Assembly: GCF_000020125.1 (NCBI RefSeq)
Contig: NC_010676.1
Location: 2,728,001-2,792,000 of the forward strand
Origin: Paraburkholderia phytofirmans PsJN
GTDB taxonomy: Bacteria; Pseudomonadota; Gammaproteobacteria; Burkholderiales; Burkholderiaceae
DNA: 64,000 bases
Direction of reading: 5' to 3'
Part shown: positions 1 through 64,000 of the stretch, one piece after another
Layout of the letters: each line of letters opens with the position of its first letter
Numbering within the stretch: position 1 is the stretch's first letter
The notes under the pieces: model-generated
The model's database searches: none
The model's input: only the letters and a program-made list of their open reading frames with translations
What the model was told of the DNA's origin: nothing
Translations under genes and position numbers: made by a program

Positions 1-400
1 GTTTGATCAGCTCGGGAATACCGTGGCGGCAGCCCAGCCACGTGCCAAACAGGTCGACGTTGATACAGCGCCAGAACTCTTCAAGTGGCGCTTCGGTGAC
101 CGAGGCATCTTTGGTGGACGAGCCCCCAACATTGTTGTAAAGCACGTCCAGTCCGCCGAACGCCTCGACTGCGTCGCCGATGGCAGCCCGTACACTGTCC
201 TCCTGCGTTACATCAAGGGGAAAAGCAGCGGCGCGTCCGCCCTCTTGCTTGATTGCCTCGACGGTGCGGCGTGCCTCGTCGAAGTCGCGATCGCCGATCG
301 CAACCTGACAACCCTCACGCGCAAACAGGTGCGCGGCGGCCGCTCCGATGCCTCCAGCACCTCCAGCGATGAATGCAATCTTATTGGCCAACCGGTTCAT
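1..400 (-). CDS. Short-chain dehydrogenase/reductase (SDR), 3' end outside window
   Basis: The minus strand from an ATG at 400 stays open to the window edge (133 codons seen). The protein begins MNRLANKIAFIAGGAGGIGA, carrying the SDR cofactor motif (GGxGGIG), then IGDRDFDEARR, LDVTQEDS and LDVLYNNVGG (the NNxG motif of classical SDRs). The catalytic Tyr-Lys pair would lie beyond the window. It should be an NAD(P)-dependent cytoplasmic oxidoreductase acting on a hydroxyl or keto group; the substrate cannot be told. It sits 614 bp from the next gene and has its own palindromic operator upstream (428-441), so it may be controlled separately from the GntR regulon to its right. Confidence 0.85.
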   Translation of the reverse strand, partial: MNRLANKIAFIAGGAGGIGAAAAHLFAREGCQVAIGDRDFDEARRTVEAIKQEGGRAAAFPLDVTQEDSVRAAIGDAVEAFGGLDVLYNNVGGSSTKDASVTEAPLEEFWRCINVDLFGTWLGCRHGIPELIK

Positions 401-427
401 ATCGATGTCTCCGTCTGATTGTTTTAA

Positions 428-441
428 ACTGAGCGCTCAGT
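428..441. promoter_or_regulatory. 14-bp perfect palindrome, probable operator
   Basis: ACTGAGCGCTCAGT is a perfect 14-bp palindrome ending 28 bp upstream of the SDR start. Palindromes with a TGAGCGCTCA-like core are typical of TetR-family operators, so this is a likely repressor site for the SDR gene. No TetR gene is in the window; the assignment is inference from symmetry and position. Confidence 0.55.
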
Positions 442-1014
442 CACCATGAAAATTAGTATAGCAGCGCAGTAACAGGTGTCAACGCATCAACTAGCACCAG
501 CGCCTCGGGATGTACCCTAGGTACCCTAGGTAATCACACCATGAATTTAAGGTTGATTAAGTGAGACTAATGCGAGCGACGTCATCTTTGTGCTCTGACC
601 CACCGTAGCAGTACGTTATGATTTGCATTCTTGGCCAAAAGTAGTCGCCGCGCCCGGAAATTCGGCGCGCCGGTAATGTCTGTCGGCAGTACGACCACTT
701 TCGCCGCTACGTGAGGTCAACACGATTGACACGGGGCAGTTAGCTGTAGCCAGTGCTAACGTATGACGCAGCATTGAACCAGTCGCGGGCACGGAAGGTT
801 CGATTCCATAGCAGATCCAGAGTACTCTTTTTCAGCAGCGCACTCCCATTTCACGTTGCCTCAAACAGCCGCTGAGTCAAAACAACGGCTCCTCGTCTTG
901 GTCCCATCGTCGGCCTGACGGTAGCTCGGCCTGCAACGACAATCCCCTTGAATCAGACCGGGCAAGCGGATTTCCGGGACTACAATCCAAAGACCCACTT
1001 GAACACACATGTCG
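442..1014. other. Intergenic stretch without a convincing gene
   Basis: No reading frame here has a plausible start, composition and family match. Apart from the SDR operator at its left edge and a tandem 9-mer at 512-529, I see only unstructured sequence. The SDR and the dehydrogenase ending at 1015 are both on the minus strand, so this gap holds the SDR promoter and the 3' trailer of the dehydrogenase. Confidence 0.5.
512..529. repeat. Tandem duplicated 9-mer GTACCCTAG
   Basis: GTACCCTAG occurs twice head to tail (512-520, 521-529), followed by GTAATC. The unit contains CCTAGG, so the block is close to self-complementary. It lies about 110 bp upstream of the SDR gene. It may be a protein-binding site or a chance microrepeat. 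Confidence 0.5.
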
Positions 1015-1917
1015 TCAATAAGCCTTGCGGACTTCGCGCACGCGTGAGGCGTCGTCAAAAATCTTGATCACTGCCGTGTCGTCCAGGAGACCGTTGCCGG
1101 CATCTGCTGCGGACAAGAACATGCGATGCGCGCACTCAGTCAACGGAGCGATGAAGTCCGCACTATTGGCCATATCAAGCACCAGTCCCAGATCCTTTAC
1201 GAAAATGTTAAGCGCTGTGACCGGGGCAAAATTGTCAGCAATAACGTGTGGCATACGGTCCTGAAAAGCCCAGGAATTTCCGGCACTGTGTGTGATTACG
1301 TCGTACAGCAACTGCGGTTCAATGCCTTCGCGTTTGGCAAGCGCCATTGCTTCGGCCGCGACTGCAATGTGCACACCGCATAGCAGATTGTTGATCAGCT
1401 TGACCTTGGAACCTAAGCCTGCCTCGTCGCCGAAACGATATACTTTCGCAGCATAACCATCGAACACTTCTTGACATGCGTCGTAAGCGGCCTGTGGCCC
1501 AGACCCCATAATTGTCAATTTGCCCGCAGCGGCGCCTGCTACACCGCCCGACACTGGTGCATCGATCATCGCAACACCTTGCTCAGCAAGGCGCCTCGAG
1601 ATTTCAGCGGCAAACGCTGGCGCAACTGTGGAGCTTGCAATCACCACGCTGCCGCGCTTCAGGGTGGACAACAATGCATTGTCATCAAACAGTACCTGTT
1701 CCGTCTGCGCCGCATTGACCACAAGCACGATAACTACGTCTGAACATTCGCCGAGTTCAGCAAGACTGTGACATGCAATGCCACCCGACTGCGCGAAGTT
1801 CGCGAGCGCATCCGTGTTCAAGTCATAGCCCGCCACTGCAAAACCCGCGCCGAGCAGCGAAGCCGCAACGCCGCGTCCCATCGCACCCATTCCTACGATG
1901 CCAACCGTCTTTTTCAT
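1015..1917 (-). CDS. 3-hydroxyisobutyrate dehydrogenase-family NAD(P)-dependent oxidoreductase
   Basis: 300 aa, the normal family length. The Rossmann motif GIVGMGAMGRG is at residues 6-16, the substrate-binding DAPVSGG at 119-125 and the catalytic lysine motif KLINNLL at 173-179. The family interconverts a beta-hydroxyacid and its semialdehyde (3-hydroxyisobutyrate, tartronate semialdehyde, 4-hydroxybutyrate) using NAD(P). Next to a hydroxyacid dehydrogenase and an enolase-superfamily enzyme, a role late in sugar-acid breakdown is plausible, but the exact substrate is unknown. It is divergent from the gene at 2124. The two share a 206-bp region with two copies of the GntR-type operator. Confidence 0.88.
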   Translation of the reverse strand: MKKTVGIVGMGAMGRGVAASLLGAGFAVAGYDLNTDALANFAQSGGIACHSLAELGECSDVVIVLVVNAAQTEQVLFDDNALLSTLKRGSVVIASSTVAPAFAAEISRRLAEQGVAMIDAPVSGGVAGAAAGKLTIMGSGPQAAYDACQEVFDGYAAKVYRFGDEAGLGSKVKLINNLLCGVHIAVAAEAMALAKREGIEPQLLYDVITHSAGNSWAFQDRMPHVIADNFAPVTALNIFVKDLGLVLDMANSADFIAPLTECAHRMFLSAADAGNGLLDDTAVIKIFDDASRVREVRKAY

Positions 1918-1937
1918 TTGCTTTCCCGATAGGTAAA

Positions 1938-1984
1938 CTGGTTATACCAGAATTGACAATACTTTTTCCTGCCAGAAAACGCAA
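1938..1984 (-). promoter_or_regulatory. Promoter and operator of the 3-HIBADH-like gene
   Basis: On the minus strand TTGCGT (1984-1979) and TATTGT (1961-1956), 17 bp apart, make a possible sigma70 promoter. Five bases downstream lies the perfect inverted repeat CTGGTATAACCAG (1950-1938), where transcription would start. The half-sites CTGGT/ACCAG with a 3-bp spacer match the FadR-subfamily GntR consensus TNGTNNNACNA, so binding by the nearby regulator should repress the gene. Confidence 0.65.
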
Positions 1985-2058
1985 GCTAGGGCTAACATGG
2001 GAAAAAGCAGCTCAACGAGAGAAAACGCCTGAATTTTCAAACTTTCCCGGCAAGAATG

Positions 2059-2101
2059 TTGACGACGCGTTCTTTTATCTTTTAGACTCTGGTTGTACCA
2101 G
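2059..2101 (+). promoter_or_regulatory. Promoter and operator of the hydroxyacid dehydrogenase operon
   Basis: TTGACG (2059-2064) and TAGACT (2083-2088), 18 bp apart, are followed immediately by the perfect inverted repeat CTGGTTGTACCAG (2089-2101). The operator covers the expected transcription start, the same layout as at the MFS gene promoter. The first gene begins 22 bp further on. Confidence 0.7.
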
Positions 2102-2123
2102 ATAACCTTAAAAGGTTTTAACG

Positions 2124-3107
2124 ATGCCGGAAAAATTTAGAGTGCTGGCAACCAGCCCGATTCACCTATCGGCATTGCCGATTCTAGAGCCGAGTTGCGA
2201 GCTCGTCGTCGCGCCAGATGATAGCGAAGAGACCCTGCGCAAGTTCGTCGCGGATGCGGATGCACTAATCGTCCGCGTACGCCTGCCTGATGACATTTTT
2301 GATCACGCTCCTCGTCTTAAGGCATGCGTGCGTCACGGAGTTGGTCTCGATTTCATTCCCGTTGAGCGTGCGACCCGTGCAGATATTGCGGTCGCAAACT
2401 TGCCGGACTCAAATACGCAGGCGGTAGCCGAGCACGTGGTGGGTGCAATCCTTGCGATGGCCCGCGGCTTCGACCGGCTTCCCAGGGCTTGGCGCAACGA
2501 CGGCTGGCTGGTTCGACAGACATTCCAGGGCATCGAGCTGCGTGACCGCACTGTCGGCATCGTTGGTCTCGGACGAATCGGCCTGCAGGTTGCTGCAGCA
2601 CTGCATCACGGATTCGGTATGCGCGTGCTTGGCTGCGACAACGGCGCCCGCGAAGGATTGCCCTCTTACGTCGACCAAACCTCGATCGAAAATGTGTTCT
2701 CGGGCTCCGACTTCATCACATTGCACGCCCCCTTGGTCAAATCAACCCGGCATTTGGTAAATGCCGAACTGCTCTCGCTTGCGAAGCCCGGCGCGCTGCT
2801 CGTGAACGCCGCGCGCGGCGGTCTGATCGATGATGACGCCCTCGTCGCCGCACTGCGCTCCGGTCAGATCGGCTGCGCTGCACTGGACGTGTTTGAACCA
2901 GAGCCATTGCCCCCCGATCACCCCTACTGGTCAATCGACAATGTGTTGCTGACGCCACACGTTGCTGCGTTCACTTCCGAAGGTCTAGTAAGAATGAGTA
3001 CGGGTGCAGCTCGCGCCGTCGTCGAAATCCTTCACGGCCGACGCCCCGAGCATCTAGTAAACGAAGAGGTATGGCCACGTTATCTCGAACGCCGCGCTAC
3101 GCGCTGA
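2124..3107 (+). CDS. D-isomer-specific 2-hydroxyacid dehydrogenase
   Basis: 327 aa. The NAD-binding motif GLGRIG is at residues 148-153. The catalytic triad of the family is visible: Arg231 (AARGG), Glu258 or 260 (DVFEPEP) and His279 (TPHVA). Members reduce 2-keto acids to D-2-hydroxyacids or oxidise them, for example phosphoglycerate, glyoxylate/hydroxypyruvate or related compounds. It starts the operon with the enolase-superfamily enzyme (62 bp downstream) and cupin. The operator CTGGTTGTACCAG just upstream ties it to the GntR regulator at 4882. Serine biosynthesis (SerA) is less likely because of the catabolic context and the lack of an ACT domain. Confidence 0.9.
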   Translation: MPEKFRVLATSPIHLSALPILEPSCELVVAPDDSEETLRKFVADADALIVRVRLPDDIFDHAPRLKACVRHGVGLDFIPVERATRADIAVANLPDSNTQAVAEHVVGAILAMARGFDRLPRAWRNDGWLVRQTFQGIELRDRTVGIVGLGRIGLQVAAALHHGFGMRVLGCDNGAREGLPSYVDQTSIENVFSGSDFITLHAPLVKSTRHLVNAELLSLAKPGALLVNAARGGLIDDDALVAALRSGQIGCAALDVFEPEPLPPDHPYWSIDNVLLTPHVAAFTSEGLVRMSTGAARAVVEILHGRRPEHLVNEEVWPRYLERRATR

Positions 3108-3169
3108 ATCAGGAGCTTTTAACCTGTCGGCCTATCCACTCATTTATCTCTCATTTGTCAAAGCTCACA

Positions 3170-4303
3170 ATGAAAATAGCGGACATCGTTGCGTATCCCG
3201 TCACTGTCCCTGTGCCCCCCCAGTATCAGGTAAGTCTCGGCATCGGTCGGATGGTCAAACGCGACACAGTCATAGTAAAAGTGACAACGGATGAAGGAAT
3301 TGTCGGATGGGGTGAGTCGCATCACGGAAGGGCTCACCTCGCCATTGCCATGCTTGTGAACACGACTCTCAAGCAACTCGTGGCCGACCTTGAAGCTACC
3401 GATGTCAATGGCGTTTGGTCGCAAATATACCGGTATCAGCTGGCCTCTCATGGCATGGGGGCCGCATGTGCGGCCGCAATGAGCGGCATCGATATGGCGC
3501 TTTGGGACATTCGCGGCAAAGCAACCGGCTGGCCTCTGTATCGGTTGCTCGGCGGTACGTCTCGCAGCGTCCCAGCGTACGCCGGCGGAATCTGCCTTGG
3601 CTTTCAGACGCCCTCTGCGTTGCTCGAAGAGGTCGAAACAATGGTACGGCGAGGCTATAAGGCCATCAAGCTCCGTTTAGGAGACTCGCCCGCAAACGAC
3701 ATCGCACGTGTTGCAGCAGTGCGTGAAGCCTATCCTGAGCTCGACATTCTGACGGACGCTAATACAGCCTATTCGCTACGTGACTTTCGTATGGTAGCTC
3801 CGCATCTCGACGCAGCACACGTCGGCTGGCTAGAAGAGCCGTTTCCGGCGCACGATTACCGTAGCTATCGAGAAGCGAAGAAGATGTGCCGATTTGCACT
3901 TGCTGGCGGCGAGAACCATTTTACCCGCTTCGAATTCGCGCAATTAATAGACGCGGAGTCGATAACGATCCTTCAGCCCGATCTGTCGAAAGTGGGTGGA
4001 ATCAGCGAAGCGATGAAGGTCGCGACCATGGCATCCGTACAGAAACTGCCCGTTCATTGCCATTCGAGCATGGGTATCAATATGGCGGCAACGCTGCACG
4101 TTCTAAGTGCGATTGATAATGCCGGCTACTTCGAAGCAGACTGCTCGCTGTACAACCCGCTGCGCGACGATCTGATTGACTTCTCCTTTGCCATTAATGC
4201 AGACGGCACATTGCGGCCCAGCGAAAAACCAGGCATTGGCATAGAGATTAACGAGGATTTCATTAAACACCACGCAGGGTCCAGTGGCCCCGGGTTCGTT
4301 TGA
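3170..4303 (+). CDS. Enolase-superfamily enzyme (mandelate racemase/muconate lactonizing type), sugar-acid dehydratase or racemase
   Basis: 377 aa from the ATG at 3170; an in-frame ATG at 3071 lies inside the previous gene and would add 33 unrelated residues, and family members usually begin MKI. Ligands and bases of the superfamily are present: KLR at 167-169, metal ligands Asp196, Glu222 and Glu248, Asp271 and His298 as a mandelate-racemase-type dyad. Such enzymes abstract the proton alpha to a carboxylate, giving racemisation, cycloisomerisation or dehydration. In an operon with a hydroxyacid dehydrogenase and near an MFS acid transporter, acid-sugar dehydration is a reasonable inference. 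The ribosome site is weak. Confidence 0.88.
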   Translation: MKIADIVAYPVTVPVPPQYQVSLGIGRMVKRDTVIVKVTTDEGIVGWGESHHGRAHLAIAMLVNTTLKQLVADLEATDVNGVWSQIYRYQLASHGMGAACAAAMSGIDMALWDIRGKATGWPLYRLLGGTSRSVPAYAGGICLGFQTPSALLEEVETMVRRGYKAIKLRLGDSPANDIARVAAVREAYPELDILTDANTAYSLRDFRMVAPHLDAAHVGWLEEPFPAHDYRSYREAKKMCRFALAGGENHFTRFEFAQLIDAESITILQPDLSKVGGISEAMKVATMASVQKLPVHCHSSMGINMAATLHVLSAIDNAGYFEADCSLYNPLRDDLIDFSFAINADGTLRPSEKPGIGIEINEDFIKHHAGSSGPGFV

Positions 4304-4351
4304 CCCCGCAAACCGCCGTCTCTATTCAAAATCAAACTTTAGAGGAAAAGC

Positions 4352-4750
4352 ATGTCAACGACTACACCACAACGCACAATGGTTTCGCACCCCGCTTCGG
4401 ACAGCAGCGACTTCGAGGTGGGTCTGCGCCCATATTTTGCCTATCGCGATCTCGGTTTGAAGGAAGCAACAAATGGTGGATTCGTTGCGCACGTCATCCG
4501 TGCCGTACCAGGCAAACAAGCCGACCCGGAATGGCATACTCACAACACTTCGTTTCAGATCGTGTTCGTACTGCGCGGATGGATCGATTTCGAATTCGAG
4601 GACATTGGCGTGTCCCGTCTTACCGCCGGTTCAATTTGTTACTTCCCGTCCGGCGTGCGCCACCAGGTTCTCGCAAATAGCGACGATTTCGAACAGTTGG
4701 AGATCGTCTCACCGGCGAACTTCGAAACGCACGACGCCGAAAAGCCATAA
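4352..4750 (+). CDS. Small single-domain cupin protein
   Basis: 132 aa with a good ribosome site (AGAGGAAAAGC before ATG). The first cupin motif is seen as WHTHNTSFQ (His62, His64, Gln69 where Glu is usual) and the second as PSGVRHQV (His104), so a metal site is likely. Small cupins beside catabolic enzymes may be isomerases, sugar-binding accessory proteins or dioxygenase-like enzymes; the sequence does not decide. It is the last gene of the operon, 48 bp after the enolase-superfamily gene, and converges with the GntR gene. Confidence 0.82.
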   Translation: MSTTTPQRTMVSHPASDSSDFEVGLRPYFAYRDLGLKEATNGGFVAHVIRAVPGKQADPEWHTHNTSFQIVFVLRGWIDFEFEDIGVSRLTAGSICYFPSGVRHQVLANSDDFEQLEIVSPANFETHDAEKP

Positions 4751-4881
4751 AGCAAGCTGATCGCCAAGACAATCTAATTGTTAGACGCGACGCGCCGACC
4801 GCTCTTTGACACTTGCGCGTTGCGAATTATCGGGGTACACCCGCTTGGCCTAAGGTGGAATCCAAGAGCGGTGACGGTGTT

Positions 4882-5655
4882 TTATACAACCCCGTCAGCA
4901 GGTACCAACTTGCGCGTCGCGGACTTTTTCTTCGTCCGCTTCACCACAGATGAAGACGATGGCACCCCGTCGTCCGGCGACGCCGCAAACAGTGTACGGA
5001 AGTAGACGTCGACCCCCTTGATGTGCTGCCGTAGTATATTTTCTGCCTTGTCAACATCGCGTTCAGCGATCGCTGCCAGCAATTTACGATGATCGCTAAC
5101 TGATTGCCGGCAATGCTCATCAGAAGAAAAATAAACTTCACGACGCTTTCTCGACATCAGATAAAACACGTTGATGAAACGCGCAAACACATCGTTCTGA
5201 GTAGCTGCGACGATTGCGAGATGAAACTCCGCGTCCAGGCCTGCCAGTTTTTCACCGTTGCCCCGCGCAGCGACACAACGCTTCACGATGCCGGAGAGCC
5301 GCTCCAGGTCATCGTCTGTACGCCGCTCACAAGCTAGGCGAACCGCTTGCGTTTCGAGCAGACGCCGCAATTCGACGGCTTGGATTACTTCGTCCGGAGC
5401 CAAAGGCGCATCCGCCTCAGCGAACAGCACCATCGCCTCAATGCTACGGTCGGCTGAGCCGGCACGCAGGTAAATGCCGGATTTCGGACGCGCATCGACA
5501 ATGCGTAACGTATCAAGACGAATCAACGCTTCGCGCAATGCCCCCCGACTCATGCCGAACATCTCTGACATCTCGCGCTCGGAAGGAAGTTTGTCGCCTG
5601 GCTCAAAGCCTCGTTCATGAATGAGCTGCACGAGTTGTCGGACATTGTCCAGCAT
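4882..5655 (-). CDS. GntR-family transcriptional regulator, FadR subfamily (FCD domain)
   Basis: 257 aa from the ATG at 5655 (GGTGATTTC before it). An open frame continues upstream to an ATG at 5835, but that extension runs through the operator and promoter and has no GntR similarity, so 5655 is preferred. An N-terminal winged helix (GDKLPSEREMSEMFGMSRG) is followed by an all-helical FCD domain with metal/ligand-type acidic and His positions (AEFHLAI, HRKLL, LRQHI). It should bind CTGGTnnnACCAG sites and release them on binding a carboxylate effector, probably the pathway substrate. Its own promoter carries one site, which suggests autoregulation. Confidence 0.9.
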   Translation of the reverse strand: MLDNVRQLVQLIHERGFEPGDKLPSEREMSEMFGMSRGALREALIRLDTLRIVDARPKSGIYLRAGSADRSIEAMVLFAEADAPLAPDEVIQAVELRRLLETQAVRLACERRTDDDLERLSGIVKRCVAARGNGEKLAGLDAEFHLAIVAATQNDVFARFINVFYLMSRKRREVYFSSDEHCRQSVSDHRKLLAAIAERDVDKAENILRQHIKGVDVYFRTLFAASPDDGVPSSSSVVKRTKKKSATRKLVPADGVV

Positions 5656-5742
5656 GAAATCACCGCTAATGTAAGGCGCCGAATGTGTTTCAGCAGTTAA
5701 CAAAATAGGGCCGCACGATGTCGAACCGCACGGAAAATGACA

Positions 5743-5776
5743 AGAGTAAGCCTTTACATTGAACTGGTCAAACCAG
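5743..5776 (-). promoter_or_regulatory. Autoregulated promoter of the GntR gene
   Basis: The perfect inverted repeat CTGGTTTGACCAG (5776-5764) contains a candidate -35 box TTGACC (5771-5766). TACTCT (5748-5743) lies 17 bp on and could be the -10 box. The operator therefore overlaps the -35 rather than the start point, unlike the other sites. The start codon is about 80 bp downstream. Confidence 0.6.
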
Positions 5777-6680
5777 ATGACAAAGTTCCGCCGAATTCCG
5801 CATCGCGAAGCGCAGATATAGGTAGCAGCCACCATGGACCATTCATTGCCGTCATCGCCAAAATTCCCCGGTCAGCGCATGTCGACGCTCGCCAAGGCTT
5901 TTCGTGTCCGATACAAGAGAACATATACATCTTGACGGACGAAGCTCAAATCGCCCAGTTGTAAGCATCAACACCACGCCGATTCACGAGAATTCGCGTG
6001 AGCACCAACCACCTTGATTCTACTATCTCGGAATGCGGACATGCTCACCGCGTTAGGCGCTTCAAGGCACAACAAGATGTACCAACATGAAGTATCGCCT
6101 GGTCTTACCAGATTTCCGCGCGGTCACTTCGCTGCAAACTATCAGCGCCAATTTCTATGTGTCATACGGCGCAGCAACTGCAATGAGATTGCCAGTTTTC
6201 ACAGAGCACCCGCCAGCCGCTACCCCTCCCAATATTCCGCGCTAGGAATTCGTCCATCTCTAGTCCAGAGACTAGGCCTTATCGTGTGTTAACTATCTAC
6301 TTACATCGGCTGGAAATGGACGCTGCCTCATGACTGATCTCGCAGCATCTAAGAAACCAAAGCAGGCAAATGCGGGCGCTCTTATATTTCCTAGGTTCGA
6401 CGACCGACCTGCATCGGCATTTGCAGAGGAAGCTTCCAGCATCGCTGGCGAAAAATTGAGCCAACAGACGGGGCTGTGCCCGCATTTCCGGGCAGAAGGC
6501 TTCATCGGCCGCACTCGCAACATCACCGATTTTCAACATTTCTGGACCGACCACATTTCTTTAGTTGCGTCCTGAACTTCGCTGTGCATTCGGCAAAATA
6601 CTCCTATTTTTCAAATATATGACAATAAAATTGCTTTTTTTCTATTAAATACGCATTTAATGCGGTTACCACATAATCCA
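5777..6680. other. Long divergent intergenic region, no convincing gene
   Basis: About 900 bp between the GntR gene and the MFS promoter. Short open frames exist on both strands (for example around 6014-6292 and 6293-6575) but none has a recognisable family pattern or ribosome site. The clear signal is the operator at 6099-6111. The size and the unattached operator suggest that a gene was once here. Confidence 0.5.
6099..6111. promoter_or_regulatory. Orphan copy of the GntR operator
   Basis: CTGGTCTTACCAG is a perfect copy of the CTGGTnnnACCAG operator, about 320 bp upstream of the GntR promoter and 690 bp upstream of the MFS start. No promoter or gene is obvious next to it. It could act in DNA looping with the other sites or be left over from a deleted gene. 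Confidence 0.6.
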
Positions 6681-6722
6681 TTGACGTGCTGATATACCGA
6701 TCATAGAATCTGGTACAAGCAG
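6681..6722 (+). promoter_or_regulatory. Promoter and imperfect operator of the MFS transporter
   Basis: TTGACG (6681-6686) and TAGAAT (6704-6709), 17 bp apart, form a good sigma70 promoter. The next base begins CTGGTACAAGCAG (6710-6722), which differs at one position from the reverse complement of the operator at 2089-2101 (CTGGTACAACCAG). The layout matches the dehydrogenase operon promoter, so the transporter should belong to the same regulon. Confidence 0.65.
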
Positions 6723-6801
6723 TTGGCGAAAACCTCACTTCACTTTTGACCGCCGATCCTGCTTGGGCATGTCCTCATGAGCGCGCGAGTTTGGACAAAA
6801 A

Positions 6802-8163
6802 ATGGGGACTTCCCCGTGCAGAACATCAAATCGAAAAATGGAGACAAGCGTGGAATCGAAATTCAGATGGAAAGTAATGGGTTTGATGTTTTTGATAGCA
6901 GCAGTCAGCTATCTGGATAGAGCAAACCTGGCTGTTGCAGCACCGGTAATTCGAGCCCAAATGCATTTCTCGTCAAGCGAGATGGGGTTTATTCTTAGCG
7001 CATTCACGTTCGCATATGCAATCGCTCAGGTGCCAGCAGGATTTATTGCCAACCGTCTTGGCCCACGCAAATGTTTTTTCTATTTCATGTGGTTATGGTG
7101 CGCATTGCTTGTTGCAACCACTACGGCGACCTCCTTCACTTCATGGCTGGGCTTCAGAATCCCTTTTGGCGCCGCCGAAGCAGTGAGCTGGCCAGCCTTG
7201 GCATTTTTGATGAGCAGATGGTTTCCGCGAATCGAATACTCCCAGGTTTCTTCAATCCAGAATCTAGGGCTAGTAATTGGTTCTGCAGTCGCGCCGCCTT
7301 TGGTATCCGCAATCATTCTTGTTGCACATTGGCAAGCGGCGTTCATCATTACCGGCTTAATGGCTGGTTTGCTTGGGACTTTTATCTGGTTTTACCTTAA
7401 AGACGATCCGTCAACAGATTCGCGAGTTTCGCAAGCTGAGCTTTCGTGGATTTTGCATGATAAGGGGCAAGAGACGACGAGACCGATCCCCCCCGGCTTC
7501 TGGAAGCTCATTGCATCTCGGCCGTCTGTCTGGGCCTGCGCGTTAGCGTGCTTTGGGCTGAATTTGATCAACTTTCTGTTCTTATCGTGGTACCCCACTT
7601 ATCTGACCGACACATACCAGATGTCGATGTCAAAGATGGGCCTGTTAGCAGCTCAGCCCTATGTATTCGCACTAGTTTCCGTCTTCGGCGCAGGCTGGCT
7701 TGTACGCCGGATGGTCGAACATGGAAAGAACACTGAACAGGCCACAAGGAGAGTTATTTTTTGCGGTTTGTTTTTGGGGACCCTTTGTCTCTTTACAGCA
7801 GTGAGTGTGGACAACGTCTACGTATCGGTCACCGCCATGTCCTTCGGGTACGCATTCGTAATGTCCATCTTGGGCCCAATGTGGGCGATGGCGCCAGAAG
7901 TTGGAGGACCTCGAGGTGCCAGTGTGGTTTGCTCTATCATGAACTGCGTGGGACTTTTTGGAGGGATCGTTTCGCCGATAACAATGGGCTATTCGTTCCA
8001 ACTATTCAAGTCATATACCCCTGCTATCGTCGTTTCTGCAAGCATTACTTTGCTATGCGCTCTGGTCTTCGCAAAGACATTTCGCTCTGAAAAGGATCGG
8101 AAGGTTGTGGACGATTTCCTCGCGGACAGGTCGCATTCACAAACCGCAATGTGGACGGCTTGA
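6802..8163 (+). CDS. MFS transporter, anion:cation symporter (ACS) type
   Basis: 453 aa with the usual pattern of about 12 hydrophobic segments. The first helix carries the family-typical YLDRANL motif, and the loop after helices 2-3 has the MFS signature region (GFIANRLGPRK). ACS members import organic anions such as galactonate, glucarate, tartrate or phthalate together with protons. It is expected to bring in the substrate of the local pathway. Either ATG at 6802 or 6838 could be the start; homologues usually begin close to the second, and neither has a strong ribosome site. The promoter and operator at 6681-6722 link it to the GntR regulator. Confidence 0.9.
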   Translation: MGTSPCRTSNRKMETSVESKFRWKVMGLMFLIAAVSYLDRANLAVAAPVIRAQMHFSSSEMGFILSAFTFAYAIAQVPAGFIANRLGPRKCFFYFMWLWCALLVATTTATSFTSWLGFRIPFGAAEAVSWPALAFLMSRWFPRIEYSQVSSIQNLGLVIGSAVAPPLVSAIILVAHWQAAFIITGLMAGLLGTFIWFYLKDDPSTDSRVSQAELSWILHDKGQETTRPIPPGFWKLIASRPSVWACALACFGLNLINFLFLSWYPTYLTDTYQMSMSKMGLLAAQPYVFALVSVFGAGWLVRRMVEHGKNTEQATRRVIFCGLFLGTLCLFTAVSVDNVYVSVTAMSFGYAFVMSILGPMWAMAPEVGGPRGASVVCSIMNCVGLFGGIVSPITMGYSFQLFKSYTPAIVVSASITLLCALVFAKTFRSEKDRKVVDDFLADRSHSQTAMWTA

Positions 8164-8511
8164 GGTTCCACTGCACGGTCACTCAGATGGATTTCATCCG
8201 AGCCTGATTGCGCCGGGACGTCAGCGATTTGGTTAAGCCGGCGCAGTGAAGGGGGTCGTGCAGCATTGGTTGCCTACAATCGCACTAGTAAATTTCCCTT
8301 TACCCAGCTAGGGCGTATTAGGTCTTTGAAGTTCTGGAACTGCGCATATGAGCATTACGAAGACCACGAAATGAAGCCTCGCAGGGGTTTCAGGTATCCG
8401 GTCGTAATTACGCGCGAGACGACGGAAACGGTCGGGACGGCAAAAAGCTGCGCTCGACCACCCGTCGCTGGGGAAGCAGTACAGAACCCTTTTTCGCTTG
8501 AACCAGTTTTC
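8164..8511. other. Junction between the catabolic locus and the accessory island, no gene seen
   Basis: Between the transporter stop and the last recognisable integrase codons I find no gene and no tRNA. The integrase frame stays open down to 8355, but those residues do not resemble the family. This is where one boundary of the inserted DNA should lie. Confidence 0.45.
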
Positions 8512-9508
8512 GTGAATGGCTCCAGTGACAACCCTGCCGTTTGTGCCCGCGCGACGACGAGCTGCGTGACACGATTCAATGTGGCTCTGGACATGCATCG
8601 GTCCGCGTCATAGCGAGAAGGCAGGACGTATCTCGAACCTGCCGCACAAGTGTGCAGCGCCACCATGATGTCCTGTGCCTGACGAGACAGATATACGTTA
8701 TGAGCTTTACGCGCTTTCATCCGAGACTTCGGTATAGTCCATACTGCGGCCTCAAAATCGACCTCGTCCCACACTGCCTCGCTCAATTCGCTCTTACGCA
8801 CCAACGTCAACAAAATGAGACGGAATGCGAGCCGGATCGTTTGGTATGTTGCCACCTGCTCCAGCTGGCGGTGCATGAGCCGAATTTCCAGCGGCGAAAG
8901 TGCCCGGTCCTTCGGCGTAAAGGTGGCGATTGACGCAGCTCCAAGGCTGTCCGCGGGATTTGCCGCCCTGTCACCATGCAAGTTTGCGTAGGTATAGATC
9001 TGCTTAACGATGTCGCGACATGAACCGCAGTGGCCGGCGCGCCTCGTTCCTTGACCCGCGTGCAGAGTTCCCGTAGGCCACCCGAAGTAACTTCACAAAG
9101 CAATCGCCCCTCGAAGGCTGGCACGATGTCGCGCACAAGAATGCTACTGCGCATCGACACGCGTCGTGTCCGCCACCCTAGCGCCCTGAAGCCAGTTAGC
9201 GGCCCATTCGCCAAAAGTCTTCGCCACGGCACGACGGTTTTTTTCCCGCTGTTTCTCGGCTGCCGACGACGTTCCCTCGAGGACGGCCCGCCGGGCGTGC
9301 AGCAGGTTCTCCCGCGTCAATGCCAGCGAGATGCCCCCTCTACCATAACGGCCGATTGTCAGCGTTTCTCGCCGCCTATTAATGCGGCAGTCGTATCGAA
9401 AGGAAATGGTGCCCGCCGGAGGTACTGCGACATACATGCCGTCGCAGTCGGCGATCTTGTACGGGGCTGTGCGGGGCTTAGGTTGTGGAGTGCAAATTCG
9501 TTGAGCAT
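8512..9508 (-). pseudogene. Decayed P4-type integrase (tyrosine recombinase)
   Basis: Pieces of one integrase appear in different frames. The N-terminal part has an ATG at 9508 (MLNEFAL) and, after a frame change, the arm-binding domain (PYKIADCDGMYVAV, FRYDCRI, LTIGRYG). The core-binding part follows in another frame (VRDIVPAFEGRLL, KERGAPATAVHV). The catalytic domain runs from 8981 (ASIATFTPKDRALSP, LTLVRKSELSEAVWDEVDF with the first catalytic Arg, and LPSRYDAD). After LEPFT the expected HDLRR box is missing and unrelated residues follow, so the His-Arg and Tyr active-site residues are gone. It probably mobilised the island once and is now inactive. Confidence 0.85.
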
Positions 9509-9672
9509 CGTTTCTCGTTCTCGTGGTTGGTACACCTTTTACCGTCACCAACCACGAGCCCTCGATGTGCCCGCAAACCCGCACCAAGCCTAGCTTTTCG
9601 GAAAGAATTTTATCGTCGAGGCCGAATCGTGCTGCCGGTAAATTATCGAGTCGTAACCGTGCATTCGGCGCA

Positions 9673-10061
9673 TACCGTCCGCCATACCGTCATTTTGTGG
9701 CACACAACGGCTCGGCTGCCTCCGGAATTCTCAAAAATTTTGCTTCTAGATCAATGACTTACAATGAAATGACCAACAAAGAACTTTTTACATCAATCAT
9801 CGCAAGCCATTGATTTTATTGAGCTTTTTACCCCCCCCCACTCCCACTCGATTGTCAATAAGTCACCGGGCCCCTTGTGTAGCCAGGCTTTCCGTCCGAC
9901 CAGTAGTGACAATACCGCCAGCGATACCGAAAAATCCAGTCGGCAGTTGCCAGCATTGGACAGACAGCATCGGTAATTCAAGCCGCGTTTTCGTTGACCG
10001 GCCACGGACATTTGGACTCTATGCGCAACTTCTGCGAGCGTACCGTAGTCGATACCGTCAT
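9673..10061. repeat. Three pairs of TACCG motifs with 12-bp spacing, possible integrase arm sites
   Basis: TACCG occurs as pairs with starts 12 bp apart at 9673/9685, 9913/9925 and 10041/10053. The outer two pairs end alike (TACCGTCAT). All lie just upstream of the decayed integrase, where arm-type binding sites or an attachment site are expected. The remainder of 9509-10149 holds no convincing gene; it contains a run of nine C at 9831-9839. Confidence 0.45.
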
Positions 10062-10149
10062 GCACTTTCCATCGAAATCCTGCCAGAGCCCGCGGAGGCC
10101 ATGAATCGGCACTTCTCTACTAACCTAGAGTCACGGCGTTGGCATTCCG

Positions 10150-10402
10150 TTACGGTCGAGAGATCGCGGCGAGGTCTATTGCGAGGCCCCGCGCGTCTTC
10201 GGGCTCGGCCCCGACACGCGTAAGCATGGCCATGAACGCGCCTGGATCTGGCTGACCTAACGCGAGCCGATAGTACAGCAGCTCTCGAAGCATCTGCTCC
10301 TTCCGCGCCGAGCGCAGGCTGAAGCGCCAGTCGAAACTTACGCTGACAGGCCGTCCTTCCTCGGGAAGCCACCAACGTTCAAGCCCGGTGCTCCCCGAAG
10401 GC
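10150..10402 (-). pseudogene. C-terminal fragment of the SF2 helicase cut off by the transposon
   Basis: Outside the left transposon end the minus strand is open for about 83 codons to a TAA at 10150. It reads GSTGLERWWLPEEG, then SLRSARKEQMLRELLYYRLA, then LGQPDPGAFMAML and ends GLAIDLAAISRP. Helicases of the type encoded at 13826-16374 commonly end with a (G)LxxWW segment followed by a YRLxxGQPRQxD-like motif and a final IDLSP-like sequence, so this looks like the lost tail of that gene. It has no start codon of its own. Confidence 0.72.
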
Positions 10403-10428
10403 TGAGCGTGAGCACGTAAATCGATGGG
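10403..10428 (+). repeat. Left terminal inverted repeat of the transposon
   Basis: 26 bp beginning TGAGCGTGAGCACGTAAATC, an exact inverted copy of 13800-13825. Directly inside it TGAGCAAC (10433-10440) resembles TGAGCAGC just inside the other end, which could be a second transposase-binding site. Confidence 0.92.
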
Positions 10429-10468
10429 GCAATGAGCAACATAAATGATGTTCGAGGGACGAAGTAAA

Positions 10469-10490
10469 ACGGGAGCGATGAAGCTCCCGT
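10469..10490 (-). terminator. Hairpin terminator after the transposon genes
   Basis: ACGGGAGC and GCTCCCGT form an 8-bp perfect stem with a 6-base loop. On the minus strand it is followed by a short T-run (TTTTAC). It lies 8 bp past the stop of the 71-aa gene and should end the transposon transcript. Confidence 0.7.
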
Positions 10491-10497
10491 TGTCGTT

Positions 10498-10713
10498 TCA
10501 GAATGGCTCGTCAATGCTCTGGTGTGGCGGCTGTGTCGGACCGCGGTACCAGGGCTCGCGATAGCGGCGGATCTGGGTGGCGTAGGCGCGGCTGAACCAC
10601 AGATAGAGGTCTTCGATGAAGAACTGCATCATGTAGGCTGCCTCGTCGGAGAGCTCGGGCAATGGCAAGCTCCGGGAGGCGTTGGGTTTGTGAGGTGATG
10701 CTTTACGGGACAT
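10498..10713 (-). CDS. Small transposon-borne protein of unknown function
   Basis: 71 aa from an ATG at 10713, two bases after the ATPase stop. It begins MSRKASPHKP and has a hydrophobic/aromatic middle (AYMMQFFIEDLYLWFSRAY) and a proline-rich end. It is the last gene of the transposon operon. Position suggests an accessory role in transposition, but I recognise no family. A longer frame to 10776 lies inside the ATPase gene and is less likely. Confidence 0.6.
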   Translation of the reverse strand: MSRKASPHKPNASRSLPLPELSDEAAYMMQFFIEDLYLWFSRAYATQIRRYREPWYRGPTQPPHQSIDEPF

Positions 10714-10714
10714 G

Positions 10715-11572
10715 TCATCGGGCTCCGTTGGGTTGACGCGCTGGCGTGCGGCGCGAGGACTGTGTTGATGGTGCAAAGACCTCGAAGTACAGCTTCTCGT
10801 CGAGTTCGGACAGTTCCCGCTGCGCGGCGGTGGTGAGCAGTTCGTTGGCGAGCGTGGTGAGCACGCGGTAGTTGCCCAGCGCGTGTTCGCACAGCGTGTG
10901 GCGCAGCGGCGGTGTCATCAGCTGCGGGGCGCCGGCGCTGGCGAGCAGATGTTCGAGGCAGGCCAGCAGGTCGTCGGCCGAAGCCTTCTCGGTCCCCAGG
11001 CGGGAACGGATACGGCTGCCCAGTGGCAGCAGTTCGTCGCGCCGCAGCTTGTCGGTCAGGCGCGTGTCGCCGGCGAGCACCACGCACAGCAGGGGCTGCG
11101 AATCGAAGCGGGCGCTGGCCATGAGCCGCAGTTCGTTGAGCACGCCGGGACTCATTTCCTGCGCTTCGTCGATCAGCAGGATTGGGCGCCGGCGCGTGCT
11201 TTGCAGGTGCGACATCCACCGGTCGCGCAGCGACCTGAAGCCGCCCCAGCGGTTGTGCGGCCGGAGTTCCAGACCGAAGATGTCGCCCATCTCGCGATAG
11301 AAGTCGGCAAGGTTGCTCTGCGGATGATTGATCGAGACGACTGTCAGATCGGTCAGTCGCTCGAGCTTCTCGGCCAGCACGCGCATGACCACGCTCTTGC
11401 CGGTCCCCGGCTCGCCGTGGATCATCGCGAAGCCGCCTTCGCGCACGAGCGCGTTCTCGATGCGCCAGCAGAAGTTCTCGACGCGCGGCGGCACGTACAG
11501 CGCTTCGAGGGGAAGCTCCGGCGAGAACGGGTTCCACTTCAGGCCGTAGAGGGCTTGCAGACGCTGGCTCAT
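10715..11572 (-). CDS. ExeA/TnsC-like AAA ATPase, transposition helper
   Basis: 285 aa, ribosome site GGAGGAGGC directly before ATG. The N-terminus ([14 protein letters not shown]) is typical of ExeA-type ATPases found beside DDE transposases. Walker A is [14 protein letters not shown], Walker [12 protein letters not shown], and a sensor-like [11 protein letters not shown] follows. Such ATPases choose target DNA and activate the transposase. The start overlaps the transposase stop by 4 bp, so the two are translationally coupled. The C-terminal 25 residues are polar and look disordered. Confidence 0.88.
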
Positions 11573-13005
11573 GCCTCCTCCTGCCAGTTGGCGGGAATCC
11601 AGGCTGGCGGCAACCCGGTTGCGGCGTGGTCGGCCAGCATCTGGCGTAGCAGCGGCGCGATGCCGGGCGCACTGGCCGGTGGCGGCTCGACATTGACGGC
11701 ATCGAGTCGCCTGCGCTGGCCATCAGCATTGGCGGCCTTGTCCAGCGGCCGCAGCGGGCACAGCACGGCGCCGCTGCCGGCGTCGACGAGATCGACGCCG
11801 CTCAGGTCCCAGCGCGCATAGCGCAGGTGCACGCGCTGCAGGTGCCGGTAGGCCGAGGGAATCTCGAAGCGCGTGCCGGCCAGACTCACGGTGCCATCCG
11901 AGCGCCGCTGGGCGCGCGTCACGTCGATACGGAATGCGGCGCGCAGCGCGTCACTCGACGGGCATTCGCGGCCCACATCGGGGCCGGCCAGATAGCGTTT
12001 GAGCGGCGTGCCACCGATCTCAGAATGATGCGCGTGGTGGTACTCGCGCTCGATCCACGCGTGGGTGGCCTGATTGAGCAGTTCGAGCGTGAGATTGGGC
12101 TCGCCTTCGAGCATGGCCATCACGCGCCCTTCGATGCGGGCCCAGAACGTTTCCTGCTTCGCGTTCTGGTACGGCGAATATGGCAAGGTCGTCTGGTGCA
12201 GCACGCCGAGCGCGAGCAAGCCGGCGGTCGTCTCCTCGGCAAGCATTGCTGCGCCGTTGTCGGTCATCAGTGCGCGAGGCCGGCCACGACGCTGGAGCGC
12301 CTGGGTGAGCCCATGGATCAGACTACGTGCGGTCTCATCGAGAAACCATTGCGCGTGACAGACGACGCGCGAACGGTCATCGAGCACGCACAGCAGCATC
12401 GGCGTGATCCACTGGCCATCATGCGTGAGCAGCTTGCGCGAGCCGTGATGGAAATCGAGATGCCAGAGCGCGTTGACGTGCTCGACCTCGAAGCTGCGGA
12501 CCTCGAGCTTCTCGAGGCGATCGCGTGCGAGCATCGCGCCGGCGCTGGTATGACGCGGCTTGCGTTCACGGGACAGGCCCTGCGCACGCAGATAACGACG
12601 CACCGTCGTGTACGACGGCAGGTTCGCCGGGCCGAGCGTGACCTTGAGATTGTCGACGTGCAACTGGCAGGTCCAGCCGGGATGTTCCCGGTACTGCGCG
12701 CGAATCGCCTGTACCGCCTGAGGCGACAGGCTTGCGCCGGCGCCGCTGGGGCGCTTGCGGTCGCGCAGGCTCGCCACCGGATCGTGGGCCGCCTTGCGGG
12801 CCCGGTAGAACCACCGCTCAACGGTGGAGCGGCCGAACTGGACATCGTCGCCAGTGACGGGATGACGCCAGCGTTTGGCGGCCAGCGCGGTGATGAGTTC
12901 GCGCACCTGCCCGGGTTCAGGCGGTGCTGCCAGCAAGGGGCCCACAACCGCAAAGCGCAGGCGCGCCCAACGATCCCGCAGGGGTAAATCGTGAAGTTCA
13001 GTCAT
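11569..13005 (-). CDS. DDE-type transposase (rve integrase core)
   Basis: 478 aa from the ATG at 13005 (GGAGAG just upstream; an earlier ATG at 13029 lacks one). N-terminal helix-turn-helix region ([11 protein letters not shown]) and a linker precede the catalytic core: first Asp in LWHLDFHHG, second in LMTDNGAAM, Glu in [12 protein letters not shown]. The C-terminal beta domain ([21 protein letters not shown]) is of the Mu-transposase type. It cuts and joins the element ends at the 26-bp repeats. A 386-aa open frame on the opposite strand is a high-GC shadow. Confidence 0.9.
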
Positions 13006-13103
13006 GCTCTCTCCAGGGATGCGGCGCACCGCGCCGCGATTCGGGGGAGAGGCGAGACTACCGGCGCAGTCCGAGGGGGGCGAGCGACAAGTTCTGCGGG
13101 CGG

Positions 13104-13682
13104 TTACCGTCCCTCACGCAGGGTGCTCACGGCGCTGCCGCTGGTGAGCGGTGAGAGCCAGCGCAGCAGGCATGGCAATGGCTCGGCAGGCTGCGTGGTA
13201 GCGAAGCGCTCGAGCAGGCTTGCCGGCACCTGTGCGGTCTCGACGGGCGGCACGAACGCCGCCCGTCCGAGCGCCCAGAACGGTGTGCCGACAAACCCGG
13301 TCATCCACCAGTGCCGCCATCGCGCGATCGTCGAGGGTGGCACGCCCAGCGCATCGAGCTGGCGCATTGCCGCGGCCGTACCGGCGCTCGCACGCGTGGC
13401 GCTGACGACAATCATGATTGCGGCGGTGTAGACGCGCCGGCCGAGAAAGCGCACCGAGAATGGCGTGGTACGACGGCGACAGTCGGCGCAGCAGAAGCTG
13501 TAGCGGAACTCGCAGTGGCAGCGGGCTTCGTATGAAATTCCGCGCGGCTTGCGCGGGTAGCGGGCGCTATGGAGTACGCCACCGCAGCGACAACGCTGCG
13601 CGCGGGTCTGTTCGGCGAAGTCCTGATCGATACGTAACAGCAGGTGATAGAAGTTGGGATCGCGGGCACTCACGTGGCACAC
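13104..13682 (-). CDS. Zinc-ribbon transposon protein
   Basis: 192 aa, GTG start at 13682 (a second GTG at 13673 is possible). Cysteine pairs CRCGG, CHCEF and CCADC suggest one or two zinc ribbons, followed by GVPPSTIARWRHWW, which looks like a helix-turn-helix. Proteins of this kind accompany DDE transposase and ExeA-type ATPase genes, probably as DNA-binding helpers; the function is not established here. It is the first gene inside the right end and about 100 bp ahead of the transposase. Confidence 0.72.
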   Translation of the reverse strand: MCHVSARDPNFYHLLLRIDQDFAEQTRAQRCRCGGVLHSARYPRKPRGISYEARCHCEFRYSFCCADCRRRTTPFSVRFLGRRVYTAAIMIVVSATRASAGTAAAMRQLDALGVPPSTIARWRHWWMTGFVGTPFWALGRAAFVPPVETAQVPASLLERFATTQPAEPLPCLLRWLSPLTSGSAVSTLREGR

Positions 13683-13799
13683 TCTGGAAGTCTCGGTTCT
13701 TGGCAGACACGAGACTCTCCCTTGGGCGTCGTTTGTGCAAGATGCCTGAGGGAGACCCCCACCGCTACATCACGCAAGCTGCTCAAAACGCCCCGAATT

Positions 13800-13825
13800 C
13801 CCATCGATTTACGTGCTCACGCTCA
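13800..13825 (-). repeat. Right terminal inverted repeat of the transposon
   Basis: Exact inverted copy of the 26 bp at 10403-10428. The helicase reading frame enters the element here and runs on to a stop at 13783, adding about 14 foreign codons. Confidence 0.92.
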
Positions 13826-16374
13826 TCTCGCTGCTCGAAATCGACAGGGTCGCCCGGAAGATCCCAGTGGACAATACGGCGGCACCACTGATGAAAATCG
13901 AGCCCTTCCTGGCCCACAGATGTCGTGCATAAGACGTGCGGCCAGAACGGGGAGTTAAAGGCCCGACGCAAGGTATCACTGCGCAGCCGGCCACTTTTCT
14001 TGCCGGCCTTTCCCTGATCTCTGCCTGCGAAAGGTGTGACGGCCTGGGCAGGTATTCTCAGCTTACTGTTCTTTCCGCGTCTGAACTGAACTAGGCTTGG
14101 GCGATCGAGCAGGCAGTTCGACAACTGCTCGAGGATGTCCAGCCCGCTCGCGTCACCGAGTTGCCCGAGCAGCGTCATCTGCTCGTCGAGCACCGCCTCG
14201 AAGCCGCCCTTGAGTATCGCGTCGCACATTGCGTCGGGATAACGCGTGCGCCTTGACGATTGGAGTATGAGTTCGACGAAGGCGCGGTGCCCAAGATACC
14301 CGCGCAGTCGGTTCCAACCGATATCGAATGCCTGAGCCACCTCCCCCTTCTCTTCCTGCGGCACATCGTGCCGCCTCGCGCATCGGGCGATGATTGAGCC
14401 TGGCGCGGAAAGCAGATGGCTAGCGAGCGCTGCAAGCTCCGAGCGGGAGATCGTTGACACCGGCTCGATCGACTTCCAGTCCCGCGACTTCGAACTGCCA
14501 CGAGCGGAAAGGGCGATGGCGGCAATCCGATTGAAGCCAGGTCTGGAAATTTGACGCTCAATACCGCAGGCCACAATCCACGTCGGCCTCTTTTCCTTTC
14601 CGGTGAACGAGACCCCGTGTCGTTCGAGGAATGATTGGAGTTGGCGCTCTGCGTCGCGCTTCACGGCGACTATTGTGCGGCTGGCCTCCTTTAATGGCTC
14701 AATCGCGTGAGCGAGGGTCGGCCAAGGCATGAACAGGGCGACCAGCGCGCCACTTTCCGTTCCTCCGGGACGAAGGAGCGGTGGAGTGGCTTTGGTCCCG
14801 GGCAACTTGATCCCACCCATGAGGTCGATCGACAGCAGCGCTGATATCGATGTCGGAGCGCCTCTCCATCTGCTGAAGAGAAGCGTCTTCCCTGGCAACG
14901 GCTTGCCGGACGACCACGGCCCCTCGAGCCGCCACCAGCCAACCGTGGGCGGTTGCCAGGGAAGGTTGAGCTGCAACGCACCACCGGTGATCCCAACCAG
15001 CGAGCGTAACTGCGGATGTGCCAGCCTTCCGCGACCGGAGCCGGCTTCGAACGGCGGAGCCTTGGCCGCGCAGATAGACTTCCACACGGCGTAACCGTGA
15101 AGGGTCTGTGCAGGATAGGGGATCGAGCTCCACATCTGCGGTGCCCATCCGGCGAACTGACTGCCGCATATCTGCGCGAGATGCTTGAAGAGCTTGAGGT
15201 CCGCAGCCTCGACTTCGACCTTCGGCATTTCGCGCTCGAACAGGTCCTCCTTGTGCACGAGCGCGCGCTCGGTGCGCGCCATGAGAGGCATGAGCAGAGC
15301 CTCCAGGCGTGTCTTCGCATCGGTTACCGCACTCCTGACGTCCTGAGGCGAACCCGGTGTGCGTAAAGCGTCGTGATAGTCGCGCATGGCAGTTTCGACC
15401 TGATCCCGGCAGCTTGCATCGTCTGCAAGGAAACCCGCCAAGTCCACCAGTGCCCTGTAATGTTCGACGGGATGCATCTCCTCGCCACTTAGCCGTCTGA
15501 GCCGGTAGGGCGTGGCGGATAACAGAAGGACGGCGGGAGGCTTCTCGCCGCCGAGTAGCGCGTCGACGAGAAGCCGGTGCACCCTGGCTCGCTCTACCCT
15601 CAGCGGATCGCGGGTCTCTACGGGCTTTGGAAGGATAAGATCCGCGTAGCGATGAAACTCATCAAGGACGACCAAATCGGGTCGCACCGCAGGCAGGCGC
15701 AGCGCCGTCAGTGCGAGGACCGCGCGGAACCGGCCGATGAATTCGCCGATGTTGACATCCGCGCGCTGCACCCATGCAACGACCGCCTTCTCGACGCTTC
15801 CGGTTGGACAATCGAATACGTCCCTGAGTGCCCGCTCAATCGCTGCGAACGTATAACCTTCCAGGCCAGCGGCGCACTCGTCGAGCAGGCAGCGCGTAGC
15901 CTTCCCATGTTCGCGGTCCATACGCAGTACTATCGGCCGCAGCGCATCGTAGCGCTCCAGCAGCGTCCGAATCAATGCCCTCTCCGCCTTGCGCCCCGTC
16001 CTCGGACCTGGCTTCCAGCCCGGCAGGCTGGTCTCCGGCGTAAAGGTGAAGATGCGGTACCCATTGCCTTCGTCAGGCAGCGCCCCCGGCACAAGAGTGA
16101 GGCGGTCTTCGCCAGTCGCGTAATCCTGTTCGGCAATACCCGTGAGCGAGACGAACTTTGACCGGTTCTGCCCGACAATTTCAAGGCTCGGGCAGAGATA
16201 GAGGACATTCAGCCTACGTCGCTCCTTACGCAAACCCTCAGCGACCGAACGCGCGATGATCGTCTTCCCAAGTCCGACCTCGTCGGCAACGAGGAAACGG
16301 CGCGGCCCTTTGCCGTTAAATCGCTCGAGAGCGACCTCGACGGTCCGTTTCTGAAACTTCGCAAGCCCGGTCAC
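13826..16374 (-). pseudogene. SF2/SNF2-like helicase, truncated by the transposon
   Basis: About 849 native codons from a GTG at 16374, which overlaps the PLD gene stop by 4 bp. Walker A GLGKT is at residues 34-38 within DEVGLGKTIIA, motif II DEFH at 238-241, motif III LLLSATPYRL near 284. The C-terminal helicase lobe has SVGQEGLDFHQWC and the start of motif VI (PVDFEQR), where the transposon cuts. The arginine-finger end of motif VI is thus lost and the tail lies at 10150-10402. ATP-driven DNA or RNA translocation is the family role. It works with the PLD and DUF6361 genes as one coupled operon, a layout typical of phage defence. As it stands the helicase is probably inactive. Confidence 0.85.
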
Positions 16375-18176
16375 GTCGGCTCACCGATCGCTTCATGAAC
16401 CGCCAGGAGGAACGGCCTCACTTCTTCGAGATCCTGAAAGGCCGCCGCGCGCTCCTGCTCATCGGGAATGGTCGCGAAGACCTCTTCGAATGAATCCAGC
16501 ATCGCCATCATCTCGCCAACGCGACGTTCGAATGCCTGGGGGTCCCGCGCCCAATTGGCAAGCACTGTCTCGAGCGTGAATATCCTGGCGAGTTGACCTG
16601 CAGGATCCTCGCGCCTATTTGTCGTCCAGGAATCCGACCATCTCTGCCCCCCGCTTCCGTCAATACCGTCGAGCAGCGATCTGAGCCAGTCGCGAAAGCG
16701 GTTTGCGCCGATGTACCGCGCAAGGAGAGCCCTGTCCCTGCGCTCAGCATCCAGCCCGTCCATCTCTACCACCTGAACCCAGGTACGGCTGATCTCCGGC
16801 TTACCCAGGTTGCGCGCCCGGAATGTCACAAGCGTAGTCTGTTCGCTGGACACAAGCGGATGCGGCGCCAGGCAGACTGCCTTCGCACCGTCTTCGATCG
16901 ACGCCCACGCCTCGACTTCGAGGAACGCCGACGCCTCGAAGCACGCTAGCGTCAGGACGTCGGCGCCCCCCTCGCCGAGCACGAGGTGCAGTCCATCCTG
17001 ACCGGAGCGAAGTGTCATTGGTATCTGGAGAAAGCGGCTGATGAGGTCGTCCAGTTCGCGCTTTGCCCGCTCCTTCTCTATTGCTGCCGGATCTGGAACA
17101 GCGTTGTTAAGTTCGAGACCGGCGTCAACGAACTTGTACAGTGAACCCGCCAAGGCCGGGTCCGCCACATCGAGCAAGATAACCGCTTCGGCGTTTGGCC
17201 CGATCAGCCCGCGCCCGGTGAGGTTGGCGCTTCCGAGCAGCATGGCGGTCCGACTATCCTTTGAAACCGCGAGAAGCTTGGCGTGGATGCCGGTAGACGG
17301 CGGCTCGATGAACTCCCCGTCCGCCTGTCCCTGCTGCTGTTCTACCGAGACCGCCATCTCCGGTTCCGGCGGCGTTTCAACCCTGAATTTCACGTTCGCG
17401 TGCGGCGCGCAACCCGTTCCCGCCATCTCGGTCGTAAGCAGCGTGATGCTGGCCGCCCCGGCCTTGAGCGCTTCGTCGAGTCCAGCGTGATCGATGAACG
17501 GGCTGACCGCACACCCCCTCTCAGCGCGGGCGATCATGGAGTTGGAGATGAACTGCTTGTACTGCCCATGGCGACGCCACAGGACCTTGCGAACGGAAAC
17601 GCCCGCGGGCGCACTCCAGCGGGCAGACCGCAGTTCATCGATCTCGGCATGCGAGAGGCACGCGTCGCTTAGAAGGCCTTGGGCCAGATCCGCGATGCCG
17701 GCAATCGCCCTCGCCGATCGGTCCTTCGTTGAGGCTAGCATCAGGCCGGCATCGAGGTCCGTCGATCCTGTCAGGTTGCGACTGCCGATCCAGAAGCGCC
17801 ACTCAATATCTTTGATGCTTTCGTACCTCACCAGCGCTATCTTGGGATGCCAGCTCGCCTCACGTTCGTCAGAGGCAATCGCTTTGACCATCGTATCCAG
17901 CAGAGGCAGGATCGACCGGTGCTTGCCAGGCACCACCACACGTCCAAGTTGATGGAGCACGACAAGCCTGCCTCGCATCCGGTCAAAGGCCTTCACGAGA
18001 CCAAGCGGAGAGCTTTCAAATTCGGCATCCACATCGCCGCCGAGCGACAGCACGAGACCGAGCATCGCGACGAGGTCGAGCGAGTAGGTGGTGATGATCG
18101 CCCTGGTGACATTCTGTCCGGCATTCGGCTTCAGCGCGCCGAAGATCGAAATCCGGTTCTCCTCAGAGAAGCTCAT
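16371..18176 (-). CDS. Phospholipase-D-fold protein, probable nuclease
   Basis: 601 aa from the ATG at 18176, with AGGAGG just upstream; the ATG at 18194 is less likely. Two PLD half-sites are visible: HPK at 110-112 with GSRNLTGS from 131, and GIHAK at 296-300 with GSANLTGR from 315. This is the usual paired HxK...N layout that forms one active site. In bacterial defence operons with helicases (DISARM DrmC and others) PLD-fold proteins act on nucleic acid or on the system itself, so nuclease activity is inferred. Start and stop overlap the neighbouring genes by 4 bp. Confidence 0.85.
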   Translation of the reverse strand: MSFSEENRISIFGALKPNAGQNVTRAIITTYSLDLVAMLGLVLSLGGDVDAEFESSPLGLVKAFDRMRGRLVVLHQLGRVVVPGKHRSILPLLDTMVKAIASDEREASWHPKIALVRYESIKDIEWRFWIGSRNLTGSTDLDAGLMLASTKDRSARAIAGIADLAQGLLSDACLSHAEIDELRSARWSAPAGVSVRKVLWRRHGQYKQFISNSMIARAERGCAVSPFIDHAGLDEALKAGAASITLLTTEMAGTGCAPHANVKFRVETPPEPEMAVSVEQQQGQADGEFIEPPSTGIHAKLLAVSKDSRTAMLLGSANLTGRGLIGPNAEAVILLDVADPALAGSLYKFVDAGLELNNAVPDPAAIEKERAKRELDDLISRFLQIPMTLRSGQDGLHLVLGEGGADVLTLACFEASAFLEVEAWASIEDGAKAVCLAPHPLVSSEQTTLVTFRARNLGKPEISRTWVQVVEMDGLDAERRDRALLARYIGANRFRDWLRSLLDGIDGSGGQRWSDSWTTNRREDPAGQLARIFTLETVLANWARDPQAFERRVGEMMAMLDSFEEVFATIPDEQERAAAFQDLEEVRPFLLAVHEAIGEPT

Positions 18177-19369
18177 GAAGCCTCCTGAATGCAATCAATC
18201 ATGTTTCGGACGACGGGCCATCGGTAATCAAGAGGCGTCGCGACCGCCTTCCTCCAGTCCCGACGTCGCTTTTCGTTCAGTAGAAAAGCACGACTTTCCT
18301 TCAGGCTGCGCTCACGAAGCGTTAAGTCCCTGGCGATCGCCTCGAGCGATCCCTGATCGCGCAGCCAGCCCGTCACCACTTTTATAAAGCCGACGAGCTC
18401 CCTGTCGATGCCGGTCTCCCGCTGAAGGGCATCCACGTCAAGCTGAAGCGCTGTTTCCTTATGTTGATCTCGCAGATCCGGAAACGCATCGGCGTGACGA
18501 CTTTCGCAGAGCCCCCGATCTTCGTTGCGCTTGGCCTCAACTAGCGCGGAGTGGGCCGCGCGGGCAATGCAGGCTAGTGAAGCCGCCTGCCTGGCGAGCA
18601 CAAGCGCGCGACGCTCCGATGGTGTCGCAACGTCGAATACCCGGGCGCTCCAGAGCGACTCTGTGCTCACACCCGCATCCGTCAGTCGGCTGAGCAGCGG
18701 CTGCGCGCCGCCATCCCCCGCGACCCTCCATCTCCGACGGAGATATTCGGCCTCGCAGCGACGCAGCCTGAAGTCCAACTCGCCGGTCTTGTTCTGCCAA
18801 CCGGCTGGAGCCGCTGGCAGCCCTTCGAACAGGGTGGTAACGAGCGCTTTGCCCTCGTCGCCATCGCTCCGGGTGACGAGCTGCGGCCAGATGTTTCGAA
18901 GTTGCACCTCCGTAGGAGACCCGTCGCCCCCTCCGACCGCGCCGACCATCTTCCAGGATCGGAGCGCAGTCCAATAGATGGTGCTCGCTCGAACTATCGG
19001 CCGTTCGCCTGCCTGATACCTGGTCCAGCCAGAGATGCCCGAATTGTCGAGACTCTTCACCGTCCTCATAAGACGAAGCGAAAAGCGACGTTCAATCTCG
19101 AACAACTCGTCGACCGAAAACCGTTGACCGGCAGTCCGTGCCAATAGCTCCTGATACCCCCACGCGACGAAGAAGACATATCGCAACTGAGCGTGCTGAA
19201 CAGAAGTGCCGGGAAAGAGCCGATCGGCGAAAGCGAAGTGGATTGGCGCAAAGCCAAGTTCATCCCTGGTTCCATCCGAAGCGAGCGAAGCCAGGTAGCG
19301 ATTGGCGGAGGCGCGATCAGCTTCCGATAGCACGAACCACCCGATGCTGGGTTGTATATGACTCTTCAT
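18173..19369 (-). CDS. DUF6361-like protein, first gene of the helicase-PLD operon
   Basis: 398 aa from ATG 19369 (MKSHIQPSIGWFVLSEADRA); the upstream frame to 19432 does not look coding. The N-terminal pattern (SIGWFVLSEADRA, LGFAPIHFAFADRLFPGTS, RYVFFVAWGYQELL) resembles DUF6361 proteins, which I recall next to PLD and helicase genes. No catalytic motif is recognised. The stop overlaps the PLD start by 4 bp. It may recognise the target or hold the complex together; this is inference. The family name is given from memory and needs a profile search. Confidence 0.65.
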   Translation of the reverse strand: MKSHIQPSIGWFVLSEADRASANRYLASLASDGTRDELGFAPIHFAFADRLFPGTSVQHAQLRYVFFVAWGYQELLARTAGQRFSVDELFEIERRFSLRLMRTVKSLDNSGISGWTRYQAGERPIVRASTIYWTALRSWKMVGAVGGGDGSPTEVQLRNIWPQLVTRSDGDEGKALVTTLFEGLPAAPAGWQNKTGELDFRLRRCEAEYLRRRWRVAGDGGAQPLLSRLTDAGVSTESLWSARVFDVATPSERRALVLARQAASLACIARAAHSALVEAKRNEDRGLCESRHADAFPDLRDQHKETALQLDVDALQRETGIDRELVGFIKVVTGWLRDQGSLEAIARDLTLRERSLKESRAFLLNEKRRRDWRKAVATPLDYRWPVVRNMIDCIQEAS

Positions 19370-19467
19370 TGACTCAAACAGATGCGAGGATCGGGGTCGC
19401 CGAAGGCAACAATTGAACGAACCGAGACACAAACATCAGCAGCGAAATAGCGGTTCGCTAAAGCGCT

Positions 19468-22400
19468 CTAGTGCTGCGACTGGTAAAGATGATTTACTCG
19501 TCCTTTATAAAAGGATACCGTCATAGTCTGGGTGATACGGACAACAGCGACCGTGTCAAAACGCCTGCTGTCCGCGTGAGCTCCCGCCCCTTCAATATAT
19601 CGTTTCAGCGTGATGAGCAGAACAAGGTCAGCATTGTTCCTGGCCAGCACGTTTGAAAGCAACCTGGTGCTGCAGCGTAGTCTGACTCCTGACGCGCCCG
19701 TTTCTCCTCTTTTGTCGTCGCATCCCCATGCGTCTGCTCGTGCAAGCACCCGGCCGCGTGAATTCCGCCATTCCCGATTGAATGCATCGCCGCAATGGAG
19801 CCGCTCTGCCTCTCTGAAGCGCTTCGCGATCCTCGGACGGCGAGCGGCCACCACCGATGCTAGCGGATCGTCAGCATCCAACCTGGCTTCGCCAGACGGC
19901 GTGACGATCCATGGGATGCAATGTGGATGTTCGCTCCGTTCGTAGTCGTCGTCGCCATCATCACCCTCTCCGCACTCCGGTAACCAGACAAGCACTGGCT
20001 GTTCAGCGATCAGTTTCTTTGCGAGCCGCCCAGCTTCCCCACGAGGCGCCAGGACTGACGAGATTCGAACATCGACACCGTCGGCAGACTTCCAGTAGCC
20101 AGAAACAGTAATATCCCCGTCGTCAGACTTTGGTAGGCCAACCAAAGAGAGCAGCGTATCCTTGTTGCCGGTCAACATAAGACCGTCGTCACCCTCTTCA
20201 AGCAAAATGCCGTTTAAATCCAATGGCACGTCATCGACGCCATCCGACAGCCATAGTCCATCTCGGCGAGTAAGATCGTAACGACGAATCCAGTCTAACC
20301 ATGGGTCATCACCAGCCGACCACGCTTCCGCCTCCATAACCGGAAATTTGGCGAGAAGTTCACCTGCCGCAAGCTGCAACGCGTGCCATCCGAGCTGCTC
20401 TCCGTAAGTGTGCTCACTCGACGACATTCCGGACGACCGGTAGGAAGACATCGGACTACGACCACCTCTGTCCCACATTGATTGCACCTTCGGATCTATG
20501 TGTCTCGCCATTTCAGATATTCGATCTTCGACCTGCCACCCTGGCAGGTCGAACACTCGCGCCAAGCTTTGCACGTCATATTTGTGAAAGTCATAGTCCA
20601 GCCGGAACTCTGACTTTTGCTTCGGCGCGTCCTTAGGCCTCCCCTGATAAAAGTCATTCCCGCTTCGGCGCTTCCCTGCTCGCCGCGGCATCGCGGGCGC
20701 ATTGGTGCGCCTCACCTGTTGCTCGATATCAGGCGCCACCCTAAGTCCGCCATGGTCCATACAGTTAACCAGTGCTCGCGACGCAAATTCCCGCATCAGC
20801 ACGTGCGGCCCGAATCTTCCGGTAACGATGGAAAACAGAACATCAGAGTGGTCCACGAGCGCCTGGGGACTATCGATAGAGATCCGCGCGAGCGCGATCA
20901 GCAGCCATAGACGTGCATGCAGGTAGTAGAAAGGCAGATCTGGTGCCTGGAAAGGAGCGGCATCCTCCCTTTCAATCTGTGCAACGATCGCAGCGACCAA
21001 ATCCCACCGACCAAACCGTGCCATTCGCCGCATGCTGTGCGCCGCTTGCCATCGATCCGCGGCATAAGGTGACCCCAGCATGCGCCATGTGAGCCCCGAT
21101 ACCACCTCAACAGGGGCACCAGACGGATCGAAGCGCCTATCCCAATCACCGTCCGTAGCAGCCGATGACAGCTTCGCCGCATCACTGTTCAGCAGCCGTT
21201 TGAGTGCGACCTGCCCTACACCTGCCTGCGCCTGCTCGCACAAAAAACTGGCAAGGCTCAGCCAAGCGGATGGTCCGACATCAGCTTCTGGGCCCGCGAA
21301 TACCTTTACAAGTTCGATCGCTAGCGTTGCGATGGGCACACCGCACAGATCAGAAATCTCTTTTAGCCGATAGCCAGCAAGTCGTCCGCCTGTCAGCATG
21401 TCGTCACAATGAATTTGCATCAATGGGACCGCAAGGTTCTTGAAAACCCGCCGAATTGCGCTTGATGCTCGTGCCCATGAGGTCTTGCATCGCTCGAGTT
21501 CCTCTATCTTGGAATAGAGATCGAGATTCTCCAAACGCAGAAGAACCTGAACATAAGCAGTCATGTCGCCGAGCTGCACCTTCTTGCGGATTCGCTCGAA
21601 AAATGGGCCTCTCAAGCGATAAAAATCACCAAGCGCCTGGACGGAAGACACCGCGTCCTGCATAGACCGCTCATCGATCGGATTAGCCTTTCGGCACACA
21701 CGCGCCAGTCCAGCCGCATGGTCCGAACGCTCAGCGGTGGCGGAAGACCGCGCCTTGCGCCCGTGATAATTCATCTGTGCATTGCGCACATCGCGCGTAC
21801 GCACAGTCAGCGAAAATGCCTGGTCGAGCCGCTTGGTGATATCGGCCTTCGCACCGAGTACTTGCCTGGAAACAGCCGCGAGTGTCTCGACTGTCTCGGC
21901 CATGAGACTTCCCGGATTGTTCTCGTAGAATTGATCGATCATCTCGCGAATCACAGGTGCTTCCTCTGTTCGCGACGGCGCGGCGATGGCTTTTGCAAAA
22001 GCATCCGTGCCGCACACATAAAGCTCCGCGGGGGCGGCGAGCCGGTTCAGGAAGAGCGCCTCATCCGAACCGATCTTGCTGTCCTCCACCAACGCCGTCA
22101 GATACGGCAGCAGGGTATAACGAAGCGGTGCCTTCGCGCGGTCGTCCCATCGCCCCAGCTTGGCAAGCTCGCGACACCCCGATATGCGCGACATAGCCTT
22201 ACCGAACGCATACCACGTGAACTTCTCCGGCTCGTCAGAGAGATTCAGTTCGCAAATATTGGTAAGGGTGTGAACGTCATGCCCATCCATCTCGTCGCCT
22301 CTGATGGACGACGCAAAGATAAGCAGTTCATTGACGAACTCGTAGTCGCCGGATCCGATGGCATCCATCTGCTCAAGCCCGATCCGGAAATACGCGACCG

Positions 22401-25400
22401 CCTCGTCTTGACTGGCCGGCAGGATTGCCCTGGCAAGCTGCGCATGCAGCGATGCCCTTGAGGTGACATCGCTTTCGGCCTCAATCATTGCGCGAACTCT
22501 GAGCGCCTCTTCGCCAGCGAGCATCTGTAGTGGTTTTCGCTTCGAAAGAATCGCGATGATTTCTATCGCGTCCCCCGTCGTGAGGAACTGCTGCTCCCTG
22601 AGTCGTGCGCAAAACGCCCGTACGGAGGCGAGCTTGAGGTCGCTCCGTGCCCACAGGACGAACATCGCTGTCTGACGGGCTAACCGCTCGAAGAACGGAG
22701 AGCGCTTTTGCAGGCCGTATCGGTCTCCACGCCGTTCCACATCCGCCCATGTGCTCAACAAGGCGAGATACGGCTTGTCCGCACGGCCCGCTGTTGCCTT
22801 TAGCACCGCAACAAGGGAATTAGCCAGTTCGAGCACGGGGCCAAGTCGCCCATCGAGGTACTCCTCCGCCTCCCGCTTCGTCTCGTACGAAAACGTCTTA
22901 CCGCTACTGTCAGTATCACTGTCGCGTGCCTGCCATCGCTTCTCCAGTCTTTTTTTCAACTCGTTCCGAAAATCCGTCCCGCTCAGCCCGCTTTTCATAC
23001 CCCGACAAAACGTCATCAGCTCGGCAGGGACAACATCCTTTTCACGTAGATCGTAGCCCTTCAACGCCGCGGTCAGTGAAACATCAAACAGAAAGGGAAA
23101 TACGAACGAACCACCAAAGTGATCCCGAAACGACCACAAATCCGGCCGTTTGTACGTTGCACGCCTGGCAATCGCTGCCGCCTCGCGCCGCATGCCGTAT
23201 GACGCAGCGATCGCCGACGCTTTGCGCAAACCGTCGTCCAATCGGTAGCCAGTGTCACGCCCGTATTCCGGTTTAATATCCAACTTCGCCCGCGCGCAAA
23301 TGCGTGCCAGCGCGGCAACCAGCTCTTTCCTTGTGGCGGGGGCTAACTCGACAAACGATAGAGCGGCTGCCATGCAGCCCACCTCCTTCGTGAGGCCAGC
23401 CAGAAATGCCCGCATCATGGCGTTGGAGCCTGTGGCAACGTCTCTTTGACGAACTAGAGAGAAAAGATACTTGCCGATTTCAAATGCGTACGGGGCTTTC
23501 CAGCTTCCCATGTAGCGTCGTGCCTCGTCATGTTTCCCCCGTGCGATCAGGTACAGGGGGATGGCCGTGTGATCGATGATGCGCGGCCCCTCTCGCCGGA
23601 AGCCATTGCTCTCGTCCTGCTGCCACTCGTGACGAAGCCAGTCGTCCGTGCGAATCGCGTGTCGCGAGGCCTCGTCAAGATCGCCCACAAGGGTGTTTGC
23701 AATGGCAAGCCGCGCGTGCCGCGCCCCCGGCCATGACGTGCGGGTTTCGAAAAGGCGCCGCGTCGCATCTACGTCTGCCGCTGCGACAACCAGGTCAGGT
23801 GCCGCCAGAATGTAATCGGCGCCGCGGCGATTGACGGCTGCGACGGTTGATAATTCGACAAGCAAACGCACGAGCTGGTCGAAATCCTCCCTGTCGGCTG
23901 CGTACCGAATGGCCGCCTGGAGCCGCGCGTAACGGATGTTGCGTCGACCGACCGTGCTGGTGATCGTTGAAGGAAACCTCACGTCAAATGCCAGCGCAAA
24001 CAATTGCTGCCCGTCACCGAGCTTTTGCAGCAGACCGGGTAACGCACGAGCGGAATAAACGGAGTGTTCCTGACTCGCCAGGAGGTTGGCAGCGACCCTT
24101 CGTAGCGGCTCCATGAGCGAGCCATATTTTTCCCGCACAAGGGTCTCTGTCGGTTCATCGCGAAACATCAGCCCATGACGCGTGCGCTCCAGCAGTGGCC
24201 ACAGGTCAGCAACGAAGCTCTCGACCTCACTGAGATGTAGTCCGTGTGCCGCCGCATATTCTTCCAGCGGCACCGGCGGTGGTAGAACCGAAAGCCCCGC
24301 CAGGAAAGCGCTGGCATCGGACGATTTGTATCCTCGGCTGATCGCGCCAGCAAGTGCACTATCGAGCCGTTGCTGAATTAGGTCGGTCAATTCGATCTTA
24401 CTGTCGATGTCCGAAGCATCCAGTAATCCACTTCCACCACTCACCAAATAGGCTAGCACGCGAGGGTTCCCGTCTGACCTCGCTTGCGCCACCCGTATCT
24501 CGAGTTCAGTGACCTTCAGAATGCGCGCGTGCAAATACGTCGCTGTTTCTGCCGGACCAAACGGTCGCAGTTCAAAATCGCAATAAGACAAATGCGCTAT
24601 CGGAATTCGATGAGATCTCGAGGACACGACAACCTTCACGCCTGCAACCGGGGTTTGCTGCAGGCTTTCGAGAAGTCGCACAGGGAAGCAGTCTTCATGC
24701 ACGTCTCTTGCGTGCTCGGCCGCGTTGTCGATCGCGTCGATAAAAATCAACAGCTCCTTTTGCGGCGCCACGGTTGCCAACGTGCTCACGGACTGCTCCA
24801 GCCTGCGACGGAAAGTTTTTAGCAGACTTTGTAGGTCATCCGCACCAGGAATCACTGGGTCGCATAGGCCGCGGCAGGCCAGTGAGTTCGCAATGTGGAC
24901 TAGGCCGTGTTTGGGCAGATGCCGCGCGTCCTCTGGTGATCGGTATGCACCGCCTCCGAAGCAATCGAAGAATATCGTCTCGAACCGCACTTCAAGAGTC
25001 TTCGCCAGGCTTTCCATGAAAACGGTTTTCCCAACACCGCCTGCGGCATGCACCAGCATTGGAATCTTCAAGGTTGGAATCAGGGCGACGGCCGATTCCA
25101 GTTGCGCCCGTGGAACAATGTCTGACACGGTCGTTAAACTCGACGGACAAGGTAGCAGTGCGTCCCGATCTGGAATCTGCAGTGCCGCTAGAACATCGGT
25201 GTCACGAATGACGTTACGGCCAGTGCCAATAAAGCCCGCTTTGTTACGAACCATGTCTCGTATCGCACCGACGAGCGCAACTGCTCTCAAATCGGTACTC
25301 GCAGACCAGTCGGCCAGAAGCATGGATAAATCGCTCTTCGTTGTGAGTAGGCTTCCGCGACTGCCAACCACAACCAGCCTCTTCAGGAACGAGGAGAGCG

Positions 25401-25932
25401 TAGGTCCGTCCAGGGCAGCAGCAACCTTCAACTGAGCCGCCTGATTCTTTGCCTCGCCCGAAAGTCGCGTTCCCTTGGCCATTCCGTCGATCGCCTTGGC
25501 CAGTGGCGGATAGATCGGGCGATTTGTCAACAGTTCAAAGCGCAGCTTTGCTTCGGCCTTCTCGAATCCATAGCGGGAAATAAAATCCTCGAACGCCAAA
25601 GCGAATTTTCTAACCGTTTTCTTCGCGTCGCTGGCTCGAAAATCCGTGCTCTCTCGCGCGGGAGAATATTTGAATTGGACGATCGCGACGGTATGCGAGT
25701 GTTCAAACCCCGGCGCATTCCCGAAATAAAGCGTGAGATCGGCGATCTCAACGACCTCCGCACGAGCTGAGGCCTCGTCTCCAGCTTCCAGGCCTTCCAC
25801 CGCAATGCCCACAAGTCCGCCATCGGGAAGCAGTAACTGCATCGCCTTGCGGGCGGCCCACGCCTCGTGGTACTCATGTCCGTCACGTGAGGCTCGGACT
25901 GCATCGGCTTTTCGCGGAACGTTACCCATCAT
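19468..25932 (-). CDS. Giant nuclease-STAND NTPase resembling Avs antiviral proteins
   Basis: 2154 aa. Residues 18-90 look like a Cap4/DUF4297-type PD-(D/E)xK nuclease: GHEYHEAWAARKA, then VEIADLTLYF (Asp65) and VAIVQFKYS (Gln86-x-Lys88). A STAND-type P-loop follows: HAAGGVGKT at 295-303, and ELLIFIDAID at 393-402, then an arginine-containing VVVSSRSHR. The rest (about 1700 residues) is mostly helical and should be the sensor/repeat region; no repeat register is obvious by eye. Avs proteins bind a phage protein through the C-terminus, oligomerise and unleash the nuclease, killing the infected cell. Starts at 25932 and 25929 are equivalent. The HEPN-like gene ends 65 bp upstream. Confidence 0.78.
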   Translation of the reverse strand: MMGNVPRKADAVRASRDGHEYHEAWAARKAMQLLLPDGGLVGIAVEGLEAGDEASARAEVVEIADLTLYFGNAPGFEHSHTVAIVQFKYSPARESTDFRASDAKKTVRKFALAFEDFISRYGFEKAEAKLRFELLTNRPIYPPLAKAIDGMAKGTRLSGEAKNQAAQLKVAAALDGPTLSSFLKRLVVVGSRGSLLTTKSDLSMLLADWSASTDLRAVALVGAIRDMVRNKAGFIGTGRNVIRDTDVLAALQIPDRDALLPCPSSLTTVSDIVPRAQLESAVALIPTLKIPMLVHAAGGVGKTVFMESLAKTLEVRFETIFFDCFGGGAYRSPEDARHLPKHGLVHIANSLACRGLCDPVIPGADDLQSLLKTFRRRLEQSVSTLATVAPQKELLIFIDAIDNAAEHARDVHEDCFPVRLLESLQQTPVAGVKVVVSSRSHRIPIAHLSYCDFELRPFGPAETATYLHARILKVTELEIRVAQARSDGNPRVLAYLVSGGSGLLDASDIDSKIELTDLIQQRLDSALAGAISRGYKSSDASAFLAGLSVLPPPVPLEEYAAAHGLHLSEVESFVADLWPLLERTRHGLMFRDEPTETLVREKYGSLMEPLRRVAANLLASQEHSVYSARALPGLLQKLGDGQQLFALAFDVRFPSTITSTVGRRNIRYARLQAAIRYAADREDFDQLVRLLVELSTVAAVNRRGADYILAAPDLVVAAADVDATRRLFETRTSWPGARHARLAIANTLVGDLDEASRHAIRTDDWLRHEWQQDESNGFRREGPRIIDHTAIPLYLIARGKHDEARRYMGSWKAPYAFEIGKYLFSLVRQRDVATGSNAMMRAFLAGLTKEVGCMAAALSFVELAPATRKELVAALARICARAKLDIKPEYGRDTGYRLDDGLRKASAIAASYGMRREAAAIARRATYKRPDLWSFRDHFGGSFVFPFLFDVSLTAALKGYDLREKDVVPAELMTFCRGMKSGLSGTDFRNELKKRLEKRWQARDSDTDSSGKTFSYETKREAEEYLDGRLGPVLELANSLVAVLKATAGRADKPYLALLSTWADVERRGDRYGLQKRSPFFERLARQTAMFVLWARSDLKLASVRAFCARLREQQFLTTGDAIEIIAILSKRKPLQMLAGEEALRVRAMIEAESDVTSRASLHAQLARAILPASQDEAVAYFRIGLEQMDAIGSGDYEFVNELLIFASSIRGDEMDGHDVHTLTNICELNLSDEPEKFTWYAFGKAMSRISGCRELAKLGRWDDRAKAPLRYTLLPYLTALVEDSKIGSDEALFLNRLAAPAELYVCGTDAFAKAIAAPSRTEEAPVIREMIDQFYENNPGSLMAETVETLAAVSRQVLGAKADITKRLDQAFSLTVRTRDVRNAQMNYHGRKARSSATAERSDHAAGLARVCRKANPIDERSMQDAVSSVQALGDFYRLRGPFFERIRKKVQLGDMTAYVQVLLRLENLDLYSKIEELERCKTSWARASSAIRRVFKNLAVPLMQIHCDDMLTGGRLAGYRLKEISDLCGVPIATLAIELVKVFAGPEADVGPSAWLSLASFLCEQAQAGVGQVALKRLLNSDAAKLSSAATDGDWDRRFDPSGAPVEVVSGLTWRMLGSPYAADRWQAAHSMRRMARFGRWDLVAAIVAQIEREDAAPFQAPDLPFYYLHARLWLLIALARISIDSPQALVDHSDVLFSIVTGRFGPHVLMREFASRALVNCMDHGGLRVAPDIEQQVRRTNAPAMPRRAGKRRSGNDFYQGRPKDAPKQKSEFRLDYDFHKYDVQSLARVFDLPGWQVEDRISEMARHIDPKVQSMWDRGGRSPMSSYRSSGMSSSEHTYGEQLGWHALQLAAGELLAKFPVMEAEAWSAGDDPWLDWIRRYDLTRRDGLWLSDGVDDVPLDLNGILLEEGDDGLMLTGNKDTLLSLVGLPKSDDGDITVSGYWKSADGVDVRISSVLAPRGEAGRLAKKLIAEQPVLVWLPECGEGDDGDDDYERSEHPHCIPWIVTPSGEARLDADDPLASVVAARRPRIAKRFREAERLHCGDAFNREWRNSRGRVLARADAWGCDDKRGETGASGVRLRCSTRLLSNVLARNNADLVLLITLKRYIEGAGAHADSRRFDTVAVVRITQTMTVSFYKGRVNHLYQSQH

Positions 25933-25997
25933 CAGCTAAGTTTTTATCTATTTTATCGAGAGACAAGTCCAGTCGTTCATGCGACGGCCGCATTCGC

Positions 25998-27041
25998 TCA
26001 TGCAGAAAACAGACTGCACTCCTCCCATGCGGGATCCACTCCCGCCCACGGTGTTCCTGCATGCACGCGGGGATCCACATTGGCGAATCGCCTAGCCCAG
26101 TCAAAGGGATCGTCTTCGGAGCGGTGATAACCACGGTTCGCCAACGCTGCGTCGAAACATCGGCCGATCACGTCGCTGACCAGTTGCTGATCTTCAAGCG
26201 CCGAAAATGATACTTGAAGACTCGAGGAGGAGTCCGCGCACACCAGCAAGATGGGGTCCTTATGGGCTGCGATGTCTCGCCAGAATCGCGCAAGATCGAA
26301 GGCCCGCCCCCCTCTGAAGTACCAGCATGCGTGCCAAACGTAGCCGGCTCGACAGCCGAGTTCCCCTTCGTTTGGCGACAAAGACTCAGCCCACGGTCGC
26401 TTCGAGACCGCGAGCCTGAAACTCGTGTCGTACTGGCGATGTGCATGCTCTATCAGATGGGCCTCGGAATGTGCTCCGTGGATCCAGTCTCGGACCAAGA
26501 TGTCCGACCAATCCGTGTTCGGGCGAGATTGTTCATTGAACGACGACGTTGCACGGAAGGCACCGCCGTTGAGGTCGCGCAGCGTTTGCTCCAGTCGATC
26601 GAGATCGTCATCATGAGGGCGTCGGCAATGGCCGATCCGATTCCGAATCGCCTTGAGTTCTTCGATTCGACCCGTCCAGATTTTGACGCCTGGAAAATAG
26701 GAACCAAATAGCCGCCAATGATCAAGCGTCATCTGCAACAGCGGCCCGGCGTCCAAGTACGCAAGTTGGTCTTGGGCATCGGGCGTTGGCATGTAGTGGA
26801 TCTCATCATCCTTCTGCTGTCGAGTCGCCGAACCCGCCGGTAGCTCGCAAGCCCATGCGGCGCCTTTCGCGCTCCGGAGCTCGACATAGACCAAGGAGCG
26901 AAGCCAGGTCTCCAACTGCCACCAGCGGCTGTATAACGCCGACGCCGCGGCTGGCATCGCGCCAGCATTCCATCCGGCCGACAGGGCACGTTGAACCTGG
27001 GCGGACAACTTTTCCCAGTCCGAGTCGTTTGATCGCGTCAC
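25998..27041 (-). CDS. HEPN-like protein
   Basis: 347 aa from a GTG at 27041 preceded by GGGGG. The frame extends to an ATG at 27251, but the extra 70 residues have poor composition. RNRIGH at residues 133-138 fits the Rx4H motif of HEPN ribonucleases, in a setting (EELKAIRNRIGHCRRPHDDD) like Swt1-type HEPN domains. HEPN proteins cut RNA in toxin-antitoxin and abortive-infection systems. It is read just ahead of the giant STAND gene, so it could be a second effector or a partner of that gene. The C-terminal half is not recognised. Confidence 0.65.
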   Translation of the reverse strand: MTRSNDSDWEKLSAQVQRALSAGWNAGAMPAAASALYSRWWQLETWLRSLVYVELRSAKGAAWACELPAGSATRQQKDDEIHYMPTPDAQDQLAYLDAGPLLQMTLDHWRLFGSYFPGVKIWTGRIEELKAIRNRIGHCRRPHDDDLDRLEQTLRDLNGGAFRATSSFNEQSRPNTDWSDILVRDWIHGAHSEAHLIEHAHRQYDTSFRLAVSKRPWAESLSPNEGELGCRAGYVWHACWYFRGGRAFDLARFWRDIAAHKDPILLVCADSSSSLQVSFSALEDQQLVSDVIGRCFDAALANRGYHRSEDDPFDWARRFANVDPRVHAGTPWAGVDPAWEECSLFSA

Positions 27042-27335
27042 GGTGCCCCCGATTATGTGGTCATTTTGCGTACAACATAGTGTAACCGGGCCAGGCAGTC
27101 GGGATTGCGGGTAGCTCAACCGAGGTACTGCCCAGAGTCCTGGCCTGTTGCGGTACAGCATAGATTGTGCGGAGAATACTCGACCGATTGTGGCCAGCGC
27201 GATTTCGATGCGAAGTGCATCAAGGTTTCCCCCACCATCGAATCGGGGCATGTACGACGTCGAGCCGTTCGACAGGTACTTCGACCGTTTGCCGCTTGAA
27301 ATTACCCCACATCCGCTGAATCGACGCGGTCATCT

Positions 27336-29954
27336 CTACGATTCCTGCAACTGCAACTGAGGACGCAAGACATTACCCTCGGCATCGCATCGAACCGCAA
27401 ATGATCTAGCCATTGGAATGCTGGCCAACGCGCCACCAGACTCTTTCTTTGCGTACCAGTAACACCGTTCCATAGCGCGCGTGACCCCCACGTACGCGAG
27501 ACGCCGCGCTTCTGCATGCTGCGCTTCATCAAAGCTACCAAGTCCAGCTTTCCGATAGAGAAAATTCCTTAGCGGGTTTACGCCGTTGTAAGCGCAGTCA
27601 CCGAGCAATACAACAGATCGCGATTCCAGCCCCTTGGCGCCGTGGAAAGTCAAAAACTTTAGTGCCTTACCCCACGGCTTGCGTTTCAATGCGACCAGCG
27701 GCTTATAGGCCTTAGCCCGACGAGCCAACACAAGTAGAGGGTCTCGCGCCGTCGCCTTGGTTCGCATTACTTCCGACTCAAGAAGTCGCTCGATTTCGTC
27801 ATAAGGCAACTTGTCCGGAGTTTCGTGAATCAGGACTGGCATGCTCTCCTTCGCCCACTTACTTTGTGCCACACAAGTTTTCCAGCCCATCCCTGGGACA
27901 TCGACAAGGACCGACTCGGCGCACCGAAGGATATGGTCGCTACTGCGGAAGTTCTCCTCGAGCTTGACGTAGCCGTGCGAACTCGCAGGGAAGAAGTGCT
28001 TGAATCGAACAAAGAAGTCCGGGGAACTGCCTCGCCAGCCATAGATTGATTGCCAGTCGTCGCCTACGCACGTCAGCGACCCTGCTCGTCCGCGCTTTAC
28101 CAGTTCACGTTGGCAGCCTCGGATCCACTTGACAATCTGCGGCGAGATATCCTGGAATTCATCGATAAGCAGGTGTCTCATGCCGTCAAGTATGTATGGC
28201 GGCACGTCTTTAAAATTTGCGGGGTAGTCTTCGGAAAAATGCGCGAACAGCTCGTTGAACGTCCAGATTTCTTCCTCTGCCAGCAGTTCTTCAAACACGG
28301 GCCAGAACGAGGACACGGCGCGTGCAAACACACGTTCCGCGCCGGTCAGTCCGGCCTCATCTGATCCGTCAACGGCTTCCGACAATGTTTTCGCTACCGG
28401 GAGACCAAGGTTTTCAACGAACTGAGCCAGTTCGTAAAACGTTTCGAACACCGGTTTTCTCTTGAGATCGCTGGGAGCGATCCATTCAAACATCGGGACG
28501 CTTACGCGTTTTTCCTGAAAATCCTTTTGCCACTGAAGCACCGATGCGAGCCGCTGCAAATCCTCGACGGTGTCGATCCAGATAATCGGTTCTTCGCTGC
28601 GTGCGGCAAGCAGTTTTCGCTTCGTGTTCACGAGCGCAGGTACCGAAAACGCAGAGTTTTGGCTATCAGAAAAGAACTGTGCGCCACCAAGCACCAGATA
28701 GGCCTTCATCGACGGCAGGTATCCATGCACATGGAACGGCTTTGTCATGGAACTCGAAAGCTTGACCGGTTTCGCCACAGGCTCCACGTGGATGGCAGGC
28801 CAAAGCCCACAGGCAATGCGCTCGCGCCATGCCCTGTCGACGGTCGAATTGAGCACCGCGTCGTGTTTGGCGACCCAGGCGATCGCCTTTGCCGTAACGT
28901 CTTCCTTGGGTCGTTTCAGCTGGTACGTGCTGATACGATGCAACGTCGCAATATCCTGGGCAAACGTCGGATCGGTTGAAAATGCCCTTTCGTAGGCCAG
29001 ACGCAAAAGGCGGTCGCGCTCACGGGCAACCCCGCGGGCTTCCGACGCGACCTCGTCGCCTGCTGCCGCCTTGGGGTTTTCCGTATCGGAGACGTGATCG
29101 TCAGCGTCACTTGCAATCGAAGCGCCTGCTTCCAGAAGGTTTTCGATGTCAGTATCGGGAATCTGTCCGCCCTTCTCGAGATCAATCAACTCGAGTACCT
29201 TCAGGCACGGATCAATGGTGGAGCGCGCCATACGCAACACCATAGAATGAAACGTCCGCACAACACCGCGGGCATCATCAAGCGACAGAGTCTCTCCCCA
29301 TGCCTGCATCTGCGTGCGTAGTTTTTTTACGAAATCCTTCCGACTCTCCTTGGTGAACGTAAAGACAGATATCTCGTTGCGGTTGATCCCACGATAGAGG
29401 TTCAGTGCGATGACACGCAGAACCAGCGACGTAGATTTTCCTGAGCCCGCACCGGCAACGACGTAGGTTGCCGGATGATCTGAAAGAATCATTTCCCACT
29501 GGGCGTCCCTCGGCCTTTGGTCGGTGCGGGCGAGCACGTCACGACGGATCTCCTGCGCTAGAGACGCATTAATGCCGATGGGCTTTTCGCTAACCAGCAT
29601 TTTCGCGCGCGCTTCCGCTTCCTGACGCATGCGCCTCGCCTCAGCCTCGGCTCGAGCGCGCATCAGGGCTTCCTGTTCCTGCCTCTCGAGCACCCGCCCT
29701 TCGACCAGACCCGCCTTCTTACCCGCCGCGTGTCCTTCAATACGGCCACGCTTAAAGCCCTCTTCATCGCCAGCGGTTTTACCTAGCGCATAGCTATCGC
29801 TCTTGGCTAGACGAAGACGCTCAGTCAGCTCATTACCATGGCGCGTGCCAGCTTTCTCGAGCAACCTTTCATGCCTCGACACCGTCATGCACGATAACGC
29901 AGATAACCAGCGATCAATCCACCCCGATACAACCGCTTCGTCGTTGTTGTTCAT
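27336..29954 (-). CDS. UvrD/Rep-like superfamily 1 helicase with GxxxG-rich N-terminal extension
   Basis: 872 aa. Residues 58-90 contain repeated glycines every 4 (GKTAGDEEGFKRG, EGHAAGKKAG), then an arginine/glutamate-rich probable coiled coil to about 120. The SF1 core follows: Walker A AGAGSGKST at 167-175, FTFTKESR, LIDEFQDIS, GDDWQSIYGWRG, LTFHGAKGLE and VGVTRAMERC. It should unwind DNA 3' to 5'. The N-terminal extension is not part of housekeeping UvrD and probably mediates oligomerisation. It stands between a HEPN-like gene and an Mrr-STAND gene, with 294 bp to the former, and may form its own transcription unit. Confidence 0.85.
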   Translation of the reverse strand: MNNNDEAVVSGWIDRWLSALSCMTVSRHERLLEKAGTRHGNELTERLRLAKSDSYALGKTAGDEEGFKRGRIEGHAAGKKAGLVEGRVLERQEQEALMRARAEAEARRMRQEAEARAKMLVSEKPIGINASLAQEIRRDVLARTDQRPRDAQWEMILSDHPATYVVAGAGSGKSTSLVLRVIALNLYRGINRNEISVFTFTKESRKDFVKKLRTQMQAWGETLSLDDARGVVRTFHSMVLRMARSTIDPCLKVLELIDLEKGGQIPDTDIENLLEAGASIASDADDHVSDTENPKAAAGDEVASEARGVARERDRLLRLAYERAFSTDPTFAQDIATLHRISTYQLKRPKEDVTAKAIAWVAKHDAVLNSTVDRAWRERIACGLWPAIHVEPVAKPVKLSSSMTKPFHVHGYLPSMKAYLVLGGAQFFSDSQNSAFSVPALVNTKRKLLAARSEEPIIWIDTVEDLQRLASVLQWQKDFQEKRVSVPMFEWIAPSDLKRKPVFETFYELAQFVENLGLPVAKTLSEAVDGSDEAGLTGAERVFARAVSSFWPVFEELLAEEEIWTFNELFAHFSEDYPANFKDVPPYILDGMRHLLIDEFQDISPQIVKWIRGCQRELVKRGRAGSLTCVGDDWQSIYGWRGSSPDFFVRFKHFFPASSHGYVKLEENFRSSDHILRCAESVLVDVPGMGWKTCVAQSKWAKESMPVLIHETPDKLPYDEIERLLESEVMRTKATARDPLLVLARRAKAYKPLVALKRKPWGKALKFLTFHGAKGLESRSVVLLGDCAYNGVNPLRNFLYRKAGLGSFDEAQHAEARRLAYVGVTRAMERCYWYAKKESGGALASIPMARSFAVRCDAEGNVLRPQLQLQES

Positions 29955-30172
29955 TGTTATTTCCGATCACCCTGCCCGTCGGCGCAGGGAAATATTGATT
30001 CACGTATTTGTCTGATTATTCTACGGCAAATGAAGCCTGATTCCCGATAGAAGATCTGGCAATCGACGCGAAATGAACCTCCCCCAGAATCCCCCTCAAT
30101 TCACCTTGCAGATTTGAATATGCGTCAGACTGCCAACAGCGCGAGCGCTTTTTTATGCAATTGTTCGCGTGC
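29955..30172. other. Short intergenic gap, no gene
   Basis: 218 bp between the Mrr-STAND stop and the UvrD-like start. It contains a small GCGC-rich hairpin followed by six T on the plus strand near 30137-30155, pointing against the flanking genes, so it is probably not their terminator. The UvrD-like gene's 3' neighbour promoter is not evident. Confidence 0.4.
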
Positions 30173-33100
30173 TCAGTCGACCAGTTTTGTGATGTCGATC
30201 CGCTCAACGGTCTCCGCTAACGGAACAGACTGTCGAGGGAAATCGCGTCTCAATCGTCGTGACAGTTCGCCAAGTGCATCGTTTCGTTCGAGCGCATGAT
30301 GAATGAGCAACGAGGCAACCTGGCGCGCCTGTGCCTTGGCCCCCGGCATAGTATTGTTTCCCTGCCCGCGCAGTGCATTACGCCAACCGCGCTCAACCTT
30401 CTCGGTATCGATCTCGTCCAATACGCGCGCTAGCCCTCCCGGTCTGACCTGTGCGAGCAGACGCAAAAACAATAGGCCATACTTATAGAAAGTCGGACTC
30501 TCCTGCGACAGCGCCGCCGCCAACCCGCCGTAGTGCGGCTCGAGCAGAGCTGGAACCAGAGATGGCTCCGACTGGACGAATCGAGCCAGGATTAAAGCCG
30601 CCAGCGTCCAATCCACATGAAACCTACTACAGAGTGCAATGCGCTTGCCTGCGGCCACGTGACGTAGTGCGCTTGCTGGAGCGAGCACCCCAAGAATTGT
30701 CGACATGGTGACGATACGTTCCCTGTTACGCTCGATCAATGCTTCGACCGCAGGGCGCGCCGCCGGCAGGGTATATGCCACGCCGAGCAGCATCCGTGCG
30801 TCGCCGATTTCTTCCGCCCAATCAGCACCAATCGCCTGATCGATCAGCTCCCAATCGAGTGCCAGCACGGTCGCTTCGAACTGCTTTGGTGATGCCTTGT
30901 GCATGAAGCTGAGCACGCCTGCGGCAGACTGAAAGGTACGGTGCGTGCTGCGCGATAATTTGCCTGCAAGATCCTGCGGCGACCAGCAAGCACAAATCCT
31001 GCGCCCAACCTGCCGCATTCGCCGTGACGGCGCCAACCTGCCGACGAAAATGTTGAGTGGGTCATAGAGTCGTAACGCATTCCACACAATGTCGTTGATC
31101 TCATGAAACGATTCTTGCGGGTCAGCGCGCAGCCGATCGGCGATAGCAGGGACTAGAGCTTCGATCAGTGCGAATCCAAACTCTGGCTCGAAATGGCAGA
31201 AGTGTTCGCATATGTCGGCCACGACCGACAGGTACGCGTCCTGCGGCCAATTCGAGACCGTATGCCAGCATGCGCTCCGATCGATATGCTCAAGATAGCG
31301 CGCCTTCCACGCATCATCGTTCCCCGCACCCATCGTAGAGATGAGACGGGCGATCTCACCAGCATGTAACGGGCCCGCAGTACCTATCGCTTGTGCCAAC
31401 GGTGCTGGGTCAACTAGCGAAACGATACTCTTACCGAGCGCCTCATTGGTGTTGTGAATATGATTAATGACCCGGGCAATCGCATAACCTGCGCCTTCGG
31501 GTGCGCCCTGAATCCAATCCGCCAGCAAATTCTTATGGCGGGCAAACTCGTCCATCTCTTGAGGCAGATACCCATGCACATTGCAGAGCAGCCAGCAGGC
31601 ATCTCGGATATCAGTTGGTGTGGCTGCGGCCCAACAGCGCATGAGGACCGGCGCAAGCCATTCTGATTTCACCAGCCAACGCCACCGCCCATAGTCGCCC
31701 GCGAACGACAATTCACTGAGCAGAAGGCTCAGTCCTGCGAGCGGCGTCTGCTCGTCGCAAAATACCGTCTCCAGCATACGCGCAACGATCTGATGCTCTT
31801 TCGCTGACTGCCCCTCAAGAATGCGTTTAAACAGGACGCTGGCTAGGCGCTGATGCGGACACCGAAGGTCACCAACATTCAGAAGAAGCCGCTGAGAGAT
31901 CAACCACGTGATTGCGGCGTCAATATCCTCGATGGGCATAACATCGCCAACGAGCTTCATCAACATTTCGCGCGAGCATCGGGCGTCGCGGGTACCAAGC
32001 TGACGAACAGCCGCAGCCGCGAGTACCAGGTCGGCTCCGGCTGCGCGGGCTGAACTTGCCAACGCACTGGCCCTCCGCCACCCGCCCCCGAGGATGAAGC
32101 AGAATTGCCATGGGTAAAGCGCCTGTTCCGCTGCATGTTCGAGTCGCTCCTTGAGTCGCTCATCCCCCAAACGATCGCCGACCCGGTCATCCGCACGACG
32201 GACAGCCGCGAGCGTAGTGTCTGGGGACGCCCTCAGTTTGTCTGCAATCACTCGTACCGCGCGCTTTGCATCAAGCTGGATGGTTCCCGGAGCGCTTGCC
32301 TTGTCCTCGGAAGTCGTGTGAGCGCTAAGCACCCAGTGCGATGCAGTCGCGCGCTCCTCCAGCTCGCGCAGGATTGCAGGATGGGCAAGATGCGCGTCAT
32401 CGACGATATAGAGGGTGGGTTCTCCGGTCTCGACAAACGGTGGAATTGCTCCCATGGGATCAATCAGTCGCAAGACTCGCCAGCCGCGATGGCGTGCAAT
32501 GCGTGCAGCCTGAAGCATGCAGATCGACTTACCGGCCCCCGGAACGCCAGCGACCCGAGCAGAACCCGCTCGCTCCAGGTCGGCGATCAGAACGGCAGCC
32601 TCCGGAAGCACTGGACAGGCCGCTACATCAGCGGGGCCTAGCGGTCGCCCCATCAGCGCGGGTCCTAGATCGCGGGCGGTTTCGAAACGAACCTCAGACC
32701 ACGAAGAAACGTCGACGCTCGGCGCCGATTTGTACGGTACAAACGTCTTCAGGCTCAGCCGAAATCGTTCGAGCTCGGCCGTACTCGGGAGCGCCTGCAG
32801 CGCCGCCATGATCTTCGGCAAATGACCCGCATGCTCGGGATAAAATTCTTCGACAACGGCCTGGTGACTTGACAGTAGTGCGTGAATCGTGTCCCAGCCG
32901 ATGGCAATGACCGGAAATCGCCCTTCTCTTTCACGCTGTTCCGATATGATCCGCGCGTGTTCTTGGAGAGGTCCGTCGTTTGGTGCAGTAGTGGCAAACG
33001 TCCAATGTCCAAGCGAGGGCTTGAAATTTTCTGCCTTGGCAAGCTCAGCGTCGAACTCGGCAATCGTTGCCTTGGCCCCGTAGCCCTCGCTTTTTCCTTT

Positions 33101-33295
33101 GCACTGCACACCAAACGTTTTTCCGTGTGCAGTCTCGGGGGTACCGAAGACATCAACGCCATGTTGCTTCTGACCCGTCCGACCATTTTTTTGGGTGAAA
33201 GGCGACTTCCAGACAGCCGCAAACAATGCTCGTGTCAGATCTTCGAATTTCTCCCATGACTTCGGCGGTGCGATCTGCTTGTCGATAAAGTCCAT
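30173..33295 (-). CDS. Mrr-like nuclease fused to STAND-type NTPase
   Basis: 1040 aa. The first 70 residues form a restriction-like fold: EKFEDLTRALF, GRTGQKQHGVDVFG (Asp48) and FGVQCKGKS (Gln63, Lys65), the PD-(D/E)xK signature of Mrr-type enzymes. A P-loop NTPase follows with Walker A GVPGAGKS at 250-257 and Walker B LYIVDDAH at 295-302. The remaining 700 residues are helix-rich. The order nuclease-NTPase-helical sensor is that of Avs4-like (Mrr-STAND) defence proteins, though this one is shorter than typical Avs. It would cut DNA non-specifically once a phage signal is sensed. It is a single-gene unit, 68 bp from the Gabija-like pair. Confidence 0.78.
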   Translation of the reverse strand: MDFIDKQIAPPKSWEKFEDLTRALFAAVWKSPFTQKNGRTGQKQHGVDVFGTPETAHGKTFGVQCKGKSEGYGAKATIAEFDAELAKAENFKPSLGHWTFATTAPNDGPLQEHARIISEQREREGRFPVIAIGWDTIHALLSSHQAVVEEFYPEHAGHLPKIMAALQALPSTAELERFRLSLKTFVPYKSAPSVDVSSWSEVRFETARDLGPALMGRPLGPADVAACPVLPEAAVLIADLERAGSARVAGVPGAGKSICMLQAARIARHRGWRVLRLIDPMGAIPPFVETGEPTLYIVDDAHLAHPAILRELEERATASHWVLSAHTTSEDKASAPGTIQLDAKRAVRVIADKLRASPDTTLAAVRRADDRVGDRLGDERLKERLEHAAEQALYPWQFCFILGGGWRRASALASSARAAGADLVLAAAAVRQLGTRDARCSREMLMKLVGDVMPIEDIDAAITWLISQRLLLNVGDLRCPHQRLASVLFKRILEGQSAKEHQIVARMLETVFCDEQTPLAGLSLLLSELSFAGDYGRWRWLVKSEWLAPVLMRCWAAATPTDIRDACWLLCNVHGYLPQEMDEFARHKNLLADWIQGAPEGAGYAIARVINHIHNTNEALGKSIVSLVDPAPLAQAIGTAGPLHAGEIARLISTMGAGNDDAWKARYLEHIDRSACWHTVSNWPQDAYLSVVADICEHFCHFEPEFGFALIEALVPAIADRLRADPQESFHEINDIVWNALRLYDPLNIFVGRLAPSRRMRQVGRRICACWSPQDLAGKLSRSTHRTFQSAAGVLSFMHKASPKQFEATVLALDWELIDQAIGADWAEEIGDARMLLGVAYTLPAARPAVEALIERNRERIVTMSTILGVLAPASALRHVAAGKRIALCSRFHVDWTLAALILARFVQSEPSLVPALLEPHYGGLAAALSQESPTFYKYGLLFLRLLAQVRPGGLARVLDEIDTEKVERGWRNALRGQGNNTMPGAKAQARQVASLLIHHALERNDALGELSRRLRRDFPRQSVPLAETVERIDITKLVD

Positions 33296-33363
33296 ATATC
33301 GTCAGGTTGATCCTTATAGATCGGAAATGAGCGTCTGGTACTCGTATTTCCTCGTGGACATCG

Positions 33364-35250
33364 TCACGCCAACCCCTCCAGATCCTCGAGCCCGAAAACC
33401 CTCCCTGGTGGGAAAATAGCCGTTCTCTCAACGGCATTGCGGGCTAACTCGACATCCGGTACGAACATCACCACCGCCAGGTCCTTGACTGCACGCGAAC
33501 AGCAAACGTAGAAGAGCCGACGAGTGCGGTCTAGTACGGATTCAGCGCCGGATGCAATTTTCTCCTCGTCGTTTTCCGATAGCGGAACAAAGCCGAAGTA
33601 TTTCCCGTAGGAAAAGTGGCTGTGTGGTCCTTCCTCATCATCCAGGACGACCAGTACCCGCTCAAATTGAGCCCCCTTGACACCCTGTTGCGTGGCAAAG
33701 GGCGACTCTTCTTCGATGTACTTCCGGTACCCCCACAACTCAATAGCGTGACAGGCAAGAAAACCGACAATATGTTGGAATTCGCTGCTGCCGTTATCCA
33801 GCGGGTCTGGCATCAGGTAGGTATTGAATCGCTCATCAAGCCGCAACATCTCTCGGTCGCGAATGAGCCTCAACACATCCAGTATCGACGCGTGCGCCCC
33901 GTCCTCAAGGAGACCAGCAAGTGCGTCGACTCCCTCCTGGAGTTGACGAAGTACGCCTTGAATCTCTTGCTGCTGGATTCGATCCGTTTCGAGCTGAGGA
34001 CACGCCGACCGCAAAAGGCTCATGACCTTGAACTGGTCACCCGACCGTACGGCGATGACCAGTGGCAACACAAACTGCAGCAATGGACGCAGCGGCCAAG
34101 CGCTGCCGTCATCCAGGCCATCCTTCAAGCTGGCAGGTGCTCCATCGTGGAGCGCCGCGTAGATGTTCGCGAACCCTAGGCGCGAGGCTGCCATTCGATG
34201 AACCAGGACCAACAGGCGAACGTCTGCCTCAGCGTTATCGCTCGACCACAACGGGTCGGCGGTCGAGTTTCTCAGCCACAACCGCACGGCCTGCAGACCC
34301 GCTGTGCGATTTCCGTCCGCTGGTAGCACAAACATCTGCGCGGATCCGGTCACTGGTTGCAGCACACCATCGACCTCGAGCGCCCGGCCTCTCGTCTGTT
34401 CAAGACCGTCGCCCGTCGCCCGGATTGCGTTCACGACGCGGAGCACCGATGTCGGACACCGGAAATTCTCCGGTTTTGTGATTTCACGCCACTCACGCTC
34501 CCGCGCGATTGGTCCAGCTCCAGTGGTGTAAATCTTCTGCATGGGATCACCAAAAAAACCCACACACAACTGCGGCTGGTCGGCCGCGACGCAACGCAGT
34601 GCACTTACTACGACTGGATTGGTATCCTGGCTTTCGTCCACGAAAATGAATGGGAAACGGCCGGCGATGATCTGGCGCAGTAGGGGACGTTCGACGATGA
34701 GGGCCGGCCCGAGCTTTAAAATGTCATCATGTCCCAGCACGCCTTCGGCATAGTCGCTCCCCGTGCCATAAGTGAATCGCTCCACGCGCGCAACGGTTGT
34801 CCTTACCTCCTCGAGTTCGGCAATCTCACGAATCAGTCGCTCTCGCGTTCCCGCTCGCGTCCCCCGTCTGTCGCGGTGTTCCGCCTTCTCCGCGATTTTC
34901 TCCCGAATGCGATCGACGACCCAGAGCTTGATATCCGCCTGAAAACTGCGTACGAGTAGCCACAGGAAGCTGTGGATGGTCGAGACGTGAAACGTCGAAG
35001 CATTCCCAACGTCTCCTGAAATTTCAGCCACGGCGACTTCCGTGTATGTGATGCAGGCTATCTGCTGACCTGCCCGACGAAGCATCGCACCACGCGACAC
35101 AGCGAGGTGTTGCAGCGCCTTGACTAGCGAGGTCGTCTTGCCCGACCCGGCACCGGCCACCATGACGAAGGATCGAGCAGGCTGTTCATCGAGACATTCG
35201 CGGACCTCGATGTCTGCCGGCGTGTCGGGAGACCCGATGCGACTGGTCAT
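33364..35250 (-). CDS. UvrD-like helicase, partner of the OLD nuclease (GajB-like)
   Basis: 628 aa with SF1 motifs: VAGAGSGKTTS near residues 31-41, CITYTEVAVAEI (motif Ia), FVDESQDTN (Walker B), GFFGDPMQKIY (motif III) and VKGAQFERVLVVLDDE (motif V). It is smaller than true UvrD. Its ATG overlaps the stop of the OLD gene by 4 bp, the arrangement seen in Gabija (GajA-GajB) and in class 2 OLD-UvrD pairs. In Gabija the helicase senses DNA ends or nucleotide depletion and activates the nuclease. The assignment rests on gene pairing plus motifs. Confidence 0.82.
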   Translation of the reverse strand: MTSRIGSPDTPADIEVRECLDEQPARSFVMVAGAGSGKTTSLVKALQHLAVSRGAMLRRAGQQIACITYTEVAVAEISGDVGNASTFHVSTIHSFLWLLVRSFQADIKLWVVDRIREKIAEKAEHRDRRGTRAGTRERLIREIAELEEVRTTVARVERFTYGTGSDYAEGVLGHDDILKLGPALIVERPLLRQIIAGRFPFIFVDESQDTNPVVVSALRCVAADQPQLCVGFFGDPMQKIYTTGAGPIAREREWREITKPENFRCPTSVLRVVNAIRATGDGLEQTRGRALEVDGVLQPVTGSAQMFVLPADGNRTAGLQAVRLWLRNSTADPLWSSDNAEADVRLLVLVHRMAASRLGFANIYAALHDGAPASLKDGLDDGSAWPLRPLLQFVLPLVIAVRSGDQFKVMSLLRSACPQLETDRIQQQEIQGVLRQLQEGVDALAGLLEDGAHASILDVLRLIRDREMLRLDERFNTYLMPDPLDNGSSEFQHIVGFLACHAIELWGYRKYIEEESPFATQQGVKGAQFERVLVVLDDEEGPHSHFSYGKYFGFVPLSENDEEKIASGAESVLDRTRRLFYVCCSRAVKDLAVVMFVPDVELARNAVERTAIFPPGRVFGLEDLEGLA

Positions 35251-37535
35251 CGCGCTTCCTCTACGTGCAACCCTCCCGGCTCCTCAGGTTGCTCCTGAGG
35301 GGTGATCTCGCCTTCCAGCCAAACAAGTCCTTCAGCGATGTATGTGGGCACCCGCCACGCGTCCGGTTGGTGGCCCAACAAACCCAGTGCGAAGTCGGTT
35401 TTTTTGAAGCTACTGCCCTTGACGCGCTTATGAACACGTTCGACGAGCGTACTCAAATCCTTCCCTGCAGCGCCCGGTATTCGTAGACCCAGATCCCGCT
35501 GTTCATTCGCCTGGCACCACGGAAGATTCTCAAGCGCGAAGGCCTCTTCCAGCGTCCGCCCGGCCAGTTGAAGGGTTTCCTCACGCCAGGTAACCGCTGT
35601 GCGGTATTGATAGGCGACGCGAACCAATGCCGTTCCTTCGCCTCCTCTCGGCTGAATCTTCTCCTCCGGCGTTACCGCGAAAAGGTCCGCGATGGTCCGA
35701 CGCCTGGGCAACCATTGGATCAGCATCTGATTGGATGTGACGGCGCCTGCGAGCTCTGGTAGGCAAGCCTTTCCTGCTCTTCTTCCAGCTCCCTCCTCGT
35801 CTTCGTCTTCGTCGTCCGCATCATTTTCCTCCGGCGGCCGTGCCTCATTGTCTACCTCATCAGCAACCACCGGTAACGCGGCTTCAATAGGATCGCCGGC
35901 CACGACATCAGGGACTGGCGGACCGACGACGCTATCGAGGTCGGTGACAATTAACGCTGTGAGCCCAAGGAATTCTATCAACGGCTTGAATCTGTGCCCG
36001 AATGCGCCACCGACCTCGAGAATGCTTAAATATGTCGACCGGAGTTTTGGCGCGGCGATCTCGATCATCTGCGGAAGCAGCAGTCGTTCGACGTTGCCTT
36101 CAACAAGTACCGCGGCGTCAGCAAAGAACAGGTCGCAATGCGTAAGCTTGAGATAGCGTTCGAGGAAGTTTCGTTCTCCCTCCGGCGTCCGGTCATAAAA
36201 TGACGACAAACTTAGTATCTCCGATCGATTACCAGTTTGACTTCGCCGAAAATATCTAATCGGGCGGAACCCTCGTTCGTACAAAATGTGCGAGGAGTGT
36301 GTCGTGACCACGACCTGACTACTGCAATGCCGCTGATCCTCGCCCTGGAGTTGAAGAATATCGAGAACTTTCCTGATGAAAGCCTGTTGAAGCTGTGCAT
36401 GCAGATGCGCTTCAGGTTCCTCGATAAAAACCAGATGGAGCAGTGGGCGGCCATCGGTAATAGCAAGCCATTGAGCATGCAGGTCTAGCAACTCCACAAC
36501 CATGAAAATGAGATTCTTGAACCCCAAGCCGTTATAGTGATCGGGCAACGTCGGCGGATCGATGCCTTGCTCTTCGGCATCACCAAGCGCGTAGTGAACG
36601 CGCGCGCCTCGGTCGCTCATAATGGCGGCCGGATCCAGCGCAGACCGTATCATCAAGCGGGGGTTACTAAGACCTGGGTAGCCAAGTGTTGCGAGGCTTC
36701 TCAGGGTTGGCTCAAAGACCCGTTCGAGGTGGTCATTGAGCATTGCCTCCGAATTGGCGAGCGCCCTGAGCACATCCAGGTCGTCCTCCTTTTGCTCAAG
36801 ATTACGCTCGTAAAAGCGGCTTAGGACGCGAGACAGATCCTCGGCTCGCGCGCCGCCTGGACTGTCGGACAAGTGACGCTGTGCATGCAGGAAGTCGACC
36901 CGGATCAACGAATTCAGTATCTCCCGTCCGCTGCGACTCTCGCTTGGCATCAGAGCAACCGGCACATAGTCCGCGTCGGCGGTCATGTCAGCCGCAAAAC
37001 GCGCCGGATCGAGCACATAGTAGCGAAGCTCGTATTCTTTGTTCAGATCCTCGCGAAGAAAATCGTGCATATTCCTGGGTGCCGGATCGAAAGCAGCCGC
37101 TTGGCCGTCTTCACGTGCAACAGCAGCCAGCGCTCGCCTCCGCATCTCCGTGTACCTTGCCTTCGTCGCCTCCGGATCGATTGGCACGTATGCGATACGC
37201 ATACCCACGAGCGCTCCCTGCCAAGCCAGGCTAGGCAGGAGGTCAATCACCCTGTGAATATCAGTCCCGTCGATATGTAGCCAGATATCGATCGACATCG
37301 TTGGAAGTGTTGCGCCGGCCACACCCTCTCCGAAAGCCACAAATTGCGGCCACAGCTCGGCACTGAAATCATGGAGAGTGAATCTGCCCTTCCCGGTAAA
37401 GAGCTGAAGGGCATGGCCGGCAGAGGTCTTTCCGCTATTGTTGGCGCCAACGAATATGGAGATATCCGGTGCGAGATCGATGACAACGTCGCGCAACCTA
37501 CGAAAATTCCTGATGCCAAGCTTCTGCAGATGCAT
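35247..37535 (-). CDS. OLD-family ATPase-TOPRIM nuclease (GajA-like)
   Basis: 762 aa. N-terminal ABC-type ATPase: Walker A GANNSGKT at 30-37 and LVFIEEPEAHLHAQ as Walker B, followed by VVTTHSSHIL. A TOPRIM nuclease half follows: LVEGNVERLLLPQM with the metal-binding Glu, then LIVTDLDS. Between TOPRIM elements lies a very acidic stretch coded at about 35794-35832, which most OLD proteins lack. At 762 aa it is longer than GajA (about 580). With the coupled UvrD-like gene it makes a Gabija-like defence pair that would nick or degrade phage DNA. Confidence 0.85.
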   Translation of the reverse strand: MHLQKLGIRNFRRLRDVVIDLAPDISIFVGANNSGKTSAGHALQLFTGKGRFTLHDFSAELWPQFVAFGEGVAGATLPTMSIDIWLHIDGTDIHRVIDLLPSLAWQGALVGMRIAYVPIDPEATKARYTEMRRRALAAVAREDGQAAAFDPAPRNMHDFLREDLNKEYELRYYVLDPARFAADMTADADYVPVALMPSESRSGREILNSLIRVDFLHAQRHLSDSPGGARAEDLSRVLSRFYERNLEQKEDDLDVLRALANSEAMLNDHLERVFEPTLRSLATLGYPGLSNPRLMIRSALDPAAIMSDRGARVHYALGDAEEQGIDPPTLPDHYNGLGFKNLIFMVVELLDLHAQWLAITDGRPLLHLVFIEEPEAHLHAQLQQAFIRKVLDILQLQGEDQRHCSSQVVVTTHSSHILYERGFRPIRYFRRSQTGNRSEILSLSSFYDRTPEGERNFLERYLKLTHCDLFFADAAVLVEGNVERLLLPQMIEIAAPKLRSTYLSILEVGGAFGHRFKPLIEFLGLTALIVTDLDSVVGPPVPDVVAGDPIEAALPVVADEVDNEARPPEENDADDEDEDEEGAGRRAGKACLPELAGAVTSNQMLIQWLPRRRTIADLFAVTPEEKIQPRGGEGTALVRVAYQYRTAVTWREETLQLAGRTLEEAFALENLPWCQANEQRDLGLRIPGAAGKDLSTLVERVHKRVKGSSFKKTDFALGLLGHQPDAWRVPTYIAEGLVWLEGEITPQEQPEEPGGLHVEEAR

Positions 37536-38012
37536 TCATTCTCCCCCGTGGTCCCTACCGTCGCTTCATGTTAGTGGCCGCTCGTGTGCACGCCATGGAC
37601 CTATGCGCAGCCCTGTTGGTGATTGCAGTTTAGGCGGAGTGATTGTACGGCGAACGTGACGCACCAGGAACCACCGGAAGTCGCCGCTCTTTCTTCATCT
37701 TCAATCAGACGTTCGTCTCCGCCGCCGAGCTCTCCCATCGAGAGCGGTCGGATCAAAGCTACCCTTAGCGACTGGGCGCCTCCCGATGCTTACGGACCAG
37801 GACCGGGCTTTCGCGGTGTGCGTCGAGCCGCGTCCCGTGTCTCGCGCCTGTCGGGCATCAACCCCTGGCGCAGCAGTCAACCCCGCGCATCTTCCAGTTA
37901 GGCGTGGCCGGCATGGCCACGCAGCCGCGCCTTCTGCGCGCCCCCCTGCCCGGTCAACCCGAGGCCCGACATGCATCCGGATCCCAGGTTTCCGCCCTCG
38001 ACCCGCGACCGT
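37536..38012. other. Boundary between defence island and plasmid backbone, no gene
   Basis: No convincing gene. It holds the promoter side of the OLD gene and a short perfect hairpin (GCGTGGCC, 5-base loop, GGCCACGC; 37902-37922). The defence genes all read leftwards from here and the plasmid genes rightwards, so this is the probable left border of the backbone. Confidence 0.45.
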
Positions 38013-38103
38013 AGCCGATAGCGGACAGACGTCAAGGGGCGAGGGACCGTGTTGCCCGCACCCCTCCCTCGCCTATTTCCTTGACGTCTGTCCGCTATCG
38101 GCT
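38013..38103. repeat. 91-bp hairpin with 25-bp perfect stem
   Basis: Positions 38013-38037 (AGCCGATAGCGGACAGACGT...) and 38079-38103 are perfect inverted copies of 25 bp. After a 5-base bulge on one side, GGCGAGGG (38038-38045) pairs with CCCTCGCC (38066-38073), leaving a 20-base loop. Such a long exact stem outside any gene is not expected by chance. It is about 140 bp upstream of the DUF932 start, so it may be a transcription terminator or leader for DUF932, a recombination site, or a structure used in plasmid replication or transfer. Confidence 0.85.
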
Positions 38104-38244
38104 CCTCAAGTCGCACGGGCGGAAACCCGGGAGCTTGGCGGCAGCAAGGCCTACCCCGAGTTCCACCGGGAGGTGTTCAGCCGCAACGGCAAGTCACATC
38201 CCCTCGCCCGGTTCAGGTCCTCAACCTTGACTCTGGAGATCGCC

Positions 38245-38569
38245 ATGCAACTCGCTTCTTCTTTCCGTTACGGCTCCCCGACGCTGCGCGCTGACTCGCC
38301 CCTGTCGGACGATCAGATTCGCCGCATTGCCCCGTCCATCTTCGCGGACAGCAAGCACGAAAGCCGCTCCGAACGCTACACCTACATTCCGACCATCGAC
38401 GTGCTGCGCGGTCTGCGTAATGAAGGTTTCCAGCCTTTCATGGTCTGCCAGACGCGCGTGCGGCACGACGACCGTCGCGAGTACACGAAACACATGCTTC
38501 GGCTTCGTCACGCTGACCAGATTACCGGCGAGGAAGCCAACGAAATCGTGCTGCTGAACTCGCACGATG
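38245..38569 (+). pseudogene. DUF932 plasmid protein, 5' part
   Basis: 108 codons from ATG 38245 (GGAG at a good distance). The text MQLASSFRYGSPTLRADSPL, FADSKHESRSERYTYIPT and FQPFMVCQTRVRHDDRREYT is characteristic of DUF932 proteins. The frame reaches the conserved LLNSHD motif and then enters the recombinase element, ending 15 codons later at 38616. The missing part is at 44358-44866. DUF932 proteins are common on conjugative plasmids next to ParB-like genes; their function is not known. Confidence 0.88.
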
Positions 38570-38579
38570 TATGCGCAAG
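38564..38579 (+). repeat. Left end of the recombinase element: target repeat and terminal repeat
   Basis: ACGATG (38564-38569) is repeated directly at the other end (44352-44357). The first 10 bases inside, TATGCGCAAG (38570-38579), match the last 10 inside bases CTTGCGCGTA (44342-44351) as an inverted repeat at 9 of 10 positions. Confidence 0.82.
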
Positions 38580-38655
38580 CCAAGAGCGATTTCCCGATAC
38601 TCTCAGGTTGCTTTAAAACGGCCATCAACACGAACACGGCACGAGGATCTCGGCG

Positions 38656-40104
38656 ATGACGGCAAGACGAACCACCATCCGGCAACTGGCACTGACCGAG
38701 GTCGCTAACCGCGACACTCCAGGTGCGGCGGCGATCAGCATCACCATGCCCAAGGGCGGCACCATCTATCACACGGTCCCGCTCGCAGACCCCGACACCG
38801 GCAAGCGGCGCGACGCCCGTCCGCGGTGGATCGCAGGTAGCTTCCCTCTCTTTCCCGTTGTCCGGCTCGCGGACGGTGCGCCGTGGGCTGAGGCGAACCT
38901 CTGGCTCATCGATATGATGGAGTCGAAGTCCTCGCCCAACATGCTGACGTTCGCCAGCATCGCTGACGACCTGGTGGCATTCCGTCGTTACCTGGATGAC
39001 GAAGGCGTCGACTGGCTGACGTTCCCCGCGAACAAGCGGCAACGCCCAACCTACCGCTACAGCGCCTCGATCAGGCTGGCCGTGCAGGCTGGCGAACTTT
39101 CTCCGGGTGTTGCCAGGCGCCGTATGGGCGCCGTGGTGCGCTTCTATCGCTGGCTCATGGCAGAAGCGGGCTTCAAGCCTGCGAACGCGCCGTGGGTCGA
39201 ATCTGGCCGTTTCATCGAGTTCAGGGACCAGAAGGGCTTCAGCAGCACGATCGAGGTCAAGACCACCGACCTGTCGATCAGTGGCCGGCGCGCAGATGAC
39301 CCGTGGGACGATCACATCCAGGACGGCGGTCGCCTGCGCCCGCTCCCCTCATCCGAGCAGTCGGTGCTGCTCGAATCGTTAGCCACTCTCGGCAATTCCG
39401 AGATGACGCTCGTTCATCTGTTCGCGCTGTTGACTGGCGCTCGCATCCAGACGGTACTGACCGTGCGTGCGAAACACGTAATGCGCAAGCCGGGCGAGTT
39501 TCACGGCGGCGACATACGTCTCGCCTGCGGGCCAGGTACAGGTATCGACACGAAGGGCGATGTCAAGGGCGTGTTGCACCTGCCGCGCGGTTTCTACGAG
39601 CGGCTCTACATCTATGTGCACAGCGATCGAGCTCGCAAGCGTCGCCAACTGGCAGACGGCGGCGATCACTTCGACCAGCCGCTCTTTCTAAGCCATCGCG
39701 GTGCGCCGCTCTACGAGGACCGCGGGTCGCGTGGCCCGCTCAGCACCGGCCCGCAGGTGCGCCGCCATGTCAAGACCGGGCAGGCCGTTCGCCAGTTCAT
39801 CAGGGACGAACTGTTGCCCATGATGCGCGTGCAGCTCGGCAACCCCAGGTATGAGTTCAGCTACCACGACCTGCGAGCGACCTTTGGGCTCAATACGGTC
39901 GACGCGATGACAGCGAGCAAGACGAGCTACACGCGGGCGCTCGATCAGTTGCGACAGTTGATGTGGCACGTACAACCATCTACGACCGAGCGCTACCTCG
40001 CTTACCGCGAGAATCGTAAGCTGTTCGATGCTGTTCAGGATGGCTGGGGTGCGCACCTGTCGACGCTGGTCACACGCACCCTCGACACTGCGGTGACAGT
40101 ATGA
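38656..40104 (+). CDS. Tyrosine recombinase, first of the trio
   Basis: 482 aa. The catalytic set is complete: Arg in LLTGARIQTVLTV, a Lys-containing beta strand (DTKGDVKGVLHL), HDLRATFGLN (His-x-x-Arg) and the final His plus Tyr in WHVQPSTTERYLAY. The N-terminal half should bind the core site. It would exchange strands at the element ends through a 3'-phosphotyrosine link, together with the next two proteins. It is the first gene inside the left end, with GAGG upstream, and its stop overlaps the next start by 4 bp. Confidence 0.88.
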   Translation: MTARRTTIRQLALTEVANRDTPGAAAISITMPKGGTIYHTVPLADPDTGKRRDARPRWIAGSFPLFPVVRLADGAPWAEANLWLIDMMESKSSPNMLTFASIADDLVAFRRYLDDEGVDWLTFPANKRQRPTYRYSASIRLAVQAGELSPGVARRRMGAVVRFYRWLMAEAGFKPANAPWVESGRFIEFRDQKGFSSTIEVKTTDLSISGRRADDPWDDHIQDGGRLRPLPSSEQSVLLESLATLGNSEMTLVHLFALLTGARIQTVLTVRAKHVMRKPGEFHGGDIRLACGPGTGIDTKGDVKGVLHLPRGFYERLYIYVHSDRARKRRQLADGGDHFDQPLFLSHRGAPLYEDRGSRGPLSTGPQVRRHVKTGQAVRQFIRDELLPMMRVQLGNPRYEFSYHDLRATFGLNTVDAMTASKTSYTRALDQLRQLMWHVQPSTTERYLAYRENRKLFDAVQDGWGAHLSTLVTRTLDTAVTV

Positions 40105-41984
40105 ACCGCCTTTACGACGAAGTGCACATGCCGCTCGCGGAGGGCACAATGCTGCTGCACCCCGAGCGAGCGCTGCTCAAGTGGGAAGGCATGAGCAGCC
40201 GTTCCGATATCGGGCAGATCTGCTACCTGAGGCGTGACACGTCAAGCTCGCACCGCGCGCGACGAACTTTCGATATCCTGAGCTTCAGCATCGAACGCGT
40301 CAGGGTCGTACGCCTGCTGGTGACGCAGCTTTCCGGGCGTATGGCCCTTGGCGCGATGCGTCCGGCAACGATCTCGATAGCGCTGCGCGTCGTGCTTGAT
40401 TTCGTCAATTGGGCCGACAGACAGGGCTTGCATCAGGTGCTTTGTGACGAGAAGGCTACGGCGGAGGCAGTTCATCGCTACTTCCGCGAGAAACGCGAAC
40501 AGGTTTCGCTGGGCAATCTGAACCGCAATTCCGTCGGCCACGATCAGCGTAATCTGTTGTCGATGCTCCGTGAGTTTTTCGGAAACGACGACTTCTGCAC
40601 CGACGCGAGGGTGCTGCGCCGCCAACTGGATGCCTCTGTGCCGACTGCTGTGCCTGACACCGAGGCACAAGCCGCCCTGCTCGCGTGGGCTGACGCGCTC
40701 TTCACCGGCATCAGCACCCTGGTGCTCGACTTCAAGTCGTACCCGGTGCGCGTAAGCACGGCGCGTGGCGAGAGTCTTTGCCTAGTTCCGCACAGACACC
40801 ACCGTCGTGAAGACGACAACTTGCACGGCCACCTGCTTGGCTGGAACCTGGAGACCGGGGAGCTGCGCACGCGGGAAGAAATCGCGACGCACATGGCTGC
40901 GGCAGGCGCTAAAGATCCTCGTGCGCGTGCGTGGATGATCGCCTCGTTTGCGGCTAAACATCTTAGGGCTGCGAACGAGGATGCGCAATCAGCGATCCGT
41001 CGCTCGCACGCTTCAATGGCGACCCTTTGCTTCGCCGCGCTGTTCCTGGCCGAAACGGGCGTCAACCTCGCGCAACTGCTGGCCATGAAGTGGAGCCCGG
41101 AGCTTGTCGCGAGCCTGCAGGATACGTCAGTTGTACGTCAGACGTTTCGCGAGATCAAGTACCGTGCAGGCGGGAAGGGGGTGACGTTCACCGTCTCGCT
41201 GGGCTTCATGCCGAAGCTCAAGACGTATCTGGCGTTGCGAGAGTATCTGGTGCAGAACGCGGACTGCGACGCGTTGTTCATTCTAGCCGGGCATTACGCA
41301 AAGCGACGACGGCCAATGGGTCTCCCAACTCAATTTCTGGCTCAGCTTTACAGTCGACTCGATACGCTCGGGATCGTGCTACCGCGCATTACCGCACGTC
41401 AGTGGCGTGCGGCGAAGCAGGATTGGGCGGTGAGCAACCACGACCCTGTCGTCGCAGCCAGACTGATGGGCCACTCCTTGGCCACGGCGCTGCGCTCATA
41501 CTCGAACGGCACAGACGCCGCGCACAAGGCCGAGATGGGCGCGTTCCTCGCTTCGGTCGAGAAGACCGTGCTGAAGCCCGGCAACGACCCGGCGGGCAGC
41601 ATCAGGAGCGCGGTGGGCGTCTGCATCGAGTTCCACAAACCTGCGCCGATCGCAGCTTCAGTCACCGTACAGCCTGACTGCCGCTCGACCGAAGGATGTC
41701 TCTTCTGCGACCAGTACCGCGTGCACGCCGACGCCGCCGACATCCGCAAGCTGCTGGGCTGCCGTCACTGCGTCAGGCTCGTGAGCGGGCGTGCTGACTC
41801 GATCGAGCAGTACGACACATCGTTCGGCGCCGTGCTGCGGCGCGTTGACTTCCTGCTGGATGAGCTGCGCAAGCGCGACGCCGCGCTGGTCGATCAGATC
41901 GAGCACGACGTTGATATCGAAGGGAATCTGGACGCGTTCTGGTCGGCCAAGCTCGACCAGCTTTACGAACTGGGAGTGGCATGA
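40101..41984 (+). CDS. Tyrosine recombinase-like protein, second of the trio, active site degenerate
   Basis: 627 aa. The box I region reads AETGVNLAQLLAM, with Asn where the catalytic Arg belongs; box II reads TARQWRAAKQ, with Arg but no leading His; the last box LMGHSLATALRSYS still has His and Tyr. The C-terminus adds a probable zinc finger (CLFCDQYRVH, CRHC). It resembles the large Tn554 TnpB-type proteins in size. The lost Arg suggests a structural or DNA-binding role beside active partners. Start and stop overlap both neighbours by 4 bp. Confidence 0.8.
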   Translation: MNRLYDEVHMPLAEGTMLLHPERALLKWEGMSSRSDIGQICYLRRDTSSSHRARRTFDILSFSIERVRVVRLLVTQLSGRMALGAMRPATISIALRVVLDFVNWADRQGLHQVLCDEKATAEAVHRYFREKREQVSLGNLNRNSVGHDQRNLLSMLREFFGNDDFCTDARVLRRQLDASVPTAVPDTEAQAALLAWADALFTGISTLVLDFKSYPVRVSTARGESLCLVPHRHHRREDDNLHGHLLGWNLETGELRTREEIATHMAAAGAKDPRARAWMIASFAAKHLRAANEDAQSAIRRSHASMATLCFAALFLAETGVNLAQLLAMKWSPELVASLQDTSVVRQTFREIKYRAGGKGVTFTVSLGFMPKLKTYLALREYLVQNADCDALFILAGHYAKRRRPMGLPTQFLAQLYSRLDTLGIVLPRITARQWRAAKQDWAVSNHDPVVAARLMGHSLATALRSYSNGTDAAHKAEMGAFLASVEKTVLKPGNDPAGSIRSAVGVCIEFHKPAPIAASVTVQPDCRSTEGCLFCDQYRVHADAADIRKLLGCRHCVRLVSGRADSIEQYDTSFGAVLRRVDFLLDELRKRDAALVDQIEHDVDIEGNLDAFWSAKLDQLYELGVA

Positions 41985-43864
41985 ACAACACGCTGATCAC
42001 GCCGATCGCAGAGCGCCCCGACTGGTATCGGATCGAGGATGATACGGTCGTCACGCGCGACAAGGCTGGGAATGCCGTTTCGCTGTTTGGTGACGACGCC
42101 TGGGACATCGGCGCATACGCGATTGGGCCGCGCAGCACCGGCCTCCATTTTAGGGGCCACCTGCCTGACGGCGTGACCCGTGCTCTTTCAGAGGCGACCA
42201 CGCGTCAGTGGAAGCAGATCATGTACTTTCTGATGCATGAAGCAACCGATATGGTACCGGCGTCCAGTACGCTTCAGGCTCGTTCGGTTTATCTGAGGGA
42301 ATTCGCATTCTTTGCCGCCGAACGGCAGCTTACGCTCTACGAGGGGCTGTCCAATGTCCCCATTGTTCTGGACTATGTGGCACAAGCGGGGATGGAAAGG
42401 AAGGCCCAACGCCTTCATTCAATTCTGGTGCAGCTTCACCGTCTGGGCGTCGGGACCACCGGACTGTGTGTGCCGCTGGCCCAACTACATAAGCCTCTGC
42501 TCGATCGCTTCGCGCAACGCGCTGAATACGCACAATACCCTGTCATCCCGACGCGGATCTATCAGCACTTCCTGTCGACCTGTGAGCATGACCTCGGCGT
42601 CGCTGAGGACGTCGCTGACATCCTGTCGGATTACCTCGCACGCGTGTACGCCGGCGAGAATCCAGACGTCTCTGCAGCGGTCGCAACGAATGCTGTGCAC
42701 TTCGGGTGCAAAGACTCCCCTTACGTCGTGTCGTCGCTTGTGGCGTCGATCCGCGCGCTATGCCAGCTTGTCATCCTGGCATTCACCGGCATGCGCGCGA
42801 GGGAAGCGGAGAACCTGCCGTACGACTGCCTGAGCGAGACCCGTCTGGATGGCGTGACGCACTACACCATCGAGGGCGTCACAACCAAGCTGTCGGGTGG
42901 TCGTCCCAGGCGCGCGCGCTGGGTGACCAGCCCGCTCGCCGCTCGTGCCGTCCGGCTTGCGCAGCGGCTGTCGGGCGAGGCTCACCGTGCGCACGGCGCA
43001 CCGAGCTACGCCGAATCAACGGACGGGTCACACCTGCTGTTCTGCCGGATGGGTCTGCGTTATGGGTACGTGGCAAACCGTGGGGCGAGTACCCTGCATC
43101 TCGATGTCGAAGCGTTTCGTGAGCGCGTCTTCCCGACGATCACGGTCGAGGACATTGCCGAACTGAAGCGTGTCGACATGCACCGCGCGTGGGAAGACGA
43201 ACCGAAGTACGCGCCCGGGCAGCAGTGGCCGTTCACGCGCCACCAGCTTCGCCGGACCCTGGCCCTCTACGCGCATCGGAGCGGACTCGTGACACTGCCG
43301 ACGCTCAAGCGTCAGTTGCAGCACATCACGCAGGAAATGAGCATGTACTACGCCCGCGGCTCGGCGTTCGCGAAGGGCTTCATCGACATCGACAGGACCC
43401 ACTTCGCGAAGGAATGGGTTGAGACACAGAGCCTGTCCGAATACCTTGCATACGCCCAGCAGGTGCTGTTCTCCGACGAGCGGCTGTTCGGCGGGCACGC
43501 AGCGTGGACGCAGAGCCGTGCCGTGCAGGCCTCGCCCGTGTCGGTTTATTCGCGCGACCAGACGGTGAGGATGTTCAGGAAGGGCGAGCTGGCGTACCGC
43601 GAGACGGTGCTGGGCGGCTGTGCCAGCATCGAACCGTGCAAGTCGACACCGCTCGACTGGATGCGTCTGGATTGTCTTGAGTCGAACTGCCGTAACCTCG
43701 TGGTCGTGCCGTCGAAGCTTCAGCGCGTGATCAAGGCGCAGCAGGTTACGGTCGGGAAGCTGCGCGCTGTCGACGATGCGAGCGTCGAATATCGTATCGA
43801 GGTCCGGACGCTGCAACGACTGCTTGATGCGCAGGAGAGACTGATCAAACCGGAGGTAACATGA
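41981..43864 (+). CDS. Tyrosine recombinase, third of the trio
   Basis: 627 aa. Catalytic residues are in place: FTGMRAREAENL (Arg), a Lys-containing strand (GVTTKLSGGRPRR), RHQLRRTLALY (His-x-x-Arg) and QHITQEMSMYYARG (His, Tyr). A cysteine set in the C-terminal quarter (GGCASIEPCK, DCLESNC) suggests a metal site like that in the second protein. It has the length of TnpB of Tn554. The stop overlaps the small coiled-coil gene by 4 bp, so all four proteins are likely made in fixed ratio. Confidence 0.87.
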   Translation: MNNTLITPIAERPDWYRIEDDTVVTRDKAGNAVSLFGDDAWDIGAYAIGPRSTGLHFRGHLPDGVTRALSEATTRQWKQIMYFLMHEATDMVPASSTLQARSVYLREFAFFAAERQLTLYEGLSNVPIVLDYVAQAGMERKAQRLHSILVQLHRLGVGTTGLCVPLAQLHKPLLDRFAQRAEYAQYPVIPTRIYQHFLSTCEHDLGVAEDVADILSDYLARVYAGENPDVSAAVATNAVHFGCKDSPYVVSSLVASIRALCQLVILAFTGMRAREAENLPYDCLSETRLDGVTHYTIEGVTTKLSGGRPRRARWVTSPLAARAVRLAQRLSGEAHRAHGAPSYAESTDGSHLLFCRMGLRYGYVANRGASTLHLDVEAFRERVFPTITVEDIAELKRVDMHRAWEDEPKYAPGQQWPFTRHQLRRTLALYAHRSGLVTLPTLKRQLQHITQEMSMYYARGSAFAKGFIDIDRTHFAKEWVETQSLSEYLAYAQQVLFSDERLFGGHAAWTQSRAVQASPVSVYSRDQTVRMFRKGELAYRETVLGGCASIEPCKSTPLDWMRLDCLESNCRNLVVVPSKLQRVIKAQQVTVGKLRAVDDASVEYRIEVRTLQRLLDAQERLIKPEVT

Positions 43865-44223
43865 GCGAAACGATGGCCGACTACTACGCCGCCCTTGAGC
43901 GGCTGAAGAAGCGCAAGGGTGCGCGTATCAACAACGACACTGTGGCGATCGAGGCTGGCCGCAAGAAGGGCTGCATCAAGAAGTCACGCCCGCAGTTCGC
44001 TGAACTGATCGAAGCGATCGACGCGGCCAACGCCGTAGCCGAGCGACCTAAGCTTGAACTGAACGATCGTCTGAACCGCGCGAAAGGCGACGCAAAGGAT
44101 TTGCAGGCACAGCTTGACGAGTCGCTGGCCCGGGAGCTCGCACTACTGCGACAGGTATTCAGCCTGCGCAAAGAACTGGCCGCGCTGCGTGGCGGTAGCG
44201 TCCTGCCCTTGCATTCGAGCTAG
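43861..44223 (+). CDS. Small coiled-coil protein of the recombinase element (TnpC-like)
   Basis: 120 aa. The first half is basic (LKKRKGARI, GRKKGCIKKSRPQF), the second half is a heptad-rich coiled coil from about residue 60 (LNDRLNRAKGDAKDLQAQLD). Tn554 ends with tnpC, a protein of about this length that influences efficiency and orientation of insertion; position, size and coiled coil agree. Direct homology is not shown. Confidence 0.7.
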   Translation: MSETMADYYAALERLKKRKGARINNDTVAIEAGRKKGCIKKSRPQFAELIEAIDAANAVAERPKLELNDRLNRAKGDAKDLQAQLDESLARELALLRQVFSLRKELAALRGGSVLPLHSS

Positions 44224-44341
44224 ATTGAGATGGACACTCCGACGGCCATTCTGTCCACTTTTACCATCCAATCAGATGGACACCTGGCCGACAGTTGACT
44301 CCGGTATTTTCAAGGCCACAGCGGATGTCCATTGTTTTTCT

Positions 44342-44357
44342 CTTGCGCGTAACGATG
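44342..44357 (+). repeat. Right end of the recombinase element
   Basis: CTTGCGCGTA (44342-44351) is the inverted partner of the left end with one mismatch, followed by the direct repeat ACGATG (44352-44357). The DUF932 frame resumes at the next base. Confidence 0.82.
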
Positions 44358-44866
44358 GCACCAGCAGTTACCAGATGCTCGCGGGCATGCTGCGCTTCGT
44401 CTGCCAGAACGGCATGGTAGCGGGCGACAACGTCGCCGATATCCGCGTCCCGCACAAGGGCAACATCGTTCAGAACGTAATCAGCGGCGCATTCGACGTG
44501 CTCGACGGCTTCGACCTGATCCGCGAGCAGAAGGAAGGCATGCGTGCCGTCACGCTCGACCGCGACGAACAGCACGCGTTCGCCCGCTCCGCACTGGCGC
44601 TGCGCTACGACCCGACCGACTCAGAGGCACCGGCCCCTGTCACCGACAGCCAGCTACTTACCCCGCGCCGCTTCGAGGATCGTCGCGACGACCTCTGGAC
44701 CGTCTTCAACCGCGTCCAGGAGAACCTCACCAAGGGCGGCCTGCATGGACGTTCGCGCACGGGTCGCTCGATGTCCACCCGCCCCATCACCGGCATTGAC
44801 CAAAACGTAAAGCTCAACCGCGCCCTCTGGATGCTCGCGGATGCAATGCGCCAGATGAAGGCATAG
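44358..44866 (+). pseudogene. DUF932 plasmid protein, 3' part
   Basis: About 169 codons continuing the 5' fragment: GTSSYQMLAGMLRFVCQNGM, VADIRVPHKGNI, RRDDLWTVFNRVQENLTKGG and a conserved end GIDQNVKLNRALWMLADAM. An open frame runs upstream to 44114 only by crossing the element. Without its first third this piece has no proper start, so the gene is inactive unless the element excises. It is followed by a hairpin and the ParB-like gene, its usual neighbour on plasmids. Confidence 0.88.
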
Positions 44867-44904
44867 CCGCGACAGGGGCGAGAAATCCGCTTCCACTCAA
44901 CATC

Positions 44905-44937
44905 CATCAGGACTCCTCTTCGGGTCGAGTCCTGATG
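44905..44937 (+). promoter_or_regulatory. Hairpin in the DUF932-parB gap
   Basis: CATCAGGACTC and GAGTCCTGATG form an 11-bp perfect stem with an 11-base loop. There is no T-run after it, so it is either a weak terminator/attenuator after DUF932 or an operator-like palindrome in front of the ParB-like gene (start 54 bp downstream). Confidence 0.6.
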
Positions 44938-44990
44938 AAATCCGATAGTGCCCGGCCCGGAACTTTCTTTTCTACATTCTGGAGTCAGTC

Positions 44991-47213
44991 ATGCAAGCCC
45001 AATCCGAAACCTTGACGATAGATACCGCCGAACCCGTGGCCGTGCTCGAATCCCACTTCGGTAACGAGCAGCCCATCGTGACCGTCCGGTATTCCACCCT
45101 GCGGCCTTCGCCACTTAATGCGCGCACGAAACCCCTGTCGGGCATTCCTGGCCTTGCCGCCAATATCCGGGCGAAGGGTCTGCTGCAAAACCTTGTCGTC
45201 CACGAGATAAAGGGATCGCGCGGCAGACAGCGCAAATACGGCGTGTGCGCCGGTCAGCGCCGCGAGGCTGCCCTCGACCTCCTGTTCGAACAGAAAGACA
45301 TCAATGCCGACTACCCGGTCCCCGTACGGATCGTCAGCGAAGGCGAGGCCCTCGCCGTTTCCCTGATCGAAAATACCGAGCGCGAAGGACTCGATCCCTT
45401 CGACGTGCTGCGCGCATACCGGATGCTAGCCGAGGAAGGGCGAAGCGTCGATTACATCGCCGCGCTCTTTTCCGCCTCGCCCCTCACCGTCAGACGGCGC
45501 ATGAAGCTCGCCAGCATATCCCCAAGGCTGTTGGCCCTTTTGCGCGAGGACGCGATCACGCTTGACCAGCTTGCTGCAATCGCCCTCGCGGACAACCACG
45601 AAACGCAGGAACACGTCTGGTTCGATGCAAACGAGTGGCAACGCCAGCCCAACTATCTGCGGCAAGCCATTACGCGGGCCGAAATCGACGCGAGCCGCAG
45701 CCGCCTTGTACGCTTCATTGGCCTTGACACCTACGAGGCGGCAGGCGGATATGTACGCCGTGACCTCTTCAGTGACGACGGGAATGCGGGCTACATCGCC
45801 GATGCCGAACTGCTACAGCGTCTCGTCGCGCAGAAACTCGACGTAGCAGCAGAAGAAGTGCGCGCCGAGGGTTGGGGCTGGACAGAAACCCGCGTCGAGC
45901 GCGACGTGCTGGAGCTTAACCGCTACGGCAAGCTGCGCCCGATCCAGCGCCCCTTTACGGACGACGAGCAGCGCGAGATGGATGCGCTCACCGCACAGCA
46001 GAACGACCTGGTCGGGAAGCTCGAAGCGCTGTCCGAGGACGATGAAAATGCCTACGAGGAAGCGGACCGCCTCGATGCCGAAATCGGACAGGTTAACGCT
46101 GAGATAGCCGCATTCGAAAGCCGCACCCTGGTGTGGGATACAGAGCAAATGGCCGAGGCGGGCGCGTTCGTGATCATCGATCCGCAGGGAAAACTGCTCA
46201 TCGAGCGCGGTCTCGTGCGGCGCGAGAACAGTGCGGCGCTGGACGCGGCGGGTGCGACCGTCACCGGCACGCCGCAGGCGGAAGCGGCGGACCCGGCAGA
46301 CTGTCCTGTTACGAAGATCAAGCCAGTCCACAGCGCGAAACTCTGCCAGCGACTCACCGCGCACCGCACCGTCGCTATCCACGCCGAAATGGTCGCGCAG
46401 CCCGCCGTCGCGCTCGCCGCCCTGTTGCGGCATCTCGTTCCGCAGGCGCTGCCCGAGCACTACGGCTACGCGTCCGCGCGCGACTATCTGGCGCTGTCTG
46501 GCGACAACAATCACGACAGCCTGCTACGCGCGGCGGACGATCTGCCCACCAGTGCTGCATGGAACGCCGTCGAGACACAACGCGCCCGATGGACCGCCGA
46601 ATTGCCCGCGAAACGCACCGACCTGCTGCCGTGGCTCGCGAAGCAGGATCCCGGCACGACGCTGCTCGATCTGCTCGCCTTCTGCACCGGCACCCTGCTC
46701 GACGGCATCGTCGGCGAAGAAAAGCCCCAGGCGATCAGCGCGCTCGCGGGCGCGCTGAACCTGGACATGACCCGATACTGGACGCCGACCCGCGCCACGT
46801 ATTTCGATCATGTCAGCAAGGCGCGCATCGGGGAAGTCGTGTCCGCAGCCGTTTCGCCAAAGGTTGCCGCCGACCTCGGGAAGATGAAGAAGGCCGACGC
46901 CGCTGCCGCCGCCGAACTGCGGCTGGCCAAGGTCACGTGGCTCCCGGAAATCCTCACCGATACGGAAATCCCGGTCACGCCGTCATGGGAAGCTCACGAC
47001 GACGAGGATGGGAACGCCGGGGCGGATGAACACGACCCGGACACCGGCAACGGTTCCGACGACGCGCAGGACGACGGCAGTGCCGGCGAGCCCGAGAGCG
47101 ATCACGGTGGCATCAGCAACACGGTTTGCGATGTGGCCGCGTCTCCCGCCACAGCCGGCACGCAGCCGCCGTGGCCCCTCCCGACCGCTGCCGGACTCGC
47201 GCGTGCTTCATGA
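44991..47213 (+). CDS. ParB/Spo0J-like protein
   Basis: 740 aa, much longer than chromosomal ParB (about 300). Residues 30-130 form the ParB N-terminal fold (RPSPLNARTKPL, ANIRAKGLLQNLVVHE, VCAGQRREAALDLL, and the nucleotide-binding IENTEREGLDPFD). A helix-turn-helix follows (RSVDYIAALFSASPLTVRRR). The long C-terminal part is not recognised and ends in an acidic, disordered tail (from about 46990). CTP-dependent DNA clamping is the family activity. Plasmid proteins of this size often stand with DUF932 and act in gene regulation or maintenance. Ribosome site CTGGAGTCAGTC. Confidence 0.85.
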   Translation: MQAQSETLTIDTAEPVAVLESHFGNEQPIVTVRYSTLRPSPLNARTKPLSGIPGLAANIRAKGLLQNLVVHEIKGSRGRQRKYGVCAGQRREAALDLLFEQKDINADYPVPVRIVSEGEALAVSLIENTEREGLDPFDVLRAYRMLAEEGRSVDYIAALFSASPLTVRRRMKLASISPRLLALLREDAITLDQLAAIALADNHETQEHVWFDANEWQRQPNYLRQAITRAEIDASRSRLVRFIGLDTYEAAGGYVRRDLFSDDGNAGYIADAELLQRLVAQKLDVAAEEVRAEGWGWTETRVERDVLELNRYGKLRPIQRPFTDDEQREMDALTAQQNDLVGKLEALSEDDENAYEEADRLDAEIGQVNAEIAAFESRTLVWDTEQMAEAGAFVIIDPQGKLLIERGLVRRENSAALDAAGATVTGTPQAEAADPADCPVTKIKPVHSAKLCQRLTAHRTVAIHAEMVAQPAVALAALLRHLVPQALPEHYGYASARDYLALSGDNNHDSLLRAADDLPTSAAWNAVETQRARWTAELPAKRTDLLPWLAKQDPGTTLLDLLAFCTGTLLDGIVGEEKPQAISALAGALNLDMTRYWTPTRATYFDHVSKARIGEVVSAAVSPKVAADLGKMKKADAAAAAELRLAKVTWLPEILTDTEIPVTPSWEAHDDEDGNAGADEHDPDTGNGSDDAQDDGSAGEPESDHGGISNTVCDVAASPATAGTQPPWPLPTAAGLARAS

Positions 47214-47978
47214 TGCGCTCGCGTTCGTAAATGGCGACATCAAGGAGGTATGACCCGTGCGGGCAGACGGCAAACTCTCTGCCCGCACCGTATGACTACC
47301 GGAGTAGCGGCCCGCCAGCGCACCCACTATCGCCGCGAGTAGAATCACGATCAGCGCCCCGCCCACCAGCGCGCGGAACACCTTCGTCATCCGTCTCGCG
47401 GCTATCTGGTCAACCTTCGCGGCACGCGCCGCTGCCGCGCTCATCTCCCGCTCAAACAGAGCTACCGCTGCGTCGAGCTGCTGCCGATGCTCACGCAACG
47501 CGACGGCTACCGTGCCCACTACCCGGTTTCCCGCGATGCGCGCAATCTGGTCAGCGGCGCGCCCCACCTGCGTGACCAACGCCTGTTCATTCAGTGCTGC
47601 GAGCTTCGCGCGATACCTCGCCTCGTGTTCAACGGCCATGCGTTCCGCGAGTTCGATGGTCGCCTTGCAGCGCGCGAGCGCGTCGCGGTGCTGCGCCATT
47701 AACGCGTCCGTCGCCTCACGTGCCTCCTCCCGCACCGCGTCGAGTTTACCGTTGCCTACCCGCTCGATGCGCTCCGGCATCGCTTCGTAAAGCCGCGCAT
47801 AGTATTCGAGCACCGCCAGCACCGACCACAGCGCATCGTTGTCGCGCAGATTCAGGGCGACTGACACCCGGCGCATACGCAGCAGGCTCGCGTCGTCCGG
47901 CTTCTCCCCGGTGACGTCATAAAAGAGCCGGGCGAGAGGATCGACAGGACGTCCGCGCCGCGCCCGCCGCTCAGGCAT
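47208..47978 (-). CDS. StbC-like plasmid membrane protein
   Basis: 256 aa. Mostly helical and charged, with one transmembrane segment near the C-terminus (ALVGGALIVILLAAIVGALA). It overlaps the ATPase stop by 8 bp and is the third gene of a unit DNA-binding protein - ParA-type ATPase - this protein. That order matches stbA-stbB-stbC of plasmids such as R388, which affects plasmid position and conjugation. Sequence identity with StbC is not claimed. The 3' end overlaps the end of the ParB-like gene by 6 bp. Confidence 0.6.
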   Translation of the reverse strand: MPERRARRGRPVDPLARLFYDVTGEKPDDASLLRMRRVSVALNLRDNDALWSVLAVLEYYARLYEAMPERIERVGNGKLDAVREEAREATDALMAQHRDALARCKATIELAERMAVEHEARYRAKLAALNEQALVTQVGRAADQIARIAGNRVVGTVAVALREHRQQLDAAVALFEREMSAAAARAAKVDQIAARRMTKVFRALVGGALIVILLAAIVGALAGRYSGSHTVRAESLPSARTGHTSLMSPFTNASAS

Positions 47979-48663
47979 TGCCCGTCACCCCGGCGAACAT
48001 CGCGTCATAGAGCGCCCGCCAGCGCAGCAGTTCCGCGCGCTGCCCGATGGGTAGCGACTCCGCCGCCTTGCGCACCGACAAGCGCTGACTACGCAGATCG
48101 TCCGCCACGCGATCCGCGAGTTCGGGAAAGTCGAGCGACTTGCCCTTCGCCTCGACACTCTTGCGGATCTTTGAGTCCTGATACAGCACGAACCTGTCCG
48201 GTGTGCCGTAGTGGCCATTGCGCACAACATGCGTCATCGCGTCCGGGAAGGTTTCACCGAACTGACGCAGCAGTTCCAGACTATCGCGCTGCCGGTTGAT
48301 CACCCAGAACACGACGAGCCGTCTGCCAAGCTCGCCCAGCGTGCTGGCCAGCGTCGCGCCGTAGCGGGCAACGCCATCCTGGTTGCGGGCTGCCGTGCTG
48401 ACCACCACAACCGCGTCGCGATGCTCGTCGCAATAGTTCACGAAATTGATCCACCCGTCCGCCTCGTCCAGATCGAACGCGGCGCAATCAATCTCGCCCT
48501 GCACGGCCTTCATCACGTCAGGGTTTGCCGTGTCATTCTCAACCAGCACGGGCTGGACGCCGCGCCGCTGCAGATGATCGACCAGCGCGAGCGCGACGAG
48601 GCTCTTGCCAACGCCGCCCTTGCCGCCGCCCACGAGATAGATGGGATTGACTGCCGTATCCAT
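47971..48663 (-). CDS. ParA/MinD-type ATPase, StbB-like
   Basis: 230 aa from the ATG at 48663, with GAGGAG upstream; the longer frame to 49011 overlaps the previous gene. The deviant Walker A GGGKGGVGKS is at residues 12-21. Around residue 60-90 lies DLDEADGWINF and the Walker B-like VVVVSTAA. The protein lacks the helix-turn-helix of large ParA. With the preceding DNA-binding gene it forms an StbAB-like pair that controls plasmid location in the cell and transfer. Confidence 0.78.
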   Translation of the reverse strand: MDTAVNPIYLVGGGKGGVGKSLVALALVDHLQRRGVQPVLVENDTANPDVMKAVQGEIDCAAFDLDEADGWINFVNYCDEHRDAVVVVSTAARNQDGVARYGATLASTLGELGRRLVVFWVINRQRDSLELLRQFGETFPDAMTHVVRNGHYGTPDRFVLYQDSKIRKSVEAKGKSLDFPELADRVADDLRSQRLSVRKAAESLPIGQRAELLRWRALYDAMFAGVTGNA

Positions 48664-48673
48664 CGCGACTCCT

Positions 48674-49135
48674 CTACAGATCGTCGGTGTCGGGCCGGAT
48701 CGCGAATCCGAGTGCACCCTGCATTGGTCCGGATTGCGGTCTGGCTTCCGTCTTTCCCCCATCCTTGCGACCGTGCTTTGTCTGAGACGTCGCATCCTGC
48801 GCGCGCGATTGCGCCGTGAACATCTTCTCAGCACCGGGCGCGCGTGCACCTGATGCTGACCGCACAACACCACCTGCGCTACCGCCTTTCCCGGTCGAGC
48901 GCAGTGCATAGCGAATCGTCCCAGCCGTGATGTCGAGTCCTTGCTGCTGCGCCTGCTCCGCGATTTGCTCCAGCGTATAGCCCTTCGCCTGCGCAGTCCG
49001 CACCCGCACACGCATGTCCTTCATCGCATCGCGCACCGTCACGCCACGTTCGGTATCCGGCTTCTCCGGCAGCGCATCGAGTGCGCGACCAAACGCCTCC
49101 CATTGCGACTTCGTATAGACCTTCGCAACAGGCAT
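48674..49135 (-). CDS. StbA-like DNA-binding protein
   Basis: 153 aa from the ATG at 49135 (AGGAGAG before it; the ATG at 49153 is too close to that site). A helix-turn-helix-like segment is visible: AKGYTLEQIAEQAQQQG followed by DITAGTIRYAL. The C-terminal third is polar and rich in Gln, Lys and Gly. In R388 StbA binds short direct repeats in front of its own operon and keeps the plasmid near the nucleoid. Here GTGCGCAC repeats occur upstream (49180-49300). Confidence 0.62.
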   Translation of the reverse strand: MPVAKVYTKSQWEAFGRALDALPEKPDTERGVTVRDAMKDMRVRVRTAQAKGYTLEQIAEQAQQQGLDITAGTIRYALRSTGKGGSAGGVVRSASGARAPGAEKMFTAQSRAQDATSQTKHGRKDGGKTEARPQSGPMQGALGFAIRPDTDDL

Positions 49136-49910
49136 CGTTACTCTCCTGAACATCGGCTACGCATCGCTGTGACACCATCGTGCGCACGTCCTGAGCACGC
49201 GTCAACGCGGTTTTTGCGCACGACTTGCCCGCGCAGGAACACACCGGCAGCGAAGGGAATGTAGGAGAACAACGCACTTTTTTGCGTATGTGGTGCGCAC
49301 GCGACACGCTTCACCAACGCATCTAGGATGCGCCGGGGTAGCGCTTGCCGCTCACTCCGGAGACCATCACCTTGACGCCGGATTGTGGTTTCGGTTGTGT
49401 CACATGCAGGCACGCAGACTGTACACGCCTAGCCGGGAACTGCTCATGGTGTTTCGCTCTCGTCTGCGCGTTCGATGCTCGCCTCATAGCGCACCGCTTG
49501 AATCGCACCGTCCACATGCTTTCACTCGTTCCGAGCGTTGCATAGGCTCCCAGCACACTCTCTCTCGTTTTGGATTTTCATGCGCCTCGCGAAGCGCATC
49601 GATCAGCACAGATACCCAGCAAACCATTCGCATTTTTGTGAGCACCCAACGCACGGCAGCGCGCACACTTCACACATTGGGTTCGCCACTGGTTCGCAGT
49701 TCATGACGCACTGGTCGCGCATCCCTTAACACATCGATTTACGCAATGCGTTGACTCAGACACAACCCCACGTCGCATCGTCATAGCAAGGAAAGCGCAC
49801 ACCGTTCTCCACGGCACGATCGGCCGTTTACTCGAAGGCAGAAACCTCTGCGCACTGCGTTTACTCTGGACCACAAAAAATGCACAGAAAACAAGGGATG
49901 GCAGGATTGG
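49136..49910. other. 775-bp non-coding region, possible centromere-like or origin region
   Basis: No convincing gene on either strand. The part next to stbA is rich in TGCGCAC motifs (see 49180-49300). The remainder contains many scattered ACGCAC and GCGCAC words but no regular spacing, no clear AT-rich tract and no DnaA box that I can support. A partition site, oriV or oriT is possible. Confidence 0.4.
49180..49300. repeat. TGCGCAC repeats upstream of stbA-like gene
   Basis: TGCGCAC occurs at 49181-49187, 49215-49221 and 49294-49300. The first and third are part of the palindrome GTGCGCAC. They lie 45-165 bp upstream of the StbA-like start, where StbA-type proteins bind repeats in R388. Spacing is uneven, and the word is GC-rich, so chance is not excluded. 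Confidence 0.4.
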
Positions 49911-50282
49911 CTATCGCCGGTTTTGGGCTCCCGCACCGGATTTCCAACTGTGCATGACGTTCATCCGTCGCCAATCAGGTCCTCGGACATAGCGTTCGAT
50001 CACAGCCAGCCCCATGCCGACCGCCCCGTAGTCGCTGTTATTGAGTGGGTCGCGAACGACCAGCATAGTTGGCTGCTTCCGTAGACGATGAGCTTCTCGA
50101 TAAAAGACGTTGGTCGCGGTTTCACCGACCTTGTCCGAGAACCACTGCGCGGTGTCGGTGTCTTCTAATCGTAAGATGATCTGAACCAGGCCTACGTCGA
50201 AGCTCAAGACGTTAGTGTCAGGCAGGGCGACGTCGAGAATCAGAAAACGTAATGCAATCAGAGCGTTGACACGGTATATCAT
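49911..50282 (-). CDS. Hypothetical plasmid protein
   Basis: 123 aa with coding-like composition (LRLEDTDTAQWFSDKVGETA, RKQPTMLVVRDPLNNSDYGA). No family recognised and no transmembrane segment. The C-terminal end is basic. It lies 23 bp after the XRE regulator on the same strand and may be cotranscribed with it, so it could be a target or antagonist of that regulator. Confidence 0.6.
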   Translation of the reverse strand: MIYRVNALIALRFLILDVALPDTNVLSFDVGLVQIILRLEDTDTAQWFSDKVGETATNVFYREAHRLRKQPTMLVVRDPLNNSDYGAVGMGLAVIERYVRGPDWRRMNVMHSWKSGAGAQNRR

Positions 50283-50305
50283 GTCGATTGCCGTCGAATA
50301 CTGCG

Positions 50306-50629
50306 CTATGACCCGGCCTCCAGACTGCGCGCATTCTGCAAAAGGTCGGCTCGCTTTCGCTTTGATAACCTGCCAAAAATCAGAATCAGTTGAGCCAGGT
50401 CAGAGTCTTCAGCATACAGAAAGGCCACCGGCACTTTGAGCACGGTGGCGAGACGACTTGCGAATGTGTGGTCAACCTTATGGACACCCAGTTCATAGCG
50501 GTTAATGCGGGTGCTCGCGACGAATGGATCCAGGCCAGCCTCGATTCCGAGTCGCTTCTGCGATAGCCCGGCCTCCAGGCGAGCCTCCTTCAGTCGCGTT
50601 CCAAAAATCGAAGATGACGCCACAGACAT
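50306..50629 (-). CDS. XRE-family helix-turn-helix regulator
   Basis: 107 aa. The Cro/CI-type fold is clear: IFGTRLKEARLEAGLSQKRL, then IEAGLDPFVASTRINRYELG as recognition helix, then FASRLATVLKVPVAFLYAED. Two related palindromes lie 27-76 bp upstream (50656-50705), so it probably represses itself and perhaps the divergent gene at 50833. Regulators like this control plasmid transfer or toxin-like genes. The target set is unknown. Confidence 0.88.
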   Translation of the reverse strand: MSVASSSIFGTRLKEARLEAGLSQKRLGIEAGLDPFVASTRINRYELGVHKVDHTFASRLATVLKVPVAFLYAEDSDLAQLILIFGRLSKRKRADLLQNARSLEAGS

Positions 50630-50655
50630 TCACTGGTAGCTCGTTATGTACGAAG

Positions 50656-50705
50656 CTACGAATATCGTTGCAAAGCGTCTGCTTAGATACTACGATTATC
50701 GTAGT
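50656..50705. promoter_or_regulatory. Two palindromic operators between the XRE gene and 50833
   Basis: ACTACGATTATCGTAGT (50689-50705) is a perfect 17-bp palindrome around one T. CTACGAATATCGTTG (50656-50670) matches its inner 15 bases at 13 positions. The centres are 34 bp apart, about three helical turns, which would place two dimers on the same DNA face. They are probably the binding sites of the XRE protein. Confidence 0.7.
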
Positions 50706-50832
50706 GTCTACGTGCAACTGGAAGGTTTCTTGAAGCACCCTGTCGCGGCAACCTCGGACACGTGCTACTTCAGGACGGTTGCTGCATGGTTACGGGCCGG
50801 CGCTCAGCGCCCGGAAACGCAGGAAGTGAACG

Positions 50833-51324
50833 ATGCCGGACAAGCGACTGCCGACCGACCTCGGTATTGACCTCAGCGAACGGGACTGCAACCGCCTGCG
50901 CCTGCTCAACGACGAGCTGGCGCAGGCAGAACAGTGGATTTCTCGCCGCAGCAGCGAAATGGTCGCGGCGTATGGTCTTGCTACCGCCCAGACCCGTAAT
51001 ACTGCGCGGCTGGATGAAGACGTGGAATTGATCGCTACAGTACTGTTCCTGCTGCGGAAGGATCATCCTGATTTGGCTCCCGGGCGCCATCGCGTGGTGA
51101 CACGAATCGACATCCCGATCCTTCCCGCGACCCTTCGTGAGAGCGATGCAAATGGTAACGGTACGCGGACGGCCTGGCCATTTCCGGATCGCGGTGAAAA
51201 CTGGTGCCCATTGTTTCTGGAGCTATACGAACGCGCGCTGCAGAAGGACACAGCGAAAGTGCTGAGCATCGGCACGCTATGTATCGACATCGCACTGATA
51301 CAACAACAACTGCGCTCGTGGTAG
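50833..51324 (+). CDS. Hypothetical plasmid protein
   Basis: 163 aa, ribosome site GGAAGTGAACG before ATG. Soluble, helical at the N-terminus (LLNDELAQAEQWISRRSSEM), with LIATVLFLLRKDHPDL in the middle. No family recognised. It is divergent from the XRE regulator across the double operator and may be regulated by it. Confidence 0.62.
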   Translation: MPDKRLPTDLGIDLSERDCNRLRLLNDELAQAEQWISRRSSEMVAAYGLATAQTRNTARLDEDVELIATVLFLLRKDHPDLAPGRHRVVTRIDIPILPATLRESDANGNGTRTAWPFPDRGENWCPLFLELYERALQKDTAKVLSIGTLCIDIALIQQQLRSW

Positions 51325-51467
51325 ACGAGCGGCACGCTAACCATGAGTCAGCTTTTCTAACCACTCATGGCATTCGCTAGAGCGGCGTCTATATTGCATG
51401 AATGGGATATTGAGGCTGTGTGTTTTTCTCGAAACCTGAGCAGCCACGTTTCGCGGGAGGACGTCAT

Positions 51468-51896
51468 ATGACTCTGCTGAAACTTGCGGTCGTAGCTGGC
51501 ATTCTTTTCGGTACGGCCAAGGCAATCCGGCTATGTGGTCGCCACTGCCGGGTTCGTTTCGGCCACAGCTTTTTTACTGCGCGAGGATTCTGGCTCGCCG
51601 CCATCGCGATCAATTTCCTGTGGTGGGGATACTATGCGTGGGCGACGGCCGCACTCCATAACGCGCCGCCGTCAGAAGGACTTGCCCTGATGGCTCTGGG
51701 TATCGCTGCAGCGGCCTGGCTGATCTACGAAAACGTTCACGCAACAAACACCCTATACGGCGTCGTCGGCTCGTCTCTCCAGCTCGTGACGTTTTTTCCG
51801 GTGGCACTCTACGGCCTGCCGCTCCTCGCGATCGCCCTGATTTTCCTGCTCTTCGCGACGTACAAGGGCGTGCCCGTATGGCTTATCGATCTGTGA
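51468..51896 (+). CDS. Small integral membrane protein
   Basis: 142 aa from the ATG at 51468 (GGGAGG at good distance; an ATG at 51420 lacks one). Four hydrophobic stretches are visible: LKLAVVAGILFGTAKAI, FWLAAIAINFLWWGYYAWA, ALMALGIAAAAWLIY and LPLLAIALIFLLFATYKG. No family recognised. Small membrane proteins at this position near transfer genes sometimes act in entry exclusion; there is no direct evidence. Confidence 0.7.
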   Translation: MTLLKLAVVAGILFGTAKAIRLCGRHCRVRFGHSFFTARGFWLAAIAINFLWWGYYAWATAALHNAPPSEGLALMALGIAAAAWLIYENVHATNTLYGVVGSSLQLVTFFPVALYGLPLLAIALIFLLFATYKGVPVWLIDL

Positions 51897-52145
51897 ACCG
51901 CCTGCCGTCGATAACAATCGTGCCTGCATGCTTCGTGTGGTCGCGCTCCGTCTTACGCCAGCACACCCTTCACATCGCCCGCAACTTCGACGTTGTCTTC
52001 GCAAGCGCACGATGGCGGGTGCGCGGCCACACTAGACGCGCCCCCTAAGACCTGCCAACAGCGCCCGACGCGGTGAGCGGATGAGGACACCGGGCCGCGC
52101 GTCGCTCACTTCGCCGATCAGAACGGTGACACCCTCTCGGCCGCG

Positions 52146-53159
52146 CTAGAGTTCGATGTTCGGATCGGGAGCGTCCGGCCGACCATTAGGCTCTGGTGCC
52201 GTCCGATGCTCGCGCATTGGCGCAGGATGCCGCCTCATGTCGGGGACGAGGGCGTCCCGCTGGACCGGCATGGTACGCACGAACTCCACGATGCCGACGG
52301 CCGTCGCGCGGTCTGCACCGGCTGGGGACGCGGCCATTGTCCGCGCCACCTCCCGCCACACTGCAAATGCCTTGCCGTGAGCGTGCCATCCAGCCTGGCG
52401 TTGCTTTTCGCTCGCCACGGCGCGCCAGTACTTCGGCATCTCGCCACGCTCCACCATATGCCTGACGCCCTGTGCCGGATATCGTCGGGTCTCGCCGCGC
52501 GCCCGTCGGGGCGTCGCGTTGGCTTCCACACCGTTCGCGCGTAGCTGCTCGGCGAACCGCTCGCGCCAACGCCGCAGATCCTGCTTTCGCGGATTCAGAC
52601 GCCGGCCATCCGGTCCACGCACCTGCACGCTCAGGTGAACGTGCGGATGCGCCTCATCCTCGTGTGCGGCAAACACATATGCACGCCCATCCCCAAATTC
52701 AACGGCCGCAAAATCCCGGGCCGCGTCCCTCACGGCCTGACGGTTCGTACCCGGCGGCATCGACAGCAGAATGTTGAATACCTCGCGACGGGCGCTCGTT
52801 TCCGGTATCCCCCATCCACCGAATTGCCAGGTCTGCACGAGATCACGTACGGCCTCTGCACCCGCGATCCTATCCCCGTTCTGGTCTTCCAGCTCCACCT
52901 GACCGTTTCGGGAGATATATCGAAGGTGCCGGCGCACCGCGCCGATGCCCTGCGCGCCCGATGCCTTGTTCGTGATCTTGATCATTACCTCCGGCGTGCG
53001 CCCAAGCGTGCGCGCCAGCTGCTCGCGCATTCTCGCGGCCTCGTCTCGCAAGCTCGCCTGCGAGAGGCGCTGCGCCCTCGCGTGCCTGAACGGCTCCTGA
53101 AACAACCGGTCACCCCAGTTCAGAAGCATCGCATCGATGTAGACTTTCGGATAAGGCAT
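52146..53159 (-). CDS. MOBP-type relaxase
   Basis: 337 aa. The histidine motif is seen as HEDEAHPHVHLSVQ (His-x-Asp...His-x-His), the metal site of relaxases that nick oriT. Upstream blocks KITNKASGAQGIGAVRRHL and YISRNGQVELED resemble VirD2/TraI-type relaxases. The catalytic Tyr is probably near the N-terminus. It is the last gene of the transfer operon, one base after the MobC-like gene. The protein lacks a large C-terminal primase or helicase domain; a separate primase is encoded upstream. Confidence 0.85.
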   Translation of the reverse strand: MPYPKVYIDAMLLNWGDRLFQEPFRHARAQRLSQASLRDEAARMREQLARTLGRTPEVMIKITNKASGAQGIGAVRRHLRYISRNGQVELEDQNGDRIAGAEAVRDLVQTWQFGGWGIPETSARREVFNILLSMPPGTNRQAVRDAARDFAAVEFGDGRAYVFAAHEDEAHPHVHLSVQVRGPDGRRLNPRKQDLRRWRERFAEQLRANGVEANATPRRARGETRRYPAQGVRHMVERGEMPKYWRAVASEKQRQAGWHAHGKAFAVWREVARTMAASPAGADRATAVGIVEFVRTMPVQRDALVPDMRRHPAPMREHRTAPEPNGRPDAPDPNIEL

Positions 53160-53160
53160 C

Positions 53161-53697
53161 TCACCGGCTCCATCGATCCAGGTTCGCCCGCATCACATCT
53201 GCCACGACGCGCAGATGCGCATCGATCGCCCCACGAATAGCCTCGATGGCGCCGCTCCCGTCCTGTCCGCCATCTCGTATGTGGCCGCCGCGGGCAAGTT
53301 GTGCAAGCCATCTCCCGATCGAAGCAAGCTGCAGATTGGAATCCGACAGCAGCCGCATCTCGCGCGCGCCAAGCTGGGGTTCGTGCGTCAACTGCGCACG
53401 GATCAGCGCAACGATCCAGCGGTTAGCGGTCAGGCCCGACGCCTCCGCGCGCAAATCAACAGCCTCGAGTTCGGCAGCCGTCAGCCTGACTTCGATCCGG
53501 ATGCGAGGATCGCCGACAGCAGTCCAGCGAACATCCGCGTCGATTTGCAGATCATCATTGCCAGCGTCCGCACGCAGCGCGGCAGCCACCAGTTGCCGCG
53601 CGCCCTCACCAACGGTCAGGCCCCGGCGCACACACCATCGATCCCAATCCCGTCGCATACTGCCAAGTTCGACACACAGGCGCTCGCGTACACGCAT
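53161..53697 (-). CDS. MobC-like relaxosome accessory protein
   Basis: 178 aa. The middle has RIRIEVRLTAAELEAVDLRA, typical of ribbon-helix-helix or MobC-type DNA-binding proteins, followed by LTANRWIVALIRAQL. The C-terminal part (LQLASIGRWLAQLARG) resembles the MobC tail. It should open oriT DNA for the relaxase. It lies tightly between the LPD7 gene (8 bp) and relaxase (1 bp). Confidence 0.72.
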   Translation of the reverse strand: MRVRERLCVELGSMRRDWDRWCVRRGLTVGEGARQLVAAALRADAGNDDLQIDADVRWTAVGDPRIRIEVRLTAAELEAVDLRAEASGLTANRWIVALIRAQLTHEPQLGAREMRLLSDSNLQLASIGRWLAQLARGGHIRDGGQDGSGAIEAIRGAIDAHLRVVADVMRANLDRWSR

Positions 53698-53705
53698 AAC
53701 AGCTC

Positions 53706-55229
53706 CTAGCGCGCCGGCGAGGGTTCGACGGGCGTGTGCACCAGTTCAAGCTCGATATCTCGCGCAGACGCACGTCCGACCGCTGTGCGTGTCCGACGAT
53801 CCCGTTCCGACGGCGCTTTCGGATCGAAGACCTTCGGCCGCGGGACGGGAATGCCCTCGCGACCAAACGCATCCAGCAGCGCTTCTGCACGCCGTTGCAC
53901 GCGTCCGATCGAGCGCGCACTGAAACCCTGCTCCCGCATCGCGCTGGCGAGCACAGCCAGATGCAGCACCTTGTCTTCATCGAAGACACTCGACCGTCGA
54001 AGCCCATGGCCGCTTTCGCGCGCATTCGTGCCCGCAGGTGTCGCGTCTGCTCCTGCTGCGCGTTCGGCTTCTGACACAGATTGCGCCGCCGTACGCTCCC
54101 GTCCCATCACATCTACCTGCCAAGTGTTCCGGTGCACATCACGCTCGTCTTCACCGACCACTACACCGTGCTCGTTCAGGATCGGTACCTTGACCGTGAC
54201 GAGCCGTCGCCCCAGGTTTTCAAGTGCGACCTGCTGCCCGGGCTGCGCGCCCGATTCGCGCATCGCGCGTTCGAGATCTACACCCCAGACGACGTGATCC
54301 GCGCCTGTCGCATCGCGGAACACGACGTAGTACGACTCGCTGCGCGCAGGATTATTCTGATACGGCGCACCACCGTGCTCGCGCAGCTCGCCCGTATATC
54401 GCCTCGGTGTATCGGCTTCATCGCCTGCTGCCGGCTGTCGCTTCGCGTCATGAGGCTCAACCCGCTGAGCATCACGTCGCAGGGCTGCGGGTGAGGCGCC
54501 ATCGTCCACACCCGTCGGTACGGCGGCCGGCGCGGGTGCAGACGTTGCACGACTGCGCTCTGCTACATCTATCGTCGAACCGGCCGCACGCAATGACGCA
54601 TCCGCTTCGATCCGGTTATTCAGACGCCCCTGCCGCGCATCGGCCAGACGCGCCAGATCGGCGGCCTTTGGCTCATACCCGCTGACCTCGATGCCCATCA
54701 ACGATCCCTGCAGCCATACTTGGCTGCGGAACGCCTCGTGGCCGGACACGCGAATACGACGCCACGGTTTCGACGCCGCCATGTCGACCATCGACTCCAC
54801 CACGTCCGGCCGGTTGTGTTCGGTGACAAGGTACGGTCCGATATCCTCGAACGCGAGCTGATACGGCGCATCCTTCAGGAAATACTGGTTACCGGCCCGC
54901 AGGTAGCGTTTGCGTACGCGCTCCGGCGGCTGGTCAAGCGGCGCGCGAACAGCAGCGGGATCTTCCTGTCCGGTTGGCCCGTCGCCGGTTGCACGGGATG
55001 CAGACCGATGTGACACACCCGCATCGTCCCGGATGGCCTGATCACGCAGACGCGCCCGTGCCGCGTCAAACTCACGCCAGCGCCGGGCCGACACAGCATC
55101 CATGGCCGCCGCGTCGAGGCGACTGGTATCGCCATCACCTTTGGTGTGTTCAACGGATGGCGAATGTCCAAGAATATCCTGCTCGATCACATTAACGAGC
55201 GGCGTGGCAGGCGACAGGGTTTCAGACAT
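53706..55229 (-). CDS. LPD7-domain conjugation protein
   Basis: 507 aa. Residues about 105-185 show the LPD7 pattern seen in large relaxases (RYLRAGNQYFLKDA, YQLAFEDIGPYLVTEHNRPD, HEAFRSQVWLQGSLMGI). A second conserved block (SYYVVFRDATGADHVVWGVD) lies in the C-terminal half. The rest is polar and probably disordered. LPD domains are usually fused to relaxase or primase proteins; here it is a free-standing gene between primase and MobC, so it probably accompanies the relaxosome. Confidence 0.75.
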   Translation of the reverse strand: MSETLSPATPLVNVIEQDILGHSPSVEHTKGDGDTSRLDAAAMDAVSARRWREFDAARARLRDQAIRDDAGVSHRSASRATGDGPTGQEDPAAVRAPLDQPPERVRKRYLRAGNQYFLKDAPYQLAFEDIGPYLVTEHNRPDVVESMVDMAASKPWRRIRVSGHEAFRSQVWLQGSLMGIEVSGYEPKAADLARLADARQGRLNNRIEADASLRAAGSTIDVAERSRATSAPAPAAVPTGVDDGASPAALRRDAQRVEPHDAKRQPAAGDEADTPRRYTGELREHGGAPYQNNPARSESYYVVFRDATGADHVVWGVDLERAMRESGAQPGQQVALENLGRRLVTVKVPILNEHGVVVGEDERDVHRNTWQVDVMGRERTAAQSVSEAERAAGADATPAGTNARESGHGLRRSSVFDEDKVLHLAVLASAMREQGFSARSIGRVQRRAEALLDAFGREGIPVPRPKVFDPKAPSERDRRTRTAVGRASARDIELELVHTPVEPSPAR

Positions 55230-55280
55230 GGTGGAACTCCTTTCTGATCGGTCATGCTTCCAGGCAACACATCTTTTGCT

Positions 55281-57146
55281 CTAGCGATCCGGCCCAGGCG
55301 GATCCTGCGATACCGACCGCTCCTTCGACTGCTCGAGCGCCGCTGTACGTGCTTCGCGTATCCGGGCCCATGAACGTGCCTGCAACTGGTCGAGCATCCC
55401 GTCGAGGTTCGGACTGAAATTCAGTTCACGGGCGGACTTCTTGAGCGAGCCCACCGTGCGGTCGAGCAGGTCACGCGCGCGATCCCACGGATAGACCCTG
55501 GGCCGATCGCCTTCGTAGCCGACCTGCAGTTCCGATCCGTTCAAGCGTGCGTTCTCATCCATCCACCGCAGCCGCTCCGAGACGAATTCCATCTGCGTCT
55601 TCGGATGGAAAACGACGCTGCGCGTCGCCACCTCCTGAATCAGGTAGTGCTCCGTATTGAATACCTCGCCGCGGTAGGGGCCGCCGTTCTCGCGCGGTGT
55701 CCCCATGCGTAGTGGCGAACCGAACCGATGTTCGGCCAGCGCCCTTACTTCACTGGGCACTTCCGCTACGGCGAACAACGGTTCGCCAACTGGCGGACGC
55801 GTCGGCGCGAAGCGCCTCGGCTCAGCAGCCGGCGTATCCCCCGCGGGGCCGGCCGTAGACCGGTCCCCCGTCGGTTGTGCCTCTGCCGATGTCATCACCG
55901 GCTCAGGTGCTTCCGACGGAGTGGTCGGCTTCGGTGCGCCGCGCTTCAACGTGCGACGACGCGGCGTGTCGTCTACGGCATTGACGATTTTTTCCTTCAC
56001 GTTGCCCATCATGTCCTCCATCGGTTCATCCGACTCCCTGCCGTTTGACCGGCCATTTACCATGCCCGCTGGCAATCCGGTACGCTCAACGACCGGCATG
56101 ACATCGCGGCCCACGACTTCGCCCAGGTGCTCGCCCACACGGGCAAACCCGGACAGCACCGCCATGTCGTTGAAATCGGATGGCGCCTTGTCGTCAATTC
56201 GCGCGTCGGCAGCGAATACGGGCAAGACCATGCGCGCGCGGGATGCGTCCGCGGCCTGTCTGGACTTGATCTCACCCGGCCCCAGCTCACCCAGCACGAC
56301 GATGTCCGCGTCCGGGAACTGCTTTCGCAAGGATTCCGCGACAGGCGGCAGATTGCCGCTCGACAGCGCCGCCAGCGCTACCCATCCCGTTGCGCAATGC
56401 GCCGAGAGCATCGTGGCCATGCCCTCGCCGATCAGGATCGGCGTCGCCTGGCCGTCGGCGACGGGCGCAGCTCCAGCCATCCAGTACCCGCCTTTCTTGA
56501 CGCCCCCGGCCAGCGACGACTTGTTGCCCGCTTCGTCAATCAGCTCGAGCGTCGAGATGGCACGATCGATCCAGACCGGCACGACCAGCACGCGCCCAGA
56601 AAGCGGTCGCCCTTCGCTCGCCGGGGCATAGCCCAGCAACGCACGCAGTTCGGGCGCTTCCAGTTCGCGCAGCGCCGGCACGGAATCGAGACCCTTGCGC
56701 ACGAGATAAGGATGCGCAGGCCCAACAGGTCGCGCCCATTGCCAGATTTCCTGCGCCTCACGAGCAGCAGCGGCATGTCGCGCCTGCTGGCGCGCCGCTT
56801 CCCGATTGCGACGTTCGAGCACGTCGGGAGACGGCACGAGCGCGGTCGCCAGCCGGTCCGGGTAGTGCCCGCGTCTCAGGTCAAACCCATGCTCTCGCGC
56901 GAGCCAGAAGAGCGAAGCGAGCGTCTTGCCGCCCGACTCCTTCACCGAGCACCAGGTCGTGCGCGCAGCCCTCTCGTCATAGTTGCCGGCTGTGCGACTC
57001 CATTCGTCCCAGATCTCGAAGCCCGCGTCACCCAAGCCGTGCTTCAGTGCAAACGCCATGTCGACCCACGTGCCGTAGTCCTCTGCCGGAATCAAAGCAA
57101 GGGCTGCCCGGACACGGGCGGTTTCGTCCGTCTGCGGCATACTCAT
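55281..57146 (-). CDS. PriCT-2/TOPRIM primase-like protein (TraC type)
   Basis: 621 aa. The N-terminus is a PriCT-2-like domain (VRAALALIPAEDYGTWVDMA, IWDEWSRTAGNYDE). The TOPRIM-like centre has PILIGEGMATMLSAH with the conserved Glu, but the second motif reads IVVLGELGPGE where most TOPRIM domains have DxD. The C-terminal 250 residues hold a repeated conserved block (NTEHYLIQEVATRSVVFHP). It would prime the complementary strand in the recipient or be a sensor derivative. It starts 4 bp inside the coupling protein gene. Confidence 0.78.
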   Translation of the reverse strand: MSMPQTDETARVRAALALIPAEDYGTWVDMAFALKHGLGDAGFEIWDEWSRTAGNYDERAARTTWCSVKESGGKTLASLFWLAREHGFDLRRGHYPDRLATALVPSPDVLERRNREAARQQARHAAAAREAQEIWQWARPVGPAHPYLVRKGLDSVPALRELEAPELRALLGYAPASEGRPLSGRVLVVPVWIDRAISTLELIDEAGNKSSLAGGVKKGGYWMAGAAPVADGQATPILIGEGMATMLSAHCATGWVALAALSSGNLPPVAESLRKQFPDADIVVLGELGPGEIKSRQAADASRARMVLPVFAADARIDDKAPSDFNDMAVLSGFARVGEHLGEVVGRDVMPVVERTGLPAGMVNGRSNGRESDEPMEDMMGNVKEKIVNAVDDTPRRRTLKRGAPKPTTPSEAPEPVMTSAEAQPTGDRSTAGPAGDTPAAEPRRFAPTRPPVGEPLFAVAEVPSEVRALAEHRFGSPLRMGTPRENGGPYRGEVFNTEHYLIQEVATRSVVFHPKTQMEFVSERLRWMDENARLNGSELQVGYEGDRPRVYPWDRARDLLDRTVGSLKKSARELNFSPNLDGMLDQLQARSWARIREARTAALEQSKERSVSQDPPGPDR

Positions 57147-58894
57147 CGCCTTGCTCCCTTAATCGATGCCTTGTTCGTTCCGGCACGAGTCCCCTGACCG
57201 CGCCGCTCACGTGCTGACTTTGGCGGCACCAGCTCCGCGACGTCGAGGTCTGCGACCGACAGTCGGCGTGTCGCCTGTCCGATATGCCTGGCCGGAACGC
57301 CCAGCAGCATGAAGTGCCGTTCAACGTATGCCGCGACCTCGTCCTCACTGAGGTCGGCAAGGCGCGGCGGCAGATCGCGCGGGTCCCAGGCCTGCAGCAC
57401 CTCCAGATACTCAGCCGACAGATGAAGGAGACCCGCGCATTCCGGATCGATCTCGTCGGACTCGACCTCGTCGGACTCGACCTCGCGCAAACGCCGTTCG
57501 ATCTGTGCCGTGAAGCGGGCCAGATCCATGGCCGGCACCGATGGTGCAATCGAGACCCGCGAAGCAAACACCGGATCGCGCCAGTAGCAGATCCGGTCGG
57601 CGAGAATCGGCTTCGTGTTCTCCAGCACGATGATTTCCTTGTCACGCCCCAGTTCCTTGAGTTCCTGCGGCAGCAGCAGCGGGCGACGTTGCTCGGACAT
57701 GCTCTCGCTCGATCCGCCCCGGCCGCCGAACATCGTGTTCGGGCGACTGACGCTGCGCGACTGGTCAGTAAAGGTGCCGAGCATCTCCGAGTAGTCGTTC
57801 GCGTCCTTCTGCTCACGCGGCGCATAGAGGATCTGCATCGCGTGGTTCGTGAGGAAGGTACGTGCATCGGACCGGCCGTAGACCGACTCGAGTTGCGCAA
57901 TCGACTGCACGACAGAGAGCAGACGCAGGTTGTAGCCCGCCATGTAGGCCACGGCGCGCGCGATGATATGGATCTTGCCGATTGCCGTCATCTCGTCGAG
58001 CAACAGCAGGCACTGGAACCGCAGGGTTGGATCTGCCTCCGGCAACTGTTTTGTGTTCAGGTTGACGAGCTGCGAGAACACGAGGTTGACGAGCAGTGCC
58101 GCTTCCGACAGGTGATCGGGCGTGATTCCGATATAGACCGACATGCGACGCCGACGCACGTCGCGCAGATCAAAATCGTTAGCGCTCGTCGCCGCGTCGA
58201 CGATGGGGTTTGCCCAGATCGTGAGCGGTGCGTGGAATGTCGCAAGAATGCTCGCCAGCACCTTGTCGTCGTTGGACAGGAAACGGTTCAGCGCATCGAC
58301 GCATGCGCCGCTCAGCAGAGCGCGATGCTGGACGAGTGCGCGCTGCAGGTACGCCTTGACCGGCATGCCGTGGCCCGACGACTGCCGCAACACCTCGCCC
58401 ATCGTGACGGGGTAGTCAGGGATGGATTCGCCCCTGCCCGTGCGCCGCGCGTCACGCCACTCACTGAGCAGCAGGACGATGCCGAGAAACAGGTTACGTG
58501 CCTGGTCCTTCCAGAAGTCATCGTGGCCATTTGGCGGATAGAGGGCGTAGCCGATCGCCAGAATGTCGCCTACGCGGAATAGTCCATCCGAAATGGATGA
58601 CAGCGGATTGAACCGGTGCGTGCGGCCATCTTCCGCAAACGGGTCGAAGAGATAGACCTCCTGCCCGTGTGCAAGCCGGAAGCCCGCGGTAATCGCGTAG
58701 TTCTCGCGCTTGATGTCGAGGACCACAACCGAATCCGGGTAACTCAACAGGTTCGGGATCACGATGCTGACCCCCTTGCCCGAGCGCGCGGGCGCGGCGA
58801 GCAGCACGAACTGCTGCCCGGTAAAGCGCAGATAGCGCCCCCGCCATATCCCGACGACGATAGCCGGCGCATCAATCAGTGCGGGCGCATTCAT
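57143..58894 (-). CDS. VirD4/TraG coupling ATPase, cytoplasmic part
   Basis: 583 aa from ATG 58894, which overlaps the stop of the upstream ORF by 4 bp. Walker A APARSGKGVS is near residues 33-42 and Walker B LLLDEMTAIG in the middle; VVVLDIKRENY and WKDQARNLF are typical of TraG/VirD4. The two membrane helices and the GSARFASEAEI segment that normally begin this protein are encoded by the separate ORF upstream. It pumps the relaxase-DNA complex into the secretion channel. In this sequence the coupling protein is thus in two pieces, either naturally or through a frameshift. Confidence 0.85.
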   Translation of the reverse strand: MNAPALIDAPAIVVGIWRGRYLRFTGQQFVLLAAPARSGKGVSIVIPNLLSYPDSVVVLDIKRENYAITAGFRLAHGQEVYLFDPFAEDGRTHRFNPLSSISDGLFRVGDILAIGYALYPPNGHDDFWKDQARNLFLGIVLLLSEWRDARRTGRGESIPDYPVTMGEVLRQSSGHGMPVKAYLQRALVQHRALLSGACVDALNRFLSNDDKVLASILATFHAPLTIWANPIVDAATSANDFDLRDVRRRRMSVYIGITPDHLSEAALLVNLVFSQLVNLNTKQLPEADPTLRFQCLLLLDEMTAIGKIHIIARAVAYMAGYNLRLLSVVQSIAQLESVYGRSDARTFLTNHAMQILYAPREQKDANDYSEMLGTFTDQSRSVSRPNTMFGGRGGSSESMSEQRRPLLLPQELKELGRDKEIIVLENTKPILADRICYWRDPVFASRVSIAPSVPAMDLARFTAQIERRLREVESDEVESDEIDPECAGLLHLSAEYLEVLQAWDPRDLPPRLADLSEDEVAAYVERHFMLLGVPARHIGQATRRLSVADLDVAELVPPKSARERRGQGTRAGTNKASIKGARR

Positions 58895-59295
58895 AGCAAC
58901 CCCGCCGCACGGATTTCCGCTTCGCTGGCGAACCGGGCACTGCCGTAGAGACGCCGCCGCCCGGACCGCTCCCATAGCGAATACAGTCCCATCGCAGGAC
59001 AACCTACCGCGACGAGAACACCCAGCAGAGCCGCGCCAGCGAGGTGCCGGCCGCCGTGCGGCATCAAGCCGTCATGCCAGGCCAGCAGCAGCGCATCGGG
59101 CCAGCCCCATAGGCCCGCACGGAACGGGTTCAGCCGCAGGCTCGCGTACAGGAAAAATGATGCAACCCACGACGAGGCCAGCACCGCCCCCGTGACAATC
59201 ACCAGAATGGCGAGCGTGACCAAGGCGGCACGCACATGATGTGCTGCCGGATCAGCGGTGGTGGAAGGAATCGATGATCGGCGGTTTGTGTCCAT
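58891..59295 (-). CDS. N-terminal membrane part of the VirD4/TraG coupling protein
   Basis: 134 aa. It has two transmembrane segments (LVTLAILVIVTGAVLASSWV; HLAGAALLGVLVAVGCPAMG) and ends RLYGSARFASEAEIRAAGLL, the sequence that in other coupling proteins leads straight into the DAPAIVVG segment of the ATPase. The stop TGA overlaps the next ATG. A change of one base in frame would fuse the two ORFs into one protein of about 718 aa. Confidence 0.82.
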   Translation of the reverse strand: MDTNRRSSIPSTTADPAAHHVRAALVTLAILVIVTGAVLASSWVASFFLYASLRLNPFRAGLWGWPDALLLAWHDGLMPHGGRHLAGAALLGVLVAVGCPAMGLYSLWERSGRRRLYGSARFASEAEIRAAGLL

Positions 59296-59302
59296 GCAGG
59301 CC

Positions 59303-60421
59303 TCACGAAAACGTCGTGCGCGCGCGGCGCACCGGATCGAACCAGATTTCTGTCATGCCCCAGCGCTTGCCGATCTGTTCGCCCGCCGCGTCGTAAAGCG
59401 GATATGCCTCCATGTGGGCGACCACGTCGATCGTCAGGGCGAGCAGGCGTTTCAGTGCGGCATCGTCGTAGGCAGCAGCTTCAGGATGCTCTTTCGCCAT
59501 CAGCGCAAAGCGCTCGATTGCAACGGTCGCGCTTGATGCGTGATAGCTTGTGATCGAGCCGACGTGGCCGGTCGTCAGCAGCTTCAGAAAGTCATAGGCT
59601 TCGGCGCCGCGCAGTTCGGCGAGCAGCACGCGGTCGGGCCGCATGCGCATCGTGCTCGCGATCAGATCGGCCGGCGTCACACGCGCCTGTCCGTGACCGC
59701 CCTTGCTGTACAGCAGGTGCACACAGTTTTCGATATGCCGGATGAAGAGTTCGCGGACATCCTCGATCGTCACAATCCGCTCGGTCGACGGAATCGACCG
59801 GCAAAGCGTCTTCATAAAACTGGTCTTGCCCGACCCCGTATTGCCGACGATCACGATGTTCAGGCGGCCGGTCACGGCCTGCTCGAAGAAGGCGCACCAG
59901 TACCGCTCTTCGAGGCACCGCACGAGCCTCCGATCTGTCGGGCGCAGCGTCGGCAACGCGGCGTCAAGTCCATCCGGACGGTGCCACAGAGTGTCGTCGA
60001 ACAGCCCTTCGTCACGGTACGCGTCGAGGCTCTTTTCGCGGGCAGAAGGCCGGCGGATCGTCACGGAAACTGTGCGCGGCGGCACGACGGGCGGCACCAC
60101 GATCTGGATGCGCGCGTCTCCGGGCAGTAACGCGGAGAGCACCGGATGCTGTGCTGATACCTCCTGGTTGGTCAGCGTCGCAACCGCCACCGCGAATGAC
60201 ATCAGGCGCTCATAATCGAGGTCGTCGTAGTCGTGACCATGCCAGCCAAGATGTGTTTCGGTGAGCACGCGCTGCGGCCGGTTGATGACGAGTTCAGTCA
60301 CATCCGCATCGTCGAGCAGCGGCGCGAACGGCCGCATCAGCTCGCGAACCGACGCATCGTCGGGAAGCCGCGCAAGCACGGTGTCGACAGATCGCTCCTG
60401 CATGTCGGGGCGGACAATCAT
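59303..60421 (-). CDS. virB11: VirB11 traffic ATPase
   Basis: 372 aa. Walker A GNTGSGKTS lies near residue 195, the Asp box IVTIEDVRELF follows, then MRPDRVLLAELRGAEAYDFL (Walker B) and TGHVGSITSYHA (His box), the four motifs of VirB11. It forms a hexamer on the inner membrane that drives substrate transfer and pilus assembly. It overlaps the VirB10 stop by 4 bp and is followed by the coupling protein. Confidence 0.93.
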   Translation of the reverse strand: MIVRPDMQERSVDTVLARLPDDASVRELMRPFAPLLDDADVTELVINRPQRVLTETHLGWHGHDYDDLDYERLMSFAVAVATLTNQEVSAQHPVLSALLPGDARIQIVVPPVVPPRTVSVTIRRPSAREKSLDAYRDEGLFDDTLWHRPDGLDAALPTLRPTDRRLVRCLEERYWCAFFEQAVTGRLNIVIVGNTGSGKTSFMKTLCRSIPSTERIVTIEDVRELFIRHIENCVHLLYSKGGHGQARVTPADLIASTMRMRPDRVLLAELRGAEAYDFLKLLTTGHVGSITSYHASSATVAIERFALMAKEHPEAAAYDDAALKRLLALTIDVVAHMEAYPLYDAAGEQIGKRWGMTEIWFDPVRRARTTFS

Positions 60422-61662
60422 GGCGCGCGCTCCGGCTGCAATGCATAGACCGTTCCGAAATCGAGATCGCGCGCGACGACGATCGTGAATTCCGCGCCCT
60501 GGTTCTGTGTCAGCGTCGGCGGAATATTGATCGTGCTGTCGAGCACCCGCGTCGCCATGTCGTTACCCTGCTGCTGCGTGTTCTCGTAGACGACGGACCC
60601 GTTGCTGTTACCGCCTCGCGTGGCGAGATACCCGATCGCGTCCTGGGTGATGCCGAGCAGCATCGCGGCGCCGATGCGCTGCCCCCAGTGGTTGTCGACA
60701 TAGCCATCGATCCCCATGCGGCCGAGCGCGTCCGCTGCCGGAGAATCGATCTCGACGGTCACGCCGTGGGGCGTCTCGATACGGGCCGCGAGGATGAACG
60801 TCCGCTTCTGGCCGGGCGACAGGTTCGAACGATACTGGCTGTCGATCTGCGATCCACGCTCGATCAGCACGACCCGCCCGTCATCGGAATAGACGTTCTT
60901 CGTCACCGTGCAGGTCGACAGCCCCGCTTCCGTCGAATCGAACGCCGTGTCGCCTGCGCAATCGATCTTGGCTCCCTGCGCGAGCACCAGGCTGCGGTCA
61001 CCGATCGTGCCGGCATGCACCCGCGGCGTGGCGGTCGGGGTCAACGCCTGGTCAAGTGCCCCGATCCCGCCTTGGCCCGGCGTCGTCAACGGCCGGCCGG
61101 ATACCGATGCCGCGACCGAAGAAGCTGCGTCCACGACGTTGCCTGGAACGCCCCCGGCAGCAAGCCCGTCCGCCAGGCCTTCCCTCCGGCCACTGGCGCC
61201 GGGCGTATTACCGACCGCAAGTAACGGCGCATCGTAGTAACTCCGGACCAACGCCGGATGCTGGACCGCGACAGGCGGACGGGCGACAACCGGGCCCGAG
61301 ACCGCGGCAGGCGCAATTGTTGCGACCGGTCTGGACGCCGCGCTCGCGGCCACCGGCGCGTCCCTGAAAACGCGTCCCTGCGTCGCGGTATCCTGCACCG
61401 CATCGCGGTGCGCTTTCGCCTCCGCGTCGTGACGTGCGAGGAACGTGTGAACCGTCCAGACCGCACCAGCGCCGGCCACGAGAACAACCACCAGCGGTGT
61501 CAGCCACCAGGCGCGCGGGCGCGTGCCCCCGTACTGCCCGAGTGCAGGCATGCCCCGATCAAGCGGCTCCGCGGACCAGTTGATGCCATTCGGGCTAGCG
61601 CCATCCGGACGACGGTCGGACGGATCATCCGGTTCGATCGTGTTGCGGATGTCGTCACTCAT
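60418..61662 (-). CDS. virB10: VirB10 outer/inner membrane channel protein
   Basis: 414 aa from ATG 61662 (MSDDIRN); an ATG at 61683 is in the VirB9 coding region. A short cytoplasmic N-terminus, one transmembrane helix (WWLTPLVVVLVAGAGAVW), a proline-rich linker and the C-terminal TrbI/VirB10 domain (LVLAQGAKIDCAGDTAFDS, TCTVTKNVYSDDGRVVLIERGS, GTVYAL near the end). It spans both membranes and forms the outer-membrane core with VirB7 and VirB9. It overlaps VirB9 by 8 bp and VirB11 by 4 bp. Confidence 0.92.
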   Translation of the reverse strand: MSDDIRNTIEPDDPSDRRPDGASPNGINWSAEPLDRGMPALGQYGGTRPRAWWLTPLVVVLVAGAGAVWTVHTFLARHDAEAKAHRDAVQDTATQGRVFRDAPVAASAASRPVATIAPAAVSGPVVARPPVAVQHPALVRSYYDAPLLAVGNTPGASGRREGLADGLAAGGVPGNVVDAASSVAASVSGRPLTTPGQGGIGALDQALTPTATPRVHAGTIGDRSLVLAQGAKIDCAGDTAFDSTEAGLSTCTVTKNVYSDDGRVVLIERGSQIDSQYRSNLSPGQKRTFILAARIETPHGVTVEIDSPAADALGRMGIDGYVDNHWGQRIGAAMLLGITQDAIGYLATRGGNSNGSVVYENTQQQGNDMATRVLDSTINIPPTLTQNQGAEFTIVVARDLDFGTVYALQPERAP

Positions 61663-62485
61663 GATCCAGACTCCGCAAAACACGCCTCACACCATAGACC
61701 GTCGTGCCGTCACTGGGCGGCACACCGTCCATGTCGTATGCGTCATTCCAGATGCCAACAACCTCATCGCCGAGCCGCAATACGAAGCGCTTCGCCACCT
61801 CGTGAACGACGATCGTGCCGTCCTCCATGTGCTTGTCGACCACGCTTTCGGTACCGTCATCCGCCACCCGGAAGATCGCCGGGATGCGCCGGTTGGCAGG
61901 AATGCGGATCCAGGTGAACCGCCCGTCATCCCACGCCGCGATCGGCGCAATATCGTCCGAATGCGGCATGACCTGCATCGAGTACCGGGTGTTGCGCACC
62001 ACCGACGGCTGGGCAAGACGCTGCGCCACCAGCGCCGCATCGGTTTCGGCATGGGTCTGAGCCTTGAGCTCGTCCGGATAGACGAACGTCACCCGATATA
62101 TCTCGTCGCCGTTGCCGAATTTCGCCTTCAGGGGCAGCACCACCAGGTCGAAGCTGTAGCTGCGTTTGTCCGTACGGATCTCGAGATTCGAGTTGTGCGC
62201 GGCGAGCTGCGGTTTCAGGAAAACGTCGTGGTCACCCCTGTTCGCCACCACCTGCCAGCCATCGCGATCGCCGGGTGCGACTACCTGGATCTGCTCATGC
62301 GGGTCGAGGGCGATATGGGTGGCGAAGCCTCGCTGTGCATTGATGCGCACGACGGCGTCGGGCGCATATACGATCTGCCGCACCCGTGAGTCATCGGACC
62401 AGCCCGGCACGGTCCAGGACCGTGCGACCGGACTCAGCACCAGCAGACCCACAAGGCAGAGCACCGAAACACGGAGCGTTTTCAT
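61655..62485 (-). CDS. virB9: VirB9 core complex protein
   Basis: 276 aa. Signal peptide MKTLRVSVLCLVGLLVLSPV with cleavage expected after ARS or nearby. Typical VirB9/CagX segments follow: DSRVRQIVYAPDAVVRI, RGFATHIALDPHEQI, FLKPQLAAHNSNLEI and, at the end, TVYGVRRVL. It is secreted to the periplasm and pairs with VirB7 and VirB10 in the outer-membrane ring. The start overlaps VirB8 by 4 bp. Confidence 0.92.
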   Translation of the reverse strand: MKTLRVSVLCLVGLLVLSPVARSWTVPGWSDDSRVRQIVYAPDAVVRINAQRGFATHIALDPHEQIQVVAPGDRDGWQVVANRGDHDVFLKPQLAAHNSNLEIRTDKRSYSFDLVVLPLKAKFGNGDEIYRVTFVYPDELKAQTHAETDAALVAQRLAQPSVVRNTRYSMQVMPHSDDIAPIAAWDDGRFTWIRIPANRRIPAIFRVADDGTESVVDKHMEDGTIVVHEVAKRFVLRLGDEVVGIWNDAYDMDGVPPSDGTTVYGVRRVLRSLDHE

Positions 62486-63186
62486 GGCGCACCTCCCGCG
62501 CTCGACGATGATGCCGGCGGCGTATATTCAGGATCGCGGCTGTAAGCCGTCACCTTGAAGCCGAACGGATTCGCAACGGCCACGCTTTCGCGTGTGAAAA
62601 CCGGCGGCCGATAGGCGTAAGCCAGCGTGACGACGAAGCGCTGCGTCGGCTCGGCGTTCGCCTGACCGTTTTTGAATGTCGTGCGCTCGATATGCACAAC
62701 CGCGTGCCCGGGTTCATCGGGAGGCAGCGTCGTCGAAAGAATCCGCACGCGCCGCTCCGTGTTCGGGCCGAGCTGCCGGTCCAGCGCATCGGGGCCGCTG
62801 TAAGTGCCCCGGTAGTCGCGCGCGACCACGTCATCGCTCATGGCGAGCACGCTGTCGTAGTCCATCTGCAGCAGCCCCCAGTCATAGCGTTCACGCTCGC
62901 GCACGTATGCTTCAACCCAGTGCTTGTCCTGGATTTCCCTCGTATGCACGTGACGCGCGTCGAGCACATCGATCACCTGCGATTCGCCCGTCAGGCGATC
63001 GACCTCAATCGGCAAAGGCACCACCCGGTAGAACGGCACCATGACGGCGAGCGCCATCACACTGAGCACGGCCACACCAACCGCCCCGTACGCCACGTGC
63101 CAGGCCCGTCGCTCAGATTGCTCCTGCAGGTGTGTCAGTGACGCCTCAATGTCGAGCACGCGTCCATAGTCGTCACCGGTGCTCAT
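62482..63186 (-). CDS. virB8: VirB8 inner membrane assembly factor
   Basis: 234 aa. A cytoplasmic N-terminus, one transmembrane helix (AYGAVGVAVLSVMALAVMVP) and the periplasmic VirB8 fold (WVEAYVRERERYDWGLLQMD, YDSVLAMSDDVVARDY, AYAYRPPVF) appear in order. The C-terminal tail is proline/serine-rich. VirB8 nucleates the secretion machine. It overlaps virB7 and virB9 by 4 bp. Confidence 0.92.
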   Translation of the reverse strand: MSTGDDYGRVLDIEASLTHLQEQSERRAWHVAYGAVGVAVLSVMALAVMVPFYRVVPLPIEVDRLTGESQVIDVLDARHVHTREIQDKHWVEAYVRERERYDWGLLQMDYDSVLAMSDDVVARDYRGTYSGPDALDRQLGPNTERRVRILSTTLPPDEPGHAVVHIERTTFKNGQANAEPTQRFVVTLAYAYRPPVFTRESVAVANPFGFKVTAYSRDPEYTPPASSSSAGGAP

Positions 63187-63359
63187 GATGCGGCTCCGAC
63201 TGCCGACGCGGCGGACGGCAGCGGCGGCACGGGACGCTCGCGGTTGATCGGCACGCGATGCAAGCCATCCGGCAGGACAGGTTTAGGTGGACCCGACGCG
63301 CATCCACTGGTAAGGATGACGAAATTCATGAGAAGCAATGCAACCAGAAATCTTTTCAT
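63183..63359 (-). CDS. virB7: VirB7-like lipoprotein
   Basis: 58 aa, MKRFLVALLLMNFVILTSGC then a proline-rich tail. LTSGC is a lipobox, so the mature protein starts at Cys20 and is anchored in the outer membrane. Size, signal and position (before virB8-virB9-virB10) fit VirB7. The stop overlaps the VirB8 start by 4 bp. It begins 10 bp after virB5. Confidence 0.85.
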   Translation of the reverse strand: MKRFLVALLLMNFVILTSGCASGPPKPVLPDGLHRVPINRERPVPPLPSAASAVGAAS

Positions 63360-63369
63360 GATCGTCCCC

Positions 63370-64000
63370 TCAGTTACCGAACGACGCTGGCACCATCTGG
63401 TCCTGCAGCCTGACGGTATTGCCCGCGCGGCTCAATACCAGTTCGCTCTGCTGCTCCTCGATGAGCCGGTCTTCCGTATCGGCCAGCATCCGGAAGAGCT
63501 GCAGCTTGGTCATCTCGTCGCCGACCGCCGTGGTTTCGGTCTGGATGCGCGCCTGCAGTTCCGCAATACCTTTCGGATCCTGCGTGACATCGATCTGCTG
63601 CATCAGGCTCTGGACCTGGTTCAGTTCCTGCAGTTCGGACTGGTAGGCCTGCTGGCCGAACGCCTTGTCCTGGAACGGCTTGTTGAGCGCGCGCTGGCAC
63701 ACCTGCTGGTCGATGCCGGCCTGGTCTTCACAGTTATAGATCTTACTGGCTGAACGCAGCGCCTGCGCGCTTCCAGTCAGACCCGCGTAGCCGCCGTTCT
63801 GTACCGCCGCATAGACGCCCTGCCAGTTCGACGGCAGCGAATTTCCCACCACCGGATTGTTCAGCAACGCACCGAAGCCCCGTGTGCCAACCGTCGACTG
63901 GTAAATCTGGATCTCCTGCTGCACCTCCTGCTCAAGCTGCGCGACCGTCGCAATGGCTTGGGCCACGTTCTGCGCGTCGAATACCGGAATGCCCTGGGCG
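63370..64000 (-). CDS. virB5: VirB5-like pilus protein, 5' end outside window
   Basis: The open frame reaches the window edge; 209 codons are seen. The first visible residues GIPVFDAQNVAQAIATVA match the start of mature VirB5 proteins (PVxDxxN). The rest is helical and Gln-rich (QELNQVQSLMQQIDV, RIQTETTAVGDEMTKLQLF), as expected for the pilus-tip subunit. One Cys pair (YNCEDQ, QVCQRA) may form a disulfide. Directly downstream is virB7, not virB6. Confidence 0.85.
   Translation of the reverse strand, partial: AQGIPVFDAQNVAQAIATVAQLEQEVQQEIQIYQSTVGTRGFGALLNNPVVGNSLPSNWQGVYAAVQNGGYAGLTGSAQALRSASKIYNCEDQAGIDQQVCQRALNKPFQDKAFGQQAYQSELQELNQVQSLMQQIDVTQDPKGIAELQARIQTETTAVGDEMTKLQLFRMLADTEDRLIEEQQSELVLSRAGNTVRLQDQMVPASFGN

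Follow-up and report, generated by a model that had tools for sequence, protein, structure and literature searches.

The window analysed here is a stretch of 64,000 nucleotides from the genome of Paraburkholderia phytofirmans PsJN, and within it a DUF932 gene is interrupted by an element of four genes in which adjacent genes overlap by 4 bp (Table 1). The earlier note on this DNA had described a trio of recombinases free of passenger genes. Three recombinase-like proteins are indeed encoded, of which two carry the full catalytic set, and the trio is followed by a fourth gene (43861–44223). Passenger genes are absent from the element, as claimed, the right end lying 128 bp beyond the last stop codon.

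Table 1. Features of the element and of the DUF932 gene that it splits (positions in the window)
Feature	Coordinates	Strand	Basis or remark
Whole element	38570..44351	+	5,782 bp; identical at three places in P. phytofirmans PsJN genome
DUF932 gene, 5' half, ends ..LLNSHD	38245..38569	+	Pfam PF06067 profile positions 1-74
attL 6-bp core ACGATG, adjoins left end	38564..38569	+	junction ..CTCGC[ACGATG]TATGCGCAAG
Left terminal inverted repeat TATGCGCAAG	38570..38579	+	common to left ends of relatives
intA-like gene, tyrosine recombinase, 482 aa, full catalytic set	38656..40104	+	alignment A2
tfp-like gene, 627 aa, candidate target selector	40101..41984	+	alignment A4; predicted tyrosine-recombinase fold
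intB-like gene, long tyrosine recombinase, 627 aa, full catalytic set	41981..43864	+	alignment A1; SE IntB profile match
srap/tnpC-like gene, small protein, 120 aa	43861..44223	+	position; alignment A3 with fourth genes of both SEs; homologues
Subterminal repeats	44230..44332	.	ATGGACA (44230, 44276), TGTCCA (44252), TGTCCAT (44326)
Right terminal inverted repeat CTTGCGCGTA	44342..44351	+	end comparison
attR 6-bp core ACGATG, footprint position	44352..44357	+	junction CTTGCGCGTA[ACGATG]GCACC..
DUF932 gene, 3' half, GTSSYQML..	44358..44866	+	PF06067 profile positions 71-227

The limits of the element are given by the gene that it interrupts and by its copies on plasmids. Leaving out 38570–44351 together with one ACGATG yields an open DUF932 frame of 277 aa that reads NSHDGTSSYQ across the junction, which confirms the interruption between LLNSHD and GTSSYQML and its exact repair as first proposed; aligned with an intact gene from an Azospira plasmid, the restored frame shows 72% identity across 277 positions, one of them a gap. 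The ends form imperfect inverted repeats with matches at 9 of 10 positions, as previously noted, and at 10 of 13 and 13 of 19 when extended. Sixteen plasmid records match the element, ten of them over at least 80% of the query, and in eight of these ten the match spans exactly the first to the last base (query 7–5788), while in the remaining two it extends up to 6 bases beyond the limits. The subterminal repeats inside the right end are possible candidates for protein-binding sites. Such repeats are also visible in most of the right ends listed for relatives.

The two proteins with complete active sites are strongly conserved at their catalytic positions. IntA residues R263, K300, H404, R407, H438 and Y447 are invariant in all nine rows of alignment A2, including both founding SEs, and IntB residues R272, K303, H421, R424, H448 and Y457 are invariant in all eight rows of alignment A1, including the SE references SE-6945 and SE-6283 from plasmid pSEA1. 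Pfam and NCBIfam searches at E 0.001 gave no family name for any of the four element proteins. Compared by sequence with solved structures, the IntB alignment found no match and the IntA alignment three weak ones, of which two are a recombinase and an integrase. More distant IntA relatives (25–41% identity) occur also on plasmids of Pseudomonas, Klebsiella, Vibrio and others.

The Tfp sequence is without the first catalytic Arg and without the His of the HxxR motif, with Arg436 and Tyr467 nearly invariant, and it has four cysteines near the C-terminus (C508, C527, C533 and C536) that are unchanged in all 10 rows of alignment A4, the two SE Tfps among them. An AlphaFold model built from 24 rows has a mean pLDDT of 80.8 and a pTM of 0.50. 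The best 15 matches of this model in the PDB are all recombinases or integrases, with XerA at the top (E 5.7e-4) followed by XerH, integron and lambda integrase, and Cre; TM-scores are low (0.16–0.24 by query length) and one match reaches E ≤0.001. Tfp, which does not have a complete active site, is thus predicted to have a recombinase fold. Protein searches returned 89 Tfp homologues, with 7,997 candidates scored, and 280 Srap homologues, of which 120 were listed.

The order active, inactive, long active and small is that of the SEs, and the Vibrio alfacsensis elements SE-6283 and SE-6945 share with the element the gene order, the catalytic pattern and the small fourth gene, as well as imperfect inverted repeats (13–19 bp long in SEs), a 6-bp core and few selected targets. 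SE features found here are the intA–tfp–long intB–srap operon, IntB homology, the 6-bp core at both ends and the small number of targets. Aligned identity to the two SEs is 22–23% for IntA, 23% for IntB and 17–22% for srap, close to the 20.5–26.6% between the two SEs themselves by published blastp; Tfp is more distant, at 15–16% (alignment A4). In profile comparison with hhalign, IntB matches SE IntB at E 2e-18 (probability 99%). Against SE Tfp, the Tfp profile gives E 1.3e-4 (probability 54%, 252 columns) when built from 20 rows and E 0.014 (probability 3%) when built from 6, and crossed-pair controls gave E 0.26 and 0.43.

The element differs from published SEs in host and in size. SEs are reported from Gammaproteobacteria only, with Tfp and Srap homologues reported absent from Betaproteobacteria (PMC10214605), whereas the hosts found here are Burkholderiaceae. 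The element has 5.8 kb and no cargo against a published SE median of 15.7 kb, and its lineages are aimed at transposase and plasmid genes, while one SE is described in insJ of IS3. Judged from sequence, the element belongs with the SEs in the order of its genes, in its catalytic pattern, in IntB and in its 6-bp core. SE-like movement would thereby extend to Betaproteobacteria in a minimal form that consists of recombination genes and ends only.

The element selects one codon of DUF932 genes. The PsJN genome contains three copies, 100% identical, on three contigs, all three at the same DUF932 codon and with flanking sequences that differ close to the element ends; a PF06067 search of this genome gave six half-matches belonging to three genes and no intact gene. 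On a P. fungorum plasmid a further copy, the fourth, is likewise identical and interrupts DUF932 at that codon, and a right-end remnant on a B. ubonensis plasmid (L016) lies at the same DUF932 place. Burkholderia sp. 4M9327F10 contains an 88%-identical element (L065) together with two left junctions at the DUF932 codon (L066 and L076), whose stubs of 112 bp match L065 in the 100 bases that were compared; two matching right junctions suggest that both belong to full copies. Insertion at this codon, in 4 of 4 identical copies and 2 of 2 left junctions of the 88% lineage, is what the earlier note had proposed to look for in further copies, and it bears out the choice of a conserved plasmid gene in part, DUF932 being one target among several.

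DUF932 genes are common on plasmids, the 5' half matching 722 of 72,556 plasmid records. Among 30 full-length, intact DUF932 loci read, NSHDG is present and uninterrupted in 12, with ACGATG as the 6-mer in eight, ACGACG in three and ATGATG in one, and the other 18 show no match to the motif pattern; the continuity expected at this point thus holds for a part of the family. Because 18 of the 30 loci are without a motif match, one DUF932 type seems to be the target. Burkholderia sp. 4M9327F10 has two full-length DUF932 matches beside its two split ones, and the one of them that was read (L089) is without the target motif. In four genomes with relatives that use other targets (G330, G213, G389 and G270), there are seven full or nearly full-length DUF932 matches and none that is split; two of the seven were read, L110 with the motif and L096 without.

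Copies at unrelated sequences, which had been named in advance as evidence against a chosen site, exist in part, in that relatives ~84–88% identical sit in other genes. Site specificity nevertheless stands, because each lineage of these relatives keeps mostly to a single conserved family of genes. At E 0.001, element matches, many of them short, are present in 67 of the 398 genomes of the family. A left-end pattern, which detects close relatives only, was found in 30 stretches of genome contigs, all Burkholderiaceae, and gave no match in the viral contigs searched. The targets include an IS91 transposase (Pfam Y2_Tnp and Zn_Tnp_IS91), an IS5 transposase (DDE_Tnp_1), the IS21 IstA (Mu-transpos_C_2), a tyrosine integrase with DUF3701, and an rve-like transposase, for which L011 has a weak rve_3 match below the Pfam cut-off and to which L010 and L034, with no Pfam match, were assigned by sequence text. 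Two further target genes bear the provisional labels ZnR and WFPAW, and target kinds beyond the named families are seen at L061, L069, L040/L070, L073/L075/L079 and L036/L081. Several lineages thus split transposase genes of other elements, as parasites of parasites. Element length is nearly constant, with 27 of 28 measured loci at 5.78–6.05 kb (some of the 28 are the same element in two collections); the 28th is 9.4 kb long and contains a recombinase trio insert.

Targets are linked to lineage. Mapped on a 25-row element tree, 11 target labels require 11 changes (the minimum is 10), and none of 200 shuffles was as low. The rve-like transposase, IS91, integrase and IS5 groups each form one side of a branch with an SH-aLRT of 100, and the DUF932, WFPAW and ZnR groups need two changes each. 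This tree omits the window's own copy (L003, identical to L004) and the unlabelled loci L001, L002, L012, L014, L021, L022, L028, L031, L032, L035, L062, L063, L077 and L080, and it retains the identical pair L005/L006 and the nearly identical pair L011/L033.

The 6-mers at the two ends, where they differ, fit the target gene. In 21 copies, a count that leaves out L069, L012, L031–L033 and copies cut by contig ends, attL and attR are equal in 14, synonymous in the target frame in four, and change one or two residues in three. Copy 2 of Burkholderia sp. 4M9327F10 has ATGACG on the left and ACGATG on the right, both of which encode His-Asp. The differing 6-mers look as if 6 bp had been brought along from a copy that previously sat in a gene of the same family. 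In SEs the target's own 6-mer is at attL and that of the donor at attR. Polarity at L004 is as this rule predicts, the nearest of 15 intact genes (97.8%) having the attL 6-mer, but neither of the two genes next in identity (97.5% and 96.6%) shares it. Copy 2 of 4M9327F10 is compatible with copy 1 as donor, and its nearest intact genes (76–82%) show neither 6-mer at attL. L005 is opposite to the SE polarity: its attR 6-mer GCAGCC is found in two of three intact IS91 relatives (86%) and GGAGCC in the third, and no site was seen in a fourth locus. At attL, L005 has the same 6-mer as its sister copy L006.

Among the parts of the element the target follows tfp best, which is a lead and not proof. 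Judged by tfp, 17 of 18 rows have a nearest neighbour that shares their target; the figure is 14 of 18 for intB, 13 of 18 for intA, 11 of 18 for srap and 8 of 17 for the left 86 bp. In single-gene trees the target changes number 7 for tfp, which is the minimum, and 8 each for the left end with intA, for intB and for srap; the minimum is 7 in each tree and 10–11 in shuffled ones. These nearest-neighbour and tree comparisons, and the comparison by windows along the element, cover 19 chosen rows with named targets only. A locus in P. mimosarum (L030) is a chimera, in which positions 301–600 are 1.3% from the integrase-targeting lineage and the sequence from position 1501 onward is closer to the rve-like transposase lineage, whose target L030 uses. 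The left end and much of intA thus come from a lineage with another target than that of the tfp–intB–srap block.

The position of IntA in this association is sensitive to sampling. In the comparison by windows, drawn from nine hand-chosen within-target pairs of which three involve L030, IntA has no target signal. Over all pairs without L030, with within-target pairs more than 3% apart in Tfp, the signal is present in IntA (0.087 within targets, 0.117 between) as it is in Tfp (0.122 and 0.190), IntB (0.099 and 0.156) and srap (0.065 and 0.092), and the window result for IntA therefore depends on the choice of pairs. For each of the four genes dN/dS is nearly equal in the 17 pairs that lie within target groups and the 169 that lie between them, in a comparison of named targets that omits pairs with an intA dS under 0.05. 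This result, the difference of one change among the single-gene trees and the signal in IntA all weigh against a strong claim for tfp. The signal that IntA carries over all pairs lowers the probability of a reading that is doubtful, in which Tfp, perhaps with IntB, would act as an exchangeable target selector, and a shared catalytic chassis would have diversified within Burkholderiaceae, each lineage being specialised on a single conserved run of codons in plasmid genes or in genes of other mobile elements.

As one explanation for the whole, we consider it likely that the locus holds an SE-like element that would move as a circle made by IntA and IntB, integrate at a fixed 6-bp core and perhaps have its target chosen by Tfp. 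IntA and IntB, with their complete catalytic residues, would form the circular intermediate by joining the two inverted-repeat ends across a 6-bp core. The circle would then integrate at the fixed core within a conserved codon run of the target gene, here the His-Asp of DUF932, such that one 6-mer is native to the target and the other stems from the site occupied before. Tfp, perhaps with IntB, may pick the target, as suggested by the association with tfp and by the one natural chimera. Movement is presumed to be of a copying mode. A classical integrase element of the cut-and-paste type, whose excision would leave an empty site behind, is rather unlikely. The data are compatible with excision, and in GInts three strains showed an empty site while the others did not (PMC5385486, section 3), but all three DUF932 genes were found occupied, which is easier to reconcile with copying movement, and the element has no room for a gene beyond the four. 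A single DUF932 insertion that later reached the two remaining genes through homologous recombination among DUF932 genes is very improbable; such genes do share homology and a genome has several of them, yet the flanks differ close to the ends, so that no long flank was copied along, the same codon is used in a second lineage and on the P. fungorum plasmid, and attL and attR 6-mers can differ in that second lineage, an outcome not expected if a whole junction had been converted.

Membership in other classes of multi-recombinase element was also weighed, and with definitions taken from paper text the element departs from RIT, GInt and Tn554 each in a tested feature. GInts are four-gene integrase islands in which the four genes are needed for site-specific integration through proposed 6-nt staggered cuts, and the same kinds of gene, the site specificity and the 6-bp core are found here; GInts are, moreover, reported from Betaproteobacteria (PMC10214605, section 12; PMC5385486, section 3). 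In their published description the active genes are ginA and ginB, and the one named third, ginC, is without the first Arg (PMC10214605, PMC5385486), whereas here the inactive gene is the second, and their cargo of 2.5–70 kb (PMC5385486) stands against the absence of cargo and the narrow length range of the loci measured here, so that we judge a GInt to be improbable. A recombinase-in-trio (RIT) element likewise has three adjacent, overlapping recombinase genes, and three identical RIT copies were counted in B. phytofirmans PsJN in 2012 (PMC3414803, section 11). RIT proteins have 315–410 aa, all with the catalytic tyrosine (PMC10214605, table note), in elements of ~3.5 kb (PMC3414803) with no fourth gene in the description available, against 482, 627 and 627 aa, a fourth gene and 5.78 kb here, and we give this assignment hardly any credence. 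The three copies of PMC3414803 may instead be the present element, because a RIT-like trio (open frames of 413, 463 and 360 aa) was found once in the PsJN genome among seven match places, five of which were inspected. The DUF932 target is not mentioned in section 11 of that paper, and the open literature searched, including passages of PMC10214605, PMC3414803, PMC5385486 and PMC9345347, yielded no description of the element's site.

Tn554 has radC as its target and carries resistance genes, and the analogy with Tn554 and radC that the earlier note had drawn is apt. Like the element, Tn554 (tnpA, tnpB, tnpC) has an ordinary and a long tyrosine recombinase, a small protein and a site preference, and it carries 6 bp from donor to target, as proposed here; by its published definition it has no counterpart of the tfp-like gene (PMC10214605). 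The natural lineages described here, with different and sharply defined targets, make the choice of site by multi-recombinase elements (SEs, GInts, Tn554) testable through gene exchange between lineages.

The target arms show no likeness to the element ends, with a mean of 4.2 matches against 5.1 at random positions. Across 13 target sites, several of which come from one shared gene family, the left arm has a weak pattern of A at −7 in nine, A at −6 in nine, C at −5 in ten and a pyrimidine at −1 in all 13.

The relative of the element on pHG1 of C. necator H16 (L013) is itself located within an IS5 transposase gene, and its first recombinase gene, intA, is interrupted by three integrase genes, so that one recombinase element is nested in another, with the IS5 transposase gene as host. 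The three-integrase insert is probably a recombinase-in-trio (RIT) element. In the P. fungorum plasmid bearing an identical copy of the element (L004), the 3′ half of the DUF932 gene diverges from the family text shortly past the junction (beyond 9794), and the split gene therefore seems to have decayed.

Other recombinase modules are found in the PsJN genome. A RIT-like trio with open frames of 413, 463 and 360 aa adjoins the contig C3 copy of the element, and a two-frame module (315 + 396 aa) is present twice, on contigs C3 and C1 (L131 and L132), at 99.9% identity across 2,554 bp.

In the window, a Gabija anti-phage pair adjoins the element (PADLOC; GajA, E 6e-257; GajB, E 5e-230), and an inverted repeat is positioned upstream of the split DUF932 gene.

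Coordinates of features near copies of the element
Feature	Position	Strand	Remark
24-bp inverted repeat arms (GCCGATAGCGGACAGACGTCAAGG)	38014-38037 and 38079-38102		perfect match, no mismatch
Gabija pair	33364-37535	-	
RIT-like trio (L133)	G000:C3:257500-263529
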